DNA from: Longispora fulva | GTDB taxonomy: Bacteria; Actinomycetota; Actinomycetes; Mycobacteriales; Micromonosporaceae | NCBI RefSeq assembly: GCF_015751905.1 | Contig: NZ_JADOUF010000001.1 | Coordinates: 2,604,001 to 2,668,000, forward strand | Reading direction: 5' to 3' | DNA length: 64,000 nucleotides | In this document: in pieces, positions 1-64,000 of the stretch | How the letters are laid out: every line of letters starts with the position of its first letter | How positions within the stretch are numbered: the stretch's first letter is position 1 | The notes under the pieces: model-generated | Databases searched by the model: none | The model's input: the letters and a program-made list of their open reading frames with translations, nothing else | What the model was told of the DNA's origin: nothing | Program-made: the position numbers and the translations under genes

Positions 1-1
1 C

Positions 2-217
2 GATCCGCCAGTCGTCGCCGACCGTGCTGTCGGCCGCGCCACCGTCACCTGCGCACCCGACGCGGCGGCGGCCGGCTACTGGGCGCCCACGCCGGCGCAC
101 GACCCGGACCCGTCAGGTTGGCTCGGCGACCGCTACCGAGGCCGGCACCGTCCGCCGCGACACTCCCCCGCCGGTCCCGTCGAGGACCGCTGGGCGGCCC
201 TCCAGAAAGCCGCCTGA
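2..217 (+). CDS. C-terminal end of an unknown protein (partial)
   Basis: The reading frame that starts at the window edge is open for 71 residues and stops at TGA 215-217. Its amino-acid composition (balanced A/D/P/G, ending DRWAALQKAA) and GC-rich third positions look like real coding sequence. The overlapping arginine-rich frame does not. The start lies outside the window. The tail is rich in Pro, His and Arg and shows no recognisable domain. It precedes the 328-1089 gene on the same strand with about 110 bases between, so it may belong to the same cluster. Function unknown. Confidence 0.5.
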   Translation, partial: DPPVVADRAVGRATVTCAPDAAAAGYWAPTPAHDPDPSGWLGDRYRGRHRPPRHSPAGPVEDRWAALQKAA

Positions 218-327
218 GGCCGTCGACCTCACGCGCTGACTTCACTCCCGTACCGCGCCGGACCCGGCGCGGTCCTCACCGTGCCCGTTCGGTGAGCGGG
301 CACGGGCACACCAGAAGGAGAAGAAAG

Positions 328-1089
328 TTGACGATTCGCATGTGGTGGCGGTTGCAGGACGCCGCCGCCCTCGCAGAGCACGCGATGGGCTCACCCGGCC
401 ACCGGCTCATCCGCAAGCGGCCCGAACCGGCCCTGATCTGGGAACGCCTGGGTGACGCCGACGTGCTGACGTCCAGCGGCCTGCCCGGCTGGCACGACCC
501 GCGTGGGGCATTGCATCACGTCGAGTCCAGGACCTGGACGCACACCGCCACAGGACTGCGCGGCGTGCCCGACCTCATTCCCCGCCAGGGGGTGCTGGCC
601 CTGCACAAGTACCTCAACCTGCGCTGCAAGTTCATCGAACAGATCCGCTCCAGCATCGGCCGCTACCCGTGGCTGGCGGTCACCGCCCTGGACTCCAAGC
701 CGTGGTTTCGCGTCCAGGTCTGCCGGTACCGCGACGAGATCGCGCCGGCTGAGGCGCTGTGGGTCCCGGCGGCCGTGACGGCACGGGGCCTGGGTGCCGA
801 CTATCCGGCGCTGATCGCCGACGGGTACACCTGGCAGGGCGGAGTCCTGGCCAGGTTCACCCGCGGCGTCGCCACCCAGATCGCCGCCGACCTCAACCAG
901 ACCAATTCCGGGGCACCTGGCCGCTTCAGCGCCCGGTTCCACGACCGTGCGGTGTGCCTGGACTACGACTACCCCGGCGCGCACGGCACCGTCACCCGCG
1001 AACTCGACCGGACCTACCCCGACGCCGACGGGCTCTACGCTCTCGGCGCCTACCAGTGGCCGTGGCTCCAGACGAAGGCCGGCCGATGA
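328..1089 (+). CDS. Uncharacterised 253-aa protein
   Basis: The start is taken as TTG at 328 because an AAGGAG Shine-Dalgarno (315-320) sits 7 bases upstream; the frame is open further upstream but looks non-coding there. The protein begins L/MTIRMWWRLQDAA, has many Trp and Tyr residues, and shows no signal peptide, membrane segment or catalytic motif that I recognise. It is probably cytoplasmic. Its stop overlaps the start of the HTH gene at 1086 as ATGA, so the two are translationally coupled. An unknown gene coupled to a small excisionase-like HTH gene is typical of actinomycete integrative elements (inference). Function unknown. Confidence 0.7.
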   Translation: MTIRMWWRLQDAAALAEHAMGSPGHRLIRKRPEPALIWERLGDADVLTSSGLPGWHDPRGALHHVESRTWTHTATGLRGVPDLIPRQGVLALHKYLNLRCKFIEQIRSSIGRYPWLAVTALDSKPWFRVQVCRYRDEIAPAEALWVPAAVTARGLGADYPALIADGYTWQGGVLARFTRGVATQIAADLNQTNSGAPGRFSARFHDRAVCLDYDYPGAHGTVTRELDRTYPDADGLYALGAYQWPWLQTKAGR

Positions 1090-1310
1090 ACGACCACCGC
1101 CGCGACGATCACGACTACCTCACGGCCAAAGAGGTCGCCGCGATGTTCCGCGTCGCGCCGCGCGCGGCGAACCGGTGGGCCCGTGGCGGCCTTCTGGGTG
1201 CCGTTCGCCCCGCCGGGCGGCAGTGGCTGTTCCCCCGAAGCGCCGTCGAAGCCGCACTGGCCACGCCCCCAACGGTGGACACGTCCGACACCGGACCCGC
1301 CGCGACGTAG
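1086..1310 (+). CDS. Small excisionase/MerR-like helix-turn-helix protein
   Basis: 74 residues. The core, DYLTAKEVAAMFRV then AANRWARGGLLGAVRPAGRQWLFPRSAVE, is the classic arrangement of the HTH_17/excisionase family: LTxxEVA, then a recognition helix, then a wing that ends in RFxxxxVxA. Such proteins bind DNA as excision factors or as small regulators of integrative elements. It overlaps the preceding gene by ATGA, so it is probably made in stoichiometry with it. A C-terminal tail of about 15 residues rich in Thr and Pro is disordered. No integrase lies next to it, so a regulatory role is as likely as excision. Confidence 0.8.
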   Translation: MNDHRRDDHDYLTAKEVAAMFRVAPRAANRWARGGLLGAVRPAGRQWLFPRSAVEAALATPPTVDTSDTGPAAT

Positions 1311-1506
1311 GCGTCGCGAGCCGCGTGTCCGGCGAGGTCGACGGATGGCGACCACGTCGCCCGGCCGGCCCAGCCGACAACGCCGACGGTTCCGCGCCTA
1401 CGCCGATGTGGCGTTCGGAGCGACCCGTGTCATAGCCCGGGGTGGACGCTCGGCGACTAACTTCGCGCCCACCCCGGTCCTCCTTCACGAACAAGGAGTT
1501 CCGCCA

Positions 1507-2169
1507 GTGTCTCAAATCTTTCTCGCAGTGTTCCTCATGGTCGTGTTGCCCGGGGCCGCGCTGCTCATGGCGTACCGCGAACACGTCCACAACGGCCGCA
1601 TCCACACCCTGCAACACCAGCTCCACCTCGCCCTGTGGGCCGCCTCCCACGACGCGCTCACCAAACTGCTCAACCGGCGCGGCGGCCTCCAGCAGCTCAC
1701 CCACGCCCTGTCGGGGGAACAGCGCGTGTCCGTCGTCATGCTCGACCTCGACAAATTCAAGGCAGTCAACGACAACCTCGGCCACCACGGTGGCGACAAA
1801 CTGCTCGTCCAGGTCGCCACACGCCTCGAAGCGCTCGGCGGGCGGGTCGCCGACGTCGCCCGACTCGGCGGCGACGAGTTCTTCCTCATCGTCAACGGGA
1901 TCGGCGACGAGGCCCGCATCGCAGCCCACGCCGCCTGGCGGGCCATCGCCGACGAACCGTTCCTCATCGACGGTCACAAGCTGCGGGTCACCGCCAGCAT
2001 CGGCGTCGCCAGCCACCAACTCGGAGCCGACGCCATCCGCATGATCACCAACGCCGACTACGCACTGTTCACCGCGAAACACTCCGGCGCGCCGGTGTGC
2101 GTGCACACGGTCGGCGAGCCGCCCATCGGCAACCGGCCGGCCGTTCGCCGCCGCGACCGCAACACGTAG
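1507..2169 (+). CDS. Membrane-anchored GGDEF-domain diguanylate cyclase
   Basis: 220 residues from GTG 1507, chosen because AAGGAG at 1493-1498 lies 8 bases upstream and because it places a hydrophobic anchor (residues about 3-23) at the N-terminus. A short helical linker follows, then a GGDEF domain (about 45-200) with LLNRRGG, the metal-binding MLDLDKFKAVND, and an intact RLGGDEFF signature at residues 121-125. The family makes cyclic di-GMP from two GTP. The inhibitory RxxD site normally found five residues before GGDEF is not in register here, so product inhibition may be absent. There is no sensory domain beyond the anchor. A cyclase among element-type genes suggests the element alters host lifestyle or transfer (inference). 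Confidence 0.88.
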   Translation: MSQIFLAVFLMVVLPGAALLMAYREHVHNGRIHTLQHQLHLALWAASHDALTKLLNRRGGLQQLTHALSGEQRVSVVMLDLDKFKAVNDNLGHHGGDKLLVQVATRLEALGGRVADVARLGGDEFFLIVNGIGDEARIAAHAAWRAIADEPFLIDGHKLRVTASIGVASHQLGADAIRMITNADYALFTAKHSGAPVCVHTVGEPPIGNRPAVRRRDRNT

Positions 2170-2244
2170 CCGGCCACGGCCGCAGTGCGGCGCACGCCCT
2201 GGCGCAGGGGGCGATCCCCAGTGCGAGGCGCGTCGGACTGTTCC

Positions 2245-2303
2245 CGAGCCCCGCCTCCCGCCCGCTGCTCCCGTCGCGGGAGCCGGTCGGGAGGCGGGGC
2301 TCG
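2245..2303 (+). terminator. Nested 16-bp inverted repeat, terminator-like
   Basis: A perfect 16-bp stem (2245-2260 with 2288-2303, CGAGCCCCGCCTCCCG and its complement) encloses a second hairpin (2267-2273 with 2277-2283). It lies just after the GGDEF gene and before the next Shine-Dalgarno. There is no U-tract, so termination would be of the GC-hairpin type common in actinomycetes, or the structure separates two messages or binds a protein. Confidence 0.7.
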
Positions 2304-2369
2304 CACCCGGGACTTGCTTCGTCAGCGAAGCGAAGCGTCACTTGCCATCCGAACACCAGGAGGTAGCCC

Positions 2370-2933
2370 GTGAACACCACCCAACCGACCAGCCCCGGCC
2401 ACACCACGAAACTCGTGGCCGCGATGGGCGACCTGGGCCCCACCGACGCCAGAACCCTGTCCGAGGCGGCAGGCGTGCCGTACTCCACCACCGTCAAAAG
2501 ACTCCGCGACTGGACGGCTACGGGACAGATCACCAAGATCGAACGCGGCAAGGAGGCCGCCCACTTCGCGCTCCTCGACGGGACCGCCCCTGAAGTTGCC
2601 CCGAGCATGACGGGAGCAGGGATCCCCGCCGAAGGAAACGCGACACAGTCCCCCGATCCCGCAGGCGTCGAACCAGCGCCGGGCACCGATCAGGCCGGCC
2701 GGCGCAAACGCGGCGTTCTGCGTGACGCGGTGCTGCAGGTTCTCCGCGACAACCCCAGCCAGGACTTCAAGGTCATCGAAGTCTGCCGGGTACTCGAACG
2801 CAACCTCCTCGCCACCGGCCACGGCACCAGAAAGGTCAGCTCCGGGGCGGTAGCCAACGCACTGGCCACCTTCGTCGTCTCCGGCGACGTCGTACGAACC
2901 GTCGAAAGACCGGCCACCTACAGGGCCGCGTGA
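2370..2933 (+). CDS. Tandem winged-helix DNA-binding protein
   Basis: 187 residues from GTG 2370, with AGGAGGT about 8 bases upstream. The N-terminal half (about 10-75: TDARTLSEAAGVPYSTTVKRLRDW..GQITKIERGKEAAHFAL) is a winged helix like those of MarR/ArsR-type proteins. A Pro/Gly-rich linker joins it to a second winged-helix-like region (about 115-185: RDAVLQVLRDNPSQDFKVIEVCRVL..VSSGAVANALATFVVSGDVVRTVERPATY). It may regulate the cluster or act in replication or partition of an element. The stop overlaps the upstream extension of the next frame. The wing-and-helix pattern is shared with the N-terminus of the MoxR protein at 41488, which hints that both regions belong to one family of elements. 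Confidence 0.72.
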   Translation: MNTTQPTSPGHTTKLVAAMGDLGPTDARTLSEAAGVPYSTTVKRLRDWTATGQITKIERGKEAAHFALLDGTAPEVAPSMTGAGIPAEGNATQSPDPAGVEPAPGTDQAGRRKRGVLRDAVLQVLRDNPSQDFKVIEVCRVLERNLLATGHGTRKVSSGAVANALATFVVSGDVVRTVERPATYRAA

Positions 2934-3032
2934 CCCGAACGCCACCACCCGGCAGCGCCGGGACCAGCACGACCTCCGTGGGGCCGGCGACCGCCGGCCC
3001 CACAACCGTCTTTTCCGAACACGGAGCCTGCC

Positions 3033-3104
3033 ATGCGAAACGACATCCCCACACCCGCCGCCGGTACCCGCGCCCAACTCCAGCCGCTCGTGGGTGCGTC
3101 GTGA
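3033..3104 (+). CDS. 23-residue mini-ORF coupled to the cell-wall hydrolase gene
   Basis: ATG 3033 follows GGAG (3023-3026) at 6 bases and encodes MRNDIPTPAAGTRAQLQPLV-GAS. Its TGA (3102-3104) overlaps the GTG start (3101) of the hydrolase as GTGA. The hydrolase start has no good Shine-Dalgarno of its own, so this mini-ORF probably serves to bring ribosomes to it. It could be a real small protein, but its sequence gives no function. A similar arrangement precedes the MoxR gene at 41411-41491. Confidence 0.5.
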   Translation: MRNDIPTPAAGTRAQLQPLVGAS

Positions 3105-4213
3105 CCGGGAAAGTCCTCGCCTTCATCGCCGCCGGCGTCCTGGGCCTGATCGTGGCCTGCGCAGGCCTCGCCGCCCTCACCGGTGGTGCCAGCGGCGGCG
3201 GCCTGTGTTCGCCCATGCCAACCCCAACACCGCACCCGCAGGCCAGCGCCAGCCCCGGTTCGACCACGACCGGCATCACCCCCCGACTCGCTCCGTCCGC
3301 CGGCGCGTGGCCACCGGTCGGGCCGTGGAGCAGCGAGCAGGTCTCCAACGCCGCGACGATCACCGCCACCGGTCAACGCCTCCGGGTCCCGCCACGCGGC
3401 TGGATCATCGCCGTGGCCACCGCCATGCAGGAATCCGCGCTCCGCAACCTCGGCGACCTCGGACCCGACAACGACCACGACAGCCTGGGCCTGTTCCAAC
3501 AACGCCCGTCCGCAGGCTGGGGCACCCCGGCACAGATCATGGACCCCGTCCACGCGAGCACCAAATTCTACGAGAAGATGCTCACCATCACCGGCTGGCA
3601 GAACCTGCCGCTGACCGTCGTGGCGCAGACGGTGCAGGTCAGCGCGTACCCCGACGCCTACGCCAAACACGAGACCCCGGCAACCCAGCTTGTCGCCGCC
3701 CTCACCGGAGTGACCGGGTCCGTCGGGGCATGCGGCGGCTCCATCGGCCCGATGGGTTGGACCCAACCGGTGCGAGAACCGGTCACCAGCGGATTCGGGC
3801 CACGCGGCCCCGAACACATCCTGCACGCCGGCGTTGACCTCGCCTCGCCGAAGGGCACCCCCATCCACGCCGCCGCCGCAGGCACGGTCACCGTCGCCGC
3901 CTGCAACGCTCCCCCCAACTGGGGCTGTGACCGCGACGGCTCAGAACGTCTCCCCGGCTGCGGCTGGTACGTCGACATCGACCACGGCTCCGGCATTCTC
4001 ACCCGCTACTGCCACATGCTCGCCCGCCCCTCCGTAACCGTCGGACAGCAGGTCACCGCTGGACAGATCATCGGGATCACCGGCAGCTCCGGCAACAGCT
4101 CAGGCCCACACCTTCACCTGGAGGTCCACCTCGGCGGCGACGGGACAAACGCCGGAGCCGTCGACCCCGTGCCCTACTTCGCAGCACGTGGCGCCCCACT
4201 CGCCAGCCCCTGA
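3101..4213 (+). CDS. Bifunctional lytic transglycosylase-like / M23 endopeptidase, membrane-anchored
   Basis: 370 residues from GTG 3101. An N-terminal membrane anchor (about 5-27, ending near a Cys) is followed by a Pro/Ser/Thr linker. Next comes a lysozyme-like domain (about 95-205) with MQESALRNL; Glu111 is the likely catalytic acid, followed by SLGLFQQRPSAGWG. The C-terminal M23 domain (about 220-365) has the zinc ligands in HAGVD (His242, Asp246) and HLH (His337, His339). Such enzymes cut glycan strands and peptide cross-links of peptidoglycan. Two-headed wall hydrolases of this type are commonly the wall-opening component of Gram-positive conjugation systems, which fits the neighbours. 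No VirB4 or relaxase is in the window, so the transfer role is inferred. Confidence 0.87.
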   Translation: MTGKVLAFIAAGVLGLIVACAGLAALTGGASGGGLCSPMPTPTPHPQASASPGSTTTGITPRLAPSAGAWPPVGPWSSEQVSNAATITATGQRLRVPPRGWIIAVATAMQESALRNLGDLGPDNDHDSLGLFQQRPSAGWGTPAQIMDPVHASTKFYEKMLTITGWQNLPLTVVAQTVQVSAYPDAYAKHETPATQLVAALTGVTGSVGACGGSIGPMGWTQPVREPVTSGFGPRGPEHILHAGVDLASPKGTPIHAAAAGTVTVAACNAPPNWGCDRDGSERLPGCGWYVDIDHGSGILTRYCHMLARPSVTVGQQVTAGQIIGITGSSGNSSGPHLHLEVHLGGDGTNAGAVDPVPYFAARGAPLASP

Positions 4214-4214
4214 T

Positions 4215-4234
4215 GTAGGTTCTCACTGAAGATG
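4215..4234 (+). repeat. Left copy of a 20-bp inverted repeat
   Basis: GTAGGTTCTCACTGAAGATG lies one base after the stop codon of the M23 gene. It matches the complement of 6005-6024 at 18 of 20 positions, and a third related copy is at 5921-5942 (TTCTCAC-GAGATGGCGCTTTC shared with 4220-4243). The pair bounds a 1.8-kb segment that holds two genes and no transposase. Confidence 0.5.
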
Positions 4235-4452
4235 GCGCTTTCGTTCGAGCGTATGGGTGCAAATGCCCCGCGTTGTCTTGGATCTGTCTCAATACGATGT
4301 TGCAATTCCCAGTGATCCGGCCGGGGATGCCTTGTTGGCGGAGGTCGCTGAACCTACTGAGCTCACCGTCACCGTTCCCTCGGCTCCTTGACGCCGTGAG
4401 GGTCTCGATAATCCGATGGCGACGGCAACGACCTTGTCCGTAGCATCCGGCG
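4235..4452. other. Non-coding spacer
   Basis: About 220 bases between the inverted repeat and the next start codon. It is less GC-rich than its surroundings. No gene is supported; a short ATG frame opening MALSFERMG resembles the 5' frame seen upstream of the Nudix gene and is probably a duplicated leader. The promoter for the 4453 gene should lie here, but no clear -10/-35 pair is visible. Confidence 0.4.
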
Positions 4453-5283
4453 ATGCGCATCCTCGCCGTGGACGTACCCGAAGGCCTGCCCGAGCGCTGG
4501 CGGGCCTGGCTCGCGCCCGCCCGCCAGCCGTTCTACCTGACGCCGGCACAGCGAACATCCTGGGGTCTGTCGGCCGGGGAGCCGTCGACCGATCCGCACC
4601 TGCGCGACACCTACACGCTCTACTGCGTGACGCCAGGGCTCGATGTCGTGTGGCTGGATGAGACCGAGTTCCACGCACTGCCCCGACCGGTGCGGGCCGG
4701 GATCGTGCGCGCCCAGGTCGACCATGAGCGAGGCGCGGTGCCGACCGTGCGCAGGTACGCCGACCTCGTCGACGCGCGCACTCAGGCCGACGGGCACCGG
4801 TTCGTGTGGTGGCCGTCGATGGTCACTGACGAGGTGCTTGAGCGGTTCGTCGTCGACGACGGCTGGCCCGCCAGCCGGCACGCCGAGGTCCCCGGCGCGG
4901 TGTGGGACGCGACGCTGCCCGGGGCTCAGGCACTGGCCGGCACGTTCCCGCCCGGCAGCGGCCCGAACTGCTTCGGCACCGTGATGGCCGCAGCCGGGGT
5001 CGCCGACGCGGACACCGAGTGGATGCAGCGGGAACCGTTCGAGGCGTGGCTGGCCGCCTCGACCGCTCCCGGCGGCCGGGATTGCGACGCCGGCACCGTC
5101 CTCGTCTGGCGCGGCACTGACGGCCTCGCGCAGCACGCGGCCGTCACACTGGGCGGCGGCTGGGCACTCAACAAGCCCTCCCAGTGCTGGTACGCGCCGC
5201 GCGTCGTGCTCGCCGTCGCCGACGTGATCGCGACGTCGCGCACCGCAGGCTGGCACCTCACCCGCCGACGGCTGACCAGGTAG
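4453..5283 (+). CDS. Putative papain/NlpC-like cysteine hydrolase, otherwise unknown
   Basis: 276 residues from ATG 4453. The C-terminal half has a Cys in GPNCFGTVM (Cys173) at the start of a predicted helix and a His in QHAAVTLGGGWALNKPSQCW (His228) followed by a glycine-rich strand and an Asn/Lys pair. This Cys-helix then His-strand order is that of NlpC/P60 and CHAP-type hydrolases, which cut peptidoglycan peptides or act as amidases or transferases. There is no signal peptide, so it is probably intracellular. The N-terminal 150 residues (VPEGLPERWRAWLAP, then WLDETEFHALP) are unrecognised. It is bounded by the 4215/6005 inverted repeats together with the Nudix gene. The family assignment is tentative. 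Confidence 0.7.
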   Translation: MRILAVDVPEGLPERWRAWLAPARQPFYLTPAQRTSWGLSAGEPSTDPHLRDTYTLYCVTPGLDVVWLDETEFHALPRPVRAGIVRAQVDHERGAVPTVRRYADLVDARTQADGHRFVWWPSMVTDEVLERFVVDDGWPASRHAEVPGAVWDATLPGAQALAGTFPPGSGPNCFGTVMAAAGVADADTEWMQREPFEAWLAASTAPGGRDCDAGTVLVWRGTDGLAQHAAVTLGGGWALNKPSQCWYAPRVVLAVADVIATSRTAGWHLTRRRLTR

Positions 5284-5436
5284 CCGCTGCACAACTGCCG
5301 ACCTGGCATCCGTGCGACGCACACTGCCCAACCAGAAAACGACAGCCACAACGAGAATCCCGGGCGTACCACCGAGCCCGCACAGCACCGCGAGCAGCCC
5401 GGTCAACGAAACCGTCCCAGCCAACTGGCAGCTTCG

Positions 5437-5829
5437 TCATTCCCGGCCGAGTAACGCCCAGGCGTTGCTGGCCAGTTCCTTGGTTTCGATCTCCTCGAGG
5501 GTGAGGAACTGCATCGCAAGCCCCTCACCGAGGACGACGTCTTCCTGGCGGGCGTCGGTGCTGCCCTCGAACACGTGGAGGCGGACGCAGGCTCCGTCGG
5601 CACCGACCTGCTCCAACACCCGACAGAGCTCAAGGGTGGCGGTCAGCCCGGTCTCCTCCAGCAGCTCACGGTGAGCAGCGGTCAGAGCGTCCTCCCCGGG
5701 CGCAACCAGTCCACCAGGCGGCGACCACCGTCCCGGCTCCGCACGCATTTCAGGGCCACGATGCTGCATCAACACCCGCCCAACCCGGTCGGTCAGGACG
5801 ACAAACGCAAGTTCATGATCGATCTCCAT
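5437..5829 (-). CDS. Nudix hydrolase
   Basis: 130 residues starting at MEIDHE. The Nudix box G(x5)E(x7)REL(x)EE(x)GL is perfect (GGLVAPGEDALTAAHRELLEE-TGL), so it should cleave nucleoside-diphosphate-linked substrates with Mg2+. Which substrate cannot be told from sequence. Similarity to the paralogue at 21142-21555 is very high through the Nudix box and continues about 10 codons upstream of this ATG (SY..SRV.RMEI in both). Either the true start is ATG 5859, or a promoter is conserved there. In the paralogue the upstream bases TAGGGT, 7 bases before the ATG, look like a leaderless -10 box, which favours the shorter start. Confidence 0.88.
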   Translation of the reverse strand: MEIDHELAFVVLTDRVGRVLMQHRGPEMRAEPGRWSPPGGLVAPGEDALTAAHRELLEETGLTATLELCRVLEQVGADGACVRLHVFEGSTDARQEDVVLGEGLAMQFLTLEEIETKELASNAWALLGRE

Positions 5830-5920
5830 GCGCGGCACCCTGGACGACGCGTACGACATCCCCGCCCAGCGACAGGATCGTGAACGCCAACCGATCATTC
5901 GAAGTTGGCCGGGAACCGAG

Positions 5921-6024
5921 GAAAGCGCCATCTCGGTGAGAAGAAACGCCGACAATTCAATGAGAAACTACGGCTACGCCGCAGGTCAGAGCGCCCAGAG
6001 CCGACATCTCCATTGAGAACCTAC
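5921..6024 (-). repeat. Right inverted-repeat copy and related third copy
   Basis: 6005-6024 is the inverted partner of 4215-4234 (18/20). 5921-5942 is a second partial copy that matches 4220-4243 in 22 of 24 positions with one gap. Both lie upstream of the Nudix gene. They may be terminal repeats of a small passenger cassette or copies of a regulatory leader. Confidence 0.45.
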
Positions 6025-6056
6025 ACCTGACTCTGGGTAGCAAGTCGCCGTTCCAG

Positions 6057-6587
6057 CTAGCGCAGGTGACCCCGCTCATCCACGAGCCGGCTGGGGCTTC
6101 CCAAGAAGGTCGCCGGAACCACCGGCCCGAACGCCAGGTTGAGAGTTTCCAACCGGTAGCTCCAATCAGCGCCGCAAGAACACGGAGCGCTGAACCGGTA
6201 GTTGACCTGCCACCGCACCCACTCGCCATGAGCCAGCCACACACCTGGAGGACGCCGCAACCGCCGAGGCAACCCGAAGCGCGTCACCACCAGCTCCACG
6301 CGCAGCCTGCCATCGGCTTCCTTGAGCAGCACGCCTGCCCGGTCCGGTTCCCCGGCACGCAGCGACTCCTGCGGCGCGAAGTCGTCCCGCTCGTCCATCA
6401 CCACCTCATGGACCGCAGGGAGCGCAAGCTCCGGCAGCGCGAACCCGACCGGTGCCGCGTTACGAAGCGACGCGCCCACCGCTCCACGAGACCGCTTCGT
6501 CCACGACGTCCGCACCCACTGCGCCACCACATCCACAACGTGATCATCCCGCCCGATGGCCGCGACCTGCAACGCACTTCGAGCCAA
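6057..6587 (-). CDS. Unknown protein, downstream partner of 6600-7190
   Basis: About 176 residues. The C-terminal part (VRWQVNYRFSAPCSCGADW then SYRLETLNLAF) has a coding-like composition and a CSCG pair. The start is uncertain: TTG 6587 has no good Shine-Dalgarno, but lies 12 bases past the stop of the upstream gene, so reinitiation is plausible; internal GTG codons are alternatives. No signal peptide, membrane helix or known domain is seen. It forms a two-gene minus-strand unit with 6600-7190. Function unknown. Confidence 0.6.
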   Translation of the reverse strand: MARSALQVAAIGRDDHVVDVVAQWVRTSWTKRSRGAVGASLRNAAPVGFALPELALPAVHEVVMDERDDFAPQESLRAGEPDRAGVLLKEADGRLRVELVVTRFGLPRRLRRPPGVWLAHGEWVRWQVNYRFSAPCSCGADWSYRLETLNLAFGPVVPATFLGSPSRLVDERGHLR

Positions 6588-6599
6588 CCGGCAGGCGGG

Positions 6600-7190
6600 C
6601 TACCGCTCGAGCGAACGCGGGGACTGGATCTCGGTGATCGTCGCGGTCCCGACCGGCGGCAGACCCTCATGCATCGTGATCGCATCACCCGGCGCCAACC
6701 GTCGCCAAGGCGCCGGTGTCAACGGCAGCAACCGGACCGACCCCCGCCCTCCCGGCGGAATGTCAGCAGCGGCCTCCACCCACATCCTGGCGACATGTAA
6801 ATCGTCGCGCCCATCGGAGGTGGTGACTCCGATGGACCACAGCGGCCTCAACTGCCCCCGGCCCGGAACCGGCGCTTTCCGCCCGCCGCTGTCCGGCGGA
6901 ACGAGCCGCAGGTCCACCCGAATCAGACCGCGGAGAGTCTCCGCCCGTCGCCACGCCAGCCAAGCGCCATCATCCAACGGCCGGATCAACCGAGCAGCGT
7001 CCACCAGCAGGTCCCAGTACTCGACGGTCTGCCAGCCGATCCCGTCGAAATCCTGCAGGATGTCCAGCGCCATCTCCCACTCCTGATAGCGCAGCCACTC
7101 CCGCACCTCCTCAGGGCCCACCCCGGCGTCGTTACGCGCACCGTCCGGAATCAGCGCGACCGCGCGTTGCAGCGCCCCGTGAAAAACCAC
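6600..7190 (-). CDS. Unknown protein with EF-Tu-like beta-barrel C-terminus
   Basis: 196 residues. The first 70 (MVFHGALQRAVALIP..REWLRYQEWEMALDILQD..TVEYWDLLVDAARLI) form a helical region of the kind found in small immunity-like or regulatory proteins. The C-terminal 95 residues (WSIG, ARMWVEAAADIPPGGRGSV, WRRLAPGDAITMHEGLPPVGTATITEI) resemble the beta-barrel of translation factor domain 2, a pattern I associate with actinobacterial hypothetical proteins. It heads a two-gene minus-strand unit with 6057-6587. No enzymatic motif is visible. Sure of coding, unsure of role. Confidence 0.7.
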   Translation of the reverse strand: MVFHGALQRAVALIPDGARNDAGVGPEEVREWLRYQEWEMALDILQDFDGIGWQTVEYWDLLVDAARLIRPLDDGAWLAWRRAETLRGLIRVDLRLVPPDSGGRKAPVPGRGQLRPLWSIGVTTSDGRDDLHVARMWVEAAADIPPGGRGSVRLLPLTPAPWRRLAPGDAITMHEGLPPVGTATITEIQSPRSLER

Positions 7191-7297
7191 AGCGTCATTC
7201 TGCCCGTCCGGCGACTATCCGCGCGGCTCATGCCGGACAGCCGAATCGGCGGGCCCATGGCCCTACTGTCGCGCACTGAGCGGTCGGTAAGTTCCGG

Positions 7298-7663
7298 CTA
7301 GTCGCCGGCCTGCCGCCGGTAGAACGCGATCTTGTCCTGGAGGTTGCGCTGCTGGCGGAGCAGGAGGTCGAGCTGGGCCGCGACGCCCACGGCGTGCTCC
7401 TCCAACAGGGCGATCCGCTCGGCGAGCGAGCCGGTGTCGGCGCGGGCCAGCTCGGCAAACCGGCACATCCGGGCGATCGGCATGCCGGTGTCGCGCAGGC
7501 AGCGCAGCAGGGCCAGCCAGCCGAGGTCGTCGTCGGAGAAGGTCCGCCGGCCGCCGCTGGTCCGGTCGATGTCGGCGAGCAGGCCGATCTTCTCGTAGTA
7601 GCGCAGCGTGTCCAGGCTGAAGCCGCTCTTCTCCGCGGCTTCCGAGGGCGAGTAGCCGATCAT
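7298..7663 (-). CDS. MerR-family transcriptional regulator
   Basis: 121 residues. It opens MIGYSPSEAAEKSGFSLDTLRYYEKIGLLADIDRT with an RRTFSDDDL wing: the MerR winged HTH (1-70). A dimerising coiled coil follows (about 80-115, LEEHAVGVAAQLDLLLRQQRNLQDKIAFYR). There are no conserved Cys ligands, so it is likely an organic-effector or redox-type member, not a metal sensor. It is divergent from the aldo/keto reductase gene, and the 52-bp gap carries a perfect palindrome typical of MerR operators. It probably controls itself and the reductase/isochorismatase pair. Confidence 0.9.
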   Translation of the reverse strand: MIGYSPSEAAEKSGFSLDTLRYYEKIGLLADIDRTSGGRRTFSDDDLGWLALLRCLRDTGMPIARMCRFAELARADTGSLAERIALLEEHAVGVAAQLDLLLRQQRNLQDKIAFYRRQAGD

Positions 7664-7677
7664 GCCGCCGAGCGTAC

Positions 7678-7710
7678 TTGACCTGGAGCGCACTCCAGGT
7701 TGTTGGCTGG
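7678..7710 (+). promoter_or_regulatory. MerR-type operator/promoter
   Basis: TTGACC (7678-7683) is a good -35 element, and overlapping it is the perfect palindrome ACCTGGAG-CGCA-CTCCAGGT (7681-7700). MerR regulators bind dyads in promoters with an over-long 19-20 bp spacer. Here a 19-bp spacer would put the -10 at about 7703-7708, very near the ATG at 7716, suggesting a leaderless message. Confidence 0.7.
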
Positions 7711-7715
7711 TGGCC

Positions 7716-8699
7716 ATGACACACACGAGAACTCTGGGACGCAGCGGCATCGAGGTCTCCGCCGCCGGCTTCGGCTGCTGGGCGATCGGTGGGCCGTTCT
7801 GGGCCGGCGACCAGCCGCTGGGCTGGGGGAACGTCGACGACGACGAGTCCGTCCGCGCCATCCGGCACGCCGTCGACCTGGGCATCACGTTCTTCGACAC
7901 GGCCAGCGTGTACGGAGCCGGCCACAGCGAACGGGTACTGGCCAGGGCGCTGCACGGCATCCGGGACACCGTGGTGATCGCCAGCAAGTTCGGCGAGACC
8001 TTCGACGAGGACACCCGCCAGACCCACGGCATCGACGCCAGCCCGGAGTACATGAGGTCCTGCCTGGACGGGATACTCCGCAGGCTCGGCACCGACCACC
8101 TCGACCTTTACCAGCTGCACGTCAACCACCTGCCGCTCGACCAGGCGCTCGACTTGATCGACCCGCTGGAGGACCTGGTGGCCGCCGGCAGGATCCGCGC
8201 CTACGGCTGGAGCACCGACCACGCCGACCGCGCGGCCGTGTTCGCCGCCGCCGGCCGGCACTGCGCGGCGATCCAGTTCGACCAGTCCGTGCTACGCGAC
8301 AACGCGGCCATGGTCGCGCTGTGCAAGTCCGCCGACCTCGGCGGGATCAACCGCGGCCCGCTGGCGATGGGGCTGCTCAGCGGCAAGTACCACACCGGGG
8401 CGGCCATCGGCGCCGACGACGTCCGGGGCCGCACCCCGGACTGGCTCACCTACTTCGACGACGGAGTGGCCAACCCGGAGTGGGCCCGCCGGGTCGACGC
8501 CATCCGCGACATCCTGACCTCCGGCGGGCGGACCATGCCCCAGGGAGCACTGGCCTGGCTGTGGGCCCGCAGCCCCAACATGATCCCGATCCCGGGGATC
8601 CGTACCGTGGCCCAGGCCGCCGAGAACGCCGGCGCGCTCGCCTTCGGCCCGATGAGCACCGCCGAGTTCGGCCAGATCGAATCCCTGCTCCGCCCGTGA
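7716..8699 (+). CDS. Aldo/keto reductase
   Basis: 327 residues starting MTHTRTLGRSGIEVSAAGFGCW. The catalytic tetrad is present: Asp61 and Tyr66 in FDTASVYG, Lys91 in IASKFG, His135 in LYQLHVN. The C-terminal NADPH-binding part (IPIPGIRTVAQAAENAGAL) is intact and the length is usual for the family. It reduces carbonyl compounds with NADPH in the cytoplasm. It is divergent from a MerR regulator and followed 64 bases later by an isochorismatase-fold gene, so it is probably part of an inducible detoxification unit. The substrate is unknown. Confidence 0.93.
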   Translation: MTHTRTLGRSGIEVSAAGFGCWAIGGPFWAGDQPLGWGNVDDDESVRAIRHAVDLGITFFDTASVYGAGHSERVLARALHGIRDTVVIASKFGETFDEDTRQTHGIDASPEYMRSCLDGILRRLGTDHLDLYQLHVNHLPLDQALDLIDPLEDLVAAGRIRAYGWSTDHADRAAVFAAAGRHCAAIQFDQSVLRDNAAMVALCKSADLGGINRGPLAMGLLSGKYHTGAAIGADDVRGRTPDWLTYFDDGVANPEWARRVDAIRDILTSGGRTMPQGALAWLWARSPNMIPIPGIRTVAQAAENAGALAFGPMSTAEFGQIESLLRP

Positions 8700-8763
8700 C
8701 GCCGCCCGCAGAACCCGGCGCGACGCCCGACAATCCCGACAACCCCGATGACCTGGAGAAACC

Positions 8764-9318
8764 GTGACCACCCTGGAGAACCGGCCGGGCACCGCCCTCC
8801 TGGTCATCGACGCGCAGAACGACGCCCTGGCCGGCACCCACGCCCGCGACACCGTCGTAGCGAATATCGGCGACCTCGTCGACAGGGCCCGCGCGGCGCG
8901 GGTACCCGTCATCTGGGTCCGGCATTGCGACGACCGGCTCGTCCGGGGCGGCGATGCCTGGCGGATCATCCCAGAGCTGTCCCCGGACGACGCCGAAGCG
9001 CTGGTGGACAAAAACCACGGGGACGCGTTCGAGGACTCCACCCTCGAGCCGGTGCTGGCCGGCCTCGGCGTCGGCCGACTCGTGGTCGTCGGAGCCCAGA
9101 GCGACATGTGCGTCCGGTCGACGCTGCACGGCGCATTCTTCCGGGGGTACGACACGATCCTGGTCGCCGACGCGCACACCACGAGCGACCTGACGGGCCG
9201 GGGCGCGCCACCCCCGGCCCAGGTCATCGCCCACACGAACCTGTACTGGAGCCACCAGTCCGCGCCGGGCCGCACCGCCGGCACGGTCGCCACCACCGAC
9301 GTCGACTTCGGGCGCTAA
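8764..9318 (+). CDS. Isochorismatase-family cysteine hydrolase
   Basis: 184 residues from GTG 8764 (GGAG 8755-8758). The catalytic triad of the fold is visible: Asp16 (VIDAQND), Lys83 (VDKNHGDAF) and Cys116 (QSDMCVRSTL). Family members hydrolyse amide or ether bonds in small molecules (nicotinamide, ureidoacrylate, isochorismate). The sequence does not pick one. It follows the aldo/keto reductase and is probably co-transcribed under the MerR operator. Confidence 0.92.
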   Translation: MTTLENRPGTALLVIDAQNDALAGTHARDTVVANIGDLVDRARAARVPVIWVRHCDDRLVRGGDAWRIIPELSPDDAEALVDKNHGDAFEDSTLEPVLAGLGVGRLVVVGAQSDMCVRSTLHGAFFRGYDTILVADAHTTSDLTGRGAPPPAQVIAHTNLYWSHQSAPGRTAGTVATTDVDFGR

Positions 9319-9428
9319 CGAGTCGTAACGAAATGAGCTCGTGGTTGCGTCGGGAATGACGCTGTGTCAGACGTCGTTGACGCGGCCGGAGGGGGTGCGA
9401 GTCAGTCGAGGAGAAGAGTGCAAGCAAG

Positions 9429-9739
9429 CCGTGGGAGGTCGACGACGGACTATGGGCACGGATCGAGCCGCTGCTGCCGGTGGTCCAGCGCCGATACCGT
9501 CACCCTGGTCGACGACGCCTGGATGATCGGCAGGTGCTCTCCGGGATATCGCCCGGCGCGGCACCGAACACGGCTCCGGCCTGGGCCTCTACCGCTGGGT
9601 CGTCGAGGGCACGATCGCACTGCTGCACTGGTTTCGTCAATTGCGCATCCGCTGAGAGATTCGCGACGACATCCACCATGCCTTTGCCACACGCGGCTGT
9701 GCCGTCATCTGCTGGCGACGGCTGAAACCGTCGCTGTGA
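9429..9739 (+). pseudogene. IS5-family transposase remnant with internal deletion
   Basis: The frame at 9429 reads PWEVDDGLWARIEPLLPVVQRR, the N-terminus of an actinobacterial IS5 transposase, and runs to about 9545. After a frame change, 9546-9739 reads DIARRGTEHGSGLGLYRWVVEGTI then LHWFRQLRIR-stop-EIRDDIHHAFATRGCAVICWRRL, the C-terminus with the catalytic Glu region. The central DDE portion of about 150 residues is missing, and a TGA replaces the usual Tyr codon after RIR. The element cannot transpose. Confidence 0.8.
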
Positions 9740-9808
9740 CTCCAGTCGATGGACCCCACAGATTGTCGCGCACGTCAGAGCGCTCTTCTGGACCGCTGTC
9801 CCATTGGA

Positions 9809-10612
9809 TCACGGCGAGCTGTGAACACGTTGAGCAGTGTAGATGACCGTCAGGCGCGGGTCTGCGACCTGGCCGCCGAACTCGTCGACGAGCGAACCGA
9901 GGCGAGTGAGAAACTCCGCGCGTTTCGGCGGGGCGAGTTCGGCGATGTTCGGGAATGTGGACCACTGGTCCCGCGCGGTCTGAGCGGTCAGGATCTGATT
10001 CCATTCGATGATCTCTACGGAGACGTCGCCAAAGTAGCCGCCCGTGGTCAACTGCCCGCACCACCGGTCGGTGTCGAGCACGTGAGAGCGGCTGTCCCGG
10101 TAGCCGGTCTCGGCGGGCAGCAGGTCGTGGTAGACCTCATCGAGCCGGTCGCGGAAGAGCGTCGGCCGCTTGCGGTCGCCGAACTCGTTCCACCACGCCG
10201 CCAGCCAGCCGCCCGGACGCACCAGCCCGGCGATCTTCGCGGTCGACGTGGCCGGGTCGAGCCAATGCAGCGCTGTCGCCGCCACCGCGAGGTCGAACCT
10301 GCCTGGCAGGTCTACGGCCTCAAAGTCGCTGACAATGATCTCCAGCCGGTCGCACGCGAGATCGGCGGCGAGGATCGCGGCCAGGCTCTCGCCGGGCTCG
10401 ACCGCGACCACGTGCGCGCCGGCCGCCAACAACGGCCCGGTAGCCAGGCCCGTCCCGGCACCGATCTCTAGCACCCGCGCGCCGGGCCGCAGTCCGCACC
10501 GCTCTGTCAGCAGGTCGAAGATCGCGTCGGGGTAGCGTGGTCTGCCCCGTTGGTAGGTCAGCGCATCGGCGTTGAACGACATCCGGCGAGCTGCGCGCGT
10601 CGTGTCAGACAT
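9809..10612 (-). CDS. Class I SAM-dependent methyltransferase
   Basis: About 267 residues starting MSDTTRAARRMSFNADALTYQ; the codon just before is also ATG, and a GGGGGA Shine-Dalgarno lies 4-7 bases upstream. Motif I VLEIGAGTGLATGPLLAAGA, the acidic motif II VAVEPGE, and motif III RFDLAVAATALHWLDP are of the Methyltransf_11 kind. It transfers a methyl group from S-adenosylmethionine to a small molecule; the acceptor is unknown. It stands alone between an IS5 scrap and a HExxH protein. Confidence 0.9.
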   Translation of the reverse strand: MSDTTRAARRMSFNADALTYQRGRPRYPDAIFDLLTERCGLRPGARVLEIGAGTGLATGPLLAAGAHVVAVEPGESLAAILAADLACDRLEIIVSDFEAVDLPGRFDLAVAATALHWLDPATSTAKIAGLVRPGGWLAAWWNEFGDRKRPTLFRDRLDEVYHDLLPAETGYRDSRSHVLDTDRWCGQLTTGGYFGDVSVEIIEWNQILTAQTARDQWSTFPNIAELAPPKRAEFLTRLGSLVDEFGGQVADPRLTVIYTAQRVHSSP

Positions 10613-10789
10613 CATCGATCCCCCAGTCACGGCAACATCCTGGGCAGCGCTGGTGTCGAGGTCGGATTCTTGATCGTCCATTCCGGCAGTCTGCCCAACT
10701 CGGCCCTGCGGAGCCACAGGAATTTCGCCCCGTCGACGTGGCCGCGCGAGTACCGTGCGCCGGGACCAGTTCGCGAGTCGGCGCCAGGT

Positions 10790-11521
10790 CTACCCCTGAG
10801 TGTCCAGGTACAGCCGGGCCCGGTGATACTGGCCGGCCGGCCCCAGGTCCAGGTGCGCCGCCCAGCCGGGGTCGTACTCGGTCCGCAACCAGGCGTGCCG
10901 GGCCAGCGCGTAGCCGTACATCGGCTCGGTCAGGTAGCCCAGCCGGCTGACCCGCAGCCCACCGCCCGTCACGGAGAACTCGGTCCGGTGGTTGGCCTGG
11001 ATCACCCCGAGGCCGAGGAACACCCCCAGCAGGTCGGTGAGCCGCTCGTGGTCCTCCCGGCGGGCGGGGTCGATCCGGCCCTCCCCGATCAGCCGGTCGT
11101 GGCACAGCTCGTGCGCGATCACCGCGATCACCGAGCCGGCCCGGTCCAGCCGGCCGCGCTCGATCGAGATCACGGGCCGACCGTTACGGAGCTGGTAGTG
11201 GCCGGCCACGCCCGGCAACTGCGCCGCCGAGTACACCTCGAGGTCGATCCGGCGGGACTCGACGCCGAGGTAGCCGGCGACCCGATCGAGCAGCCGGGCC
11301 GCGTCCTCCAGTGTGCCCTGATACTGCTCGGGGAAGAACTCCGCCGTCGGCAGCACCACCGGGCCTTGAAAAGCCTGCGCGCCGAACTCGTCGGCGAGCC
11401 AGATCAACTGCTCGTCGATCCAGATCCGCTCGGCGTCGGGCACAGGGCAGCCGAAAGCCTCGGGCAGGCCCGTCCGGGCCAGCGCCGCAAACCTGTTCCG
11501 CCATCGCGCCATACCGGCCAT
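10790..11521 (-). CDS. Unknown protein with HExxH metalloprotease-like motif
   Basis: About 243 residues from ATG 11521; ATG 11512 is an alternative. Residues near 130-145 read SVIAVIAHELCHDRLIGEGR, a HExxH zinc motif in a predicted helix, followed by ARREDHERLTDLLGVFLGLG, where an acidic third ligand could lie. The C-terminus (YLTEPMYGYALARHAWLRTE then WAAHLDLGPAGQYHRARLYL) is unrecognised. No signal peptide is present, so it is a cytoplasmic, putative metallopeptidase or a catalytically inactive relative. Standalone gene. Confidence 0.72.
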   Translation of the reverse strand: MAGMARWRNRFAALARTGLPEAFGCPVPDAERIWIDEQLIWLADEFGAQAFQGPVVLPTAEFFPEQYQGTLEDAARLLDRVAGYLGVESRRIDLEVYSAAQLPGVAGHYQLRNGRPVISIERGRLDRAGSVIAVIAHELCHDRLIGEGRIDPARREDHERLTDLLGVFLGLGVIQANHRTEFSVTGGGLRVSRLGYLTEPMYGYALARHAWLRTEYDPGWAAHLDLGPAGQYHRARLYLDTQG

Positions 11522-11922
11522 TGTGGCCGGTCCGATCAAGGATCGACAAACCATCACAGCGGGTACCGGTGGTGCAGAGACTGCCTCGGGTGGCCATGGC
11601 CGCCACGCGGTCCTGACCGCCCGGAGCGCGCCCAGCGGGAGGCTCTCAGGGTGAGAGCCCGACCGCTCACTGCCCGTCGAGCGCTGCCCGACCTGATCAA
11701 CATGCCGATCCTGCCTGCGTAGGCTCGGTCCGGCGTGATGTCGGGGCCCGTCGTAGAGGGAGACAAGCGGATCAGCGGTAGTAGCCCTCGACCACGACCC
11801 GGACCTCGTCTAGTGTGATGTCTCGTTGTTAGCCGGTGATTGACGCAAGTGCGACCAGCTTTCGGGCAGGGGCCTGTGCGGCATGCCAGAAACCGGAAGG
11901 GCGACCAGCAGGGAACCCGCAG
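11522..11922. other. Spacer without a supported gene
   Basis: 400 bases between two minus-strand genes. I see no frame with convincing coding character. It carries the left copy of an imperfect direct repeat (11829-11856). The promoter for 10790-11521 must lie at its left side. Confidence 0.4.
11829..11856 (+). repeat. Left copy of imperfect 28-bp direct repeat
   Basis: 11829-11856 begins TTAGCCGGTGATTGACGCAA and ends GTGCGACC. It matches 12898-12924 with one gap and two substitutions (25/28). The two copies flank the phosphotransferase gene 11923-12867 in the same orientation. Confidence 0.55.
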
Positions 11923-12867
11923 TTATCCGAGGCGCCGTAGCGCTGCCTCGACAGCGACCTCGACCCGGGAAGTCATGCCGGGCACATCGACGGGACAGCG
12001 CCCAGCGACCTGACCACGGATCCACTTCGGCTGGCTGTCGTCGTAGTGCAGCAGGGCATACAGGTCCCACCACGGATCGAGAGTCACCCCGGCGATCGAC
12101 TCATAGAGCGATCGTAGCTGCTCCGACCACTCGGGCGAGTAGAGCGCCGCCAAGTATCGCCGACAGTGCCCGACGTCAATCGCGCGCGACCCCCGATGGA
12201 TGGAGTTCCAGTCGGTCAATCCAGTGATCCTCCCGCGCGACCACAGCATGTTGACCGGCAGGAGATCGCAGTGCAAAAAGACGTCAGTGTCCTTTGGCGG
12301 TGGCGCCGCCATGGCACCGAACGCCGCCGTCCACACGGCCGGATTCTGTGCGTCGACCGGCACCTGAAATCCGTCTAGAGGAGCGATCCAAGAATCCGTC
12401 CAAGGTCTGAACGTCTTCGCGGGGAGATCGAGGGAGTGCAGCAATACAGCAATCTCCGCGATCTTCGTCAGCCACGACCGGGGTTCCGCCGGGTTGAGGT
12501 CAACATGCCCCCGCAGCCGTGTCATCAGCAACGATGGTGCGCCTCCCGTCGAAGCACCAGCAATATCAGTAGCCAGGATGCCCGGTACCGGGAGCTCGCT
12601 TCCCGCCACCACAGCGAGGTTGGCGATCTCCTTCTCCAAGCTCCCCTGCAGGCCAAGCCCGCCCGGGTACTGCCGCAGTACGACGAACGTTCGTATTCCA
12701 CGTTGCTCGACGGTCAGCCGATGCACGGCGGAGCAGACGCCGCCGGTCAATCGGCGATAGCCAACGATGCGGCTGCCCCGACCCATCGACGCCGCAACCC
12801 AGGCGAGAGTCTCCACGGAGGGTCGACGCTGCCTGAACCCGCCATCTCTCCAGTCGCTGTCGGTCAT
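11923..12867 (-). CDS. Aminoglycoside phosphotransferase-family kinase
   Basis: 314 residues. Kinase-fold signatures: a catalytic loop FLHCDLLPVNMLW (HxDxxxxN, about residue 198) and a metal-binding ITGLTDWNSIHRGSRAIDVG, where TDWN replaces the usual DFD/DWE. The N-terminal RRLTGGVCSAVHRL and VVLRQYPGG provide the glycine loop and a conserved basic strand. Such enzymes phosphorylate small-molecule hydroxyls. It could be antibiotic resistance, but many actinomycete members have other substrates. Imperfect direct repeats on both sides suggest it arrived as a unit. Confidence 0.85.
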   Translation of the reverse strand: MTDSDWRDGGFRQRRPSVETLAWVAASMGRGSRIVGYRRLTGGVCSAVHRLTVEQRGIRTFVVLRQYPGGLGLQGSLEKEIANLAVVAGSELPVPGILATDIAGASTGGAPSLLMTRLRGHVDLNPAEPRSWLTKIAEIAVLLHSLDLPAKTFRPWTDSWIAPLDGFQVPVDAQNPAVWTAAFGAMAAPPPKDTDVFLHCDLLPVNMLWSRGRITGLTDWNSIHRGSRAIDVGHCRRYLAALYSPEWSEQLRSLYESIAGVTLDPWWDLYALLHYDDSQPKWIRGQVAGRCPVDVPGMTSRVEVAVEAALRRLG

Positions 12868-12897
12868 GAGCGCGAGCCTATTCGTCAGGGGCCGAGA

Positions 12898-12924
12898 TTA
12901 GCCGGGATTGATGCGAGTGCGACC
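12898..12924 (+). repeat. Right copy of imperfect direct repeat
   Basis: Partner of 11829-11856, on the other side of the phosphotransferase gene. It begins TTAGCCGGGATTGATGCGAG and ends TGCGACC. Confidence 0.55.
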
Positions 12925-13140
12925 CGGCCTCGGCGCAGCCAAGCCGCGCTCATTTTGTAACGAGTCGTAGGCCGCCGCATCCCTCGGATGGGTGGGACGC
13001 CCACGCCACTGCGAACTCCAATGCCCGACCGTTATCAGTCCTCGGTAGGCCGCGCCTCCAGCCGCGCTAGTGTTCGAACGGAAGTTCGGAGGCGGTCGCG
13101 GCGCCGCGTGTGCCCGTGCGGTGGCGTCAGGGGGGCGGCT

Positions 13141-15918
13141 GTGGCTTTCGGTACGTTGCTGCGAGAGTTGCGGCTCAGGGGGGCGTGGACGCAGGAGGAC
13201 GTGGCCGAGAAATCGGGGGTCTCCGCGCGCACGATCAGCGTATTGGAGTCCGGGAAGCGGCGTCCACGCCTGTCGTCGGTGACCCGGCTGGCTGCGGCGC
13301 TGGGGTTGGATGAGGCCGACCGGGAGCTGCTCATGGTGGCTGCGGTGGGTTCGCGAAACGCCTCGGACGTGGGTGGGAACAACATCGCCGAAGCCGACGC
13401 CGCCGGGTCAGCCAACCCGAGCCGCGCCGGAGTGAAATGCCAGCTTCCTTCTGATACGAGACTGTTCACTGGTCGTGCCCGTGAGCTCGAACGACTGCTC
13501 GCGCTGGCCGGGGCGGCTCCCGAGGGTAACGACGCCGGGATGGTGGTGATCTCAGCGATCGACGGGATGGGCGGTGTCGGCAAGTCGGCGCTGGCCGTCC
13601 ACGCCGCCCACCGGATACGCGGGAACTTCCCCGACGGCCAGCTGTTCATCGACCTGCACGGGCACACCACCAGCCAGATGCCCCTGACCGCCAAGGATGC
13701 GCTAGACCGGCTGCTTCGCTCCCTGGGTGTCCCACCCCAACTGATCCCCCGAGACCTCGGCGAGAGCGCCGCGTTCTACCGCGACCGGCTCGCCGACACC
13801 CGCACCCTGATCGTCCTGGACAACGCCGTGAGCACCGCGCAGATCCGGCCGCTGTTGCCCGCGGCCCCTGGTTGCCTGGTCATCGTCACCAGTCGCAGGC
13901 GCCTCACCGGTCTCGACGACGCCCACATCCTGGCCCTGGACACACTCATTCCGGCCGAAGCGGCCGCGCTGCTGCACAAGGTCGCAGGCCTCGACCGGAT
14001 CCCTCAGGACCACCCGGCGATCGGTGAAGTGATCGCGCTGTGCGGCCGCATGCCCTTGGCCATCCGCATCGTCGCGGCCCGGCTGCGGCACCGCCGCGCC
14101 CTGCGCATCGAGGACCTCGTCGAACAACTGCGCGACGAACACACCCGCCTCGACCAACTCAGCGACGAGGACCGGAGCCTGACCGCTGTTTTCGACACCT
14201 CCTACACCGCCCTGCCCGATGCCGAACAGCACCTGTTTCTGCGGCTCGGCCAGGTGCCCGGGCCGAGCTTCGACGCGCACGCCGCCGCCAACCTGACCGG
14301 AGCCGACCACCGCACCGCCGAACGTCTCCTGGAATCCCTGCTCGACCACAACCTCCTCACCCAAGACCTGCCCGGCCGCTACCACTTCCACGACCTCGTC
14401 GGCCTCTACGCCCGCGCCCGCGGCGACAACCTCATCGGGGACGACGGACGCCACGCCGCCCTGGAGGGGCTGCTGGACCACTACCAGCACACCGCCGGCA
14501 GCGCCCATCACCAGCTGGCGCAGTACAGCCACCCCGGCCCGGAACGAACCGATGCGGTACTGACCGCGACTCCGAAACTGTCCGACAGGGCTGCAGCCCT
14601 GGCCTGGATGCGCGGCGAACGGGACAACCTGCTGGCCGCCATCGCCACGGCCCCGCCCGGCCGCCGGATCTCCCTCACCGCGTCCATGGCCGCTTTCCTC
14701 CTCCAGGAGGGCCCCTGGCAGCAGGCCGCCGACCTGCACAGCGCCGCAGCGGCCGCCGCGCACGAGGTCGGCGACCGCGCTGGCGAGGCCGGTGCCCTGG
14801 GCGACCTGGGGCGGGTGCGGCACGCCTTGGCGGAGTTCCCTGCCTCGTGCGACCTGCACGAACGCTCACTCGCCATCTACCAGGACCTCGGCGACCGCCA
14901 CGGTCAGGCAAGCGCGCTGGAGGGACTGGGCCGGTCGCGGTTCACCCTCGGGGAGTTTGAAACCGCCTACGGCCTGCACGAGCGATCACTGACCATCTAC
15001 CGGGACCTGGGCGACCGTCTCGGTGAGGCCAACGCGCTGTGGGGACAGGGCCGCGGGCGCAACGCCGGCGGAGACTACCCGGCAGCGTCTCACGCGCTGG
15101 AGGAGGCGCTGAGAGTGTTCGTCGCCGTGGGCCACCGCCAGGGAGAGGCCAACGTTTTGTGGGACCTGAGCCGCGTGCGGCACGCGACCCACGACCAGGC
15201 GGCAGCCGGTGCCCTCCTAGAGCAGGCCCTGAACATCATGCGGGACCTCGGCAACCGTCCGGGGGAGGCCAACATACTGTGGAGCCTGGGCCGGGTACAG
15301 ATCACAGCCGGGCACTACCCTGCCGCACGCGACACCCTGGAACGGGCGCTGGCGATCTATCTCGACCTCGGAAAGCGCGACGGCGAGGCATACTGTCTCA
15401 AAGACCTGGGCCGGGTGCGGCTCGCGACCGGGGACACCGCCGGTGCGACCGAACTACTGGAGCGGGCCATGGCGATCTTCCAGGAACATGGCCTGCGCTA
15501 CGGCGAGCGCAACCTCTTCCATGACCTGGGGCGGGCTCGACACGCGACCGGCGACTTCGCCTCCGCCTCCGACCTTTTCGAGCAGGCCAGGACCGTCAAC
15601 ACCGACGCGGGGGACCGTCAGGGCGAGGCCGATGTGGTTATCAGCATGGCCGCGCTCGCCGTCGACATCGCCGGGCCGCACGAGGGACTGGCCCTGTACC
15701 GGGAGGCCCAACACCTCGCCCACACGTCCAACAGCCCCCTGGAAGAGGCCAGGGCTCTGGAAGGCGCCGCCCGCTGCACCGCGCATCTGGGCCAACGCGA
15801 CACCGCCCTGACCGACCTCCGCGCAGCCGTCGCGATCTACCACCGCCTTGGAGCGGCCGAAGCCCAGCCGGCAGCCGACTACCTGAACACCCTCGAGGCG
15901 CATCAGTTCGATAGGTAG
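13141..15918 (+). CDS. XRE-HTH / NB-ARC / TPR regulator (STAND NTPase)
   Basis: 925 residues from GTG 13141 (preceded by AGGGGGG). Domains in order: XRE helix-turn-helix (about 1-62; FGTLLRELRLRGAWTQEDVA.., SARTISVLESGKRRP), a linker, then an NB-ARC ATPase (about 110-450) with Walker A DGMGGVGKSAL near residue 142, a TLIVLDNA Walker B and VIVTSRRRLTGLDD sensor. A winged helix (about 400-450) and about nine TPR units of 40 residues (about 545-900; repeated LGRVR..TGD..AA..LLERAL.IY.DLG) follow. Signal-transduction ATPases of this build act as transcription regulators in actinomycetes, and related ones are toxin or antiphage sensors. The ligand and target genes are unknown. No obvious effector gene is adjacent. 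Confidence 0.9.
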   Translation: MAFGTLLRELRLRGAWTQEDVAEKSGVSARTISVLESGKRRPRLSSVTRLAAALGLDEADRELLMVAAVGSRNASDVGGNNIAEADAAGSANPSRAGVKCQLPSDTRLFTGRARELERLLALAGAAPEGNDAGMVVISAIDGMGGVGKSALAVHAAHRIRGNFPDGQLFIDLHGHTTSQMPLTAKDALDRLLRSLGVPPQLIPRDLGESAAFYRDRLADTRTLIVLDNAVSTAQIRPLLPAAPGCLVIVTSRRRLTGLDDAHILALDTLIPAEAAALLHKVAGLDRIPQDHPAIGEVIALCGRMPLAIRIVAARLRHRRALRIEDLVEQLRDEHTRLDQLSDEDRSLTAVFDTSYTALPDAEQHLFLRLGQVPGPSFDAHAAANLTGADHRTAERLLESLLDHNLLTQDLPGRYHFHDLVGLYARARGDNLIGDDGRHAALEGLLDHYQHTAGSAHHQLAQYSHPGPERTDAVLTATPKLSDRAAALAWMRGERDNLLAAIATAPPGRRISLTASMAAFLLQEGPWQQAADLHSAAAAAAHEVGDRAGEAGALGDLGRVRHALAEFPASCDLHERSLAIYQDLGDRHGQASALEGLGRSRFTLGEFETAYGLHERSLTIYRDLGDRLGEANALWGQGRGRNAGGDYPAASHALEEALRVFVAVGHRQGEANVLWDLSRVRHATHDQAAAGALLEQALNIMRDLGNRPGEANILWSLGRVQITAGHYPAARDTLERALAIYLDLGKRDGEAYCLKDLGRVRLATGDTAGATELLERAMAIFQEHGLRYGERNLFHDLGRARHATGDFASASDLFEQARTVNTDAGDRQGEADVVISMAALAVDIAGPHEGLALYREAQHLAHTSNSPLEEARALEGAARCTAHLGQRDTALTDLRAAVAIYHRLGAAEAQPAADYLNTLEAHQFDR

Positions 15919-16219
15919 CGTTTCCTCGTCGCGGGGATCTCGGTCTTGCCCGACTCCAGCGCGCTGTTCGCGTGGGCCGAGACCCGGACCACTTCGCCTG
16001 ACCCTCCTCGATCCGGCCCGCCCGCGACCGGTGCCGGCGCAGGGCGTTCCCAAAGTCGTGGACATTCATCTCCAGATGGCAGATGTCTCGCCCACGACCC
16101 TGGGCGTCAGAGCCTGCGAAACGTCAGAGGAACGTCAAGTCGACGTCATGGATTGTCCCATCCGTGACGGCGAGACTGACTTTCGTCCGATCTGGATGGA
16201 CCGATAGCAGGAGGAACCT
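15919..16219. other. Promoter-containing spacer
   Basis: 300 bases between the STAND regulator and the secreted protein. A short inverted pair around 16149-16161 (GGATtgtccCATCC-like) and an AGGAGG ribosome site (16209-16215 region) precede the 16220 start. No gene is supported. Confidence 0.4.
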
Positions 16220-16714
16220 ATGAACTCGGTGAGGGAATCCAAATCCATGAAGAACACTTTGCGTGTTCTCCTGACCGCCGCCGTTGCCGGCAGCTCGCTG
16301 TTCGGAATCGCCACCTCCGCCCAGGCCGGCACCACCCCAAACCCCGGCTGCCGCTACGACTACGCCTCTGTGGGGTACGGATATTCCCTGAGGCCCTGCA
16401 CGGAATTTGGCGGTAGCGCGGAGGTGATCGCCGCCTCGATCAAGGTCAAAGTCGCCGCCCACGCCACCGACGTCTATATCTGCGGCCAACTGATCCCTGT
16501 CACTGGCTGGAACGCCTCCGTCGGGGACGAGATCTGCACCTACTACGCCGGCACCGGTTCGTCCGGAGCCTCATTCACCACCGACTACGCGCGCCAGGGT
16601 TGCTCTGAACTGCTGTACTTCACCGACACGGACTACGTCTACAAGGCCTACATCCGCGAAAACGGCCAAAACATTGGAGACGTCGAGAGTGGCCGCTTCA
16701 CGTGCAAAAAGTAA
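16220..16714 (+). CDS. Small secreted cysteine-rich protein, unknown
   Basis: 164 residues from ATG 16220 with CAGGAGG 6 bases upstream. A Sec signal peptide (about 1-36) has a KSMKNTLR basic start, the hydrophobic core VLLTAAVAGSSLFGIA and an SAQA-GT cleavage site. The mature part of about 128 residues has six Cys, so three disulfides are likely, and many Tyr, Thr and Gly; it is probably an extracellular beta-rich protein. It ends in a terminator hairpin. Its slightly lower GC compared with neighbours suggests a separate origin. Function unknown. Confidence 0.82.
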   Translation: MNSVRESKSMKNTLRVLLTAAVAGSSLFGIATSAQAGTTPNPGCRYDYASVGYGYSLRPCTEFGGSAEVIAASIKVKVAAHATDVYICGQLIPVTGWNASVGDEICTYYAGTGSSGASFTTDYARQGCSELLYFTDTDYVYKAYIRENGQNIGDVESGRFTCKK

Positions 16715-16764
16715 AATGATCTAGGCCGAACTTCGGACTAACCATCGTGATAGTAACGATGCGG

Positions 16765-16809
16765 GAAGGGCATCGTGGTCCGCGGGTCAAGCTGACCTCG
16801 ATGCCCTTC
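16765..16809 (+). terminator. Hairpin terminator after the secreted protein
   Basis: An 11-bp perfect stem, GAAGGGCATCG (16765-16775) with CGATGCCCTTC (16799-16809), 50 bases past the stop codon. A short TAAA tail follows. Confidence 0.75.
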
Positions 16810-16903
16810 TAAACCCGACGACCCGTTCCGTCTTTAGAGATCAGTTCAGAATGGTGGACTGGTTGTCCGTTGTGGGGCCTTCTGGTGGTTTCATGCTCGG
16901 GTC

Positions 16904-17462
16904 ATGGACGAGCGGATCGTGTCTGATGAGTTGTGGGCCCGCCTGATGTTGATCATTCCGGTCCGGGTGCGCCGGTACCGGTTCGCGGGCCTGCGCCGGA
17001 CGGATGATCGCGCCGCGTTGGAGGGCATCTTGTTCGTCCTGCGGACCGGGATCGGCTGGAACTGGCTGCCCACGGCCTTGTTCGGTGCGTCGGGGGCGAC
17101 GTGCTGGAGGCGGCTGACGGAGTGGCAGCAGGCGGGCGTGTGGCAGCAGTTGCATGAACAACTCCTCGCCGAACTCCGTGCCGCCGGGCTCCTGGACCTG
17201 GTCAACGCCCTCGTGGACTCCTCCCACCTCCGCGCCCTCAAAGGGGGGACCTCACCGGCCCGAGCCCGGTCGACCGGGCGAAGCTTGGCTCCAAGCAACA
17301 CCTGATCTGTGACGGCAACGGCACGCCTCTCGCGGTGATTCTCACCGGCGGCAACCGCAACGACGTCACCCAGCTCACTCCGTTACTGGATGCCATTCCG
17401 CCGATCCGTGGACTCGTCGGCCGGCCCTGGCGCCGCCCGCGCAAGATCTACGCCGACCACGG
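16904..17462 (+). mobile_element. Truncated IS5-family insertion sequence with frameshift-type transposase
   Basis: OrfA from ATG 16904 encodes an IS5 transposase N-terminus (MDERIVSDELWARLMLIIP.., GIGWNWLPTALFGASGATCWRRL). At AAAGGGGGGA (17239-17248) a -1 slip joins it to the frame reading DLTGPSPVDRAKLGSKQHLIC then ILTGGNRNDVTQLTPLLDAIPPI and KIYADHGC. That carries SHLRALKG and the central catalytic Asp. OrfA/OrfB fusion by -1 frameshifting is known for this family. The homology ends abruptly at about 17462, so the C-terminal Glu region and right end are missing, and the copy is inactive on its own. Confidence 0.8.
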
Positions 17463-17464
17463 CT

Positions 17465-17625
17465 GCCCCGACAGCCAGGGCGTCGGCGAGCGCCGTCACC
17501 GCCCACTCGTTCAACTGGCGCAGCCGGGCCTGAAGCGACCGACTGTCGGCGAGGCCGGCACCGGTCGCCTTCGCGATGACGGTGGCGAAGATGGTCGGGT
17601 GCGCCAGCGGCGGGGTCTACGCCCC
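17465..17625 (-). pseudogene. Gene fragment downstream of the NACHT gene
   Basis: On the minus strand one frame reads PPLAHPTIFATVIAKATGA then GLADSRSLQARLRQLNEWAV and TALADALAVGA, with coding-like composition. It is cut at one end by the IS5 boundary at about 17462 and has a stop (TAG) on the other side. It looks like part of a gene once downstream of the NACHT gene and truncated by the IS event. No family recognised. Confidence 0.4.
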
Positions 17626-17649
17626 ACGATCCAGCCACGCACGAGCTCG

Positions 17650-20600
17650 TTAGGCCCGGGCGAGGAACACCACCTCCATAGGGGCGTCGCCCCGGGAGCG
17701 CGCCTCCATTGCGCTCACCCCGGCGGCGATCAACTGGCAGTCGTGCCGCACCGTCGTCGCCAACTGCCCTCCGTCCAGTTCGGGGGCGAGGCCCACAGCC
17801 AACAGCCGAATCCGTCTCGCGAGCTCTGGGGTGAGCTCAGTCGATCGGTCGAAAACCGGCTTGGCGAGCGCGGCCAGGCGCAGCGCCGCGAATGTCCGCC
17901 AGCCGTCCATCGGGACACTTCTCGAATCGACGATTCGCGAGATGCGGATCGCCGCCGCGGCGACCATACTAAGGTCGACCAGGACAGCGGAGCTCCCACC
18001 GAATGCGCGGCGCACGATCTCTCCGACGAACGCGCGACCCGCAACCTCCCCTACCGGGTCGTCGTTCTGAGCGAGCGCGGCGTCGAGTGCGAGCGCGAAG
18101 GTCCTGCCCATCACCAACTCCCAGACGTCGAGGAGCGGGACCGCCTTGTCAGCACTCCTGGACAGCCAGCCTCGCTGTCGGTCAGCCTCATGGAACCGCC
18201 GGACGTCACGGACTAGCGCATGAGCGAGCGCTCGCGCCATACCACCAGGTTCACGGGTCCGCCCCGTCAACTGATCCGTCAGGCAGAGATCCTTCGTCAC
18301 TGGGTCAAGCGAACGCTCCGGGTCCAGCGGACGAAGGGGATTCTGTAGTACCTCGTTGCCCGGGATACGCTCTAATTCGCGCCTGACCAGCCGCCATTCA
18401 CGGGCTTGAGCCTCACCTAAATCGCCGAGGCCTTGGACAGCTGCTTGGCCGGCTAGTTCGGCCACCGCCGTCAACTGGCCCACTATGCCCGCGTTCCCGA
18501 CGTCCGCAGCCAGCGGACTCGCGACCTCGATTTCGACGAGCGCCGGGGTGACAAGAGAGTGCCGATCCGCATCGACGGCCAGATGCAGCCATGCGGGCTT
18601 GGCGGTGATCTCCGATCGGACCCACGCCACCAGCGGCGACCCGGCTACGAAGGTCTCCAGCCTCAGGGCACCACGGACTACCGCTGCTCCGAGCTCCGCA
18701 TCTGTCGGGAGGCGGACTGGCTGCGCGCCAGCTTCCGCGAGAACCCCGTTGAGCCACTCGATGAACTGCTCAAGTTCCTGCCGCCAGATGCCCATTGCCG
18801 GAAAATCATTGCTCGGTCTGAACTCAGGAAAGACATCTGGGCGAGGAGCACGCGTCTCGCGGACGAACAGCCAGTACAGGTCCTCGGTGACTGGGCTGGG
18901 AACGACATGGGAGCCGGTGGTGGTCGCGACAGCGGCACCGACGTGCCGGGTCGCGAGTACCCCCGCGATCAACCGTCGGGTCTCCTGCGACGCACCGCTA
19001 TCGAACGCCTCGGCCAGTACCTGCTCCAGCTGCCCCTCAAGCTCCTCGGCGAGTTCGCATTCAATGTGCACACACTCGAAGGCCAGTGCAAGGGCGTTCA
19101 CCGTGCGCACGTCGAGACAGGCGGCCACAATCTGGTCGGCGTCCGCGCCGGCGACGTACAGCAGCGTCGTCTCCCGCCACCATGGATCGCTCACTCCCTC
19201 GACGAGGATTCCGACCTGGCCGGTGTCCCGGATGTGTTTGGCCGCCAGATACTCGCCGAAAGTATGGTGCGCAAACGCAAACAGGTCCTTCTCCCGCTCG
19301 ACTAGCAGCCCGTTGGAGCTGACGTCGGTCAGGAAATCCTCGGCAGTTACCGCTTTTGACACCCTGCGCAGCGCCGGGCGGACGATCTCCAGCACGTCCT
19401 CCCTGCGCATGTCCCGCACTCGCGCCGTCATCATCGAAAAGGCGAGTCGACCGAGGAGCCGTTCCTTGCCCGCTCCAGGGACGATCGTCACGAGCTTCTT
19501 GGCCTCCTGCCTCCGCCACAGCATCACCTGGCAGATCTCCCCGTAAAGATCCGCTCGACTACCTGGCAGGGCGCCCCGATAGCGGTGCACATTCGCGATC
19601 ATGGTGAGCAGAAGTGGGTTGACGGTCAGCCCGTACAACACCGGTGCGGCCGCCAGACGTGCGAGCAGGTCCTCGGCGGCCTCCGCCGCCCGTAGCCGGA
19701 CGTCCGGGTCCGGGGAGTTCGTCGCGTGGCGCATGGTGGCGAGATACCAGGCGTGCAGGAATTGCCGGACCTGGGTGTCGGTGAACGGTCGCGCCTGGAG
19801 CACGACCGCCTGCTCGACGGTCGCGGACTGATAGCCGTGCGGGCGGGAGGTGATCACGAAGTCGTTGCCGGGGTACAACCGGATCTGGTGTTCGATCCAG
19901 GCCGCGACGGCGCGTCGGTCCTCGGCTCGGGCCACCTCGTCTAGGCCGTCGAGGAGCACCAGACATCGTCCCTGGTGAAGTTGCTCCTCCCACCAGCCGT
20001 CCGGCTCGACGACCCGCAGGCCGTGGACAGTGGCCCGAAGAATCTGCGGTAGGTCGTACTGCCGATCTGCCCGGCCCACGATGCCCAGCACGTGGTCACG
20101 CAGCAGGAGCAATATTGGCAGCCCGCGCCGTCGGCCGCGGCCCGCCCGCGCCGCTCGCCGCGCCACCTGCCGGAGCAGGGTGGTCTTGCCACTGCCGGGA
20201 GCTCCGATGACGGCGAGCACCGCGGGCCGGATCTGGTCGATCAGGTCGTGAATGGAGTGTCGCTTCGCGCTGTCCTCGCGAATGTCCGCCAGTACTCCGC
20301 TGACCGTGCGATGCAGCGGTTGAGTGGTCAGTCCCACGTCGACGAAGACCTCGTCGAGCTCTGGCAAGAACGGCCCCCCGGTGGCCAACCCCTTCGTGTC
20401 GATCAGCTTGAGACTGGCAGCGACCCGTTCTCGGTACCGCTGGCCGTAGCGGGTGATGGCTTGGCCCAGGCGCCGGTCGACCGCTTCACCGCCCTGCCGG
20501 AGCCTGCGGTCCAGCACAGGCATGATCGCCTTGACCAGCAGCACACCAATCAGCAGCACCACCTCGTAGCCGGCGGCCAGCAGCAGCGCCGGCACCGGGT

Positions 20601-20733
20601 GCGCCGTGATCAGGTCGCGCCAGACCGCCCCGAGTGCGGCCGGCACGCCCACCGTCACGAGGGTCGCGAGAAGGACCCTGCCCGGATGCCGCACGCCGCC
20701 CTCCCCCCAGCCGACGCACACCGTGCGAGCCAC
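17650..20733 (-). CDS. Membrane-anchored NACHT-domain NTPase
   Basis: 1027 residues. Two hydrophobic helices (about 17-37 and 48-72) anchor the N-terminus. A basic linker leads to a NACHT domain with Walker A IGAPGSGKTTLL (about 172-183) and Walker B CLVLLDGLDEVAR (about 256-265); sensor FVITSRPHGYQ follows. The helical region to about 560 contains FAFAHHTFGEYLAAKHI, a typical NACHT end motif. The C-terminal 450 residues include EFRPSNDFPAMGI then FIEWLNGVLAEAG and PVRLPTDAELGAAV, which looks like a degenerate formylglycine-enzyme/sulfatase-modifying-factor segment. NACHT proteins with N-terminal membrane effectors include antiphage proteins (bNACHT). That role is inferred from architecture only. 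Its 3' side is damaged by an IS5 remnant, but this frame is intact. Confidence 0.88.
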   Translation of the reverse strand: MARTVCVGWGEGGVRHPGRVLLATLVTVGVPAALGAVWRDLITAHPVPALLLAAGYEVVLLIGVLLVKAIMPVLDRRLRQGGEAVDRRLGQAITRYGQRYRERVAASLKLIDTKGLATGGPFLPELDEVFVDVGLTTQPLHRTVSGVLADIREDSAKRHSIHDLIDQIRPAVLAVIGAPGSGKTTLLRQVARRAARAGRGRRRGLPILLLLRDHVLGIVGRADRQYDLPQILRATVHGLRVVEPDGWWEEQLHQGRCLVLLDGLDEVARAEDRRAVAAWIEHQIRLYPGNDFVITSRPHGYQSATVEQAVVLQARPFTDTQVRQFLHAWYLATMRHATNSPDPDVRLRAAEAAEDLLARLAAAPVLYGLTVNPLLLTMIANVHRYRGALPGSRADLYGEICQVMLWRRQEAKKLVTIVPGAGKERLLGRLAFSMMTARVRDMRREDVLEIVRPALRRVSKAVTAEDFLTDVSSNGLLVEREKDLFAFAHHTFGEYLAAKHIRDTGQVGILVEGVSDPWWRETTLLYVAGADADQIVAACLDVRTVNALALAFECVHIECELAEELEGQLEQVLAEAFDSGASQETRRLIAGVLATRHVGAAVATTTGSHVVPSPVTEDLYWLFVRETRAPRPDVFPEFRPSNDFPAMGIWRQELEQFIEWLNGVLAEAGAQPVRLPTDAELGAAVVRGALRLETFVAGSPLVAWVRSEITAKPAWLHLAVDADRHSLVTPALVEIEVASPLAADVGNAGIVGQLTAVAELAGQAAVQGLGDLGEAQAREWRLVRRELERIPGNEVLQNPLRPLDPERSLDPVTKDLCLTDQLTGRTREPGGMARALAHALVRDVRRFHEADRQRGWLSRSADKAVPLLDVWELVMGRTFALALDAALAQNDDPVGEVAGRAFVGEIVRRAFGGSSAVLVDLSMVAAAAIRISRIVDSRSVPMDGWRTFAALRLAALAKPVFDRSTELTPELARRIRLLAVGLAPELDGGQLATTVRHDCQLIAAGVSAMEARSRGDAPMEVVFLARA

Positions 20734-21141
20734 GTCAGTTCATGTTTAGTCTGTGGCGAGTGGCTCGACAAGACCGATGTGCCGGCCGGCCAGAGTCGGA
20801 TTCCGGCACCTCAGCTATCGACCATCGTGTAGGCGGACCCGCCGACGCGCCGTTCGAGATCGCTGAACGCGAGTTTCGGCTCCTGTTGTTCGACGTGTGG
20901 GGTTTCGACCGTCCCGTCCCTTGGCAGCAGGACAAGCCGAAATGGTGGAGCGCAGACGTGAGTCCCAGCTGACACGAGACGGCGGTTCGGCACGGTTGTC
21001 GACGACCGCCCCGAGCCGGCTCGCCCTGGCTGCGTGACGCCGCGCCACCCAACAGGTACGAAGCGCTGGATCAATGTCAGTCGTGGCTGCGTTCAATGCG
21101 CCTGGCGATCGGTGTCGTACGTGCCGTCTAGGGTCGGCCGC
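20734..21141. other. Divergent spacer between NACHT and Nudix genes
   Basis: 408 bases that must hold the promoters of both genes. The sequence TAGGGT ends 7 bases before the Nudix ATG and is a plausible leaderless -10 box. No gene is supported. Confidence 0.4.
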
Positions 21142-21555
21142 ATGGAGATCATCCACGAGGTCGCGATCGTCGTTCTCACTGACCGGGTCGGACGGGTGTT
21201 GATGCAACATCGCAGTCACGACGCGCACGTGGAACCAGGCAGGTGGACACCTCCGGGTGGACACCTGGAACCTGGGGAGGACGCCGTGACCGCCGCCTAC
21301 CGCGAACTGCTGGAGGAGACAGGATTGACCGCTGTCCTTGCGCCTGACCAGGTGTGGGAGCAGGTCGATGCTGACGGGGCCGGGGTCCGCTTCCATGTGT
21401 TCACCGGCCGCACCGACGCCTGCCAGGAAGATATCGTCCTGGGCGAGGGTCTGGCGATGCGGTTCCTCACCCCCGACGAGATCGCCACGAAGGAACTGGT
21501 CAGCAACGCCCACATGTTCTTGAGCCTGCTACGACCACACCACCACGTGACATAG
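21142..21555 (+). CDS. Nudix hydrolase, paralogue of 5437-5829
   Basis: 137 residues starting MEIIHEVAIVVLTDRVGRVL. The Nudix box is perfect (GGHLEPGEDAVTAAYRELLE-ETGL). It is about three-quarters identical to the protein at 5437-5829 over the first 65 residues and similar to the end (QEDIVLGEGLAMRFLTPDEIATKELVSNA), but has an extra C-terminal LLRPHHHVT tail. Similarity also reaches the upstream DNA. The two copies lie on opposite strands 15 kb apart. It should hydrolyse a nucleoside-diphosphate derivative; the substrate is unknown. Confidence 0.9.
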   Translation: MEIIHEVAIVVLTDRVGRVLMQHRSHDAHVEPGRWTPPGGHLEPGEDAVTAAYRELLEETGLTAVLAPDQVWEQVDADGAGVRFHVFTGRTDACQEDIVLGEGLAMRFLTPDEIATKELVSNAHMFLSLLRPHHHVT

Positions 21556-21726
21556 CGAAGGACGGCGCTGTCTGGGTGCGCCGGTCCTCGGCCCCGCAGC
21601 CAACCGAACCATGAACGACCAGCACCCCGGCCGGTCTACCAGCAGCGGGCTCGGCGAGCAGCCCGGCCCACGGATCGCCTACACGGCGCTCCAGAATGTC
21701 CACCCAACTACCGCTCCCCTCGATGA

Positions 21727-22482
21727 TCATCCGCGCAAGCGCCCGAGGCCTGCGAGCAGTTCCAGCCGCTCCTCGGGATTCAGATCGGCAAAGGGTTGTC
21801 CAGCACGGACATTCGTATCGTCCTCGATGAGGTCACGCTCTGGACCCGGCGCCATCGCTGTGATCTGTGCCGCGGTCAGCCCCACCGCAGCCCAGGCCGC
21901 AGCGTGAGCGTCGGCGCGGTGACACCGGAACGCGCCAAGCAGGTTGAACAGGATCAAGCCGGCAGACCCGCCCGTCGGCTGGTAGGGCGGAGCGAGCGCG
22001 CCGAACACGCCGCCCGGAGCAGACTCAGCGACGCCGATCAACCGGTCGAACAAGGTGACCAGCCTCGGCAGTGCCGGGTCCTCGCCCCACAGCGTCGCCA
22101 CCGCCGACGCGTAGCAGGCCGTGAGCTCCTCCAGCATCTGCCGACACCGGCCGGTCGCGACCAGATCGCCACCATCGATGGTGATCAGCCCCGCTCGGAC
22201 CTGCTGGTCGACTTCACGGTGAAGCATCGCGTCGCAATCGGGAAAGTAGCGCAGCAGCGCGGCGACGGCGGTGACCGGCACCGGCCGGATCGGCAGCGCC
22301 AACCGCAGGGTGAGATAGAAGCCGAGGTCGGGCAGGCCGAAATGGTTCCGCAGCGCGACCGCAGGTCCGGAGCCGGTGCCTATTGCGCCCGCTTCCCGAT
22401 GGACAGCGGTATGCAGACGATTCATGATCGGATCGACGAGCGCACCGCATCGGGCGGGTGACAGATCGAGGATGTGGGACAC
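21727..22482 (-). CDS. Unknown helical protein, possible winged-helix fold
   Basis: 251 residues from GTG 22482. The middle (PVTAVAALLRYFPDCDAMLHREVDQQVRAGLI then TIDGGDLVATGRCRQML) resembles a MarR-like winged helix in which a recognition helix is followed by an acidic wing. The rest is Ala/Leu-rich helix, ending LNPEERLELLAGLGRLRG. Proteins of this style in actinomycetes are often standalone. No enzyme motif, signal or membrane segment is visible. It is adjacent to a DUF664 gene on the same strand 67 bases upstream; they may be co-transcribed. Confidence 0.72.
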   Translation of the reverse strand: MSHILDLSPARCGALVDPIMNRLHTAVHREAGAIGTGSGPAVALRNHFGLPDLGFYLTLRLALPIRPVPVTAVAALLRYFPDCDAMLHREVDQQVRAGLITIDGGDLVATGRCRQMLEELTACYASAVATLWGEDPALPRLVTLFDRLIGVAESAPGGVFGALAPPYQPTGGSAGLILFNLLGAFRCHRADAHAAAWAAVGLTAAQITAMAPGPERDLIEDDTNVRAGQPFADLNPEERLELLAGLGRLRG

Positions 22483-22548
22483 GGGCCGATCGTAGTCCAG
22501 ATGATCAATGTCATGTGACCTGCGAAAGTGGACCTGGCCAGCGACAGG

Positions 22549-23055
22549 TTACTCGCCGGTTGTGCCGTCGATGCGCTCGCGGAGGAGGTCGGCGTGGCCG
22601 TTGTGGCGGGCGTACTCCTCGATCATGTGCAGGAAGACGTAGCGCAGGTTGTAATCGTCGTCGGGCATGATGTCGCCGAGGTCGCATTGCGCGACGGCCT
22701 CGCGGGATCGCTCAACGCTCGCGAGGTAGCTGGCCAGGTCGTCTTCGGCATGGTTGGTGTCCACGTCATCGCTGCCGTCGGGGTGGTCAGGGTTGTAGTC
22801 CCAGAAGAACTGGTGGATCGGCTTGTCGTCGTAGAAGTGAAACCACGACTCCACGACGGACATGTGCCGGATGAGACCCAGCAGCGACAGCGTCGACGGC
22901 TCGACCGAGCGCATCGCGAGCTGCTCAGGTGTGAGACCCGCGCATTTCATCAGCAGCGTCGCGCGCTGGAAATCCAGCCGAGCCTCGAGCGCGGCCCGCT
23001 CACCGGCTGGCGCGTGCGGCGGTTCGGACCGTTGGGGCAGGGGCCATGTCGACAT
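22549..23055 (-). CDS. DinB/DUF664 mycothiol-dependent-type protein
   Basis: About 168 residues from ATG 23055 (GTG 23064 possible). A four-helix DinB fold is indicated by LTPEQLAMRSVEPSTLSLLGLIRHM, ESWFHFYDD and the C-terminal YVFLHMIEEYARHNGHADLLRERID. Three His residues at the usual positions (RHMSVVES, HMIEEYARH, GHAD) would bind a metal. The family includes mycothiol S-transferases that detoxify electrophiles in actinobacteria. A second member is at 35959-36495, about 35% alike by eye. Confidence 0.9.
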   Translation of the reverse strand: MSTWPLPQRSEPPHAPAGERAALEARLDFQRATLLMKCAGLTPEQLAMRSVEPSTLSLLGLIRHMSVVESWFHFYDDKPIHQFFWDYNPDHPDGSDDVDTNHAEDDLASYLASVERSREAVAQCDLGDIMPDDDYNLRYVFLHMIEEYARHNGHADLLRERIDGTTGE

Positions 23056-23128
23056 TGCGGCCACCCTACTGACCAGGTCAGTCGCGCGCCATCCGATTAA
23101 GCACGCTCCAGACTTCCGTTGATCTTGT

Positions 23129-23370
23129 TACTCGGTGATCAGCATTCTCCGGCGGAGTAGGTCGAAGTTGGCGCGGCCGAACATGGCTCTTGATGGCCTT
23201 CAGTTTGCCGACCGTGCCCTCGACCGCGCCGGAACTCCAGCGCAGGGTGAGTCCGTTGGTGACGGCGGTCAGGGCTCGTCGCACGCCGGTGACGAAGACG
23301 CGCAGGTCCGGCAGGTCTACGGCCCCGGCGGCGTCCAGCCAGGCCGGAAGCCACACATCTCCGCTGCCCG
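23129..23370 (-). pseudogene. ISL3-family transposase C-terminal remnant
   Basis: The minus strand reads VDLPDLRVFVTGVRRALTAV, NGLTLRWSSGAVEGTVGKLKAIK, then one extra C shifts the frame. In the corrected frame it continues MFGRANFDLLRRRMLITE-stop. WSSGAVEGTVGKLKAIKxxMFGRANFDLLR is the end of the ISL3 DDE transposase, with the final Glu (VEG). The N-terminal two thirds are absent. Confidence 0.8.
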
Positions 23371-23470
23371 CCGATGGGACCGAGTGCGCCACGCCGTCCG
23401 GACTGCGCGGGCCGGCCTGTGGACCGAATCATCGGCGCACAGACCGGCCCGGCCGGTGGCGATTCTCGCG

Positions 23471-25750
23471 CTACTCGGTGTGCAGTACCGCGGCGATCGT
23501 GGCGCGCGCCGCGGACCGAGCTGGGATCAGGGCGCCGAGGACGGCGATGACCAGGCCGGCGAGGGCGAGGGCGGCCAGTTGCGGGGCGTGCCAGACGTCT
23601 TTCATGGACTCGGGGAACACGACCACGCCGACGTTGTCCACGATGAGGCGGTGGGCGATGATGCCGAGCGGGATGCCCAGGAGTCCACCGATGACGCCGA
23701 GTCCGGCGACCGAGGCGACCGTCATCACGATGACCTGGCGGGGGGTCATGCCGATCGACTTGAGCATGCCCAGGTCGCGGCGGCGTTCGCGGATGTTGAG
23801 GAGCACGGTGTTGAACACGCCGAGCGCGGTGACGATGGTCAGCAGCACGGTGAACACCGTGGAGAAGCCGACCACGGTGGTGGTGCCGGTGTTGCCGCCG
23901 AGAGTCGCCGCCCGCACGGAGGGGTCTGCCGCCTTGACGGCGTTGATGTAGGCCTGCGAGTCGGTGCCGGGCGCGAGCTGCACCGTGAAATCCGTTGGGT
24001 GGATGTCCGGCGCGAGTACCGCCTGGGTCTGCCAGGTGGTGGTCATCGCTTTGGCGTTGCCCTCGATCAGCTCGCCGACGATGGTGACGGTGGCGCGGGT
24101 CCCGTCGCGTTCGAGCGTGATCTTGTCGCCGATCTTCAGGCCGCGTTGGGTGAGGAACGCCGGCCCGGCGAGGACCTCGCCCGGCGCGGCTGGTTGGCGG
24201 CCCCGGACTAGCCGCTGGGCGGCGGCCGGGTCGTCGGTGCGGACGAAGTCGGTGTAGACGGTCTGGGACTGTCCGACGATGCCGACCTGGCAGAAGCCCC
24301 GGACGGTGAGGTGCTGCACGCCGGGCAGCGACCGGAGCAGGTCTTCGAGCTGGGTGTCGGTGAGGCGCTGCGGGCCTTCGGCGTAGACCTGCACGCGGGG
24401 GCCGTCGCCGTGGCCGGACTCGCCGAAGGCGACCATGGTCGCGGTGAGTCCGGTGGTGAGGGTGACGGTCATGACGCCGAGGACGATCGCGGCCATGGTC
24501 AGCCCGGCCCGGCCGGGGCGGGTGAACGGCAGGCCCAGGCCCAGGCTGACCGGTCGGGGAAGTCGGGTGCCGCTGAGCCAGCGCTGGACCCGCAGGCCGC
24601 GGCCGGTCCGTGGTGCGCTGCCCGCGGAGATCGCTTGTGCGGCGGGTAGCCGGTGGGCCTTGGAGGCGGGGACCAGGGCGGTGAGCAGCACGAGCAGTGG
24701 CATGCCGATCAGGCAGGCGATCGGGATCCACGGGCCGGTGGCCGGCGTGATCGTCCCGGTCTCGATGCCGGCGAAGGCCATTGTCAGCACCGGGTCGGCA
24801 AGCAGCGTTCCGGCGACGGTGCCGATGATGCTGCCGGCGACGGCGGGGATGGACAGCATCGTCAGGTAGACGGCGACGACCTGGTTGGGGGTGAAGCCGA
24901 GGGCTTTGAGAACTCCGATGTGCCGGTGGCCGGAGACGACCGCGCCGCTGACCACGTTCGCGACGATCAGCACGGACACTGCCAGGCCCAGCACGCCGAA
25001 GACGGTCATGAACGGCAGGTAGGCATCCGCCTGGGCGGAGAAGGCACGGCGGAGGGTGAGGTGGGACTGGCCGTTGGTGAGCGCGCCGGACGGCAGTTCG
25101 GCCGTGGCCCTGGTCAGGCTCGCCTCGACCTGCGCGTCGGTCGCCGCGGCTGTGAAGCGGTACAGCATCTGGGTGCTGGTCGGGTGCAGCGCCTTGACCT
25201 GCTCGGGGGTGACCCAGGCGCCCGCGGATTTGCTGATGCTCGTCGCGAAGCCGACCACCGTCAACGGCGCGGCCCCTTCGGGGGTCAGTATGGTGCCGAG
25301 CGGGCCGGTGCCCCGCTCCCCGTGCGGTGAGTTGATAACGACCTCGCCGGGGCCGGCCGGCCACCGGCCCGACAGCATCTCGACCCGGTCGACGGGCCCG
25401 GCGGGGTCGGCCCTACCGATGACCACCAGTGAGCCCGGTGCCCGGCCCAGCCAGGTCTCTTTCATGTCCAGCGTAGCCTGCGCGAACGGCCCGGCCACCG
25501 CCTCGACACCGGGCCTCCCGGCCGTGCGGGCGAGCAGGTCATCGGTGACCTGAGCGCGGTCGAAGGTGGCGACGGCGTGCGCGCCGTGCTGGGCGTCGAA
25601 GGCCTCATCGAACGGGCCGGACGCCGCGGCCAGGAGCGCGGACGCGAGGAGCACCATCGTGGTGGAGCACAGCACGACCAGGCCGATCACGAACGTCTGC
25701 ACCCTGCGCCGTTTGACCGCGGCCCGCGACGCCCGCCACACGGCCCTCAT
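23471..25750 (-). CDS. FtsX/MacB-type ABC transporter permease
   Basis: 759 residues. It has a short cytoplasmic start, TM1 (about 18-42), a large extracytoplasmic domain, three helices near 250-370 (FGVLGLAVSVLIVANVVSGA..), a second segment near 410-440, another extracellular domain, and three C-terminal helices near 625-750. This is the duplicated FtsX layout of large actinomycete exporters with two FtsX domains. ALGVFNTVLLNIRERRRDLGMLKSIGMTPRQV is the typical cytoplasmic loop. It overlaps the ATPase gene by ATGA and works with it to export or sense peptides, lipids or antibiotics. The substrate is unknown. Confidence 0.93.
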   Translation of the reverse strand: MRAVWRASRAAVKRRRVQTFVIGLVVLCSTTMVLLASALLAAASGPFDEAFDAQHGAHAVATFDRAQVTDDLLARTAGRPGVEAVAGPFAQATLDMKETWLGRAPGSLVVIGRADPAGPVDRVEMLSGRWPAGPGEVVINSPHGERGTGPLGTILTPEGAAPLTVVGFATSISKSAGAWVTPEQVKALHPTSTQMLYRFTAAATDAQVEASLTRATAELPSGALTNGQSHLTLRRAFSAQADAYLPFMTVFGVLGLAVSVLIVANVVSGAVVSGHRHIGVLKALGFTPNQVVAVYLTMLSIPAVAGSIIGTVAGTLLADPVLTMAFAGIETGTITPATGPWIPIACLIGMPLLVLLTALVPASKAHRLPAAQAISAGSAPRTGRGLRVQRWLSGTRLPRPVSLGLGLPFTRPGRAGLTMAAIVLGVMTVTLTTGLTATMVAFGESGHGDGPRVQVYAEGPQRLTDTQLEDLLRSLPGVQHLTVRGFCQVGIVGQSQTVYTDFVRTDDPAAAQRLVRGRQPAAPGEVLAGPAFLTQRGLKIGDKITLERDGTRATVTIVGELIEGNAKAMTTTWQTQAVLAPDIHPTDFTVQLAPGTDSQAYINAVKAADPSVRAATLGGNTGTTTVVGFSTVFTVLLTIVTALGVFNTVLLNIRERRRDLGMLKSIGMTPRQVIVMTVASVAGLGVIGGLLGIPLGIIAHRLIVDNVGVVVFPESMKDVWHAPQLAALALAGLVIAVLGALIPARSAARATIAAVLHTE

Positions 25751-26445
25751 CGGGTCTGCTCCAGGGCGCTCTCGCGGGCGATGCGGCCGTCGGCGACCTC
25801 GACGAGGCGGCTGGCGCAGCGGGTGGCCAGGTGCGGGTCGTGGGTGACGATGAGGAGGGTCTGGCCGATCTGGTTCAGGTCGATCAACAGGTCCATCACC
25901 TGCTCGCCGGAGCGGCTGTCAAGGGCGCCGGTCGGCTCGTCGGCCAGCAGCAACGCCGGCCGGTTCATCAACGCGCGCGCCACCGCGACCCGCTGGCGTT
26001 CCCCACCGCTGAGCGTCGCGGGGTAGTTGTCGCGCCGGTCGGCGACACCGAGCTCGTCGAGGAGTTCCAGCGCGCGGCGGCGGGCCTGGCGGGCCGGGGT
26101 GCCGGTCAGCTGCGCGGCCAGGGCCACGTTGTCGAGCGCCGGGAGGTCATCGATCAGGTTGAAGAACTGGAAGATCATGCCGATGTGCCGGCGGCGGAAC
26201 ACGGCCAGCCCGGTCTCGGTCAACCCGCACAGATCCTGGCCATTGACCTCCACGAGCCCGGACGTCGGCCGGTCGAGGCCGGCGACCATGTTCAGCAGGG
26301 TCGACTTGCCGCACCCCGACGGCCCCATCACCGCGACCGCTTCACCCGCCCGGATCTGCAGGGACAGCCCGTCGAGGGCTTTGGAGTCGCCGTATTCCTT
26401 GTGTACGCCGTCCAGCCGGACGACGACCGGGTGCTCAGAAGTCAT
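25747..26445 (-). CDS. ABC transporter ATP-binding protein (LolD/MacB type)
   Basis: 232 residues with Walker A VMGPSGCGKSTLLN, Q-loop FQFFNLIDDLPALDNV, signature LSGGERQRVAVARAL, Walker B LLLADEPTGALD and H-loop IVTHD. It powers the FtsX-type permease encoded directly downstream, which it overlaps. Upstream, a CATCCC-A-GGGATG palindrome and half sites lie in the promoter region. A TetR gene and a two-component system are next door, a common set-up for inducible drug or peptide exporters. Confidence 0.95.
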   Translation of the reverse strand: MTSEHPVVVRLDGVHKEYGDSKALDGLSLQIRAGEAVAVMGPSGCGKSTLLNMVAGLDRPTSGLVEVNGQDLCGLTETGLAVFRRRHIGMIFQFFNLIDDLPALDNVALAAQLTGTPARQARRRALELLDELGVADRRDNYPATLSGGERQRVAVARALMNRPALLLADEPTGALDSRSGEQVMDLLIDLNQIGQTLLIVTHDPHLATRCASRLVEVADGRIARESALEQTR

Positions 26446-26484
26446 GATCGAAATCTAGGATCGCAAGGCCGCACACGCGTCCCT

Positions 26485-26541
26485 CCCGGGATGTAACTCC
26501 TCGGGCCCGTCATCCCAGGGATGTACGGGCGGTCATCCCGC
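26485..26541. promoter_or_regulatory. CATCCC-N-GGGATG operator cluster upstream of the ABC exporter
   Basis: 26511-26523 is a perfect 6+1+6 palindrome CATCCCAGGGATG flanked by GT and TA (GTCATCCC..GGGATGTA). A GGGATGTA half site lies at 26488-26495 and a GTCATCCC half site at 26531-26539. All are within 100 bases upstream of the ATPase start, the last one inside the end of the TetR gene. The spacing fits binding by a NarL/LuxR-type response regulator such as the one at 28523, or by another dimer. Confidence 0.55.
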
Positions 26542-27120
26542 GGTCGGCTCCGTGAACAGCGCGGGCCCCAGGGCCGCGAGGACCTCGGTCATGTAGTGCT
26601 CATCGACGGGTCGGGTGCGCAGGAGCCAGGTGTGGTAGATGGGACCGTAGAGCAGTTCGATCGCCAGTTCCGGGTCAAGGCCCGCGCGCAGCTGGCCCAG
26701 CTCGCGGGCCCGCTCGAGCCGGGCCACGCCCTCATCGATGGAGACCCGCAGGATCCGCCGGACGCCCTCGGCCGCGGCCTCCTCGGTCTGCGCGGCGGCG
26801 ATCAGGCCGCGCCAGATCGCGCCGAACTCGGTGTGAAACAGGCGCATCACGTTGCCGGTCTGGGTGGCCATGTCGGCGCGGATGTCGCCGGTGTCGGGGA
26901 AGCCGGCGGAGGCGTCGCGGTGGATCCGCACGCCCTCGATCAGCACCTCCGCCTTGGAGCCCCACCAGCGGTAGATCGTCTGCTTGCCGACTCCGGCCCG
27001 GGCGGCGATGGCCTCGATGGTGGTGGCGGCGAAGCCGCGCTCGGCGCACAGTTCGAACGCCGCGGCGATGATGGCCTCGCGAGACTTCTCGTTGCGGCGG
27101 GCATGGGCGGGCGGGGTCAT
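26533..27120 (-). CDS. TetR-family transcriptional repressor
   Basis: 195 residues from ATG 27120. The N-terminal HTH is classic: NEKSREAIIAAAFELCAERGFAATTIEAIAARAGVGKQTIYRWW. The C-terminal ligand domain (60-190) ends in ELLYGPIYHTWLLRTRPVDEHYMTEVL. It lies between the ABC exporter and the two-component block. The GAGACG-GTC-CGTCTC palindrome upstream (27200-27214), and the CGTCTCGTCTTG half site at 27151, make autoregulation and control of the divergent operon likely. Confidence 0.92.
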   Translation of the reverse strand: MTPPAHARRNEKSREAIIAAAFELCAERGFAATTIEAIAARAGVGKQTIYRWWGSKAEVLIEGVRIHRDASAGFPDTGDIRADMATQTGNVMRLFHTEFGAIWRGLIAAAQTEEAAAEGVRRILRVSIDEGVARLERARELGQLRAGLDPELAIELLYGPIYHTWLLRTRPVDEHYMTEVLAALGPALFTEPTAG

Positions 27121-27150
27121 GCCAGTCAGCATAGCAATCTGGGAACGGCA

Positions 27151-27214
27151 CGTCTCGTCTTGCCACGGCGGGCGGGGTGGGGTAGCGTCCAGGCGGCGCG
27201 AGACGGTCCGTCTC
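27151..27214. promoter_or_regulatory. TetR operator in divergent intergenic region
   Basis: Perfect palindrome GAGACGGTCCGTCTC at 27200-27214, and a repeated half site CGTCTCGTCTTG (27151-27162, with CGTCTCGTCTTA at 27209-27220). Placed between the TetR start (27120) and the + strand gene at 27236, the site can block both promoters. Confidence 0.65.
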
Positions 27215-27235
27215 GTCTTAGGGTGTGGAGGTCTC

Positions 27236-27688
27236 ATGAACACAGGACTGGTGGTGAGGGCACGAGAGCCCGACGCGCGGGGCGTCGTGGGCGCGGTAGT
27301 CGTCGACTACCGCATCTACGCCGCCCTCGTCGCCGCGATCCGGCTCGTCGACACCGGCGACAGGCCACCCGCGCCGCCGAACGCCCACCCGCCGGGGCAA
27401 CGGCGCACCCCCGGTCGTCCCGAGTCAGATGGGACCTCCGCCGTGCATCGCGACCCGGCGGCGCTCACGCCCCGCGAGCTCGAGGTCCTCACACTCCTCG
27501 GCCGCGGGCTGTCCAACGCCGAACTCGCCCAAGAACTCACGCTCAGCGGGCACACCGTCAAATCCCACGTCGCCCGGATCTTCGCGAAGCTGTACCTGCG
27601 CGACCGCGCCCAGGCCGTCATCCTCGCCTACGAGACCGGCCTGGTCTCACCCGGCGACCAGGGACACGTACTTGGCCCTACGGGATGA
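27236..27688 (+). CDS. Truncated response regulator: LuxR HTH with lost receiver domain
   Basis: 150 residues from ATG 27236 (GTGGAGG upstream). The C-terminal 75 residues (LTPRELEVLTLLGRGLSNAELAQELTLSGHTVKSHVARIFAKLYL) are a NarL-type HTH nearly identical to the response regulator at 28523. The N-terminus has only remnants of a receiver (YAALVAAIRLVDTGD matching AHLAAAIRLVNTGD), with no phospho-acceptor Asp. It could still bind DNA constitutively or titrate the operators. Its position before the kinase suggests a duplicated regulator that lost its receiver by deletion. Confidence 0.78.
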   Translation: MNTGLVVRAREPDARGVVGAVVVDYRIYAALVAAIRLVDTGDRPPAPPNAHPPGQRRTPGRPESDGTSAVHRDPAALTPRELEVLTLLGRGLSNAELAQELTLSGHTVKSHVARIFAKLYLRDRAQAVILAYETGLVSPGDQGHVLGPTG

Positions 27689-27722
27689 CGCGGATCTTCG
27701 GCGGAGATGGGAGGCTGACGCG

Positions 27723-28526
27723 GTGTGGACCATCGAAGCGGGCATCGCCGTGCTGGCGTGCGCCGTCGCGGCCTGGCTGGGCGTGGCGCTGATCCGGGCC
27801 CGCCGGCTCTACCGCGACGCCATCCGGGAACGCGGCTGGCTCCTGCAACGCGAACGTGACAGCGCCGCGCGGACCGCCGTCGACGCCGAACGGGCAAGGA
27901 TCGCCGCGGAACTGCACGACATCGTCAGCCACAACGTGAGCCTGATGGTGGTCCAGGCCGCAGCGGCCCGCGAAGTGATGACCACCCTGCCCCAGGAGGC
28001 CAGCGCCGCGATGGGCGCCGTCGAGACCGCAGGACGCGACACGATGACCGAGCTGCGGCACCTCCTGGGCCTCCTCGCCCCGGACGCCAACGGCGACGAC
28101 GAACCCGCCCGCACCGAACCCCAGCCGAGCCTGGCCAGGCTCAGCTCACTGATCGACCGGATCGCCTTCGCCGGCCTGCCCGTCGAAGTGCGGATCGCAG
28201 GCGTCGCGCGCCCGCTACCGCCCGGCATCGACGTCACCGCCTACCGGATCATCCAGGAGGCCCTGACCAACGCCCTCAAGCACGGCGACGGAGGACAAGC
28301 CCAAGTGACAGTGAGCTACACCGAACGCCACCTACGGGTCGAGGTACTCAACAGCGGACCGAGCGTGCTGACCGGTAGCCGATCCGCAGCGAAACCCGAC
28401 GGTGCCGGCCGCGGGCTGCTCGGCCTGCGCGAACGCGTCGCGGTGTACGGCGGCGACTTCGACGCCCGCCGCCGGCTCGGCGGCGGCTACCGCGTCCGCG
28501 CCCGCATCCCCCTGGACCGGCCGTGA
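27723..28526 (+). CDS. Sensor histidine kinase (HisKA_3/NarL-partner type)
   Basis: 267 residues from GTG 27723 (GGGAGG 8 bases upstream). One N-terminal membrane helix (about 4-24) is followed by a dimerisation domain ERARIAAELHDIVSHNVSLMVVQA with phospho-acceptor His65, and by an ATPase domain (AYRIIQEALTNALKHG, then GRGLLGLRERVAVYGG, then GGGYRVRARIPL). It has only a short extracellular segment, so it probably senses within the membrane (intramembrane-sensing type). Such kinases often sit with ABC exporters responding to wall-active peptides. The stop overlaps the response regulator start (GTGA). Confidence 0.92.
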   Translation: MWTIEAGIAVLACAVAAWLGVALIRARRLYRDAIRERGWLLQRERDSAARTAVDAERARIAAELHDIVSHNVSLMVVQAAAAREVMTTLPQEASAAMGAVETAGRDTMTELRHLLGLLAPDANGDDEPARTEPQPSLARLSSLIDRIAFAGLPVEVRIAGVARPLPPGIDVTAYRIIQEALTNALKHGDGGQAQVTVSYTERHLRVEVLNSGPSVLTGSRSAAKPDGAGRGLLGLRERVAVYGGDFDARRRLGGGYRVRARIPLDRP

Positions 28527-29203
28527 CCAGCCCCGGGCCACGGGTCATGATCGCCGACGACCAAGAGCTCGTCCGAACCGGATTCCGACTCATCCTCACC
28601 GCGCGCGGCATCGACGTGGTCGGCGAGGCCACCGACGGCGTCGAGGCCGTCGCCCTCGCCCGCCGGTTGCGGCCCGACGTGGTCTTGATGGACATCCGGA
28701 TGCCGAACATGGACGGCCTGCAGGCCGCCAGCCGCATCCTCACCCACCTGCCGGACTGCCGGATCATCATGCTGACCACATTCGACCTCGACAAGTACGT
28801 CTACGCCGCCCTCGCCGCCGGCGCCAGCGGCTTCCTCCTCAAGGACGTCACCCCCGCACACCTCGCCGCCGCCATCCGACTCGTCAACACCGGCGACGCG
28901 CTCCTGGCACCGTCCATCACCCGCCGACTGGTCGAACGCTTCGCCACCGCCACCCCTGAACCCGGCGCGGCCCCCGCCGTGCACCGCGACCTGGCCGCAC
29001 TCACGCCCCGCGAACGCGAAGTCCTCACCCTCATGGGCCACGGGCGCTCCAACACCGAACTCGCCCAGGACCTGACGCTGAGCGAAGCCACCGTGAAAAC
29101 CCACGTGGCCCGCATCTTCGCCAAGCTGAGTCTCCGCGACCGCGCCCAGGCCGTCGTCGTCGCCTACGAGACCGGACTCGTCTCGCCGGGCGACTCCGGC
29201 TAG
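28523..29203 (+). CDS. NarL/LuxR-family response regulator
   Basis: 226 residues. Receiver domain (1-120) with acidic pair IADDQ, phospho-acceptor Asp57 in VVLMDIRMPNMDG, conserved Thr (MLTTF) and Lys (FLLKDV). The LuxR HTH (155-220, LTPREREVLTLMGHGRSNTELAQDLTLSEATVKTHVARIF) is intact. It is coupled to the kinase by a 4-base overlap and is its partner. The CATCCC palindromes near 26511 are candidate targets. It duplicates the HTH at 27236. Confidence 0.94.
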   Translation: MTSPGPRVMIADDQELVRTGFRLILTARGIDVVGEATDGVEAVALARRLRPDVVLMDIRMPNMDGLQAASRILTHLPDCRIIMLTTFDLDKYVYAALAAGASGFLLKDVTPAHLAAAIRLVNTGDALLAPSITRRLVERFATATPEPGAAPAVHRDLAALTPREREVLTLMGHGRSNTELAQDLTLSEATVKTHVARIFAKLSLRDRAQAVVVAYETGLVSPGDSG

Positions 29204-29283
29204 CGCATGGAAGTCGGATCCTGCGCAAGGCAGGCCCGCGCAGCACTACCGCTTTCAAGATCATCTTTGCTACGGTGACCGTC

Positions 29284-29709
29284 GTGAAAAAGATCTTCCA
29301 CGCGGCCCACATCTACATGATCCTCGGCGTGATCAGCGGCCTGTACTACCGCGAGATCACCAAGATGAACGACTTCACCGGCGACACCCAACTCGGCGTC
29401 GTACACACCCATCTCCTCGCACTCGGCATGCTGTTCTTCCTCATCGTGCTGGCACTCGAGAAGGTGTTCACGCTATCGGCCAGCAAACTGTTCACCTGGT
29501 TCTTCTGGGTCTACAACGCCGGCCTCGCACTGACCGTCACCATGATGACCATCCACGGCACCCAGACCGTCCTCGGCGCCACCACCAACACGGCGATCTC
29601 CCTCATCGCCGGGCTCGGGCACATCGTGCTCACCGTCGGCCTGATCCTGTTCTTCACCACCCTCGGCAAACAAATCCCCGCCAAGAACAGCACCGGCGCA
29701 CAGTCATGA
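29284..29709 (+). CDS. DUF2871-family four-helix membrane protein
   Basis: 141 residues from GTG 29284 (MKKIFHAAHIYMILGVISGLYYREITK); GTG 29275 is an alternative. Four predicted helices (about 8-28, 43-62, 78-98, 108-130) include HTHLLALGMLFFLIVLALEK and WFFWVYNAGLALTVTMM, with conserved His residues typical of DUF2871 proteins, which are small putative membrane-bound haem- or copper-like proteins of unknown role. A TACGGT element just upstream of 29275 may be a -10 box for a leaderless message. The gene overlaps the next by ATGA. Confidence 0.85.
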   Translation: MKKIFHAAHIYMILGVISGLYYREITKMNDFTGDTQLGVVHTHLLALGMLFFLIVLALEKVFTLSASKLFTWFFWVYNAGLALTVTMMTIHGTQTVLGATTNTAISLIAGLGHIVLTVGLILFFTTLGKQIPAKNSTGAQS

Positions 29710-30647
29710 CGATGCGCGCCATCGGCCAGGACTCACACGGCGGACCCGAGGTCCTCAAGGTGATCGAGGTGCCACGACCGGAACCCGGACCCGCCGAGGT
29801 GCTCATCCGGGTCCACGCGGCCGGGGTCAACCCGACCGACGCGTGGCACCGGTCCAGCGCCGGACTCGCCGGCGGCGACACGCCCATCAGACTCGGCTGG
29901 GACGTGTCCGGCGTGATCGAAGCGACCGGGCTCGGCGTGACCACCCTCAAACCCGGCGACGAGGTCTTCGGCCTGCCCCGTCACCCCCGACCCGCAGGCA
30001 CGTACGCGCAATACGTGACCTCCCCCGCACGGCACCTCGTCGCCAAGCCAACCGGCCTGACCCACGTCGAGGCCGCCGCACTGCCACTGGCCGGCCTCAC
30101 CGCATGGCAGGCACTGGTCGACACCGCAAACATCCAACCAGGCCAACGGGTACTCATCCACGCCGCAGCCGGCGGCGTCGGACACCTCGCCGTCCAAATC
30201 GCCAAGGCACGCGGCGCACACGTGATCGGCACCGCCCGCTCCGCCAAACACGACTTCGTACGCGGCCTGGGCGCCGACGAGGTCATCGACTACACCACAG
30301 CCGACTTCACCGACGTCGTCCACGGCGTCGACGTAGTCATCGACCCGATCGGCGGCGAGTACGGACCACGCTCCCTGACAACCCTGCGTCCCGGCGGCAT
30401 CCTCATCGCCCTCGCCTCACCCGACGAGACCTACCTGGTCGACAGGGCCCGCCAGCTCGGCGTGCGCGCCGCCTTCATGATCGTCGAGGCCGACCAGGCG
30501 GGGATGCGCGAACTCGCCGCGCTCGTCGACGCCGGCCGGCTGCGGCCCGAGATCGCGACGACCCTCCCCCTCGAGCAGGCCGCCAGGGCCCACGAGCTCA
30601 GCCAGAACGGCCGCACCACTGGAAAGATCGTCCTCACTGTGGGCTGA
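29706..30647 (+). CDS. NADP-dependent zinc-type alcohol dehydrogenase/quinone oxidoreductase
   Basis: 313 residues. The MDR fold is clear: GroES-like N-terminus (ILxVxVPRPEPGPAEVLIRV, GVNPTDAWHR), then the Rossmann motif LIHAAAGGVGHLAVQIAKARGA. Zinc-binding residues of the alcohol dehydrogenases are missing, so it belongs to the zinc-independent quinone/enone oxidoreductase group. It reduces quinones or alpha,beta-unsaturated carbonyls using NADPH. It is coupled to the DUF2871 gene and so ends this operon. Confidence 0.92.
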   Translation: MTMRAIGQDSHGGPEVLKVIEVPRPEPGPAEVLIRVHAAGVNPTDAWHRSSAGLAGGDTPIRLGWDVSGVIEATGLGVTTLKPGDEVFGLPRHPRPAGTYAQYVTSPARHLVAKPTGLTHVEAAALPLAGLTAWQALVDTANIQPGQRVLIHAAAGGVGHLAVQIAKARGAHVIGTARSAKHDFVRGLGADEVIDYTTADFTDVVHGVDVVIDPIGGEYGPRSLTTLRPGGILIALASPDETYLVDRARQLGVRAAFMIVEADQAGMRELAALVDAGRLRPEIATTLPLEQAARAHELSQNGRTTGKIVLTVG

Positions 30648-30875
30648 GAGGGCGGTCCGTGATGCTATGTCCTTTTAGGGTTTGGCTCTGGGATTGAAGT
30701 CCTGCTCGGAGGGCTTTGCGGCCGGCGGCGCTGGGGCGAGTGTGAACAGGCCCGGCCCGGTCTCGACGTTCATCGACCCCACCACGGCAGTCACGGAAGG
30801 TGAGCCGACCGGCACGACAAGTCCATTCCGCTCGCTGGTCTGAAACTGTCGGACCATTGGGGCAGTATCTCCGGC

Positions 30876-31319
30876 ATGGGATTTCAACTCGCCATCGATT
30901 GCGCCGATCCGGACCGGCTGGTCAGTTTCTGGGCGGCCACGCTGGGCTATCGGGCGCAGGATCCGCCCGAGGGGCATGTCACCTGGCGGGATTTCTACGT
31001 GAGTGTGGGGGTGCCCGCCGAGGAGCTTGGTGATGGTGACTGCGCCGACCGGATCGTCGATCCGGCCGGTGCCGGGCCGGCCATCTGGTTCCAGATCGTG
31101 CCGGAGCGCAAGACGCTCAAGAACCGCCTGCATCTTGACGTGTTGGTGGGTGGTGGCCGGTCGGTTCCGGTGGCGGTGCGCCGCCAGCGGGTCGATGCCG
31201 AGGTGGAGCGGCTGGTGCGGCTCGGCGCCACGGTGCTGTCCAAGCATGACGGCGACACGGATGGCCAGTATGGCGTGACGTTGGCCGATCCGGAGGGCAA
31301 CGAGTTCTGCGTCGCGTGA
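30876..31319 (+). CDS. VOC-family (glyoxalase/bleomycin-resistance-like) protein
   Basis: 147 residues. Two beta-alpha-beta-beta-beta repeats are visible: MGFQLAIDCADPDRLVSFWAATLGY..., and NRLHLDVLVGGG....DAEVERLVRLGATVLSKHDG, ending YGVTLADPEGNEFCVA. The His in HLDV and Glu in EGNEF are usual metal ligands. It may bind or modify a small molecule or act in resistance. Standalone gene, flanked by remnants of transposon-associated sequences. Confidence 0.88.
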   Translation: MGFQLAIDCADPDRLVSFWAATLGYRAQDPPEGHVTWRDFYVSVGVPAEELGDGDCADRIVDPAGAGPAIWFQIVPERKTLKNRLHLDVLVGGGRSVPVAVRRQRVDAEVERLVRLGATVLSKHDGDTDGQYGVTLADPEGNEFCVA

Positions 31320-31404
31320 CGCGAAGCCGGCGGCCTCGGGGGCGGTTCGTGAGGTTGATGTCCACTTCGGATGTCGGGCCGACGCAGGAGTCCTGTTTGT
31401 CGGA

Positions 31405-31560
31405 CTATGCGGATGTCGTCGCAGTGATCGTGAACAGGCCAGGCTCGGTCTCGACGAGGATCTGGCGGGCGACGAGGCGTTTGAGCTTGGCGCGCATGCC
31501 GCCGACGGTGGTGGCGAAGGCGGCGAGGATCTGCTGGTAGGGGGTGCTGGCGATGGTCGC
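31405..31560 (-). pseudogene. C-terminal remnant of a small winged-helix protein
   Basis: The minus-strand frame reads ASTPYQQILAAFATTVGGM then RAKLKRLVARQILVETEP and GLFTITATTSA-stop. A similar terminal stretch (NVETGPGLFTLAPAPP) appears on the minus strand near 30735-30776, before the VOC gene. These tails, MRAKLKRLV..ILTETEPGLFT, come from small DNA-binding proteins often found beside actinobacterial transposases (family memory, not searched). Both are decayed. Confidence 0.45.
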
Positions 31561-31689
31561 GTCGGCGGGTGCTCAAAAACCGCCCTCTGAGTCCACGCTC
31601 GGCCAGGACTGGCCCATGAGGACGTCGTGGCCGTAGCGCGTTCAAAGTTCTCGCGACACCACGGTTGCGCGGTGGACCCGCTTCACGAC

Positions 31690-31990
31690 AGGGGCCACGG
31701 GGGGCGATGGCCTCCAGCCGGTTCCACGCGTTGATCACGGTGACAGACCAGATCAGCTCGGCGAGTTCGACCTCGCCGAGCTGGGCGGCCGCGCGGGCGA
31801 AAACCTCGTCGGACACGGGATGTCGGCGAGCCAGACCATCGCCTCGGTCAGTTCGAGGGCGGCGCGCTCGCGGTCGGTGAATAACGGGGTGTCCCGCCAC
31901 ACCGGCAACACGGACAGCCGCTGCTGCTCCTCGCCGCCCTTGAGCGCATCCGTGTTGTGCGTGTCGGTGAGCACCTGGCTGCGCAGTATC
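31690..31990 (-). pseudogene. Carboxymuconolactone decarboxylase/AhpD-like pseudogene
   Basis: Two minus-strand frames carry one protein: DTHNTDALKGGEEQQRLSVL then PVWRDTPLFTDRERAALELTEAM in the first, and VSDEVFARAAAQLGEVELAE then LIWSVTVINAWNRLEAIAP in another. The joint falls near 31815-31835. The CxxC peroxidase motif that should precede DTH is absent or in a broken frame, and the N-terminus is cut by an ISL3 remnant at about 32010. The intact family reduces hydroperoxides. Confidence 0.75.
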
Positions 31991-32014
31991 TCCACCCGGC
32001 CAAGCCTGTCATCA

Positions 32015-32400
32015 CCGCCCCAGCCCCGCCGTCGGTCAGGCGCGTCACCGGCTGGATCTGCCGCCACCCCAACCACCTAGGCGTGCGCGACACCCTGCGA
32101 CTGAGGGCGATCCTGGCTCGCTGCCCGGAACTGGACGCCGCGTTCGAGCACGTCCGGTCCTTCGCCCGGATACCGACCGCACCGGCAACCAGAACCTGAC
32201 CGATTGGATCGCCGCCGCCAGCACCTCCGGCCTGCCCGGCATCAGCGGCTTCGCCCTGAACCTGACCGCCGACCTGGACGCCGTCACCGCCGGGCTGAGT
32301 CTGCACTGGAACTCCGGCCCGGTCGAGGGCAACGTCAACCGCATCAAAATGCTCAAACGACAAATGTACGGCCGAACCGGATTCGCATTGCTCCGCAAGT
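32015..32400 (+). pseudogene. ISL3-family transposase C-terminal remnant
   Basis: One frame reads PSVRRVTGWICRHPNHLGVRDTLRLRAILARCPELDAAF then, after a frame change at about 32165, LTDWIAAASTSGLPGISGFA then LSLHWNSGPVEGNVNRIKMLKRQMYGRTGFALLRK. This is the ISL3 transposase end with the final Glu (VEG). It loses homology at about 32400. It is in the opposite orientation and diverged from the copy at 23129-23370. It lies against the AhpD pseudogene, showing a layered insertion history. Confidence 0.8.
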
Positions 32401-32424
32401 GTCCTTCTCACCTGAGGGCGACAC

Positions 32425-32865
32425 TCACAGAACGGGCGAGGATTTCGCATCCCATGTGAGCTCGCCGCGAAGGAGCCGGATCCAGGCGTCGGCCACCGGC
32501 ATGAACACGTCGACCTCGACATCCCCGGAATACACGGCATGCCTGTCGAAGGGCAACGCGTTCAGGTCAGCCCCGGTGATCACAGGGCCGAAGGCCAGTA
32601 GCCGACTGCGAGCGTCCTCCGACAACGCCAACAGCGTCTCCACCCGATCCGAGTCGGCCCCGACAAACCGGTCCAAATTAGCAGTGACCATACCCGTGAA
32701 CGCCTCGGTCGCATGCAGACGCCACTCATCGCGCGCCTCCAGCAACCAGCCCGGCCGGTCCGAACCAGAATCGATCTCTTCACACAACACAAAGAGCCAC
32801 AACGCGATCTTGGAGTCACGGGTCCAGAATCCATGCTCCGCGTACCAGGTAAATGACGAACCCAT
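32425..32865 (-). CDS. Unknown 146-aa protein
   Basis: Start taken as ATG 32865 (MGSSFTWYAEHGFWTRDSKIALWLFVLCEEID). Upstream codons in frame look non-coding. The sequence resembles small conserved actinomycete proteins of unknown function: aromatic N-terminus, then acidic helix LLEARDEWRLHATEAFTG, LLALSEDARSRLLAFG and VEVDVFMPVADAWIRLLRGEL. No known domain, signal or membrane segment. The IS1182 insertion begins 73 bases upstream and may separate it from its promoter. Confidence 0.72.
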   Translation of the reverse strand: MGSSFTWYAEHGFWTRDSKIALWLFVLCEEIDSGSDRPGWLLEARDEWRLHATEAFTGMVTANLDRFVGADSDRVETLLALSEDARSRLLAFGPVITGADLNALPFDRHAVYSGDVEVDVFMPVADAWIRLLRGELTWDAKSSPVL

Positions 32866-32931
32866 GGCGCCATTACACCTGATCACCTCACAAACGCCGC
32901 CCTCACCCCACCACGACCTCCCGGCCAATCA

Positions 32932-34798
32932 CGCTTTGGACGCTGTTGGCGATCTTGGCCTGTTTGTCCCGTATCGCTTCTGGTGTGAGGTTCGTTGGGT
33001 GTGGTGAGGCGGCCCGCGTCGGAGGTGGTGGCGATGTCGATGGGGCGTGTTTCGGGTGGGGCGATTCCGGTGGTGACGGCGCGGGTGGCTCGGGCGGCGT
33101 GTCCGAAGGGGACGCCGGCGATGTGGGTCCGGGACAAGCTTCAGGAGCTGTTCGTGGACTCCGATTTCGCCGATTGGTTCGGTGGTGATGGGCGTCGTGG
33201 TGTGTCGCCGGCACGGTTGGCGATGGTGTCGGTGTTGCAATACGCGGAGAACCTTCCCGACCGCCAAGCCGCGCGGGCGGTGGCGTGCCGCATCGACTGG
33301 AAATACGCACTCGGTATGGACCTCGATGAGCCCGGGTTTGATCACTCGGTGCTCAGCGAGTTCCGTGACCGGCTGGCAGAGGGCGATCGTGCTGACCTCC
33401 TGCTGCAGGTGATGGTCGATCGGCTTGCAGCAGCTGGCCTGGTCAAGCGACGTGGCCGGATGCGCACCGACTCCACCCACGTGCTGGCCGCGGTCCGCAA
33501 ACTCAGTCGGGTGGAACTGGTGGCCGAGACGCTGCGGACCGCGTTGGAGGCCCTCGCCCGGGTCGACGAGGTTTGGCTCTCACGGGTGATCACGCCCGAG
33601 TGGGGACAACGGTATGGCCGCCCGATCCGCTACGAACACCAACCCAAGGGCCAGACGGGGGTGTCTGACTACCTTCTGCAGGTCGGCGGCGACGGCATGG
33701 CGCTGCTACAGGCCGTCTACCATTCCAGCGCCCCGGCATGGGTTCAAGCGGTCGCCGAAGTTGAGATCCTGCGGCAGGTCTGGGTCCAGCAGTACTGGCA
33801 CGACGCCGGACAACTGCGCTGGCGGGAGACCAAGATCTCCAGGGCGCGGCGCAGCCGCAACGACTCGCCCCGACGGGCCAAAGGGCCCGAGGTCGCAGAC
33901 GACGAGCCCGCACGGGTCCCCTGGTCGAGTTCGGAGATCGTCACTCCACATGACACTGACGCCCGGTTCAGTCACAAGGCCGGGAAAATCGCCTGGATCG
34001 GATACAAGGACCACCAGACCGAGACCTGCGACGACGACGCCGTCAACGTTATCGTGCACGTTCTCACCACCCCCGCTCCCGAACAGGATGTCGAGGCGGT
34101 CAGTCCGATTCACGCCGCACTGGCCACCGGATCGCTCACTCCGGCCGAGCACCTGCTCGACAGTGGATACGTCACCCCGTACATCATCCACCAGGCCGCC
34201 ACCGAACACGGGATCACGATCGTCGGGCCCGTCCGCCTGGACCCGCGGGCCGCCGACCGCCCCCGATTCGCCAAGGAAGACTTCCATATCAACTGGGAGG
34301 ATCAGACCGTCACCTGCCCCCAGGGCGTGACCAGCCCGCCCTGGAAACCAACCGTCACCGACCGCAAAGCCGGCATCTCTGTCCTGTTCAGACGCGGTGA
34401 CTGCCGGGCCTGCGACGTCCGCCTGCAATGCACCGGCAACATCGACGACAAGGGACGACACCTCCTGCTGCTTCCTCGACCCCAGCAGGAAATCCAGACC
34501 CGTGTCCGCGCCGAGCAACAGACCCCCGAATGGCAGCGCAGATACGACCTCCGCGCCGGCGCGGAATCCACCGTCTCGGAGACCACCCGAGCCCACGGAC
34601 TACGCCACTGCCGCTACCGAGGCCTGGCCAAAACCCACGTCCAACACGTCCTCATCGCCGCCGGCACCAACATCTGCCGCCTCGCCGCCCACGACCCAAC
34701 CCACCCACACCACCGACCACCCAGCCACCTGAAACGACTCTGCAAGACCCTGACAACCACCATCTGACCCGACAAGATCGCCAACAGCGTCCGCTTTG
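32932..34798 (+). mobile_element. IS1182-family insertion sequence with 7-bp target duplication
   Basis: The ends are inverted repeats GACGCTGTTGGCGATCTTG (32939-32957) and its complement (34773-34791), 19 of 19 identical. Directly outside both is CGCTTTG (32932-32938 and 34792-34798), the likely target-site duplication. The element is thus 1853 bp with one complete transposase gene. Intact ends and clear duplication point to recent insertion, in contrast to the decayed elements around. Confidence 0.85.
33034..34767 (+). CDS. IS1182-family transposase
   Basis: 577 residues from ATG 33034 with GGAGG upstream. N-terminal segment VSPARLAMVSVLQYAENLPDRQAARAV and YALGMDLDEPGFDHSVLSEFRDRL is typical of the DUF772 domain of IS1182/IS5-like DDE transposases. 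The catalytic Asp of RMRTDSTHV, then IGYKDHQTETC, LLDSGYVTP, and the Cys-rich C-terminal segment (FRRGDCRACDVRLQC) follow in order, with the Glu-containing RAGAESTVSETTR and HGLRHCRYRGLAKTHVQHVL at the end. The frame is intact, so it is probably active. Confidence 0.94.
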   Translation: MSMGRVSGGAIPVVTARVARAACPKGTPAMWVRDKLQELFVDSDFADWFGGDGRRGVSPARLAMVSVLQYAENLPDRQAARAVACRIDWKYALGMDLDEPGFDHSVLSEFRDRLAEGDRADLLLQVMVDRLAAAGLVKRRGRMRTDSTHVLAAVRKLSRVELVAETLRTALEALARVDEVWLSRVITPEWGQRYGRPIRYEHQPKGQTGVSDYLLQVGGDGMALLQAVYHSSAPAWVQAVAEVEILRQVWVQQYWHDAGQLRWRETKISRARRSRNDSPRRAKGPEVADDEPARVPWSSSEIVTPHDTDARFSHKAGKIAWIGYKDHQTETCDDDAVNVIVHVLTTPAPEQDVEAVSPIHAALATGSLTPAEHLLDSGYVTPYIIHQAATEHGITIVGPVRLDPRAADRPRFAKEDFHINWEDQTVTCPQGVTSPPWKPTVTDRKAGISVLFRRGDCRACDVRLQCTGNIDDKGRHLLLLPRPQQEIQTRVRAEQQTPEWQRRYDLRAGAESTVSETTRAHGLRHCRYRGLAKTHVQHVLIAAGTNICRLAAHDPTHPHHRPPSHLKRLCKTLTTTI

Positions 34799-34831
34799 TG
34801 GGCCAGAACCCAAAACTCGGCTCTGGCCCCA
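34799..34831 (-). terminator. Hairpin downstream of the SUFU-domain gene
   Basis: TGGGCCAGA (34799-34807) pairs with TCTGGCCCCA (34822-34831), one bulged base; loop of about 14. It lies 17 bases beyond the stop of the minus-strand SUFU gene and directly abuts the target duplication of the IS1182 element. Confidence 0.6.
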
Positions 34832-34847
34832 AAAGCATGACAAGCCG

Positions 34848-35417
34848 TCAGACTGCCGGGGGCCGGGTGACGTTGCAGGGGTCCCATTCGATTTCCCAGA
34901 ACGCTTGGGGCCCGTGCTCGCGGATGAATTTGCGTTCGATCTCGTGGATCGGGTACATGCCGGCGATGTTGATGACGTCGTGGCCTTCGTGGCCTGGAGC
35001 GCTGACGTCGATGCCGGCGTAGTCGGTGCGGTCCATGACCGCGGGTGCGGCGACCACGAAGGCGGTCATGGCAGACTCGGGTGAGATGGGCCCGCCGAAG
35101 CCCACGGTGTCGCCGTAGGCGAAGGGGCAGGAACCGCGCAGACCTTCGGCGAGGTGGCCGATCGCCCGGGCCCACAGCTCATCGGAAGAGCTGACGCTGA
35201 TGCACAGCTCCGGGGTTCCGTGCCGCCATTCCGGGTGCTCAGCGAGGGAGAGCCCGTACGTTACGGCGGTGAGCAGCCCCTCGGGCAGGCCGGGATAGGC
35301 CATGACGGTCACGTTCTCGAGCCCGTTCTTGGTTGATGGGACGGGAAGGAACCGTGGCTCGGCGCCGCCTGTCATGCGGTCGAGGTGGGCCAGATACTTC
35401 TCCACTCGGGTTGCCAT
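34848..35417 (-). CDS. Suppressor-of-fused (SUFU)-domain protein
   Basis: 189 residues from ATG 35417 (MATRVEKYLAHLDRMTGG). Conserved SUFU signs: LENVTVMAYPGLPEGLLTAVTYGLS, HPEWRHGTPELCISVSSSDELWARAIGHLAE, FAYGDTVGFGGPISPESAM, and INIAGMYPIHEIERKFIREHGPQAFWEIEWDP. In bacteria SUFU domains are frequent as immunity proteins for polymorphic toxins, and also standalone. No toxin lies directly next to it here, and the RHS locus is 10 kb away, so immunity is an inference. Confidence 0.87.
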   Translation of the reverse strand: MATRVEKYLAHLDRMTGGAEPRFLPVPSTKNGLENVTVMAYPGLPEGLLTAVTYGLSLAEHPEWRHGTPELCISVSSSDELWARAIGHLAEGLRGSCPFAYGDTVGFGGPISPESAMTAFVVAAPAVMDRTDYAGIDVSAPGHEGHDVINIAGMYPIHEIERKFIREHGPQAFWEIEWDPCNVTRPPAV

Positions 35418-35516
35418 CGACAGAGCATGCCGTACGGTTGCGGGTAGCGCCAATCCGTGTGACCTGCGAGTTCAGCTCACGTAGGCTGCCGACTCTGCCG
35501 GACAGCGTGGCGCGAA

Positions 35517-35963
35517 TGTGGCGTCCCTGGACTCGGGGCCGGATCGACAGGATCCTCGGCCAGCTCATCGACATCCCCACTCCGGCTGGCCCTATCCCCG
35601 CAGTTCGTTCCCGGGGTTGGAGGCCATCGGGGTTCCTCGCCCGGGTGGCGGGCGGCCCCAGACACCCCGGATCCAGTGCTGGGTGACAAGGCGTACTCCC
35701 CAAGGCTCACCGCGCCTACCTGCGTAAACGGGGGATCAAGGCCACCATCGCCGAACCCGATGACCAGAAACGTCGCCGAAGGAACAAGGGACCGCCGGTT
35801 ACCGACCTTCGGTGTTCAGCAAGGACGCCTGCAAGGCTCGCCACGCTGTGGAGTGCGGAGTCTCAAAGTTGAAACGCAACCGCGCGGTGGCCACCCGGTT
35901 CGACAGGCTCGCCGTCTGCTACGAGGCCACGGTCCTCATCGCTGTCGTCGGCGAGTGGTCATG
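35517..35963 (+). pseudogene. Decayed IS5-family transposase C-terminus
   Basis: Scattered frames: VLGDKAYSPRL at about 35677-35709, AYLRKRGIKATIAEPDDQKRRRRNKGPPVT at about 35716-35805, and LKRNRAVATRFDRLAVCYEATVLIAVV at about 35863-35960. These match the end of an IS5 transposase (GDKAYSxxxxRAYLRxRGIxATIPExxDQ...RNRGVATRYDKxAxxY) with several frame breaks and a missing VERCFN block. Inactive. Confidence 0.7.
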
Positions 35964-36495
35964 AAGCGACCACCTGGTCTCCTTGTGCTCCGTCGATCTG
36001 TTCGCGGAGGATGTCGGCGTGGCCGGCGTGCCGGCCGAGTTCCTCGATCATGTGCACGTAGATCCAGCGCAGGGAGACCCGACCGAGTCGAGGGTGTGGC
36101 ACGGTGTGGTCCAGGTCGAAGCCGGCGGCGATCTGCCGCGACCACTCGCACGTGGCGTCGTATTCGTTGATCAGGTCCGTCAGGGACTCATCCGGCCCGA
36201 CCAGGAAGCTGTCGTCGTCACCGAAGGAGTTGCCCGGGATATCCTCGCGCGGGATCTGGGCCAGCCGGTGCTGGAACCAGTTCCGCTCCACAGCCGAGGC
36301 GTGCTTGAGGAGACCGGCCAGCGTGGTGCGCGACGGAACCAGGCGGATCCGGAGCTGTTCGGCGGTCAGCCCGGCCACCTTGTTCTTGGTCACGTCCCGG
36401 AAATAGTCCACGAAAGTCTCGAGGATCTGCCGCTCACCGGCAACGGCGGCCAACTCGGGCGCGTCCAACGGTGGGTCGATCTGCGGGGTGATCAT
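35959..36495 (-). CDS. DinB/DUF664 protein, paralogue of 22549-23055
   Basis: 178 residues starting MITPQIDPPLDAPELAAVAGERQILETFVDYFRD. Helix 1-4 pattern of DinB: VAGLTAEQLRIRLVPSRTTLAGLLKHASAVERNWFQHRL, then RWIYVHMIEELGRHAGHADILREQIDG. The His triad (KHAS, HMIEELGRH, GHAD) is present, so it should bind metal and could be a mycothiol S-transferase-like detoxifier. It overlaps the end of the IS5 remnant. Standalone. Confidence 0.9.
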   Translation of the reverse strand: MITPQIDPPLDAPELAAVAGERQILETFVDYFRDVTKNKVAGLTAEQLRIRLVPSRTTLAGLLKHASAVERNWFQHRLAQIPREDIPGNSFGDDDSFLVGPDESLTDLINEYDATCEWSRQIAAGFDLDHTVPHPRLGRVSLRWIYVHMIEELGRHAGHADILREQIDGAQGDQVVAS

Positions 36496-36745
36496 AACGG
36501 CAGACGCTACCCCCGAACGGCGCCACTGACTTCGAGGGATAGTTGCGAATGCCGATGCCCTGACTTGTTAGGCTCAGGATGCCCGGTCACTCATCGCCAT
36601 TCCCCATCTCCGCCGCTGACCGCCGACCCATGATCAACGTTGAAAACGGGGCCCTAGTGCCGTACGGGCAAATCCGGATTTCACTCTCAGAACAACCCGT
36701 GCGGCCTTCTGATGTCACGGCCCATTCGGTACGCGCTCCAGGTCG

Positions 36746-37663
36746 TTAGTCGGCGAGTTCTCGGAGGTCGTTGAGGGTCTGATCCAGCCAGCCCTCGGCC
36801 TGGGACTCGACACCGCGCCAGGCCGGCTTCGTGATCAGATGGAACCGCAGGCCGGCGATCACCTCGATCGCGTCCAGCCACGCCTCGGCGGCCAGACCAG
36901 CCGGGTCGATCGGCCTGATCTCGGTGTAGCCGGCGACGAAATGGTCCCAGTTCGGGGAACCGAACGGGAAGTCCGCGATCAGGAAACCCTCACCGGCGAG
37001 GTCGAAGTCGAAGACCACGAGCTCGGGGTCGTCCTCGGTGCCGCCGACGATCAAGACGTTGTCCATCGTGGCGTCGCCGTGGCACAACCCGCGCAGCGGC
37101 GGGTTCGCGGTCAACCCGGCACGCGCGGCCGCCGCGACGGATACCGCCCGGTCCCGATCAGGTGCCGACAGCAGCGGCAGTACCTCGGCCAGTGGCCCAT
37201 CCAGGACAGCCGACAGATCCGTGGCGCCGCGCCGGTGGTCTGACCGGAAGGACCCGCCAGCCGCGTGGATCCGGCCGATCAGGCGGCCGTGCGCCCGATG
37301 CAGGCCGGGAGCGAACGGCGCCACCGGCCGGTGCCCCTCGACTCTTTCCAGCAGGACCAGCGGACGGGGCCCCTCGGGTGCCTGCCACGTCCCGCTCAAC
37401 GTGCCGTCGAGTCGCCGGACCACCGGCGGGACCGCGACGCCCTTCCGGGCCAGGTGCCCAGCCAGATCGCATTCCCACGCGACCTCCTCCGGGGTGCGCC
37501 AGCCGTGCCGGTACACCTTCAGGAAATGACCCGGGTCCACCCGATAGACATCATTGGCCAGGCACCGGTGCAGCGTGACCCGCTCGACCGGAACCCCCCA
37601 CTCCCGCTCAACTAGCCGGCCGAGCGTCTCCGGCCGAGCCAAGGACCGCAACACATCAGACAT
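36746..37663 (-). CDS. Aminoglycoside phosphotransferase-family kinase
   Basis: 305 residues from ATG 37663 (MSDVLRSLARPETLG). Glycine-loop-like HRCLANDVYRV, Lys in HFLKVYRH, catalytic loop GLCHGDATMDNVL (about residue 193) and metal Asp in LVVFDFDLAGEG are all present. Length is usual. It phosphorylates a small molecule; whether an antibiotic or a metabolite cannot be decided. One of three phosphotransferases of this superfamily in the window. Confidence 0.9.
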   Translation of the reverse strand: MSDVLRSLARPETLGRLVEREWGVPVERVTLHRCLANDVYRVDPGHFLKVYRHGWRTPEEVAWECDLAGHLARKGVAVPPVVRRLDGTLSGTWQAPEGPRPLVLLERVEGHRPVAPFAPGLHRAHGRLIGRIHAAGGSFRSDHRRGATDLSAVLDGPLAEVLPLLSAPDRDRAVSVAAAARAGLTANPPLRGLCHGDATMDNVLIVGGTEDDPELVVFDFDLAGEGFLIADFPFGSPNWDHFVAGYTEIRPIDPAGLAAEAWLDAIEVIAGLRFHLITKPAWRGVESQAEGWLDQTLNDLRELAD

Positions 37664-37827
37664 CCACCCAGTATCCGAACCGCAACAACCGAATTCCGGA
37701 TGCCTTGACCCACGACAGGAGTCCAACGACCTGCCACGCGATTACACGCGGGCTGCGCCGACCCAGCCCCCGCCCAGCGGCACCGTCAGGCCACCTATCG
37801 CGCACCAAGTCGTTAGCGTTGACACCC

Positions 37828-38442
37828 TTATGGACAGCTTTGACGTCGTGTGGTGATCGTGCTGATCGCGCAGATCATCCAGCCGAGGGTGGGTAGGTAG
37901 GCTGTCGGCCACAGGTCGGGGTGTCCCTGGTCGAGGAGGAATGCCCCGGAGGCCGCGGCCAACGCGTAGCAGATCAGCACTAGGGCGCCGATGATCCGTA
38001 GCGTGAGTCCTCGCAGGAACGCGAACCCGAGCCAGGCCAACGCCATGACTGCCGCGCCTATCGCCAGTGGCGTCGCACCTTCCCACGAGGGCGGGTTGGG
38101 TCCGAATCGGGGGATGATCAGTGTCGCCTCGAGCCAAGCCGGCCCGAGTGCCCAGAGGCTGAAATGCAGCCACTGTAGCGCCCGCGAGTCCAGGTTCACG
38201 GCGAAGGCGATGAGTGCGCCGAACAGCAGCGACGGACCTGCGAAGATGAGGACGGCCACGGAGGCGTAACCGGCGGGGTCCTCATGCTTCGAGCTGGCCA
38301 GCAGTGGACCGTACTCGCTCCACGGCACGACGAATAGTCCGGCGGCGACTACCAGGACACCGACGAGCGGTGCGACCCACCTGAACCCGGCCCGAGACCG
38401 TAGCGGATGGTGGTCATGGGGCGCGGATGGCAAGACTGTCAT
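37828..38442 (-). CDS. Multi-pass membrane protein, unknown
   Basis: 204 residues from ATG 38442. Five hydrophobic stretches are visible: WVAPLVGVLVVAAGLFVVPW, VAVLIFAGPSLLFGALIAFAV, a weaker HFSLWALGPAWLEATLII, LAIGAAVMALAWLGFAFL, and IIGALVLICYALAAASGAFLL, then LPTLGWMICAISTI. It has no transporter or enzyme motif that I recognise. Standalone minus-strand gene between two phosphotransferase genes. Confidence 0.82.
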   Translation of the reverse strand: MTVLPSAPHDHHPLRSRAGFRWVAPLVGVLVVAAGLFVVPWSEYGPLLASSKHEDPAGYASVAVLIFAGPSLLFGALIAFAVNLDSRALQWLHFSLWALGPAWLEATLIIPRFGPNPPSWEGATPLAIGAAVMALAWLGFAFLRGLTLRIIGALVLICYALAAASGAFLLDQGHPDLWPTAYLPTLGWMICAISTITTRRQSCP

Positions 38443-38503
38443 GTCGACCACTGTCGCAGGGCGAGCGGGCATCGAGTATCCGTACAGATACTCAACCAGA
38501 TGC

Positions 38504-39433
38504 TCACCCTCCGGGCCCGGATTCCGCGTACTCGGTGAGCACTTCGTCGATGACGCGTTTCACCTCCGCAGCCGCGGCAGGGTCGTCGTGGAGCGCGCGG
38601 GCGTAGATGATCAGCGCCTTCCACAGCGCCCACCCCCGCCCACGGGCCCAGGTGCCAGGGTCGACGTCGACCCTGGCACGGAACGCTTCGCGGCTCACAC
38701 CGGTCAGGCGTGTCCACGCGATCACCAGGTCACACGCGGGGTCACCGACCCCGCAGGTGCCGAAGTCGATGACCGCGGCCAACGCGCCGTCGCGGACCAG
38801 AAGGTTCCCCAGCGCCACATCGCCGTGAAACCACACCGGCTGGCGATCCCACGTCGTCTGAAGCGCCGACTGCCAGACGGCCGTGACGGCGTCGCGGGGC
38901 ACATGACCATCGAGCACCTCAATCGCCCGTCGTGTCTGGGCGTCATAGACCCGCAGTGGCCCACCGCGGAACCAGTTGTGCAGCCCGGGCTCGGGCCCGC
39001 CGGTCGCATCGACGTGTCGCAGCGCGACCAGGAAGGCTGCCAGGCTGTCGGCGAACCCGGTCAGGTCGGCGATGGTGTCGATGCGGGCGGGGTCTGCGTC
39101 GATCCACTCATACACCGACCACGGGAAGGCGAACTCTTCGCCGGGCCTGCCGGTCGCCAGCGGCTTGGATATCGGCAGGGGCACCCGCGGAGCAAGTAGT
39201 GGCAGCCATCGGTGCTCCTTGTCGACGGCCAGAGCGTACTCCCGAGCGGTGGGCAGCCGAATCGACATGCGATCACCGAGACGAAAGGTCTGGTTGTCCC
39301 AGCCGCTGATCTCGACGGGCCGGATGGGGAGGCGGGCCCACTGCGGGAACTGTGTGGCGATCAGCCGCCGCACCAGACCCACGTCGACAAGGCGGCGATC
39401 CGGCATCGGGACAGTGTCTGGGGCAGAGGTCAC
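38504..39433 (-). CDS. Aminoglycoside phosphotransferase-family kinase
   Basis: 309 residues from GTG 39433. Features: EISGWDNQTFRLGDRMSIRLPTA (glycine loop and Arg/Lys strand), WLPLLAPRVPLPISKPLATG, FPWSVYEWIDADPA hinge, catalytic loop WFHGDVALGNLLVRDG (about residue 200) and VIDFGTCGVGDPACDLVIAW metal site. This is the group often called aminoglycoside or macrolide-like phosphotransferases of actinomycetes. The tail KALIIYARALHDDPAAAAEVKRVIDEVLTEYA is typical. The substrate is unknown. Confidence 0.92.
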   Translation of the reverse strand: MTSAPDTVPMPDRRLVDVGLVRRLIATQFPQWARLPIRPVEISGWDNQTFRLGDRMSIRLPTAREYALAVDKEHRWLPLLAPRVPLPISKPLATGRPGEEFAFPWSVYEWIDADPARIDTIADLTGFADSLAAFLVALRHVDATGGPEPGLHNWFRGGPLRVYDAQTRRAIEVLDGHVPRDAVTAVWQSALQTTWDRQPVWFHGDVALGNLLVRDGALAAVIDFGTCGVGDPACDLVIAWTRLTGVSREAFRARVDVDPGTWARGRGWALWKALIIYARALHDDPAAAAEVKRVIDEVLTEYAESGPGG

Positions 39434-39848
39434 GCCCCCAACATCACAGGGAAGATGCCTGCTCGCAACCTATTTAGGCGGTTGAATCTCACGGCCTGAC
39501 CAGGCCCGCCTACCCAGCTGACGGCTCGACTCCAGGGACTATTCCGGTGATCCCGCGGCCACGCCCGCCACTGGCGGAGGGCCAGTCTGACGCCCACCCA
39601 CCGCACGTCAGCCCGGCCGCAGCGCGGCCGTGGCACTCCCCACCGACCACTTCCAGGTCCATTGACGATCGCCAAGGCTGCCAAGGCACATAGCCGCTGA
39701 GAGGAAGCGGAAAACGCCCCAGGCGAGCACCTCGCCGACTACGCGATGAGTACCCAGGGATGGGTGCGGAGCCCGATTGTTCCGCTGCCGAACGGTGAGC
39801 GGAAAGGCAGATGCGCTGCGATGGCGCACCGTAGTGAAAGGAAATCAC
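39434..39848. other. Spacer with a possible 37-residue leader ORF
   Basis: 415 bases with no recognised gene. ATG 39746 opens a 37-codon frame (MSTQGWVRSPIVPLPNGERK..) that runs past the next start and ends at 39859. It could be a leader of the small gene at 39849 but has no convincing ribosome site. The promoter for the plus-strand cluster that begins at 39849 is expected here. Confidence 0.35.
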
Positions 39849-40031
39849 TTGTCCTGTAAACCGCAAACACGGGCAGTCCTCGACACGCACACAGGCGTGG
39901 TCGCGGGGCCTCAGGCGCACTTCGGCGCGCCGACCAATCCGTTCCGCGACGCCGCCGTGGACGGGTTCACCGACATGCCGGACCAGATGGTCAGCCTCTG
40001 CGGCCATGGCATCGGTGGAGGCGTGCGATGA
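39849..40031 (+). CDS. 60-aa small protein at the head of the MoxR/VWA cluster
   Basis: TTG 39849 follows an AAAGGAA ribosome site; GTG 39834 is an alternative start. Encodes L/MSCKPQTRAVLDTHTGVVAG...NPFRDAAVDGFTDMPDQMVSLCGHGIGGGVR. It ends in TGA overlapping ATG 40028 (ATGA). Composition is coding-like, with acidic and polar residues and two Cys. No family recognised. Confidence 0.5.
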   Translation: MSCKPQTRAVLDTHTGVVAGPQAHFGAPTNPFRDAAVDGFTDMPDQMVSLCGHGIGGGVR

Positions 40032-40141
40032 CCGGTCTGCCCATGCGTCCTGTCCCCGGATCCGGCCCTGCGCCTGCCGGCCATCACAGTCCGCAGCACC
40101 CCACCGGGTCCTGCTTGTCCTCTTCGATTGGAGCTGCGATC

Positions 40142-41140
40142 ATGCCCGCTGTCCTCTTCCGTTTTCCGCTGGCGGCGGTCCTCGGCTTGTCCGAGCACGC
40201 GACCCTCTCACCCGACCACGCCGTCACCGCCGACCGGACGCTGCCCGGCCCAGCGCTGATACTGCGAACCGGCAAGGTGACGACCCTGGCCTCCAGTGGC
40301 CGCAACAACCCGCACAGTGACCCCGTCGCCCCGGTCCCGGCTGAACCAGGCCCCGACGGCGATGCGGCCCGGCCCGCGTCCGAACACATCCTGGACCTCG
40401 ACGCTTCCATACCGATGACGCTTCACGGAGTGCGCGAACCCCAGCCGTTGCCGCTGAGCAGCCAGTTGCACATCGCCCACACCATGGGCTGCGCCTTCAT
40501 GGAGATCGAGCTGACGGCCACCGGACCCGTCATCGGGTACACCATGCCGCGACCATCCGACGCGCACACGACCGGGCAACGCCTCGTCAACGTGAACAAC
40601 CGCGCCTTCCAACGGTTCCTGGCACTGCTCCCCGACCACTTCGACGTCAACCGCTGGGAGATCCCGGACACCGGCCAGACAGTCGCGGTTCTGCTCACCG
40701 ACGCGGCGAGCGGGGACTCGTTCCAGGTGGCGTTTCTGGACTCCGCCGAACCCGCGGCGCCGAGTGTGCTGATCACCATCGACCTCAGCGGTGCCGTGCG
40801 CGCCGTCGGCGTCTACCCGTCGCAGGATTCCGCCGCCGACTCCGCCGACGATATCGCCGCGGCCGATGAGAGCGTCGCGATGTCCGTGGCGCTGATCCTC
40901 AACGACCCGGTCGCTGCGGGCGCGTGGCTGCCGGTCACCGGACACATCGTCGAGGTGGTTCACCAGCCCGACGAGGACTTCGAACGCGCGGTCGTGCTGC
41001 TCGTCGACCACGCCCGCCTGCAGCTGGCCGCCACCGGCCCGTTCCCCGACCGCGCGTCGGCTGAGGCGTTCGCGGCCCAGGCCGGCCGTGGCATCGGCCG
41101 CATCGTCGCGCCGCTGCGCGACGCCCAGCCGCCGTTCTGA
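40142..41140 (+). CDS. Unknown protein of the MoxR/VWA cluster
   Basis: 333 residues from ATG 40142, chosen because GGAG lies 8 bases upstream; ATG 40028 (370 residues, coupled to the small gene) is an alternative. After a short hydrophobic start (MPAVLFRFPLAAVLGLSEHA), the region from about 100 to the end (LPLSSQLHIAHTMGCAFMEIEL, RLVNVNNRAFQRFLALLP, VAVLLTDAASGDSFQVAFLD, SVLITIDLSGAVRAVGVYPS, GAWLPVTGHIVEVVHQPDED) is rich in beta strands and has no recognised motif. It ends in a terminator hairpin. Same orientation as the ATPase and VWA genes. Confidence 0.7.
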   Translation: MPAVLFRFPLAAVLGLSEHATLSPDHAVTADRTLPGPALILRTGKVTTLASSGRNNPHSDPVAPVPAEPGPDGDAARPASEHILDLDASIPMTLHGVREPQPLPLSSQLHIAHTMGCAFMEIELTATGPVIGYTMPRPSDAHTTGQRLVNVNNRAFQRFLALLPDHFDVNRWEIPDTGQTVAVLLTDAASGDSFQVAFLDSAEPAAPSVLITIDLSGAVRAVGVYPSQDSAADSADDIAAADESVAMSVALILNDPVAAGAWLPVTGHIVEVVHQPDEDFERAVVLLVDHARLQLAATGPFPDRASAEAFAAQAGRGIGRIVAPLRDAQPPF

Positions 41141-41203
41141 CCCGAACCACCGGGCCCATACGGCTTCGCCGCGCACTCCCATCGACAAACGCGTACCACC
41201 CGA

Positions 41204-41227
41204 GCCGCCCTGTGGGCGGCCATTTTG
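41204..41227 (+). terminator. Intrinsic terminator after 40142-41140
   Basis: GCCGCCC (41204-41210), loop TGT, GGGCGGC (41214-41220), followed by CATTTTGT (a short T run). Textbook rho-independent form. Confidence 0.8.
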
Positions 41228-41304
41228 TGCGCGGCGACGGGGACTGCCTGTGACCGCTGTACCGGTCCCCTGACCTGACCCTCTGTCCCTTCTAAACGCT
41301 TCGC

Positions 41305-41384
41305 GGGCATGCCTCCTTGCCTGCGCGGCGAGGAGGCATGCCCGACGACGGCACCCCGGCCCCGCCGCGGGTCGCGGCGGGGCC
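41305..41384 (+). repeat. Two strong hairpins preceding the MoxR gene
   Basis: The first stem is 13 bp, GGGCATGCCTCCT (41305-41317) with AGGAGGCATGCCC (41331-41343). The second stem is 12 bp, GGCCCCGCCGCG (41358-41369) with CGCGGCGGGGCC (41373-41384), loop 3. A TTTCACCCAAGGAGG leader and start follow. The first hairpin contains an anti-Shine-Dalgarno-like AGGAGG on its right arm. Confidence 0.7.
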
Positions 41385-41410
41385 TCCCTTTCACCCAAGG
41401 AGGCACTCTC

Positions 41411-41491
41411 GTGCGCGTACAACGCTCCGGCTCCCAAAGTCGGCCGCAACCCGCAACCCCGACCGGCACTGCTGGGCGGGGGCGGCGATGA
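41411..41491 (+). CDS. 26-residue mini-ORF coupled to the MoxR gene
   Basis: GTG 41411 lies 7 bases after AAGGAGG (41397-41403), the best ribosome site in this cluster. It encodes VRVQRSGSQSRPQPATPTGT-AGRGRR and ends with TGA 41489-41491, overlapping the MoxR ATG (41488) as ATGA. MoxR's own upstream region has only a weak G-rich site, so translation of the ATPase probably depends on this mini-ORF, as for 3033-3104. Confidence 0.5.
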   Translation: MRVQRSGSQSRPQPATPTGTAGRGRR

Positions 41492-42588
41492 CCCATCCCG
41501 CCTCGCCGCCCGGCATGACCAGGACCGGCCTGCCCAGGCTCAAGCCGGGCGAACTGCAAGACGAGATCGTCCGGATCATGGCCGGCGAACCCGACAGGTC
41601 GTTCACCGCCCGCGACATCAACGTGGCGCTGCCGGGACGCTCGACCGGCGCCATCGGACAGGCGCTACCCGCCCTGGTCGCCCAAGGCCGCATCGTGGCC
41701 ACCAGCCGCAACTCCTACCAGGTCGCCTCCGCCTCCACCATCGCCCCGATACCGGTGCCACCACCGGCCCCGACGCGGCCTCCCGCCAAGGCGGGGCCGA
41801 TCCGCCGGCCTGGCGGAGGCCTGTACTACCCGCGCGACCTGGCCGGCAAGCCCGACGTGCAGGTACTGCGCGAGCTTCGGACCGCCGACATCCCGGTCCT
41901 GCTGTACGGGCCGCCCGGCACCGGCAAAACCAGCCTCATCGAGGCCGCGTTCGGCGCCGAATGCCACACCCTGGCAGGTGACGGTGACACCACCGTCGGG
42001 GACCTGCTCGGCGACTACGTCCCCGACGGCGGCGGCTACCGGTTCGTCGACGGGCCACTGGTCGCCGCGATGGAGACCGGCGGCGTGTTCTTCCTCGACG
42101 ACGCGACCCTCATCTCCCCCAAAACCCTCGCGGCGCTGTACCCGGCGATGGACGGCCGCCGCGAGATCACGGTCAAAGCCGACGGCTCCCGCGCCGTGAA
42201 GGCGGCGCCCGGGTTCTTCGTGGTCGCCGGCCACAACCCCGGCGTGCACGGCGCGATCCTGACCGAGGCCCTGGCCAGCCGGTTCACCATGCAGATCCAT
42301 GTCACCACCGACTACGACCTGGCCGTGCAACTCGGCGTCGACCGCCGCCTCGTTAGGGCCGCCCGCGAACTGTGGGCCAAAGTCGGCGCGCACGAGATCG
42401 GCTGGGCGCCCCAGCTCCGCGAACTCCTCGGCGCGCTGAAAGTGCAACGCGCGCTGAGCCTGGACGTCGCCGTGGCCAACCTCGCCGGGGCCTGCCCGGA
42501 GGAGGACCGCGATGTCGTGCGCGAGGTGCTCAGAAAGCACCTGCCCAACATCGCCGACCAGCCGCTGACGCTCGGCAAGCAGCTCTAA
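41488..42588 (+). CDS. Winged-helix / MoxR-type AAA+ ATPase
   Basis: 366 residues from ATG 41488. Residues about 15-80 (KPGELQDEIVRIMAGEPDRSFTARDINVALPG then QALPALVAQGRIVATSRNSYQVA) form a winged-helix DNA-binding-like domain. After a Pro-rich linker the MoxR domain (about 120-360) has Walker A YGPPGTGKTSL (near residue 140), Walker B VFFLDDATLI (near 199), and sensor VVAGHNPGVHGAILTEALASRFTM. MoxR ATPases remodel or insert cofactors into partner proteins together with VWA-domain proteins. The metallopeptidase-VWA protein encoded at 43302 is the expected partner. Fusion of a DNA-binding-like domain to a MoxR ATPase is unusual. Confidence 0.88.
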   Translation: MTHPASPPGMTRTGLPRLKPGELQDEIVRIMAGEPDRSFTARDINVALPGRSTGAIGQALPALVAQGRIVATSRNSYQVASASTIAPIPVPPPAPTRPPAKAGPIRRPGGGLYYPRDLAGKPDVQVLRELRTADIPVLLYGPPGTGKTSLIEAAFGAECHTLAGDGDTTVGDLLGDYVPDGGGYRFVDGPLVAAMETGGVFFLDDATLISPKTLAALYPAMDGRREITVKADGSRAVKAAPGFFVVAGHNPGVHGAILTEALASRFTMQIHVTTDYDLAVQLGVDRRLVRAARELWAKVGAHEIGWAPQLRELLGALKVQRALSLDVAVANLAGACPEEDRDVVREVLRKHLPNIADQPLTLGKQL

Positions 42589-42620
42589 ACGCCCAAGCAC
42601 CCGTACCGAAAGGAATCACC

Positions 42621-43199
42621 GTGCTCGACCCTGAACTCGTCACCCACATCACCACAACGCTCACCGATATCGAAGCCTTCGCCGACGCGCGGCTCGGCTG
42701 GGACGCCCCGCCGCGCGCCTACGGCATCTTCACCCAGCCCGACGGAGGCGGCCGGGCGCTGCTCGTCGCCGCCCCGCTGCCCATCCGTGAAAGCCAGTGG
42801 CATCTGCCCGACCCGCAGCGGCCCGGCGTCAACCTGTCGGCGGCCCTCGTCCTCGGCGGCATCACCTTTCAACTGACCGAACCCGGCGCACCGGCATGGT
42901 TCGGCCGCTGGCTGACGAAGAACGGCCGGCAACTGGTGGCCACCGCGTTCCTGTTCGAGGGATACACGACCTCCGGCTACGCCGGCTACACCCCCGGCGA
43001 CCTCAACGAGTTCCCTGCCATGGCCGACGCCGAGGTCCGCATCATCGCGGCCATCGACATCGACGGGCGCGTCTGGCAGCTGGTGCGCCGTCGCGGCGAC
43101 AGCACGCCGGAACTGACCGTCATGGAACAGCCCCCGCCGGAAGTCAACGCGACGAACGTCATCTACGCCCTGGCCCGTCTCCTGGCCGCCCGCGCCTAG
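42621..43199 (+). CDS. Unknown protein between MoxR and VWA genes
   Basis: 192 residues from GTG 42621 (AAAGGAA upstream). Reads MLDPELVTHITTTLTDIEAFADARLGWDAPPRAYGIFTQ and later ITFQLTEPGAPAWFGRW, FLFEGYTTSGYAGYTP, VRIIAAIDIDGRVWQLVRRR. Mixed alpha/beta, no known motif. It shows similarity in style (Ile/Asp-rich strands, length, ending in NVIYALARLLA) to the protein at 40142, so the two may be related companions. Position between ATPase and VWA genes argues for a role in the same complex. Confidence 0.78.
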   Translation: MLDPELVTHITTTLTDIEAFADARLGWDAPPRAYGIFTQPDGGGRALLVAAPLPIRESQWHLPDPQRPGVNLSAALVLGGITFQLTEPGAPAWFGRWLTKNGRQLVATAFLFEGYTTSGYAGYTPGDLNEFPAMADAEVRIIAAIDIDGRVWQLVRRRGDSTPELTVMEQPPPEVNATNVIYALARLLAARA

Positions 43200-43241
43200 A
43201 TCCGCCACACCCCCGGCCCACCCGGCCACGACCGTCTCCCC

Positions 43242-43276
43242 GCGGGTGCCGGCCGGGCTGCCCGGCCGGCACCCGC
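43242..43276 (+). terminator. 16-bp hairpin between 42621-43199 and VWA gene
   Basis: GCGGGTGCCGGCCGGG (43242-43257), loop CTG, CCCGGCCGGCACCCGC (43261-43276): a perfect 16-bp stem. It is followed by CTTTCACCC and a GAAAGGGAA ribosome site, the same order as before the MoxR gene (41387). Confidence 0.75.
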
Positions 43277-43301
43277 CTTTCACCCGTGAAAGGGAACCTC
43301 A

Positions 43302-44990
43302 ATGTCCGCACACGTCACCCCCGCACCGGCGGTGCCCCATCCTCAGGTCGTGCCAGCCTGGCAGGCACTGTCTGACGCCTGGACCACGCAGGTCGCCGAC
43401 CTGGCCGAACGCCCCGACCTCACCGTCCTCGTCACGCCCGGCGCCGGACACGGCAGCCCGGCCTGCTACACACCCGCCGACGCCACCATCGAGATCAACG
43501 CCGACCACATCACGCTCGACCCCGCCACCATCGACCCGACCGATGACGCCAGCCGCCAGCTGTACCCCGTCGGCTGGGGACTACTCGTCCACGAAGCCGC
43601 CCACGCCCGCCACTCCCACTGGGGCTTCGGCGACCCCAGCAACCCGATGGCCACACGCGCCGCCGTCATGCTCGACGAAGCCCGCATCGAAGCCCAACAC
43701 CTACGCCGCCGGCCTGCGGACCGCCCGTTCCTGCACGCCGTCACGACCAAACTCATCACCGCCGAGATCACCGCCGACGACAACGTGTGGACCGCGGCCG
43801 CCGCCGCAGCACTCCTGCTCGCGCGGGCAGACGCCACCGTCCTCGACCACACCGAGGTACGCGGCGTACGCAAGTCCATCGAGAACATCCTCGGCCGTCG
43901 ACGGCTCAAACGGCTCGAAACGATCTGGCGGCGTGCCCTGCGAACCCGCGACGACGACACCGCCGCCATGATGGAATGGGGCCACCGCTGGGTGCGCACC
44001 CTCGGCCTGCACCCGTCCATCCCGTTCCCCCTACCATCAGGTGGAGGCAGCCTCGTGGCCGCCGTCGGCGCACTGCTCGACGCGATCGCAGACCAGCTCG
44101 CCGCCGACACCGGGCAGGCGCTCGCCGCACGGGCAGCGGCCGCCCGCGCCGCCATGCGCGACGCTGAACTCCAACGCCGCGCCGAGGCCGAACAGGCCGG
44201 CAACACAGTATTCGGGTCGCCCACGGCGGGAATCTGGGCCCGTGCCCCACAGGGACACACCCGCCCGGCCACCGAAGCCGAACGGTCGAGCGCCCGCCAA
44301 CTGAGCCGGGCACTCAAAGCCGCCGCCTACCGCGAACCGGTCACCACCCGCGTCACCTCGCCCACACCACCGGGCAGGCTCAACGCCAGGGCCGCGATGT
44401 CAGGCCACGTCCAGCGCCAACTCGGGCAGAACCCCACCACCGAGCCCTGGAGCCACAACCAGCGGCGCACAGTCCCCCAACCACCGCTGCTCGTCGCCAT
44501 CGCCCTCGACGTGTCCCGATCGATGGCCGGATTCCTACGACCAGCCGCGTCCACCGCCTGGATCCTCAGCCAGGCCGTCAGCCACGTCCCCGACGGCGCC
44601 TCCGCCCTGGTCACCTTCGGCAGCTACGTCACCGCCATCACCCACCCCGGCAAACCCTCGGCCGACGTCCGCGAAGTGCCCCTGGAACGATCCACCACCG
44701 GGTTCTGCACCACCATCGACGCCCTCGACCACAAACTCGGCCTGTCCCGCCGCGACCACGCCGCCCGACTGCTCGTCATCATCTCCGACGGATACCTACC
44801 CCACTCCGACATCCCCACAGGCCAGGCACAACTCGACCGGCTCGCCCGATCCGGCTGCGGACTCCTGTGGATCGGGCCCGTCAACTCCGCACCGCTGACA
44901 GGGACCGAGGTACTGCTCCTCGACGACGCCACCCACGCCGGACCGGCCATCGCCGCCGCGGCGACCAAAGCGTTGTCCAGCAGGAACTGA
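43302..44990 (+). CDS. Zinc-metallopeptidase-like / VWA protein (DUF2201-like), MoxR partner
   Basis: 562 residues. Residues 40-140 carry TIEINADHITLDPATIDP and LLVHEAAHARHSHWGF with a HExxH motif at His97-His101 (HEAAH); LDEARIEAQHL about 30 residues later can give the third zinc ligand. A helical middle region (about 140-380) has an Ala-rich stretch. The VWA domain (about 398-560) has MIDAS residues DVSRSM (Asp403, Ser405, Ser407) and VIISDGYLP, ending LLLDDATHAGPAIAAAATKAL. Metallopeptidase-plus-VWA proteins beside MoxR ATPases are a known pair (COG3864/COG0714-like); their cellular task is unclear. The cluster ends in a hairpin. The last 45 codons recur at 56220. Confidence 0.88.
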   Translation: MSAHVTPAPAVPHPQVVPAWQALSDAWTTQVADLAERPDLTVLVTPGAGHGSPACYTPADATIEINADHITLDPATIDPTDDASRQLYPVGWGLLVHEAAHARHSHWGFGDPSNPMATRAAVMLDEARIEAQHLRRRPADRPFLHAVTTKLITAEITADDNVWTAAAAAALLLARADATVLDHTEVRGVRKSIENILGRRRLKRLETIWRRALRTRDDDTAAMMEWGHRWVRTLGLHPSIPFPLPSGGGSLVAAVGALLDAIADQLAADTGQALAARAAAARAAMRDAELQRRAEAEQAGNTVFGSPTAGIWARAPQGHTRPATEAERSSARQLSRALKAAAYREPVTTRVTSPTPPGRLNARAAMSGHVQRQLGQNPTTEPWSHNQRRTVPQPPLLVAIALDVSRSMAGFLRPAASTAWILSQAVSHVPDGASALVTFGSYVTAITHPGKPSADVREVPLERSTTGFCTTIDALDHKLGLSRRDHAARLLVIISDGYLPHSDIPTGQAQLDRLARSGCGLLWIGPVNSAPLTGTEVLLLDDATHAGPAIAAAATKALSSRN

Positions 44991-44996
44991 CCCGCT

Positions 44997-45026
44997 GCTA
45001 CCCGGTCACGATTGTGGCCGGGTAGC
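44997..45026 (+). terminator. Terminator hairpin of the VWA gene
   Basis: GCTACCCGG (44997-45005) with CCGGGTAGC (45018-45026), loop 12. A homologous hairpin follows the duplicated VWA end at 56359-56390. Confidence 0.7.
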
Positions 45027-45134
45027 GCCGACCCACCACACCCCTGCTATCCGACGGCACCGTGCGCATCGATCTGCTGACCCTGTATTCCTGGCAGGCG
45101 ACCTGCACCGTCGCCTTCACTCCCACGCGAACCC

Positions 45135-45452
45135 TCAGCAACTCGTGGAACGCGGAGCTTCCACCCAGCTGGATTCAGTGGGGCAGGGGTCCAGGCCGGT
45201 AGTTGCTGCTTCCGGGGTTGTCCGGGTAGTAGGCCGAATGGAAAGATTCACCTCAGTAATCGCGGATGCAGGAAACTTGTTGGCTGTGGCCCACCATTGC
45301 GGCTCGATTGGTTGCACGCCTTCGGCGAGATGAAGCTGGGCCGCCTCACAGCCGGCGATCCATGCCTGAACGTGCGGCGTAACGACTGCCGTGGCCACTG
45401 AGATCGCGATGGCACCGATAGCCGCGATGAACAACAACCCAAGGCGACCCAT
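45135..45452 (-). CDS. Small membrane-anchored protein, unknown
   Basis: 105 residues: MGRLGLLFIAAIGAIAISVATAVVT is a single membrane anchor or uncleaved signal; the rest is polar (QAWIAGCEAAQLHLAEG). Two Cys residues occur. It lies 70 bases downstream of the immunity gene in the same direction and could be a second accessory gene of the toxin locus. Weak overall evidence; an overlapping frame exists. Confidence 0.45.
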   Translation of the reverse strand: MGRLGLLFIAAIGAIAISVATAVVTPHVQAWIAGCEAAQLHLAEGVQPIEPQWWATANKFPASAITEVNLSIRPTTRTTPEAATTGLDPCPTESSWVEAPRSTSC

Positions 45453-45521
45453 CCGCCCAGCGGGCTTGTCATACGTGTCTGGAGCAGCTTTGCCTCGACG
45501 CGATGACTTGGCCTGACGAGG

Positions 45522-46505
45522 CTATTCCGCCATTCGGAGAAGTATCTGCCGACAGAAAGAAACATCATCAGATAGCCCGATGTCGCTATTGTTGAATTTT
45601 ATTAACTCTAAGGCATTACCTGCCAAGTCAGCCATTGATGAAACTGTATTCAACCTACCATCAAATCCTATCGCAAGGACGGCACTCCTGACACCGAGGT
45701 GCTTTTGTTCCAAGCCCAATTCAAATCGACCGGCCTCTAGGTCGAATCCCGGCCCAACGAATACAAGGTCCAAAGCGTGTCTCGTACCGTAGCCGTTCAG
45801 CAGTTCGCCAAACGTTTGAGAGAATTCGATCACGCGATTGAAGGATCCTCCAGTAAGGAAGTCTTCCTCGGCATCTATGAGGAGGTCAATGAATATGTTT
45901 TCGCTCGGTGCGGTAACCAGGTCAATGTCCACAAGGGAATTGCGGTGATCCGCGAAACGGTCATGCACGCTTTCGCTTGACATGAGTTGGGCGCCTAGCA
46001 ACTCGGACGCCAGTTCTCTGATGGTAACGGTGTGACACTTTGCCGCCCAGACCAATTCGGCGCGCGCTTCAAGCGTCTCACATTTATGAAGCGCGAGTAG
46101 GCAGACAGCAGCGATGGCCGGATCCCATTCCTTCCACCCCGACCGGAGCACTTCCGTAAGGGCCGAAATCGCATCCCAATACGCGGCGACGCCCTTCTCT
46201 ATTCCCTTTTTTAAGGATTCAGCTACCGCTTCATGATCATAGTTGGAAGGTGTGTCGATATCATGATGGTTGCCGACGAGAGCATCACACAGGATAGGGA
46301 CGCATCCTGGAGATGGTCTATGCCCCGCTAAATCAACGTACCCCATAAAGAGGGGCCATTCTTGAGCGAGCCATGTTTCTTTGAGCCGCTCCTCGATGAG
46401 TGGACTGATCTCACCAAATTCTTCGAGGCGATCAGCGCGAAGGTGCCTTCCACCGCTCTCGGAAACCAGGCGCTCAAGTCGAATATATTGAGACTCGTTA
46501 CTCAT
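45522..46505 (-). CDS. Putative immunity protein of the RHS toxin
   Basis: 327 residues, start ATG 46505 overlapping the RHS stop (ATGA). Base composition is clearly lower in GC than its surroundings, as expected for horizontally shuffled toxin/immunity cassettes. It is Leu/Glu/Asp-rich and mostly helical (RLEEFGEISPLIEERLKETW, AALLALHKCETLEARAELVWAA-like), then a beta/alpha end VRSAVLAIGFDGRLNTVSSM. No signal peptide, so it protects from the cytoplasm. No known immunity family recognised. Immediate placement after a polymorphic toxin is the main evidence. Confidence 0.8.
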   Translation of the reverse strand: MSNESQYIRLERLVSESGGRHLRADRLEEFGEISPLIEERLKETWLAQEWPLFMGYVDLAGHRPSPGCVPILCDALVGNHHDIDTPSNYDHEAVAESLKKGIEKGVAAYWDAISALTEVLRSGWKEWDPAIAAVCLLALHKCETLEARAELVWAAKCHTVTIRELASELLGAQLMSSESVHDRFADHRNSLVDIDLVTAPSENIFIDLLIDAEEDFLTGGSFNRVIEFSQTFGELLNGYGTRHALDLVFVGPGFDLEAGRFELGLEQKHLGVRSAVLAIGFDGRLNTVSSMADLAGNALELIKFNNSDIGLSDDVSFCRQILLRMAE

Positions 46506-49500
46506 GGCGCGCCGCCAATCACTCGACCCGTTAGAATGTTTCCGTTGAAGAATGCTACCGCGTCTCCACGCAAACCATACGCGATGTAGCCGCCATCCGC
46601 CTTTACATGGACAAGATTCGTGCCGCTCCCTACGGGCTGGAGCCCAAGAAATTCATCGTGCCATCCAAGCGGTCGATAACTTGGGATGTCCCCCCGCCTG
46701 CCAATTGATGGCTCATACATGCTTGAGGTGCTACCAGGGGTCAACTCAAATTCAATGAGAACGGTGTAATCACCGAATCGACCACGTTCGCCGTCGAGGT
46801 AACTGCGAGAGTACTCCCGGTTTCGCGTTGTGAAGATTTCCCTGTTTTTCCCACCACCTTTGAGCGAAAGTCCCTGATTTTGCATGAACCGTTCATACTC
46901 CCTCGCGCCCATTGAGCGATAGAAGCACTCCCGACCATTGTGCCAATACTCGCCATTGGAATCTGACTGGCACTGACTTTCCGTTTGCCCCGGCGAAACG
47001 ACGGGCGGCTTTCTGGGGTCTCCATCCGCGTTTGGTTGACTGCCCGGATCTTCCGACGGTACTGCGTTGACGATGCTGCCGAATCCACCAAGCAGCGTTT
47101 CTCCATCTTTGAGGACCGCGACAGAGCCTGGTCGGTCATTGGAGTCAACGAGGGGTGCGCGCAACAGATTGAGAATCCATTTAAGCGGGCCGGGTATCGC
47201 GTTTTCGTCACATGAACGGCCGCATAGGGGTGGCGGTGGGCATCCCATGACCGCGCAGTTTGTTCGGTCTGGACCATCGCCTCCACACTTGGAGCTTGCG
47301 AAATGGACCTCGCAGTATGTGGGGCCGTTCGTGCCCACTCTCGGCGGTGCCGGCGGACGTCCCGGATCGTTTTGGGGGTTGCGCCATCGGGCGTCGGGAT
47401 CTGAGCCGAAGAAGTAGTCCCACATGTTCGCCAAGCCCAGCCCCACGGCTGCGACCATGCCGCCGCCGGCGGCGCCACCGCCACCACCGCCCCCGGGTTC
47501 AGCACCGGTTCTGCCGCCAATAGGCGGCCCTGCACCCTGCAAAGTCATCCCCGCGCCGCCGTTCTTGCCGGGGTCCCAGAAATGGCCCGTGGGGTCGGTG
47601 CCGTTGACGGGGTTAGCGTTGGCGTAGGTGTAGCGGTTGGATTGTGCGGTGGGGATGGGGTCGAGGGTCCAGGTGTCGCGGCTGGTGAATGAGCCGGTGG
47701 CGGGGTTGTCCCAGCGGGCTGCGGCGTTGACGTACCCGGTGGCGGTGTCGGTCCAACCACTCTGGTAGCCGAGGAGGTTGGCCGCGCCGGTTCCCGCAGT
47801 CGGCTTGCCGAAGGGGTCAAAGCTGGTGGAACCGGTGACGGATCCGGTTGCCGGATCGAGGTTGGCGATGACGTCGTCGTGCGTGGCGTCACTCAGGAGT
47901 GCGCTGGCGGTGCTGCCCGCCTTCTGCGCGATGGGTTGTCCGGCGGCGTCGCGGGAGATGAGGCCTTCGGGGGAGGTGACGGCGTTGTTGGATAGGTCGG
48001 GGTAGCCGAAGCTGATGCCGTTGCGTTGTGCGGTGCGGCCAAGGGCGTCGTAGGTGTAGTTGACGGTGGCTCCGGCGTTGCCGGTGGTGCTGCGGAGCTG
48101 TTCGAAGGCGTCGTAGTTCGAGGTGCGGACCTCTGTGCCCCGGGTAGCGGTGGATAGTGCTCCGCGCGCCTTGTACGTCCAGGTTTCGTCGGGGTCTGTG
48201 CCGCCGGTGGCGGATTTGACGCGGTTGCGGGCGTCGTATGTGTAGGCGCGGGCGCCGACGGTGGTGCGGTTGGAGGCGGCGTCCCAGCCGTAGGTGGTCT
48301 GCACGCTGCTCGGCGTGGTCCAGGTCTTGAGGCGTCCGAGTCCGTCATAGGTGTAGGTGTTGGTTCCGCCTCCGACGACGCCGGTGGTGGTCTTCGTCAG
48401 GGTGCGGTCGGCGTCGTCGTAGGTGTACGTGGCCTTGGCCGCTTCGACGGTGCCGCCTGGTTTCAGGGTTGTGTGGGTGGTCAGCCGGCTGTAGGCGTCG
48501 TAACTGTACGTCTGGGATGCCTTGGTTGCTCCGCCGAAGCCGATGGAGGCCAGCTGGCCGTCGGACCTGTACGCATAGGTCAGTTGGCTGCCGGTCAGCG
48601 GTTCGCTGGCGGTGGTGACACGTCCTGCGAGGTCGCGCCCAAGAGTTGTGGTGCCGGCGGCGTCGGTACGGGTGGTGAGGTTGTTGTCACCGTCATAGCC
48701 GAACATCGCCGTGTTCACGCCGGTCGTGGCGGTGAGCAGTCCGCGGTCGTTGTAGGTGAACTGCGTCGCGCCGGCAGGTCCGCTAATGCTGGTGGTGCGG
48801 CCGAGTGGGTCGTAGCCGAAGATTCGATCGGTGGTGGTCGCTACAGTGCCGGCGCCAGTCTCCTTGGCAAGGCGACCGAGCCCGTCGAAGGTGCGGGTGC
48901 GGGTGACCGCGCCGGGGAGGAGTTCGGCGATCGGCTGGCCGGCGGCGTCATACGTGGTGGTCCAGGTGCGATCGTCGCTGTCGGTGTCGCCAGGGGTCGA
49001 CGGTTCGATGGTCGACGCCGGCTGGCCCCACGGGGTGTATGTGTAGTGGGTGGCGTTGCCGTTGCCGTCGACCATGCGGGTGCGCTGCCCGGCTACGTCA
49101 TAGCCCAACTGCACCGTGATGGGGGTGGAGGCGTCAGCCTTCTGCGTGACGGTGACCAGCTGCCCGGCGACGTTGTGACTGAAGTCGGTGACGTTGCCAG
49201 TGAAGTCGATCTCCTTGAACAGACTTCCTGCTTTGTTGTAGTTGTTGGTGCGGGTACGTGTCGATGCGGTGCCGTTGCCCTGTTCTGTGAGGGACAGTAG
49301 GTTGCCTGCCAGGTCGGTGGCGGCCGACTTCTTGTTGGACCACGTGGTGTCAAGTCCATAGTTCATTGTGGTCGAGGTGAGTCCGCCACGGGCGTATGCG
49401 AAGTCGGTGCGTCGGCCCGTGGGGTCAGTGACCTGGGTGACCTTGCCGGTCTTGTTGTAGGCCATCGAGGTCGTGCCGCCGGCGGGAGTGGTGATCGACA

Positions 49501-52500
49501 GGATGTTGCCGACCTGGTCGTACACCTTGGTTGTCGTGTAGTAAAAAGTCTGTCCGCCTACGCGCTCGGTGCGGGTGCCGGTTAGCTGGCGGCCTGCGGC
49601 TTCGTAGGTGGCCAGGCTTTGTGCGCCTGTCGGGTCGACTGTGCTGGTCTGGTCGCCGACACGGTTGTATCCGAAGGTCCAGACCGGGGATGTTGAGGAG
49701 CCTGCACCATCGGGGTCGGGCTCGGTACGGGTGAGCAGGTTGCCATACTTATCGTAGGTGAAGCTGGTGACTCGACCGAGCGGGTCGGTCTGCTGCAGAA
49801 CCTGACCTGTAGGCGTGTAGGTGGTGCGCGAAACCGGTGTGATCGCAGGCCCGAATGGCGGGGTGTAGGTGGGGAGAGTTACGGCTTTCGGACGCCCCAT
49901 GGCATCAACGTCGGTATGGGTGACGTGTCCGAACACGTCTTGAGCGTCGGTGACCTCGCCGAAGGTGTTGCGCCCGGTGGTGGAGATCGGCTGCACCCCA
50001 GTCTGTTTGACGCCTGCGGTCCAAATATCACGGGCGGTGCCTGTGGTCGTCACAGGCTGGCCAAGGGCGTCGTAGGTGGCCGTGGTGAGCCCGCCGAGGG
50101 GGTCGATGATGGAAGTGGGGAGGCCTCGGGTGTCCAGGACGTAGACGGTGGTCGCGTCTGTGAGGGTGCTGGTGGAGCCGGTTCGTCGGTCAGTGACGGT
50201 TTGTGCGGTGACGCGATCGGCGAGGTCGTAGGAGGCGACGGTGCCTGCATACTTCGTGGTGTCGTCGTAGCGGTCTGTTTTGAGCGGGTTGCCGTCGTTG
50301 TCGCGGGTGTAGATGGTCTTGTACTTCAGGCTGCCGGGTTCGATGGTCTCGCTGGTCTTGTAGCCAAAGGCGTCATAGGTGAAATCTACAGCGGCTCCGT
50401 TGGTGTCATATGTCTCCGATGTTTGCCCTGCCGCATCGTAGGTGAACTGGCGAGCTTGTACCGAGGTGAAGCCTCCGGCACCGTCGGGCTCGCCCAGCGA
50501 CATTGCGGCGCGAAGTCCGTCGGCCCAATACTCGTAGCTGGTCAGGCCTCCCCGGGCGTCCGTGGTAGACGCCAGTAGGCCGTTGTCGAGGTAGGCCCGG
50601 GACTCAAGAACCATGCGAAGGGCGGCGGGGTTCGTCGGGTCAACGCCGGCACCGACCGCTGCTGTTTCGATCAGCTGGCGGTTGTCGTTGTAACGCAGCT
50701 CGGTGACCAGGCCCGCCTTATTGGTGGCTTTTGAGACATCGCCGGCGTTATTCCACTCCTGGCTCGTCGTTGATCCGTCAGGGTCCGTTGAGGAGGTGAG
50801 GCGTCCGGCGCTGTCGAAGCCGTAGGTGGTGACGCGCGTGGCGTCACCACCGGTCGTGTCTGCCACGCTCTGCTTGACGACGTGGCCGAGCTGGTCGAAC
50901 TCGTAGGTGGTGACGGCAGTGTGCGTGACCGACGTGATCGGGTTGGTCACCCCGGTGCTGGTCACGGTCGCGGGCTGACCGAGCGCGTTGTACGTGGTCG
51001 TGACTCCGCCGTACGGAGTGCTCTTGGACGTGACGCGCCCGAGTGGGTCGTATCCAAAGGTGGTGACCAAACCGACGGGGTCGGTACTGGTGATCGCATC
51101 ACCTTTAGCGTCGTAAGTGTTGGTGGTTGTTTGCCCGATTTTTCCTGTGCTAACGAGTGGCAGTCCGGCGGGCACCGTTCCGCCGCCGACGGCAGTTTCG
51201 GTGCCAGTCGAGTAGGTGACAGTCTGAGTGGGGGCGACGGTTCCCGAGCCGACCAGGGGGTAGGTGGTTTTGGTGACCTGACCTGCGGCGTTGGTTTCGT
51301 AGGCCACTCGGAAAGTGGTATCGGTGGCTGAGGTCGAGCGTGCGTCGGCCTGCCACTGCAGCGTGTCGTTGCGAGGGTCGAATGCGTCGGCCGCATTGAC
51401 GTAGTACGAGCGGTAGCTGGTCTGACTGGAGTCCGATTCCCGGTGGGTGGTCGTGGCGATGACGTTGCCGCGGGCGTCAGTCTGGGTTTCGGTGACTTGG
51501 CCAATGGGGTCGGTGGTCTTGGAGACGAAACCTGCGGCGTTGTACTCCCAGGTCCGCGCTCCGAGGCCGTCTTCGCGTTTGGTGATCCGGCCGCTGTGTT
51601 CCGTGTCGTAGGTGTAGGAGATCTGTCCCCTGCTGTTGCTAGTGAGGGTCGCGGTGCGCTGCTTGTCGCCGACGGCCGTCTCGGTCAGGCCCCATGTGGC
51701 GCCATTGCGGTCGGTCATAGCGGTGAACCGGCCGGTGATGGCGTCATAGCCCACTTGTGCGGCAGCGAAGTTCCCGGGCTCGGTGACCTTCGTTAGGCGT
51801 GATCCCAGTCCGCGGGCTCCGTAGTGGGCAGCGACCTGGGCGGATCCCAGTTCGTGCTTGTAGAACGCAACGTCGTCGATATCACCGGTGAACGGGAACA
51901 TGCTCTTCCCCGCGATCCAACCGGCGACTGAGCCGTTGCCTACGGCGACGTCGCTCATGAGTAGGTGGGTAAGTGCGCCGGTCTTGGTCGCGACCTGCAC
52001 GCCGTCGAGGTAGAGCTCCTGGTGGGTGCCTCCAGCCGAGAGCACCATGTGGTGCCACTGGCTGTTGTCGACCCGGTTGACGCCGCAAGGGCCACCGCCG
52101 GCGGCGGTCCAGAACCCGGCGCACAGCTTCCCGTCGGTGCCCACGTACATCGGCACGTGGTCACCTGGTGCGACGTTGAGAGGGGTGTTCTGTTCGCTGA
52201 GGAGGACACCGCCCTGGCCGGGGTCGGTTTTGAACCACATCTCCAGAGCTAGTGACACCGAGCTGTTGATGCTGTTGACCGGCATGACCAGCGAACTGTT
52301 GGCAGCGGCGGAGAATCCGACCGCCGTGTCCGCCGAGCCGGGCAGTGCTCCGGGTCGAGCGAGTGTGACGCCCGCGTACAGGCCGTCTCCCTGTCCGGTG
52401 CTGCGCGCTGCGACGTTCTTCGCCGTGGTCCCGGACGGCTCGCCCATCGGGTAGTAGATCGACGGGTTGTCGTCGGCGATGACCGAGCGGTAGAACGATG

Positions 52501-55414
52501 AGTCGGTGTAGCTGTAGGACACGCAGGCGGTCGCCGTCAGTGGCGAGCAGACCTTGGTGAGTTGGTTGCCGGTGTAGGTGTACTGCCACACCGACCCGGC
52601 CTCGTTGGTGACGGTGGCGACGTGCCCGCCGGACCAGGTCAGGGACAGTTTGCGTCCGGAGGCGACGTCCTTGACTTCGGAGAGTCCGTCGATGCCGAAG
52701 ATGTAGATCTGCTGGCGACCCTGCATGTCCTTAGTTCCCGCCAGGCGCCCGGCGGTGTCGAATGTGCGCACAGTCGCGGTGGAGTCACGCAGTGACCAGG
52801 TGACCGCACCGACCTGCGGGGTGTTCTTCGTCAGGGTCAGGTTCGCGCCCTGCGGCGGGGCGTAGGAGCCGTCGAGGCTCTTGCCAAATCGCACCTCCCG
52901 ACCTGCGGCGGTGGTGAGGACGACATTGCCGTCGACCTCCTCGATCAGACGCTGGTCCAGCGGAGTCGACCAACCCGCGCCGAACGCACCGGCGGTGCGC
53001 AGGTCCTGAGAGTTGTAACTGCGAGTTATAGACAGGTCTGGCCCGACAACCGACACGGTGGCGTCAGTGACCGTGGTGCTGTAATTGCCGACCTGTGGAT
53101 TGACTCCCGCGAGGTCAGCTCCGTCTGGTGCCCCGGCGAGGTGGTTGGTGACTGCCGGCTGGGCGACGACGGGTGTGAACCACATCGGGTCGGATAGTGG
53201 ACCAGATGCCTGACCATCAGAGACCTGGGCCTGCCACCACGACTGCACACCCCATTTCAGGACCCCCGCCGGCACCGTCCAGGCTGCCGTGTCGATCCAG
53301 CCCGACTGCTGGCACCCGACCGGGGCCGCAGGCGTGCCGTTGCAGATCTTGTAGAAGTATTGGCGGCCCGTCGCCGGGTACTTGTCCAGGTCCTCGTAGT
53401 CCACCCACAACGCAGGCTGCAACGAGGTGGCGTACCCGCTCTGAGGCGGCGAGTAGCCGTCGATCCGAGGAGCACTGTTCTGCACCGTAAACGGCACCTC
53501 ACCGGGAGGCGAGGCGAACGCGGCGCCGGTTCCATCCGACATGCGCAACATCAGCTTGTAGCTGCCCACCGGCAGCGGCTGCACCGTGATCGGGATGTCC
53601 CCGGTCTCGTGCGGACCGACGTTGTTGGTCGGGTAGAAGTTCGGGCTCGTCAGGCGTACCGAGCCGTCGATATTGAGCACCTGATACGACAGGTGGTAGC
53701 TCTCCCCTGTAGGCGGTTTCGGGGTCCAGGTGTTGCGGCCCCAGTTCGTCGCCCGCACCACCAGACCACCAGCCTGCGTGGAGGTCAGAGCCGGATTGAA
53801 CTGCACGCTCGGCAACGCATACTCAGCTCCGTTGTCCTGGAATGTCACATCCAGGTAGGGTGCCCAGCCGTTGAACGTCGTCTGCGTGGAGGCGAACCGC
53901 TTCCACCCGAACGAGTCACTCTCCGAGGCTTTGAGCACGAACCCGTTGTTGGGGGCCAGGCCGTGAACCCAACGGGTGAACTGCTGCGACGAGATCGGGA
54001 AGGTCTCCCACGCCGGGTTGCTGCCACAGGGCGTGTAGCCGTGCGCGAACGACTTCGTCGCCAGGGGGGTCGCGTCATAAGGGCTGCCCGGCCAGCGCAT
54101 CTGCGACCCGTACCAAAAGTCCGTCGAACGGTACACGCTGACATCGCGGGCGTCGCACGAGTACGACCAGGTGTTCACCAGGCTCAGCGACGCACTGAGG
54201 ATGTACTTGTTCTGCAGCGTGCCGTTGAACGCGGTACCAAACGACACGTACGCCCGGGACCTCTCCCCGCCCCCGTTCCACGTACCCACCGTCAAGTCCG
54301 CGGCCGTGGAGTTGTTACCGTTGTTCGTCGTCGAAACGAATGTGTCATCGGCGTCGGCGGCGAAGCGCTGCGACGGGTCGACGATCACCGGATACTGCCG
54401 GGCCGCATCCCGCAACCACGCCTGATCGATGTCGACCTTCAAGGCCTGCCCTGACCCGTTCGCGACGATCGTGTACGTCACCCCATAGGACTTCGCACCC
54501 TCCCCCGACCGCGGATCAATCTTCGAATCCGTCATGAATGGGGTGGGGATCTCACCGCGCACAACCCCGGCGCCGTCAATAAACCTCACCGCGCCGGTGT
54601 CCGGATCCACCATCGCGATCAGGCCACCCGTGACCGTCAACGGGAACAGCCACCCAGAGCCCGCCTCGGGCGAGTGCAGGACGAGCTCTTCCTTGAGCCC
54701 CCAGTTCGCCGACGTGATCACGACATCGGCACCGGGGCGCGCCCCAGCGAAGGTGATCTTCTGCCCAGAGGCGGCTCCGGTCACGTTGGCCCCGGCGCCG
54801 TCCAGCCGCAGGGACACCGTCGCTCCGCCCCCGAAGTCCATCGACTCCAACGCAGGGTCGTCCGCGCTGGCCGCGACCTCGACGTTCGGACCCACGGTCG
54901 GAACCCATCTCCCGGCGGCGTTCTTGCGCATCGCCAGATCGACCGCGACCATCGACCGCCCGTCCGGACTCGGCTGAAACGCCCGCGTCGAATACGTGCG
55001 CAGCGTCCGCGTACCGTCGGGATTGGCGAACACGGTCGACGTCTTCGTCCGGTTCTGCCGCAGCTCCTGCGACTGCCCCTCCACGAACCCTCGAGCCTTG
55101 TGGTCCTGCGTGACAGTCAGCGCAGGAGCAGCACTCGACGGCTGCGCGGCCGCGTCGGGATGAACGACCTCCGGACCCACTGCACCAGGCACAAGAGGCT
55201 TCGCCCCACTCGGAGCGGCAACCCGCTTGTTCGAACCGTGCGACTTGCCCGCAGCCGATCCATCCGGATGCCGGGGGGCGGTCTTCGACGCCCCAGGCGG
55301 CGGCACGGGGTCACCGGCAACAGCGGGCAGCGCGGGCAACACCACCAGCAGGGAAGCCACCAGCGACAGCCCCAAACCCCTGCGAGTCCACTTCGCACCA
55401 AATCCACGCATCAC
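46502..55414 (-). CDS. Secreted RHS/YD-repeat polymorphic toxin
   Basis: 2970 residues from GTG 55414 (AGGAGG 8 bases upstream); ATG 55411 is next. Signal peptide about 1-33 (RRGLGLSLVASLLVVLPALPAVAG). A DNRLRE-like beta domain lies near 350-520 (DDTFVSTTNNG, RAYVSFG), a LamG domain near 975-1190 (LALEMWFKTDPGQGG, WHHMVLSAGG), then long YD repeats (about 1230-2590). The RHS core ends at YTYANANPVNGTDPTG (near residue 2605). The last 350 residues are the variable tip. The tip contains ECFYRSMGAREYERFMQNQG, then EIFTTRNREYSRSYLDGERG and TVLIEFELTPGS, a pattern like ADP-ribosyltransferase-fold or TreTu-type toxins (tentative). GC drops in the tip. The encapsulated toxin is expected to act on competitors. 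Confidence 0.93.
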   Translation of the reverse strand: MMRGFGAKWTRRGLGLSLVASLLVVLPALPAVAGDPVPPPGASKTAPRHPDGSAAGKSHGSNKRVAAPSGAKPLVPGAVGPEVVHPDAAAQPSSAAPALTVTQDHKARGFVEGQSQELRQNRTKTSTVFANPDGTRTLRTYSTRAFQPSPDGRSMVAVDLAMRKNAAGRWVPTVGPNVEVAASADDPALESMDFGGGATVSLRLDGAGANVTGAASGQKITFAGARPGADVVITSANWGLKEELVLHSPEAGSGWLFPLTVTGGLIAMVDPDTGAVRFIDGAGVVRGEIPTPFMTDSKIDPRSGEGAKSYGVTYTIVANGSGQALKVDIDQAWLRDAARQYPVIVDPSQRFAADADDTFVSTTNNGNNSTAADLTVGTWNGGGERSRAYVSFGTAFNGTLQNKYILSASLSLVNTWSYSCDARDVSVYRSTDFWYGSQMRWPGSPYDATPLATKSFAHGYTPCGSNPAWETFPISSQQFTRWVHGLAPNNGFVLKASESDSFGWKRFASTQTTFNGWAPYLDVTFQDNGAEYALPSVQFNPALTSTQAGGLVVRATNWGRNTWTPKPPTGESYHLSYQVLNIDGSVRLTSPNFYPTNNVGPHETGDIPITVQPLPVGSYKLMLRMSDGTGAAFASPPGEVPFTVQNSAPRIDGYSPPQSGYATSLQPALWVDYEDLDKYPATGRQYFYKICNGTPAAPVGCQQSGWIDTAAWTVPAGVLKWGVQSWWQAQVSDGQASGPLSDPMWFTPVVAQPAVTNHLAGAPDGADLAGVNPQVGNYSTTVTDATVSVVGPDLSITRSYNSQDLRTAGAFGAGWSTPLDQRLIEEVDGNVVLTTAAGREVRFGKSLDGSYAPPQGANLTLTKNTPQVGAVTWSLRDSTATVRTFDTAGRLAGTKDMQGRQQIYIFGIDGLSEVKDVASGRKLSLTWSGGHVATVTNEAGSVWQYTYTGNQLTKVCSPLTATACVSYSYTDSSFYRSVIADDNPSIYYPMGEPSGTTAKNVAARSTGQGDGLYAGVTLARPGALPGSADTAVGFSAAANSSLVMPVNSINSSVSLALEMWFKTDPGQGGVLLSEQNTPLNVAPGDHVPMYVGTDGKLCAGFWTAAGGGPCGVNRVDNSQWHHMVLSAGGTHQELYLDGVQVATKTGALTHLLMSDVAVGNGSVAGWIAGKSMFPFTGDIDDVAFYKHELGSAQVAAHYGARGLGSRLTKVTEPGNFAAAQVGYDAITGRFTAMTDRNGATWGLTETAVGDKQRTATLTSNSRGQISYTYDTEHSGRITKREDGLGARTWEYNAAGFVSKTTDPIGQVTETQTDARGNVIATTTHRESDSSQTSYRSYYVNAADAFDPRNDTLQWQADARSTSATDTTFRVAYETNAAGQVTKTTYPLVGSGTVAPTQTVTYSTGTETAVGGGTVPAGLPLVSTGKIGQTTTNTYDAKGDAITSTDPVGLVTTFGYDPLGRVTSKSTPYGGVTTTYNALGQPATVTSTGVTNPITSVTHTAVTTYEFDQLGHVVKQSVADTTGGDATRVTTYGFDSAGRLTSSTDPDGSTTSQEWNNAGDVSKATNKAGLVTELRYNDNRQLIETAAVGAGVDPTNPAALRMVLESRAYLDNGLLASTTDARGGLTSYEYWADGLRAAMSLGEPDGAGGFTSVQARQFTYDAAGQTSETYDTNGAAVDFTYDAFGYKTSETIEPGSLKYKTIYTRDNDGNPLKTDRYDDTTKYAGTVASYDLADRVTAQTVTDRRTGSTSTLTDATTVYVLDTRGLPTSIIDPLGGLTTATYDALGQPVTTTGTARDIWTAGVKQTGVQPISTTGRNTFGEVTDAQDVFGHVTHTDVDAMGRPKAVTLPTYTPPFGPAITPVSRTTYTPTGQVLQQTDPLGRVTSFTYDKYGNLLTRTEPDPDGAGSSTSPVWTFGYNRVGDQTSTVDPTGAQSLATYEAAGRQLTGTRTERVGGQTFYYTTTKVYDQVGNILSITTPAGGTTSMAYNKTGKVTQVTDPTGRRTDFAYARGGLTSTTMNYGLDTTWSNKKSAATDLAGNLLSLTEQGNGTASTRTRTNNYNKAGSLFKEIDFTGNVTDFSHNVAGQLVTVTQKADASTPITVQLGYDVAGQRTRMVDGNGNATHYTYTPWGQPASTIEPSTPGDTDSDDRTWTTTYDAAGQPIAELLPGAVTRTRTFDGLGRLAKETGAGTVATTTDRIFGYDPLGRTTSISGPAGATQFTYNDRGLLTATTGVNTAMFGYDGDNNLTTRTDAAGTTTLGRDLAGRVTTASEPLTGSQLTYAYRSDGQLASIGFGGATKASQTYSYDAYSRLTTHTTLKPGGTVEAAKATYTYDDADRTLTKTTTGVVGGGTNTYTYDGLGRLKTWTTPSSVQTTYGWDAASNRTTVGARAYTYDARNRVKSATGGTDPDETWTYKARGALSTATRGTEVRTSNYDAFEQLRSTTGNAGATVNYTYDALGRTAQRNGISFGYPDLSNNAVTSPEGLISRDAAGQPIAQKAGSTASALLSDATHDDVIANLDPATGSVTGSTSFDPFGKPTAGTGAANLLGYQSGWTDTATGYVNAAARWDNPATGSFTSRDTWTLDPIPTAQSNRYTYANANPVNGTDPTGHFWDPGKNGGAGMTLQGAGPPIGGRTGAEPGGGGGGGAAGGGMVAAVGLGLANMWDYFFGSDPDARWRNPQNDPGRPPAPPRVGTNGPTYCEVHFASSKCGGDGPDRTNCAVMGCPPPPLCGRSCDENAIPGPLKWILNLLRAPLVDSNDRPGSVAVLKDGETLLGGFGSIVNAVPSEDPGSQPNADGDPRKPPVVSPGQTESQCQSDSNGEYWHNGRECFYRSMGAREYERFMQNQGLSLKGGGKNREIFTTRNREYSRSYLDGERGRFGDYTVLIEFELTPGSTSSMYEPSIGRRGDIPSYRPLGWHDEFLGLQPVGSGTNLVHVKADGGYIAYGLRGDAVAFFNGNILTGRVIGGAP

Positions 55415-55945
55415 CGCGACGCCCTCCTGGCAATCGAAACAGTGCTGCGGAACCTACGGCATCACATACGTCTGCACCCTTCCACCTACGGTCCAGAACC
55501 AGATCCACTAACAGAGTGTGATCGCAGGTACCGGGCAGCCCAGCGCATACAGCTACCCGGTGTAGCGGTTATGACTAAGATCACTGGATGCCGCCTCGAT
55601 CGCGGAGTACGGCAAGATAGGTCCTCCGCATTCAGACGAGGTGATACTCCTCTGGGTCGGGTCAAAATGCTGTGATCCATGCCTTTCACCACAGGGATTG
55701 CCTGATGCCGCCGACGAACCAAGACAAAGACCATAGGCTCGGATTGATCACCGTCGGCCCTCAGTGGCTGGGTGGGGTGACCGACGGGATGGTGCCCAAC
55801 TAGGGTCGCTCACAATGGAGTTGTTGAATTGCCTGGTCATCACCGTTCGCACCACAACCTCGGCGCTTCGACATCGACCCACCCTATGATCCCGAGGACC
55901 GCACGCCCGCAGACATCGTCACCACCATCACCGCGATGGTCACCA
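55415..55945. other. RHS promoter region and degraded coding fragment
   Basis: 530 bases upstream of the RHS gene. A plus-strand stretch near 55862-55960 reads RRFDIDPPYDPEDRTPADIV then TTITAMVTTGDS with coding character but no start or stop context; family not recognised. No other gene is supported. Confidence 0.4.
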
Positions 55946-56212
55946 CAGGTGACTCAGTTGGTGTGCCGGATCAGGGTTGAGGTCAGGACGCCGAGTCATA
56001 GCGGTAAGCCCGACCACAGTGGCCGAGATCGCCAGGAGTGTGGCCCCGCCAGGTATGGCCACGGGACGCTGAGCTGGTCCGGCGGCGGGTCGAACACCCC
56101 GGTGAGGACCGTGACGAGGGTCTGGGACACGCCCAGCCCCAGAAGGGCGCCCAGGACCAGGGCCGGAAGGGTGATCACCACCGCCGTGCCTGCGATGAAG
56201 CCGATCAGGTGC
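55946..56212 (-). pseudogene. FtsX-type ABC permease C-terminal remnant
   Basis: Minus strand reads RAHLIGFIAGTAVVITLPAL then VLGALLGLGVSQTLVTVL and TGVFDPPPDQLSVPWPYLAG, then shifts frame to LLAISATVVGLTAMTRRPDL and a stop. LTGVFDPPPDxLxVPWxYL is typical of the last FtsX loop. One frame break and both ends truncated; it abuts the VWA gene fragment at about 56215. Confidence 0.7.
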
Positions 56213-56219
56213 GCCCTCG

Positions 56220-56353
56220 TCGGACTCCTGTGGATCGGGCCCGTCAACTCCGCACCACTGCAAGGAACCGAGGTACTGCTCCTCGACGACGCCACCCAGG
56301 CCGGGTCGGCGATCGCCAACGCGGCGACCAAGGCACTATCCGACAGGACCTGA
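56220..56353 (+). pseudogene. Duplicated 3' end of a VWA gene
   Basis: Encodes GLLWIGPVNSAPLQGTEVLLL then DDATQAGSAIANAATKALSDRT-stop. This matches the last 45 codons of 43302-44990 with about 80% identity, and the bases after the stop also match through the hairpin. It is the stump of a second, related VWA gene fused to a permease stump. No intact N-terminal part is present nearby. Confidence 0.85.
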
Positions 56354-56358
56354 CCGGC

Positions 56359-56390
56359 CGCGACCCGGTCACGCTCGTGACCGGGTCGCG
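56359..56390 (+). terminator. Hairpin after the VWA stump
   Basis: CGCGACCCGGTCACG (56359-56373) with CGTGACCGGGTCGCG (56376-56390), a near-perfect 15-bp stem. It is homologous in position to 44997-45026. Confidence 0.75.
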
Positions 56391-56986
56391 CACCAGAGCT
56401 GACACCAACCGATCGGCCGCCGGCGGTGTGCCACCGACGGCTCCGGCAACGTGTGCGCCGCCTGGCCCTGCTCTGACAACCCCACCAGGGGACGTGTGCG
56501 GTGTCGCCCATTTGTCACCCGATTGTCAACGTCCACCGCCGGGCGATACAGCCCTTGAGATACCTCACGGGATAGCCCACACACGCATTTGATCATGTCT
56601 TGGGCTGCGGAAACGCCGTCAGGCGGCTCCTGTGGAGGGTGAGTGGGTTGGGTACCTCGCCGGCCGGCGAGCGGCTCGCAGCGCGAACGCCTCGCCCTAC
56701 ATACCGAAGCGGGGCCGGGAACTGCAGGAAGAGGTTGCTGGTGGGGTCGGCGCGTCGGGCGCACATGCTCGCCATCCTTCCGAGGTAGGCAACAGAAGCT
56801 GAAAGCCAGTGTTCTCAGAAAAACCCGAGCAGCACTCGTGTGAAAACACGGAAATTTCCCGGAACCTTCACGGAGCCCACGGCGGCGCCGGTTCCCTGCG
56901 AACAGGCCTGTTTTCTGTCGGATGGGGGCGATAGCGTACTTGTGTGGTGCCGGAGCGTGACCGGCCCTGGAAGGGAGGCTGTCGAG
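56391..56986. other. Spacer without a supported gene
   Basis: About 600 bases. Several overlapping open frames exist but none has consistent coding character. AT-richer stretch near 56800-56870 may hold the promoter of the 56987 gene. No repeats or RNA genes recognised. Confidence 0.4.
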
Positions 56987-58567
56987 GTGTCGGAAGTCAG
57001 GGTCCGTGACATCGTCGCGTTGCCGTTTTCCACGACCCGCCAGGAGTTCCTCGACCTGACCACCGGCGACTTCGACGTGTTCTGCCGGTGCGTGGTGGCC
57101 GAGGCCACCCGGCGGGTACCGCCGGCGCTGGGTTTGTTTCTGCGCGAGCCCCAGTGGCACGACGACTGGGTCGACGCCCTGCTCGGCGCCGAGGGGGACC
57201 TGCAGCTCGCGGTGATGCGATACCGCTTCACCGACGGCCCCGACGCGCGGCGGACCCGCAACAACATCGAGTCCCTGGCCCGGGTCCGTACTCGCCTGCA
57301 CCAGGTTCGCCTGGCGGTAAACAGCGCCGGGCCGCCGCCGAGACCACCTCGCCGGCCGGCGACGGAGAGGACGACGTGGTCCGGCGCGCCACCAAGCGGC
57401 TGGCCTGGCTTCACGCGGAGGAGTACCACACCCTGTTGGGCGAGGAACTCCACCGACGCGGCACCGACAATCGTGTCCGCGAGCTCCCGCCTCCCGCCGA
57501 CGAGCTCGGAGGCTGGGCCCTCGAAGTCGGCTACCCGGACCTGGAACCCGTCACCGAACGGGTGCGACGCCTGCTCGACGCGGACGGCGACATGTTCGAC
57601 CGCATCGTCGGCGACGACGTCACCCGCCGCTCACCGGAGCCCGACCTCGGCCACCCCCTGGTCCTGGCACGCTGGGAGACGGTGCTGGACCGCCTGGCCC
57701 GCGACCGGATGGACCTGCTTCGCATCCCATGGCGACCCGACGCCACCGTCTCCGACGTGGACCTGGTCACCGCCGGCCTCGACGAACACCAGGCGTACGA
57801 GCGCATCAACCTGTTCCGGTTCCTCGTGCACGTGCGCCAGCGGTGGATGGAGAAGAAGATCCTGACCCGCAGATTCCACACCGCCGTGGTCGCCTGGCGC
57901 ACGGAGGTCACCACCACGGCCCGCGCCGCAGCCCGCGCCCAGTTGCGCGACCGCCACGAAAGCGAGTACAGGGAACTACTCGCCGCGGCGGCAGTCGAGC
58001 CGCGACCCGACCGTCCCGAGCGGCAGGCCCCACCCCCGCAGGCCGTCGTACCGCCGTCGCGGCCCCAGCGGGTGGCGTCGCTGGTCGACCGGCTCCGCGA
58101 CGCCGGCTGGGTGGCCATCGTCGAGGACGTTCCCGGACCACCCATGCAGGTGTACGTCACTGCCTCCCGAGGTACCCCGCGCGCCAGGCTGCGGGCGGCG
58201 TTCCGGCGCGGCCGGAACGGCAGCGGCACCGGACACTCCTGGGACCTGCGCTTCGCTGGCATCCGCCTCGACGGCGCGCCGGACTGGACCCGCCTGCCCG
58301 GCATGGCCGAGCTCGTTGAACTCGCCGCCGTCGACCACGCGCACCTGGCCGAAATCGCGGCGAAGTTCGCCACCCCTGCGCAGTACGGATCCATCGCTGC
58401 CGGAAGAGGAGGCAGACGCCGCCAACACCACAGCTGATCCAAGCACCCCAACTGCAAGCGCCTCGGCCCGCATCGCCAGCGTCGAGCGTCACGACTACAT
58501 CTTCCACGCCAGCGACAACCCGGCCCGTGAGATCCGGATCGCGCTGCTTCCCTTCGTCCTGCGCTGA
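56987..58567 (+). pseudogene. Unknown gene, frame-disrupted (two compensating shifts)
   Basis: GTG 56987 (GGGAGG upstream) opens VSEVRVRDIVALPFSTTRQEFL... VRTRLHQVRLAV. At about 57315-57325 coding continues in the next frame (AETTSPAGDGEDDVVRRATKRLAWLHAEEYHTLL... to YGSIAAG). At about 58390 it returns to the first frame (LPEEEADAANTTADPSTPTA then ERHDYIFHASDNPAREIRIALL) and stops at 58567. Two opposite shifts restoring frame suggest a single gene with two indels, real or sequencing errors. Alternatively GTG 57376, with GGAGAGG upstream, starts a separate gene ending 58437. Function unknown; helical, charged. Confidence 0.6.
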
Positions 58568-58582
58568 ACAGGGAGGATCCCG

Positions 58583-59044
58583 GTGACCGACCCGCTCCGG
58601 GAACTGGCCGAGGACAACGCCCGCCAGCTCATCACCGCCCACTACACCCGCCGCCTGGCCCAAGCCGAGGCCGCGCTCGCCGCTGCGCAGGCCGAGGTGA
58701 AGCCGGACGAGGCCGTCGACCATGTCGGGCAGGTGGTGGAACTGGCTCGCGCCGCTCTGACCGCCTGGACCGTCCGCGAGGAGATCACCGCCAGCAGGCC
58801 GCCGAGACCGGCGGTGGGCCACTTCCCGCCCGATGACCCGCTGCAGGCCGAGATCGTTGCCATGACCGGGTACAGCACCGCCGAGTCGATCGCCATCGCC
58901 GATACCACCGGCCTCCCCGACGACCACCCCGACCGGATCGCCACCGGCACCCTCATCGCGGAGCGGCAGACGATCCGCGGGTACCTGCGCCGGCGGGGCC
59001 ACCTCGACTTCACTGAAGGCACCGGCGGAATACCGGGGCTCTGA
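58583..59044 (+). CDS. Unknown 153-aa protein following 56987-58567
   Basis: GTG 58583 with GGGAGGA upstream. MTDPLRELAEDNARQLITAHYTRRLAQAEAALAAAQAEV is an amphipathic helix/coiled-coil start; the end reads AIADTTGLPDDHPDRIATGT then LIAERQTIRGYLRRRGHLDF. No known domain. It is 15 bases behind the disrupted gene and probably co-transcribed with it. Confidence 0.75.
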   Translation: MTDPLRELAEDNARQLITAHYTRRLAQAEAALAAAQAEVKPDEAVDHVGQVVELARAALTAWTVREEITASRPPRPAVGHFPPDDPLQAEIVAMTGYSTAESIAIADTTGLPDDHPDRIATGTLIAERQTIRGYLRRRGHLDFTEGTGGIPGL

Positions 59045-59108
59045 CCTGCGAAAATTCCTGAGAGCGCCTGTGTGGCGGCCTGCCTGCCACCCACCCTGTT
59101 GTTGCTGG

Positions 59109-59560
59109 TCAGCGGGTGCGCTCGCGCACGGGCACGTCGAGGCGGAAGAGGGCGTCGACCTGGGCGATGGTCAGGGCGCGGGTGGTGTCGACGGTGATCT
59201 TGGGTCGTGCCCATCCCGCTGTCGTGGCCGAGGCGAGCCGGCCGGTGACGGGCCACCAGCCGATCGCCGACCGCAGGGCGGCGAGGTGCCGGGCCCGGGT
59301 CGCGGGGGCTAGGTGGCCGAATCCGTGGTCGAAGGATGAACGCAAGACGGCGTTGCCCGCCGGGGTGTCCAAGGCAACGATCGGCAGGTGCGCACCGAGC
59401 CGGCCGAAGAGTGTGTGAGCGTCTGGCGGTGCTTGACCGCGGTGCCCTCGGCCCAGGCGGTGTCGAGCCGGCCGGCTTCCATCTCGGCGTCCTGCCAGGC
59501 GAGGGCGTCGAGGATCAGAAGGTGGCGTTCGGCGTCGCTGAGCCTGAACTGTTCGTTCAT
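59109..59560 (-). pseudogene. Tyrosine recombinase remnant
   Basis: ATG 59560 opens MNEQFRLSDAERHLLILDALA then WQDAEMEAGRLDTAWAEGTAV. A frame break near 59405 leads to RLGAHLPIVALDTPAGNAVL, ATRARHLAALRSAIGWWPVTG, RALTIAQVDALFRLDVPVRERT and a stop. This is the N-terminal SAM-like core-binding domain and the start of the catalytic domain of a site-specific integrase. The catalytic R-H-R-Y region is gone. Confidence 0.72.
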
Positions 59561-59620
59561 CGCCGGGACGCGGTCTTCACCGGGCGGCGGGGCCTGGATC
59601 AACGACGAGAGGAACTTAAA

Positions 59621-60721
59621 CTAATAGCGGCCCGTAGCCGGCTGGCCAATCAGTTCATCGAGGAGTTCGGCGCCGGTGTCCGCGCCGTGTGCTGCGCGGA
59701 TCGCGGCGCCTAGCCGGGCGGCGGCCGTACGATGTGGTCCGTCTTGGTTGAGTTCTGCGAGGATGGGGCGTAGCTCATCTGGGGTAGCTTCCTTGCGCAG
59801 TAGGCGCCCTGCTCCGGCGGCTTCGACTGCCTCGCCGACCATCGGTTGATCGAGGAGTGGGTGCATCGGCATTACCGCGACCGGCAGGTCGTGGGCAAGA
59901 GCCTGCATCGTCGTCGCGTGTCCGCCGTGGCCGACTACCAGCGAGACATGAGGCATGAGTTCCCTATGGGGGACAAATCGGTGTACGACCGCATTCCTAG
60001 GGACCTGCAACTTGGCGCCGTCGATCACTGGGCCTGTCGTAACTACTATCCGGGTGTCCAGGGGTGCGAGGGCATCCAGGATGTTTTGCATTGCGAGGGT
60101 TTGCCCCGGGAAGTTGTAGGTACTCAGACTGACCAGCACCGCCGAGTCCGTCGTGGATCGAGGTGAGCCCGTCACCATCGGGCCGGTGTAGTGGAGATTC
60201 GCCGGTTGGCGGACTGCCGCACCAGGGTCGAGTTCGGCGAGCGACGCCACCAGAGTCATCGCAGCCGAGTTCCAACACCGCGCTGGCTCGAGAATCCGGA
60301 TCGGTTCAGCCAGTGCCATACCGTTGAGCCAGCCAGTGCGAAGGAAGCCGTCGAAGAGGTGCTCCAGGGTGACGTAGCGCAACCCTGCCTGGTTCGCGGC
60401 GTGCAGTGCTCCGATGAGCAGGCAGTCGATGATCACGAGGTCCGTCGGTCGGGATCTCGCCTCGGTGACCACGTCCTCGCCCATGCCCCGGTCGCCGAAG
60501 GTCGCAGCCACGACCTCGGGCGGGTTGGAGCTGGCGGATGAGAAGGGGAGCGCCTTCTGGTAGGCAGTGAACTCGAACCCTGCCGCGGTGATTGCGGCAC
60601 GCTGGACGTCGTGGCCAAGGAAGCGAACTCGGTGCCCCCGGTCGCCGAGCCGAGCAGCGAGGCCAAGCGCGGGCGGAACGTTGCCGCCGCCGTCCCAGGT
60701 GGCGAAGAGGATGTCGGCCAT
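59621..60721 (-). CDS. Glycosyltransferase of the UGT/MGT (GT1) type
   Basis: 366 residues. N-terminal Rossmann GGGNVPPALGLAARLGDRGHRVRFLGHD and C-terminal nucleotide-sugar site VVHRFVPHRELMPHVSLVVGHGGHATTMQALAHDLPVAVMPMHPLLDQPMVGEAVE with the GGHAT motif. Such enzymes move a sugar from a nucleotide donor to a small molecule and can inactivate macrolides. It lies one base after a TetR gene (60723) on the same strand, so they form an operon; self-resistance or detoxification is inferred. Confidence 0.92.
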   Translation of the reverse strand: MADILFATWDGGGNVPPALGLAARLGDRGHRVRFLGHDVQRAAITAAGFEFTAYQKALPFSSASSNPPEVVAATFGDRGMGEDVVTEARSRPTDLVIIDCLLIGALHAANQAGLRYVTLEHLFDGFLRTGWLNGMALAEPIRILEPARCWNSAAMTLVASLAELDPGAAVRQPANLHYTGPMVTGSPRSTTDSAVLVSLSTYNFPGQTLAMQNILDALAPLDTRIVVTTGPVIDGAKLQVPRNAVVHRFVPHRELMPHVSLVVGHGGHATTMQALAHDLPVAVMPMHPLLDQPMVGEAVEAAGAGRLLRKEATPDELRPILAELNQDGPHRTAAARLGAAIRAAHGADTGAELLDELIGQPATGRY

Positions 60722-60722
60722 G

Positions 60723-61298
60723 TCAGGCCTCCTTGTGGGATGTGCCGAGCAGGGTGCTCAGCAGGTGCATGATGCGTAGCTCGGTCGCCTCTCGGCTGAG
60801 GCCCCGGTCACGGCGGAGCAGCTTCCAGGTGTAGACGTCGGTCGCGACCACGAGTAGGTCGATGAGAGCTTCTTTGTCCGGGGGCGCCACCTTCTCCAAC
60901 GAGGGGGCGAAGGTCTCCAAGACCCAGTCTCGGTGGAGCTTGCGTCCCCGCTCGGTGATCCGGCAGATCGCTTCCTCCACTCTTTCCTGGGCGAGCAGCA
61001 GGATGACCCCGTCGCCGCGCAACTCGTAGTGCTCGACGATGGCACGGGTGGCACCTTCGACGTCGCCGGGAATGGCTCGCCTCTCCTCGGTGACGACCTC
61101 GGCGCCGTATTCCATTGCTGCGTCGAACAGCCCAACGCGACTCCCGAACTGGCGAAGCACCGTCTGCACGCTCACCCCCGCTCGTTCGGCGACGGCTTCG
61201 AGCGCGATTGCGGGGGTGAGCCGCTCGGTCTGCAGGCCGAAGGCGGCTTGCACGATGCGGCGCCGGGTGGCCTCGACGGTCTCGGCGCGAGTCTTCAT
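60723..61298 (-). CDS. TetR-family repressor of the glycosyltransferase operon
   Basis: 191 residues from ATG 61298 (MKTRAETVEATRRRIVQAAFGL). HTH ALEAVAERAGVSVQTVLRQFGSRVGLFDAAMEYG is clear. The C-terminal part (ALIDLLVVATDVYTWKLLRRDRGLSREATELRIMHLL) is of TetR_C type. The gene precedes the glycosyltransferase and likely represses both. The upstream AT-rich region has a TTGACGTCAA palindrome (61351-61360). Confidence 0.92.
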   Translation of the reverse strand: MKTRAETVEATRRRIVQAAFGLQTERLTPAIALEAVAERAGVSVQTVLRQFGSRVGLFDAAMEYGAEVVTEERRAIPGDVEGATRAIVEHYELRGDGVILLLAQERVEEAICRITERGRKLHRDWVLETFAPSLEKVAPPDKEALIDLLVVATDVYTWKLLRRDRGLSREATELRIMHLLSTLLGTSHKEA

Positions 61299-61319
61299 GG
61301 TGTACTGCCGACTTGTTTT

Positions 61320-61380
61320 CATATCAATTACAGTTCACACCAAATCATAGTTGACGTCAATAGCAATTAACACGAAATCC
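61320..61380 (-). promoter_or_regulatory. AT-rich promoter with palindrome for the TetR/glycosyltransferase operon
   Basis: About 60 bases at markedly low GC within a high-GC window. A perfect 10-bp palindrome TTGACGTCAA (61351-61360) overlaps a possible -35 (TTGACG on the minus strand), and TAATTG boxes lie on either side. Good candidate for TetR autoregulation. Confidence 0.6.
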
Positions 61381-61641
61381 ATCAGGTTCGACCGACCCCA
61401 ACCGACTCTGCGTCTCGAGGTCGATGCATTGATCCTTTGAGTGCTCCTTCAATTCCAGACACCACAACCAGCGGGCGAACCGGCCGGAGGCTTAACGTGA
61501 CTTTCCCGAATGTTGGTCCTCAAGCCCCACGAGTTCCCGGAGTTCAGGGAAACTGAGGGTTCTTCGGGTCGAACTCACGTGGGTTCGGGTCAAAAATGGG
61601 TGTCAGCCTCTGGGTTCCCGGCGAACCTGTGGTCCCGTGGG
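61380..61641. other. Spacer
   Basis: 260 bases between the TetR promoter and the end of the DUF6188 gene. No frame with coding character. Nothing else recognised. Confidence 0.4.
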
Positions 61642-62055
61642 TTACTGCCAGATCGCCAGATCGCCGGCTGACATGCATACCAAGCGCAGATCGGCTGGTC
61701 CGGTCACGCTCCATGCCTCGAAGTCCGGGGCGGGCTTCACGTTGAGGTGCAGGCCGCTGTCGAAGACCAGCCGCAGGCTTCCGGTTTTGAAAACGACCGA
61801 GGACAACACTCGGTTTCCGAACAACGGCAGTGCCGCGGCGACGTCCTGTCGCTCTGGCACCAGCTCGACGGGCTGGGCCGTGGGGCTCCAAGCTGGGCCG
61901 TGGGTCAGCGTCGCTGGAGCTTCGATGGTGACCTCGGCGCCGCAGTCCAGGATCAAAATCAGCTGGTGGCTGACCCGGATCTGCTCGACCTGGCTGCCGC
62001 GGAACGGCAGCAACCAGCGGTCGTCGTGCTCGACGAGGGCGGTCGGTTCGATCAT
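61642..62055 (-). CDS. DUF6188-family protein
   Basis: 137 residues from ATG 62055. DRWLLPFRGSQVEQIRVSHQLILILDCGAEVTIEAPATLTH and LHLNVKPAPDFEAWSVTGPADLRLVCMSAGDLAIW match the small all-beta DUF6188 family common in actinomycetes. Role unknown. It is downstream of the decayed integrase on the same strand and may be a passenger. Confidence 0.82.
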   Translation of the reverse strand: MIEPTALVEHDDRWLLPFRGSQVEQIRVSHQLILILDCGAEVTIEAPATLTHGPAWSPTAQPVELVPERQDVAAALPLFGNRVLSSVVFKTGSLRLVFDSGLHLNVKPAPDFEAWSVTGPADLRLVCMSAGDLAIWQ

Positions 62056-62110
62056 CGGGATAGCCTGACACGTAGGGCTGGGTAAGTTGCGACGGCTGCG
62101 GAATCCGAGC

Positions 62111-63500
62111 TCACTCGAAGTGTCGTTCTGCGGCGGTTTCGAGGTGTTGTCGGGCGGCGTGGGCGTAGCGGATCGCGGTCTTGGGGTCCAGGCCGAACAC
62201 GGCGGGCCAGGTGCAGCGGGTCGGCGCCGACGGTGAGGGCTTCGTCGAGTTGCCGGTCGACGCGGAGTTGTTCGAGGGTCGCGGTCTGGCCGCGGAGGGA
62301 CTTCTTGGCCCAGAAGGTGCTGACCGGGCCGATCTCCACGGCGGTGTGCTGGTTGATGAGTAGGTGAGGGTTGGCGGTGTTCGGCCAGCGGGCGCGGCGA
62401 TGATCCAGCCAGTCGAGGAGGGCCTGGGGGTGAACTCGTCAATCGGGCGGAGGCGTCCGGCGATGATCAGCCTCCGGTTGCCGAGGTCGACGTCGTCGAG
62501 GAGCAGTTGGGCAACCTGCTTGTTGCGACCGGCATGGACGCGGCCAGGACGAGGATCAGCCGGGCGGCCGGGGTGGTTGCCGATGCGACGGCGCGTTCGA
62601 TGTCGGCGGTCCGGAGTTGCTGGATGACGCCGTAGGCGTGTTCGCCGACCTTGATGCCCCGGGTCGTGTTACGGAAGATCAGGTTGTTCTTCCTGCAGAA
62701 GGAGAACAGTGACTGCAGGGACACCAGCACGTTTCTCCTGGTGGAGCCGTTCCTGTCCTCGATCGCGGCGAGGATGTCGTCACGGGTCACCTCGCGTAGG
62801 TGCCCATAGCGGATCGACCAGTCCAGCAGGATTGGCCTGATGTTGTTCATGTGGTTGTAGGTGGTGAACGGAGCCCGGGGCTTGGCGCGCGGTCCGCCGT
62901 CGTGCAGCGTCCGCAGCCAGGTCCCGGTGTCGCCGGCGACGCCGGATGCCAGACCGGTGAGTTTGCGCTCCAGCCAACCGTCGAACGCCCGTGGCCGGTC
63001 GTCGACCAGGACGCCCATTTCGGCGAGAACCTCGGCGACCCGTTGGATCGGAACGGTCGCCCGGTTCAGGCCGGCCAGGAGGTCGGAGTAGAAGACCTGG
63101 TCGCCGTCGACGTGTCCGGACAGCACGATGACGAGGCCGCGGCGGGCTGTGTCGTGAACGATTCGTGGCCATCCCCGCCCCTCGCCGAATCGGTGGGCAA
63201 CATGGGTGGCCCAGGCCAGCCACGGATTGGCCGGATCAGCGGGGCCCTTTCGTCGAACCGGGAGAAGTCGCGGCGGATCCCATCGACGAGCAACGGCTGG
63301 ACCCAGCGGGACGCCGGCCGCGAGACGACCGGAGGGGGCTGCTTGCGGGGCCTTCCTCGACGGCCGTATCCCTTGCCTGGCCCGATCGTCGCAGCACCAC
63401 GCTGGGAGTGCAGGTTCGCCAGGAACAACTGATGATGGGCGCCGACGCCCTCGAGGAAGTGGACTGCGGTGGCCCTTCCACCGGTCTTGCCGCTGGTGCG
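62111..63500 (-). pseudogene. Frame-broken tyrosine recombinase (large type)
   Basis: The minus strand reads LFLANLHSQRGAATIGPGKG then WVQPLLVDGIRRDFSRFDERAPLI, a frame break near 63240, then WLAWATHVAHRFGEGRGWPRIVHDTARRGL to LFSFCRKNNLIFRNTTRGIK. Another break near 62530 is followed by VHAGRNKQVAQLLLDDVDLG, later PIDEFT, PHLLINQHTAVEIGPVSTFW, ATLEQLRVDRQLDEALTVGAD, VFGLDPKTAIRYAHAARQHLE. This is one long integrase-like protein with three or more frameshifts. The catalytic domain is degenerate. Companion to the neighbouring recombinase remnants. Confidence 0.72.
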
Positions 63501-63900
63501 AGCGGCACCATGCGCTCGCGCGCCCCAGAGCCCCGGGCGCCCTTGCCGGCTCGGACGTGCAGTTTCCCGAACCGGCCGAGGTCCCACTTGATGTCGGCGA
63601 GGTCGGGGCGAACTTGCGGCAGGTCACCAGGTCACCCCGCCAGCCGGCGAACAGCACCTCGACCTGCGGCGCTGACGGCGGGATTCGCAGCGCGGCGTCG
63701 CGCTGGCCCCAGGGCCGGTTGAGCTCGTCGATCGGGCACTCGACGATCCGTCCGGTCAGCTGGTGAATCTCGACCTTGTGCCGCAACTCCAGGAACAGGA
63801 AGTACGTCTTCAGCGCCTGCGCCCGGGCCAGCCGGGTGCCCTTCGCCGCTGTGCGCGCGCCCCGCCAAGGGCAGGGCGCCGGCGGGCGCCGCTCGCTGGC
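63500..63900 (-). pseudogene. Tyrosine recombinase remnant with internal deletion
   Basis: Minus strand reads ARAQALKTYFLFLELRHKVE then IHQLTGRIVECPIDELNRPWG and QVEVLFAGWRGDL. Past a frame break near 63615 come DIKWDLGRFGKLHVRAGKGA then RGSGARERMVPL. These are consecutive blocks of a well-known actinobacterial integrase, but the segment between the CRKFAP and DIKWDLG blocks is shortened and the catalytic C-terminus is absent. The upstream end lies near the window edge. Confidence 0.7.
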
Positions 63901-64000
63901 CTGCAACAAACAGCGGCGCTCGCACACCAACGCCACGCCTGCCTATCGCCGGGAAACCCACATCAGCGGTAATGCGGAGGCCAAGCGCCCCCGCCCCGAT

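Follow-up and report, generated by a model that had tools for sequence, protein, structure and literature searches.

A winged-helix MoxR-type ATPase and a metallopeptidase–VWA protein as a conserved pair in the backbone of a predicted actinobacterial conjugative element

On what does an AAA+ motor act when it carries a DNA-binding-like domain and travels with a metallopeptidase–VWA protein? The question is raised by a locus of Longispora fulva lying in a stretch of 64,000 nucleotides, referred to here as the window, for which the original prediction had proposed a protein-remodelling or defence module of four genes on mobile DNA. Codon usage supports the four consecutive genes on one strand (window 40142-44990): companion A, the ATPase (AAA), companion B, and the VWA protein (VWA). 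The features considered are as follows.

1507..2169, + strand: GGDEF protein, element backbone
2370..2933, + strand: two-winged-helix protein (C3); C-terminal winged helix at residues 112-187
3101..4213, + strand: M23 peptidase, element backbone
40142..41140, + strand: companion A, 332 aa
41304..41344, no strand: inverted repeat between A and the mini-ORF, 18-nt arms, 94% complementary; putative terminator or attenuator
41358..41384, no strand: inverted repeat, 12-nt arms, 100% complementary, with CCTTTCACCC after it
41411..41491, + strand: mini-ORF of 26 codons, AAGGAGG upstream; stop overlaps the AAA start (ATGA)
41488..42588, + strand: AAA, AAA+ ATPase of MoxR/CbbQ/NorQ/midasin type, 366 aa; N-terminal winged helix at 41539-41733
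42621..43199, + strand: companion B, 192 aa; family signature R...A.D.D.R
43242..43276, no strand: perfect inverted repeat upstream of VWA, 17-nt arms, with CCTTTCACCC after it
43302..44990, + strand: VWA, metallopeptidase–VWA adaptor, 562 aa; HEAAH at 43590-43604, MIDAS DVSRSM at 44508-44525
44997..45026, no strand: inverted repeat past VWA, putatively terminator-like
56221..56391, + strand: remnant of a VWA gene 3' end, 171 bp, 86% identical to 44858-45028

The mini-ORF has a strong ribosome site and had been taken for a conserved leader. That idea is rejected: an ORF overlaps the AAA start in 3 of 22 other AAA loci, with differing lengths (40, 30, and 32 codons), in a survey where the AAA start call is doubtful in at least 3 of the 22. 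Gene models come from our own gene-calling script, and their starts are therefore approximate. The sequences at the hairpins are not widespread motifs either: CCTTTCACCC has 6 matches (2 exact) vs 3.6 expected, and GGCATGCCTCC has 3 matches outside its hairpin vs 2.3 expected.

The ATPase with its winged helix and the HExxH–VWA partner were read correctly from the start. AAA is a MoxR-clade AAA+ ATPase with a Walker A motif; it matches the AAA_5 profile at 6.8e-20, its nearest solved relatives are NorQ, CbbQ, and midasin, and the winged-helix model MarR_2 is matched at E 0.01 by 8 of 21 aligned AAA members. VWA carries both the HExxH motif and the MIDAS. The two histidines occur in all 131 aligned gene models of at least 450 aa, a set that omits shorter models and those unaligned at the motif and counts some genes repeatedly; the motif reads HExxH in 122 and HGxxH in 9, and the downstream Glu motif is conserved. 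The MIDAS column is aligned in 114 of the 131 models (the other 17 are unaligned there), every one of them D-x-[ST]-x-[ST]. The predicted structure places the HExxH helix at residues 89-104 and the Glu-bearing helix at 115-136. In a Foldseek search, the VWA domains of NorD and Rea1 top the list, and the listed VIA matches fall within residues 287-562; no metallopeptidase fold is among the listed matches, which cover chiefly the VWA half and so are silent on the fold of the N-terminal domain. A PDB search with the VWA profile gave 5 weak matches, which we read as chance. The genome holds one full-length VWA gene; the recurrence at 56.2 kb, once seen as a sign of a duplicated system, is the 171-bp remnant listed above.

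Which of the four genes belong together? AAA is followed by the metallopeptidase–VWA protein in 22 of 23 fetched loci, and VWA lies within two genes of AAA in 78 of 80 named loci, both misses being contig edges. The conserved unit is the AAA and VWA pair, not four genes. The predicted four-gene unit fails outside the window's own family, with A and B in 0 of the 80 named loci, and holds inside it: among 200 genomes, B occurs in 27, accompanied by VWA in 23 (Fisher p 1.2e-15), and A in 13, accompanied by VWA in 11 (Fisher p 3.4e-7), in tests that assume an identical 200-genome draw for all three family searches. In a genome of the same genus, G235, B is likewise placed between AAA and VWA. We regard A and B as optional, lineage-specific helpers of the pair within the window's family.

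Companion A is a predicted two-part protein: residues 1-138 show a 40% match to a separate 148-aa ORF in G235, and residues 143-332 match a family of about 203 aa located directly 3' of VWA in four fetched loci. Neither A nor B matches a family in Pfam, PADLOC, or PHROG at E 1. The suggestion that the two are paralogues found no detectable relationship behind it (hhalign probability 0.2%); since the profiles are shallow, a distant kinship may still exist. Two identities for B were rejected: membership of the PPA1309 family, to which a single one of 8 members gave one match below threshold (16.8 bits vs a cut-off of 70), and a class D beta-lactamase (19.8 bits vs 625).

Around the pair lie genes of integrative conjugative elements (VirB4-like, coupling-protein, Replic_Relax, M23, and Tad/LysM), which bears out the proposed mobile DNA; Replic_Relax (PF13814) is the only candidate relaxase gene seen near the pair. 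The TadA label denotes a T2SSE match, and the LysM-BTAD label reflects a BTAD match and, for the window's genome, a LysM hit below threshold. The remaining Tad genes, the integrase, and the recombinase were named by eye. The collinear element of G235 adjoins an integrase-like gene (named by eye) and tRNA-Lys, and a 44-nt repeat of the tRNA-Lys 3' half (40/44 identical, tested against shuffled two-base blocks) lies about 85 kb off. By these gene assignments, AAA and VWA are backbone genes of a predicted mobile element that occurs across soil-type actinobacteria. Described T4SS-type actinobacterial elements have in common with it a chromosomal T4CP and VirB4-like ATPase, and also an integrase, of which the integrase-like gene of G235 is a candidate counterpart; the term "TadA" is absent from the main text of that paper (PMC3218068).

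The window's locus itself could be a stranded remnant, the pair perhaps intact and the element immobile. This is a genuine possibility, if short of an even chance, and its probability stands apart from those of the other rivals because it bears on the copy in the window rather than on the family. Three stretches of extra DNA (about -19 to -11, about 4-5 to 40, and 45-100 kb) interrupt the order collinear with G235, and relatives of the G235 integrase are absent between -80 and +118 kb in the window's genome. On the other side, the four genes are open, and the VirB4-like protein (603 aa in the window vs 598 aa in G235, 82% identity) and T4CP (821 aa vs 849 aa, 79% identity) are about full-length relative to G235.

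A conjugative backbone also invites the view that the pair is an assembly chaperone of envelope machinery, responsible for inserting, maturing, or clipping components of the Tad pilus or the VirB4/T4CP channel. In many named loci the pair comes after Tad genes and a LysM-BTAD protein; such genes are present in 38 of the 48 named loci with full 10-kb flanks, a count that omits the other 32 of the 80. A virion-assembly role has been proposed for a jumbo-phage pair (PMC7824862). We nevertheless find this rather unlikely: several Nocardia loci have the pair and a BTAD gene with recognisable Tad genes absent from the fetched flank, the Tad genes of the window's family stand several genes from the pair on the opposite strand, and the winged helix is left unexplained. 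To our knowledge, phages have the pair without a Tad-type pilus.

The winged helix points elsewhere. The N-terminal winged helix of AAA is homologous to the C-terminal winged helix of the element's two-winged-helix protein (window 2370-2933), and because the domain is shared, the motor is probably recruited to the element's own DNA-protein complexes. We propose that AAA and VWA serve an integrative conjugative element of the T4SS/Tad type as its backbone motor and adaptor. AAA probably assembles into a ring of the MoxR/NorQ/midasin kind, VWA would grip the substrate through its MIDAS, and the HExxH domain of VWA could cut or clamp it. The winged helix would probably steer the motor to regulatory, replication, or transfer complexes of the element, where it may remodel or remove proteins. 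A protein-remodelling role, as first suggested, is likely; in a VWA/metallopeptidase remodeller directed to the element's own nucleoprotein complexes we place moderate confidence. In a narrower, unlikely version, the pair would be a switch: the ATPase, bearing a copy of its target's DNA-binding domain, would land on the two-winged-helix regulator, or pair with it, at the DNA sites of the regulator, strip or cleave it, and thereby start replication or transfer.

The other half of the original prediction, defence, fares worse. A module of the VMAP/iSTAND MoxR-vWA type, serving conflict as defence or exclusion, would share the MoxR-vWA couple; such ternary systems are described as widespread in actinobacteria and read as anti-invader (PMC7159879), some of their vWA proteins, in iSTAND systems, are fused to variable peptidase effectors, much like the HExxH-VWA protein (PMC12839542), and vWA-related systems lie close to CRISPR loci (PMC10910872). 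Yet PADLOC gives weak matches for AAA alone (best E 0.0013) and none for A, B, or VWA; A and B are without a Pfam model, so no third ternary component is recognised, and Pfam, PADLOC, and PHROG reveal no VMAP, iSTAND, FtsH, or beta-propeller in either companion. The surroundings are conjugation machinery, and companions differ between loci whereas the conjugation genes persist. We judge a defence role improbable.

Least probable is that the pair represents CobS/CobT-like cobaltochelatase subunits, or inserts a cofactor into an enzyme as NorQ/NorD do. Viral relatives bear the names "porphyrin biosynthesis" or "cobalamin biosynthesis protein", viral CobST has been argued to boost cobalamin (PMC8651126), and NorQ/NorD are among the nearest solved pairs. 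The sole CobN match in the genome, however, is at 4.61 Mb, about 2 Mb from the pair (2.65 Mb), the conserved neighbours scanned include no recognisable cofactor enzyme, and a DNA-binding-like domain is unexpected in a chelatase. NorQ/NorD, CbbQ/CbbO, and midasin/Rea1, whose ATPases are the nearest solved relatives of AAA and whose NorD and Rea1 VWA domains resemble the VWA fold, act on enzymes or pre-ribosomes; we know of none with an AAA-type winged helix or an HExxH domain.

Further counterparts of the pair occur in phages and conjugative elements. Jumbo-phage group 2.2 likewise combines a MoxR ATPase with a vWA protein whose N-terminal domain is a metallopeptidase; the parts of the report used here offer proposals and no demonstrated substrate, and its proteins are likened to ours by description (PMC7824862), whereas three fetched actinophage homologues have HExxH as in VWA. 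Our pair differs in belonging to an element backbone and in its winged helix, which is missing in five examined phage or plasmid ATPases, including those of phages DSL-LC01 and Phendrix, and was found in one plasmid record. In pCAR1, R478, Rts1, SXT, and R391, a block conserved among conjugative elements includes a VWA gene together with one for a MoxR-like ATPase of CbbQ type; these elements are proteobacterial, likened by description, and in the sections of the paper at hand winged helix and metallopeptidase are unmentioned (PMC2642839).

Large phages and conjugative elements repeatedly carry metallopeptidase-VWA/MoxR pairs, and a conserved T4SS/Tad backbone containing one is now laid out across Amycolatopsis, Lentzea, Nocardia, Actinomadura, and the window's own family. 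A winged helix common to the motor and an element regulator hints at where the motor may act, and an ATPase that shares a domain with a second element protein provides a concrete candidate partner and a candidate DNA site.

Four genes of the window lie in a row on the plus strand with coding support, as the original prediction held, and are accompanied by inverted repeats and a short open reading frame (ORF):

40142-41140, plus strand: companion protein A (332 aa), coding support
41304-41344 and 41358-41384: intergenic inverted repeats
41411-41491: mini-ORF of 26 codons, overlapping the start of AAA
41488-42588, plus strand: AAA, a MoxR-clade ATPase (366 aa), coding support
42621-43199, plus strand: companion protein B (192 aa), coding support
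43242-43276: intergenic inverted repeat
43302-44990, plus strand: VWA, a metallopeptidase-VWA protein (562 aa), coding support
44997-45026: intergenic inverted repeat

The mini-ORF does not behave as the conserved leader it was proposed to be: an ORF overlaps the AAA start in just 3 of 22 other AAA loci, with differing lengths (40 codons in L040, 32 in L047, and 30 in L050), and the AAA start call is doubtful in at least 3 further loci of the same 22.

The conserved core is the AAA–VWA pair. VWA was matched in 19 of 200 genomes drawn from the order, the window's own counted. AAA sits directly upstream of VWA in 22 of the 23 loci fetched at ~20 kb each, 1 of which (L045) has its VWA gene split across two frames; the 23rd (L053) holds a VWA fragment only. 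In a separate set of named loci, the best 80 of 219 relatives found in another scan, AAA is on the same strand and at most two genes from VWA in 78, with a called 100-aa ORF between them in L104; the two loci without AAA (L117 and L123) both begin at a contig edge. Neither A nor B was found in any of these best 80 (E 1e-3). Within the window's family, VWA occurs in 40 of 200 genomes (E below 1e-20, leaving out 6 more with weak scores), B in 27, 23 of them with VWA (Fisher p 1.2e-15), and A in 13, 11 of them with VWA (Fisher p 3.4e-7); 35 of 43 B hits and 13 of 16 A hits have a VWA gene no more than 20 kb away. The predicted four-gene set is thus linked within the family and absent from the named loci, and A and B are lineage-specific companions.

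The suggestion that A and B are paralogues found no support: the two have no recognisable relationship. In the same-genus genome G235, B likewise lies between AAA and VWA. A consists of two parts: the first 138 residues resemble a separate 148-aa ORF in G235, and the C-terminal part resembles a ~203-aa family located directly 3' of VWA in four fetched loci. On contig C7 of genome G291, which has no VWA match, A- and B-family genes lie ~2 kb apart.

The pair very likely resides in an integrative conjugative element. Upstream of the window are genes for a TrbL-like protein (PF19597, E 5.9e-6, just below the cut-off), PrgI (E 2.4e-14), a VirB4-like P-loop_TraG protein (E 9.9e-19), a TrwB-like coupling protein (E 1.9e-7), and two Replic_Relax proteins. 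The start of the window carries:

1507-2169: GGDEF gene
2370-2933: gene for a two-winged-helix protein, taken to be the element's own regulator
3101-4213: M23 gene

A LysM-BTAD/Tad cluster follows at ~+100 to +107.5 kb on the opposite strand. G235 has relatives of the element genes in the same order without long gaps, adjoining an integrase-like gene (named by eye) and a tRNA-Lys gene; a 44-nt imperfect copy (40/44) of the tRNA 3' half lies ~85 kb off and ends at the last base of the tRNA; one shuffle in 100 did as well as the copy's 15-nt exact core. The gene at L246:7551-9194 (contig C22, ~197.55-199.19 kb), serine-recombinase-like by eye, shares bases with the distal attachment-like repeat, and past it lies a further gene judged by eye to be Replic_Relax-like; G235 perhaps holds two elements in tandem.

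The window's copy carries additional DNA at ~-19 to -11 kb, ~4-5 to 40 kb, and 45 to 100 kb. Within it, two short protein fragments (5437-5619 and 21286-21555) look alike by eye (VRFHVF.G.TDA.QED.VLGEGLAM), the first matching L229/L241 at 65%. Short minus-strand ORFs at 59109-59602 resemble, by eye, a broken tyrosine integrase; the 59112-59372 piece has no Pfam match. The supposed duplicate system at 56.2 kb is a remnant of the VWA 3' end: 44858-45028 (the last ~130 bases of VWA plus the hairpin) recurs at 56221-56391 in direct orientation (171 bp, 86%). The copies flank a large YD-repeat gene (46502-55414, minus strand, named by eye) and its neighbor (45522-46505, minus strand), a possible mark of an insertion where the VWA gene ends.

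T4CP/Replic_Relax or Tad/LysM-BTAD genes accompany 45 of the 48 named loci with full flanks; L095 and L122 have none of the core element genes, nor do 4 control stretches. A role specific to Tad is weakened by several Nocardia loci that keep the pair with no recognisable Tad genes nearby.

Both genes also occur on Streptomyces, Pseudonocardia, and Rhodococcus plasmids and in actinophages (adjacent in DSL-LC01, one gene apart in Phendrix, and ~30 kb apart in Pumpernickel). A MoxR and metallopeptidase-vWA pair of jumbo phages has a proposed role in virion assembly (PMC7824862), and MoxR/VWA genes belong to a block common to pCAR1, R478, Rts1, SXT, and R391 (PMC2642839). Viral CobST has been read as cobaltochelatase subunits (PMC8651126); against such a reading here, the only CobN match in the window's genome is ~2 Mb away. 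MoxR-vWA ternary conflict systems are described (PMC7159879), and the best argument for the predicted defense module comes from iSTAND systems, where vWA proteins are fused to variable peptidases (PMC12839542); we found no specific support for defense. Titles and abstract openings in the open-access literature searched by keyword do not name a winged-helix MoxR/VWA pair in actinobacterial integrative conjugative elements.

A profile of the AAA N-terminal winged helix (residues 18-84), built from some of the models it was then run on, matches 99 of the 105 AAA gene models whose N-terminus is 100 aa or longer. The six exceptions are five phage or plasmid models, representing three genes, and one model on a Nocardia contig; the DSL-LC01 phage and Rhodococcus plasmid ATPases likewise give no match. 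By tblastn, alignments to the plasmid and phage ATPases listed mostly begin at ~residue 105; the plasmid record of Streptomyces sp. BHT-5-2 (2.8 Mb) is aligned across residues 1-366, which shows that it has the winged helix. The profile also matches 89 non-AAA gene models, in their C-terminal part among the 25 of 89 listed. Most of ten such proteins carry MarR/TrmB-type winged helices by Pfam scan, the window's 2370-2933 protein having a sub-threshold TrmB match only. The consensus sequences of both groups have R-S-S-G-A-V-x-N-A-L in common. In the window's genome, AAA (4.7e-21) and the 2370-2933 protein (1.3e-11) are the two best matches; a third, elsewhere, is weak (4.8e-5). The stand-alone winged-helix protein is labelled in 55 of the 80 named loci. 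It is present in 11/11 VWA-positive versus 6/20 VWA-negative genomes, and is therefore enriched with the element, not exclusive to it.

The catalytic Glu is missing in 9 of 131 VWA models, which have HGxxH in place of HExxH; these (L014, L018, L019, L025, L206, L216, L217, L219, and L224) retain the two His residues and the downstream Glu motif and are likely a group of inactive peptidases. All five A genes ~300 bp from VWA adjoin a VWA of this kind, a correlation that shared descent alone may explain. Loss of the Glu suggests that remodelling, rather than cutting, is the constant part of the function. We favor a remodeller belonging to the element backbone, a reading about as apt to fail as to hold. 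AAA would form a MoxR-type ring, VWA would capture the substrate, and the winged helix would bring the motor to DNA or to a partner used by the element's regulator, where a nucleoprotein complex would be remodelled or cut. The module common to motor and regulator is the most informative new point.
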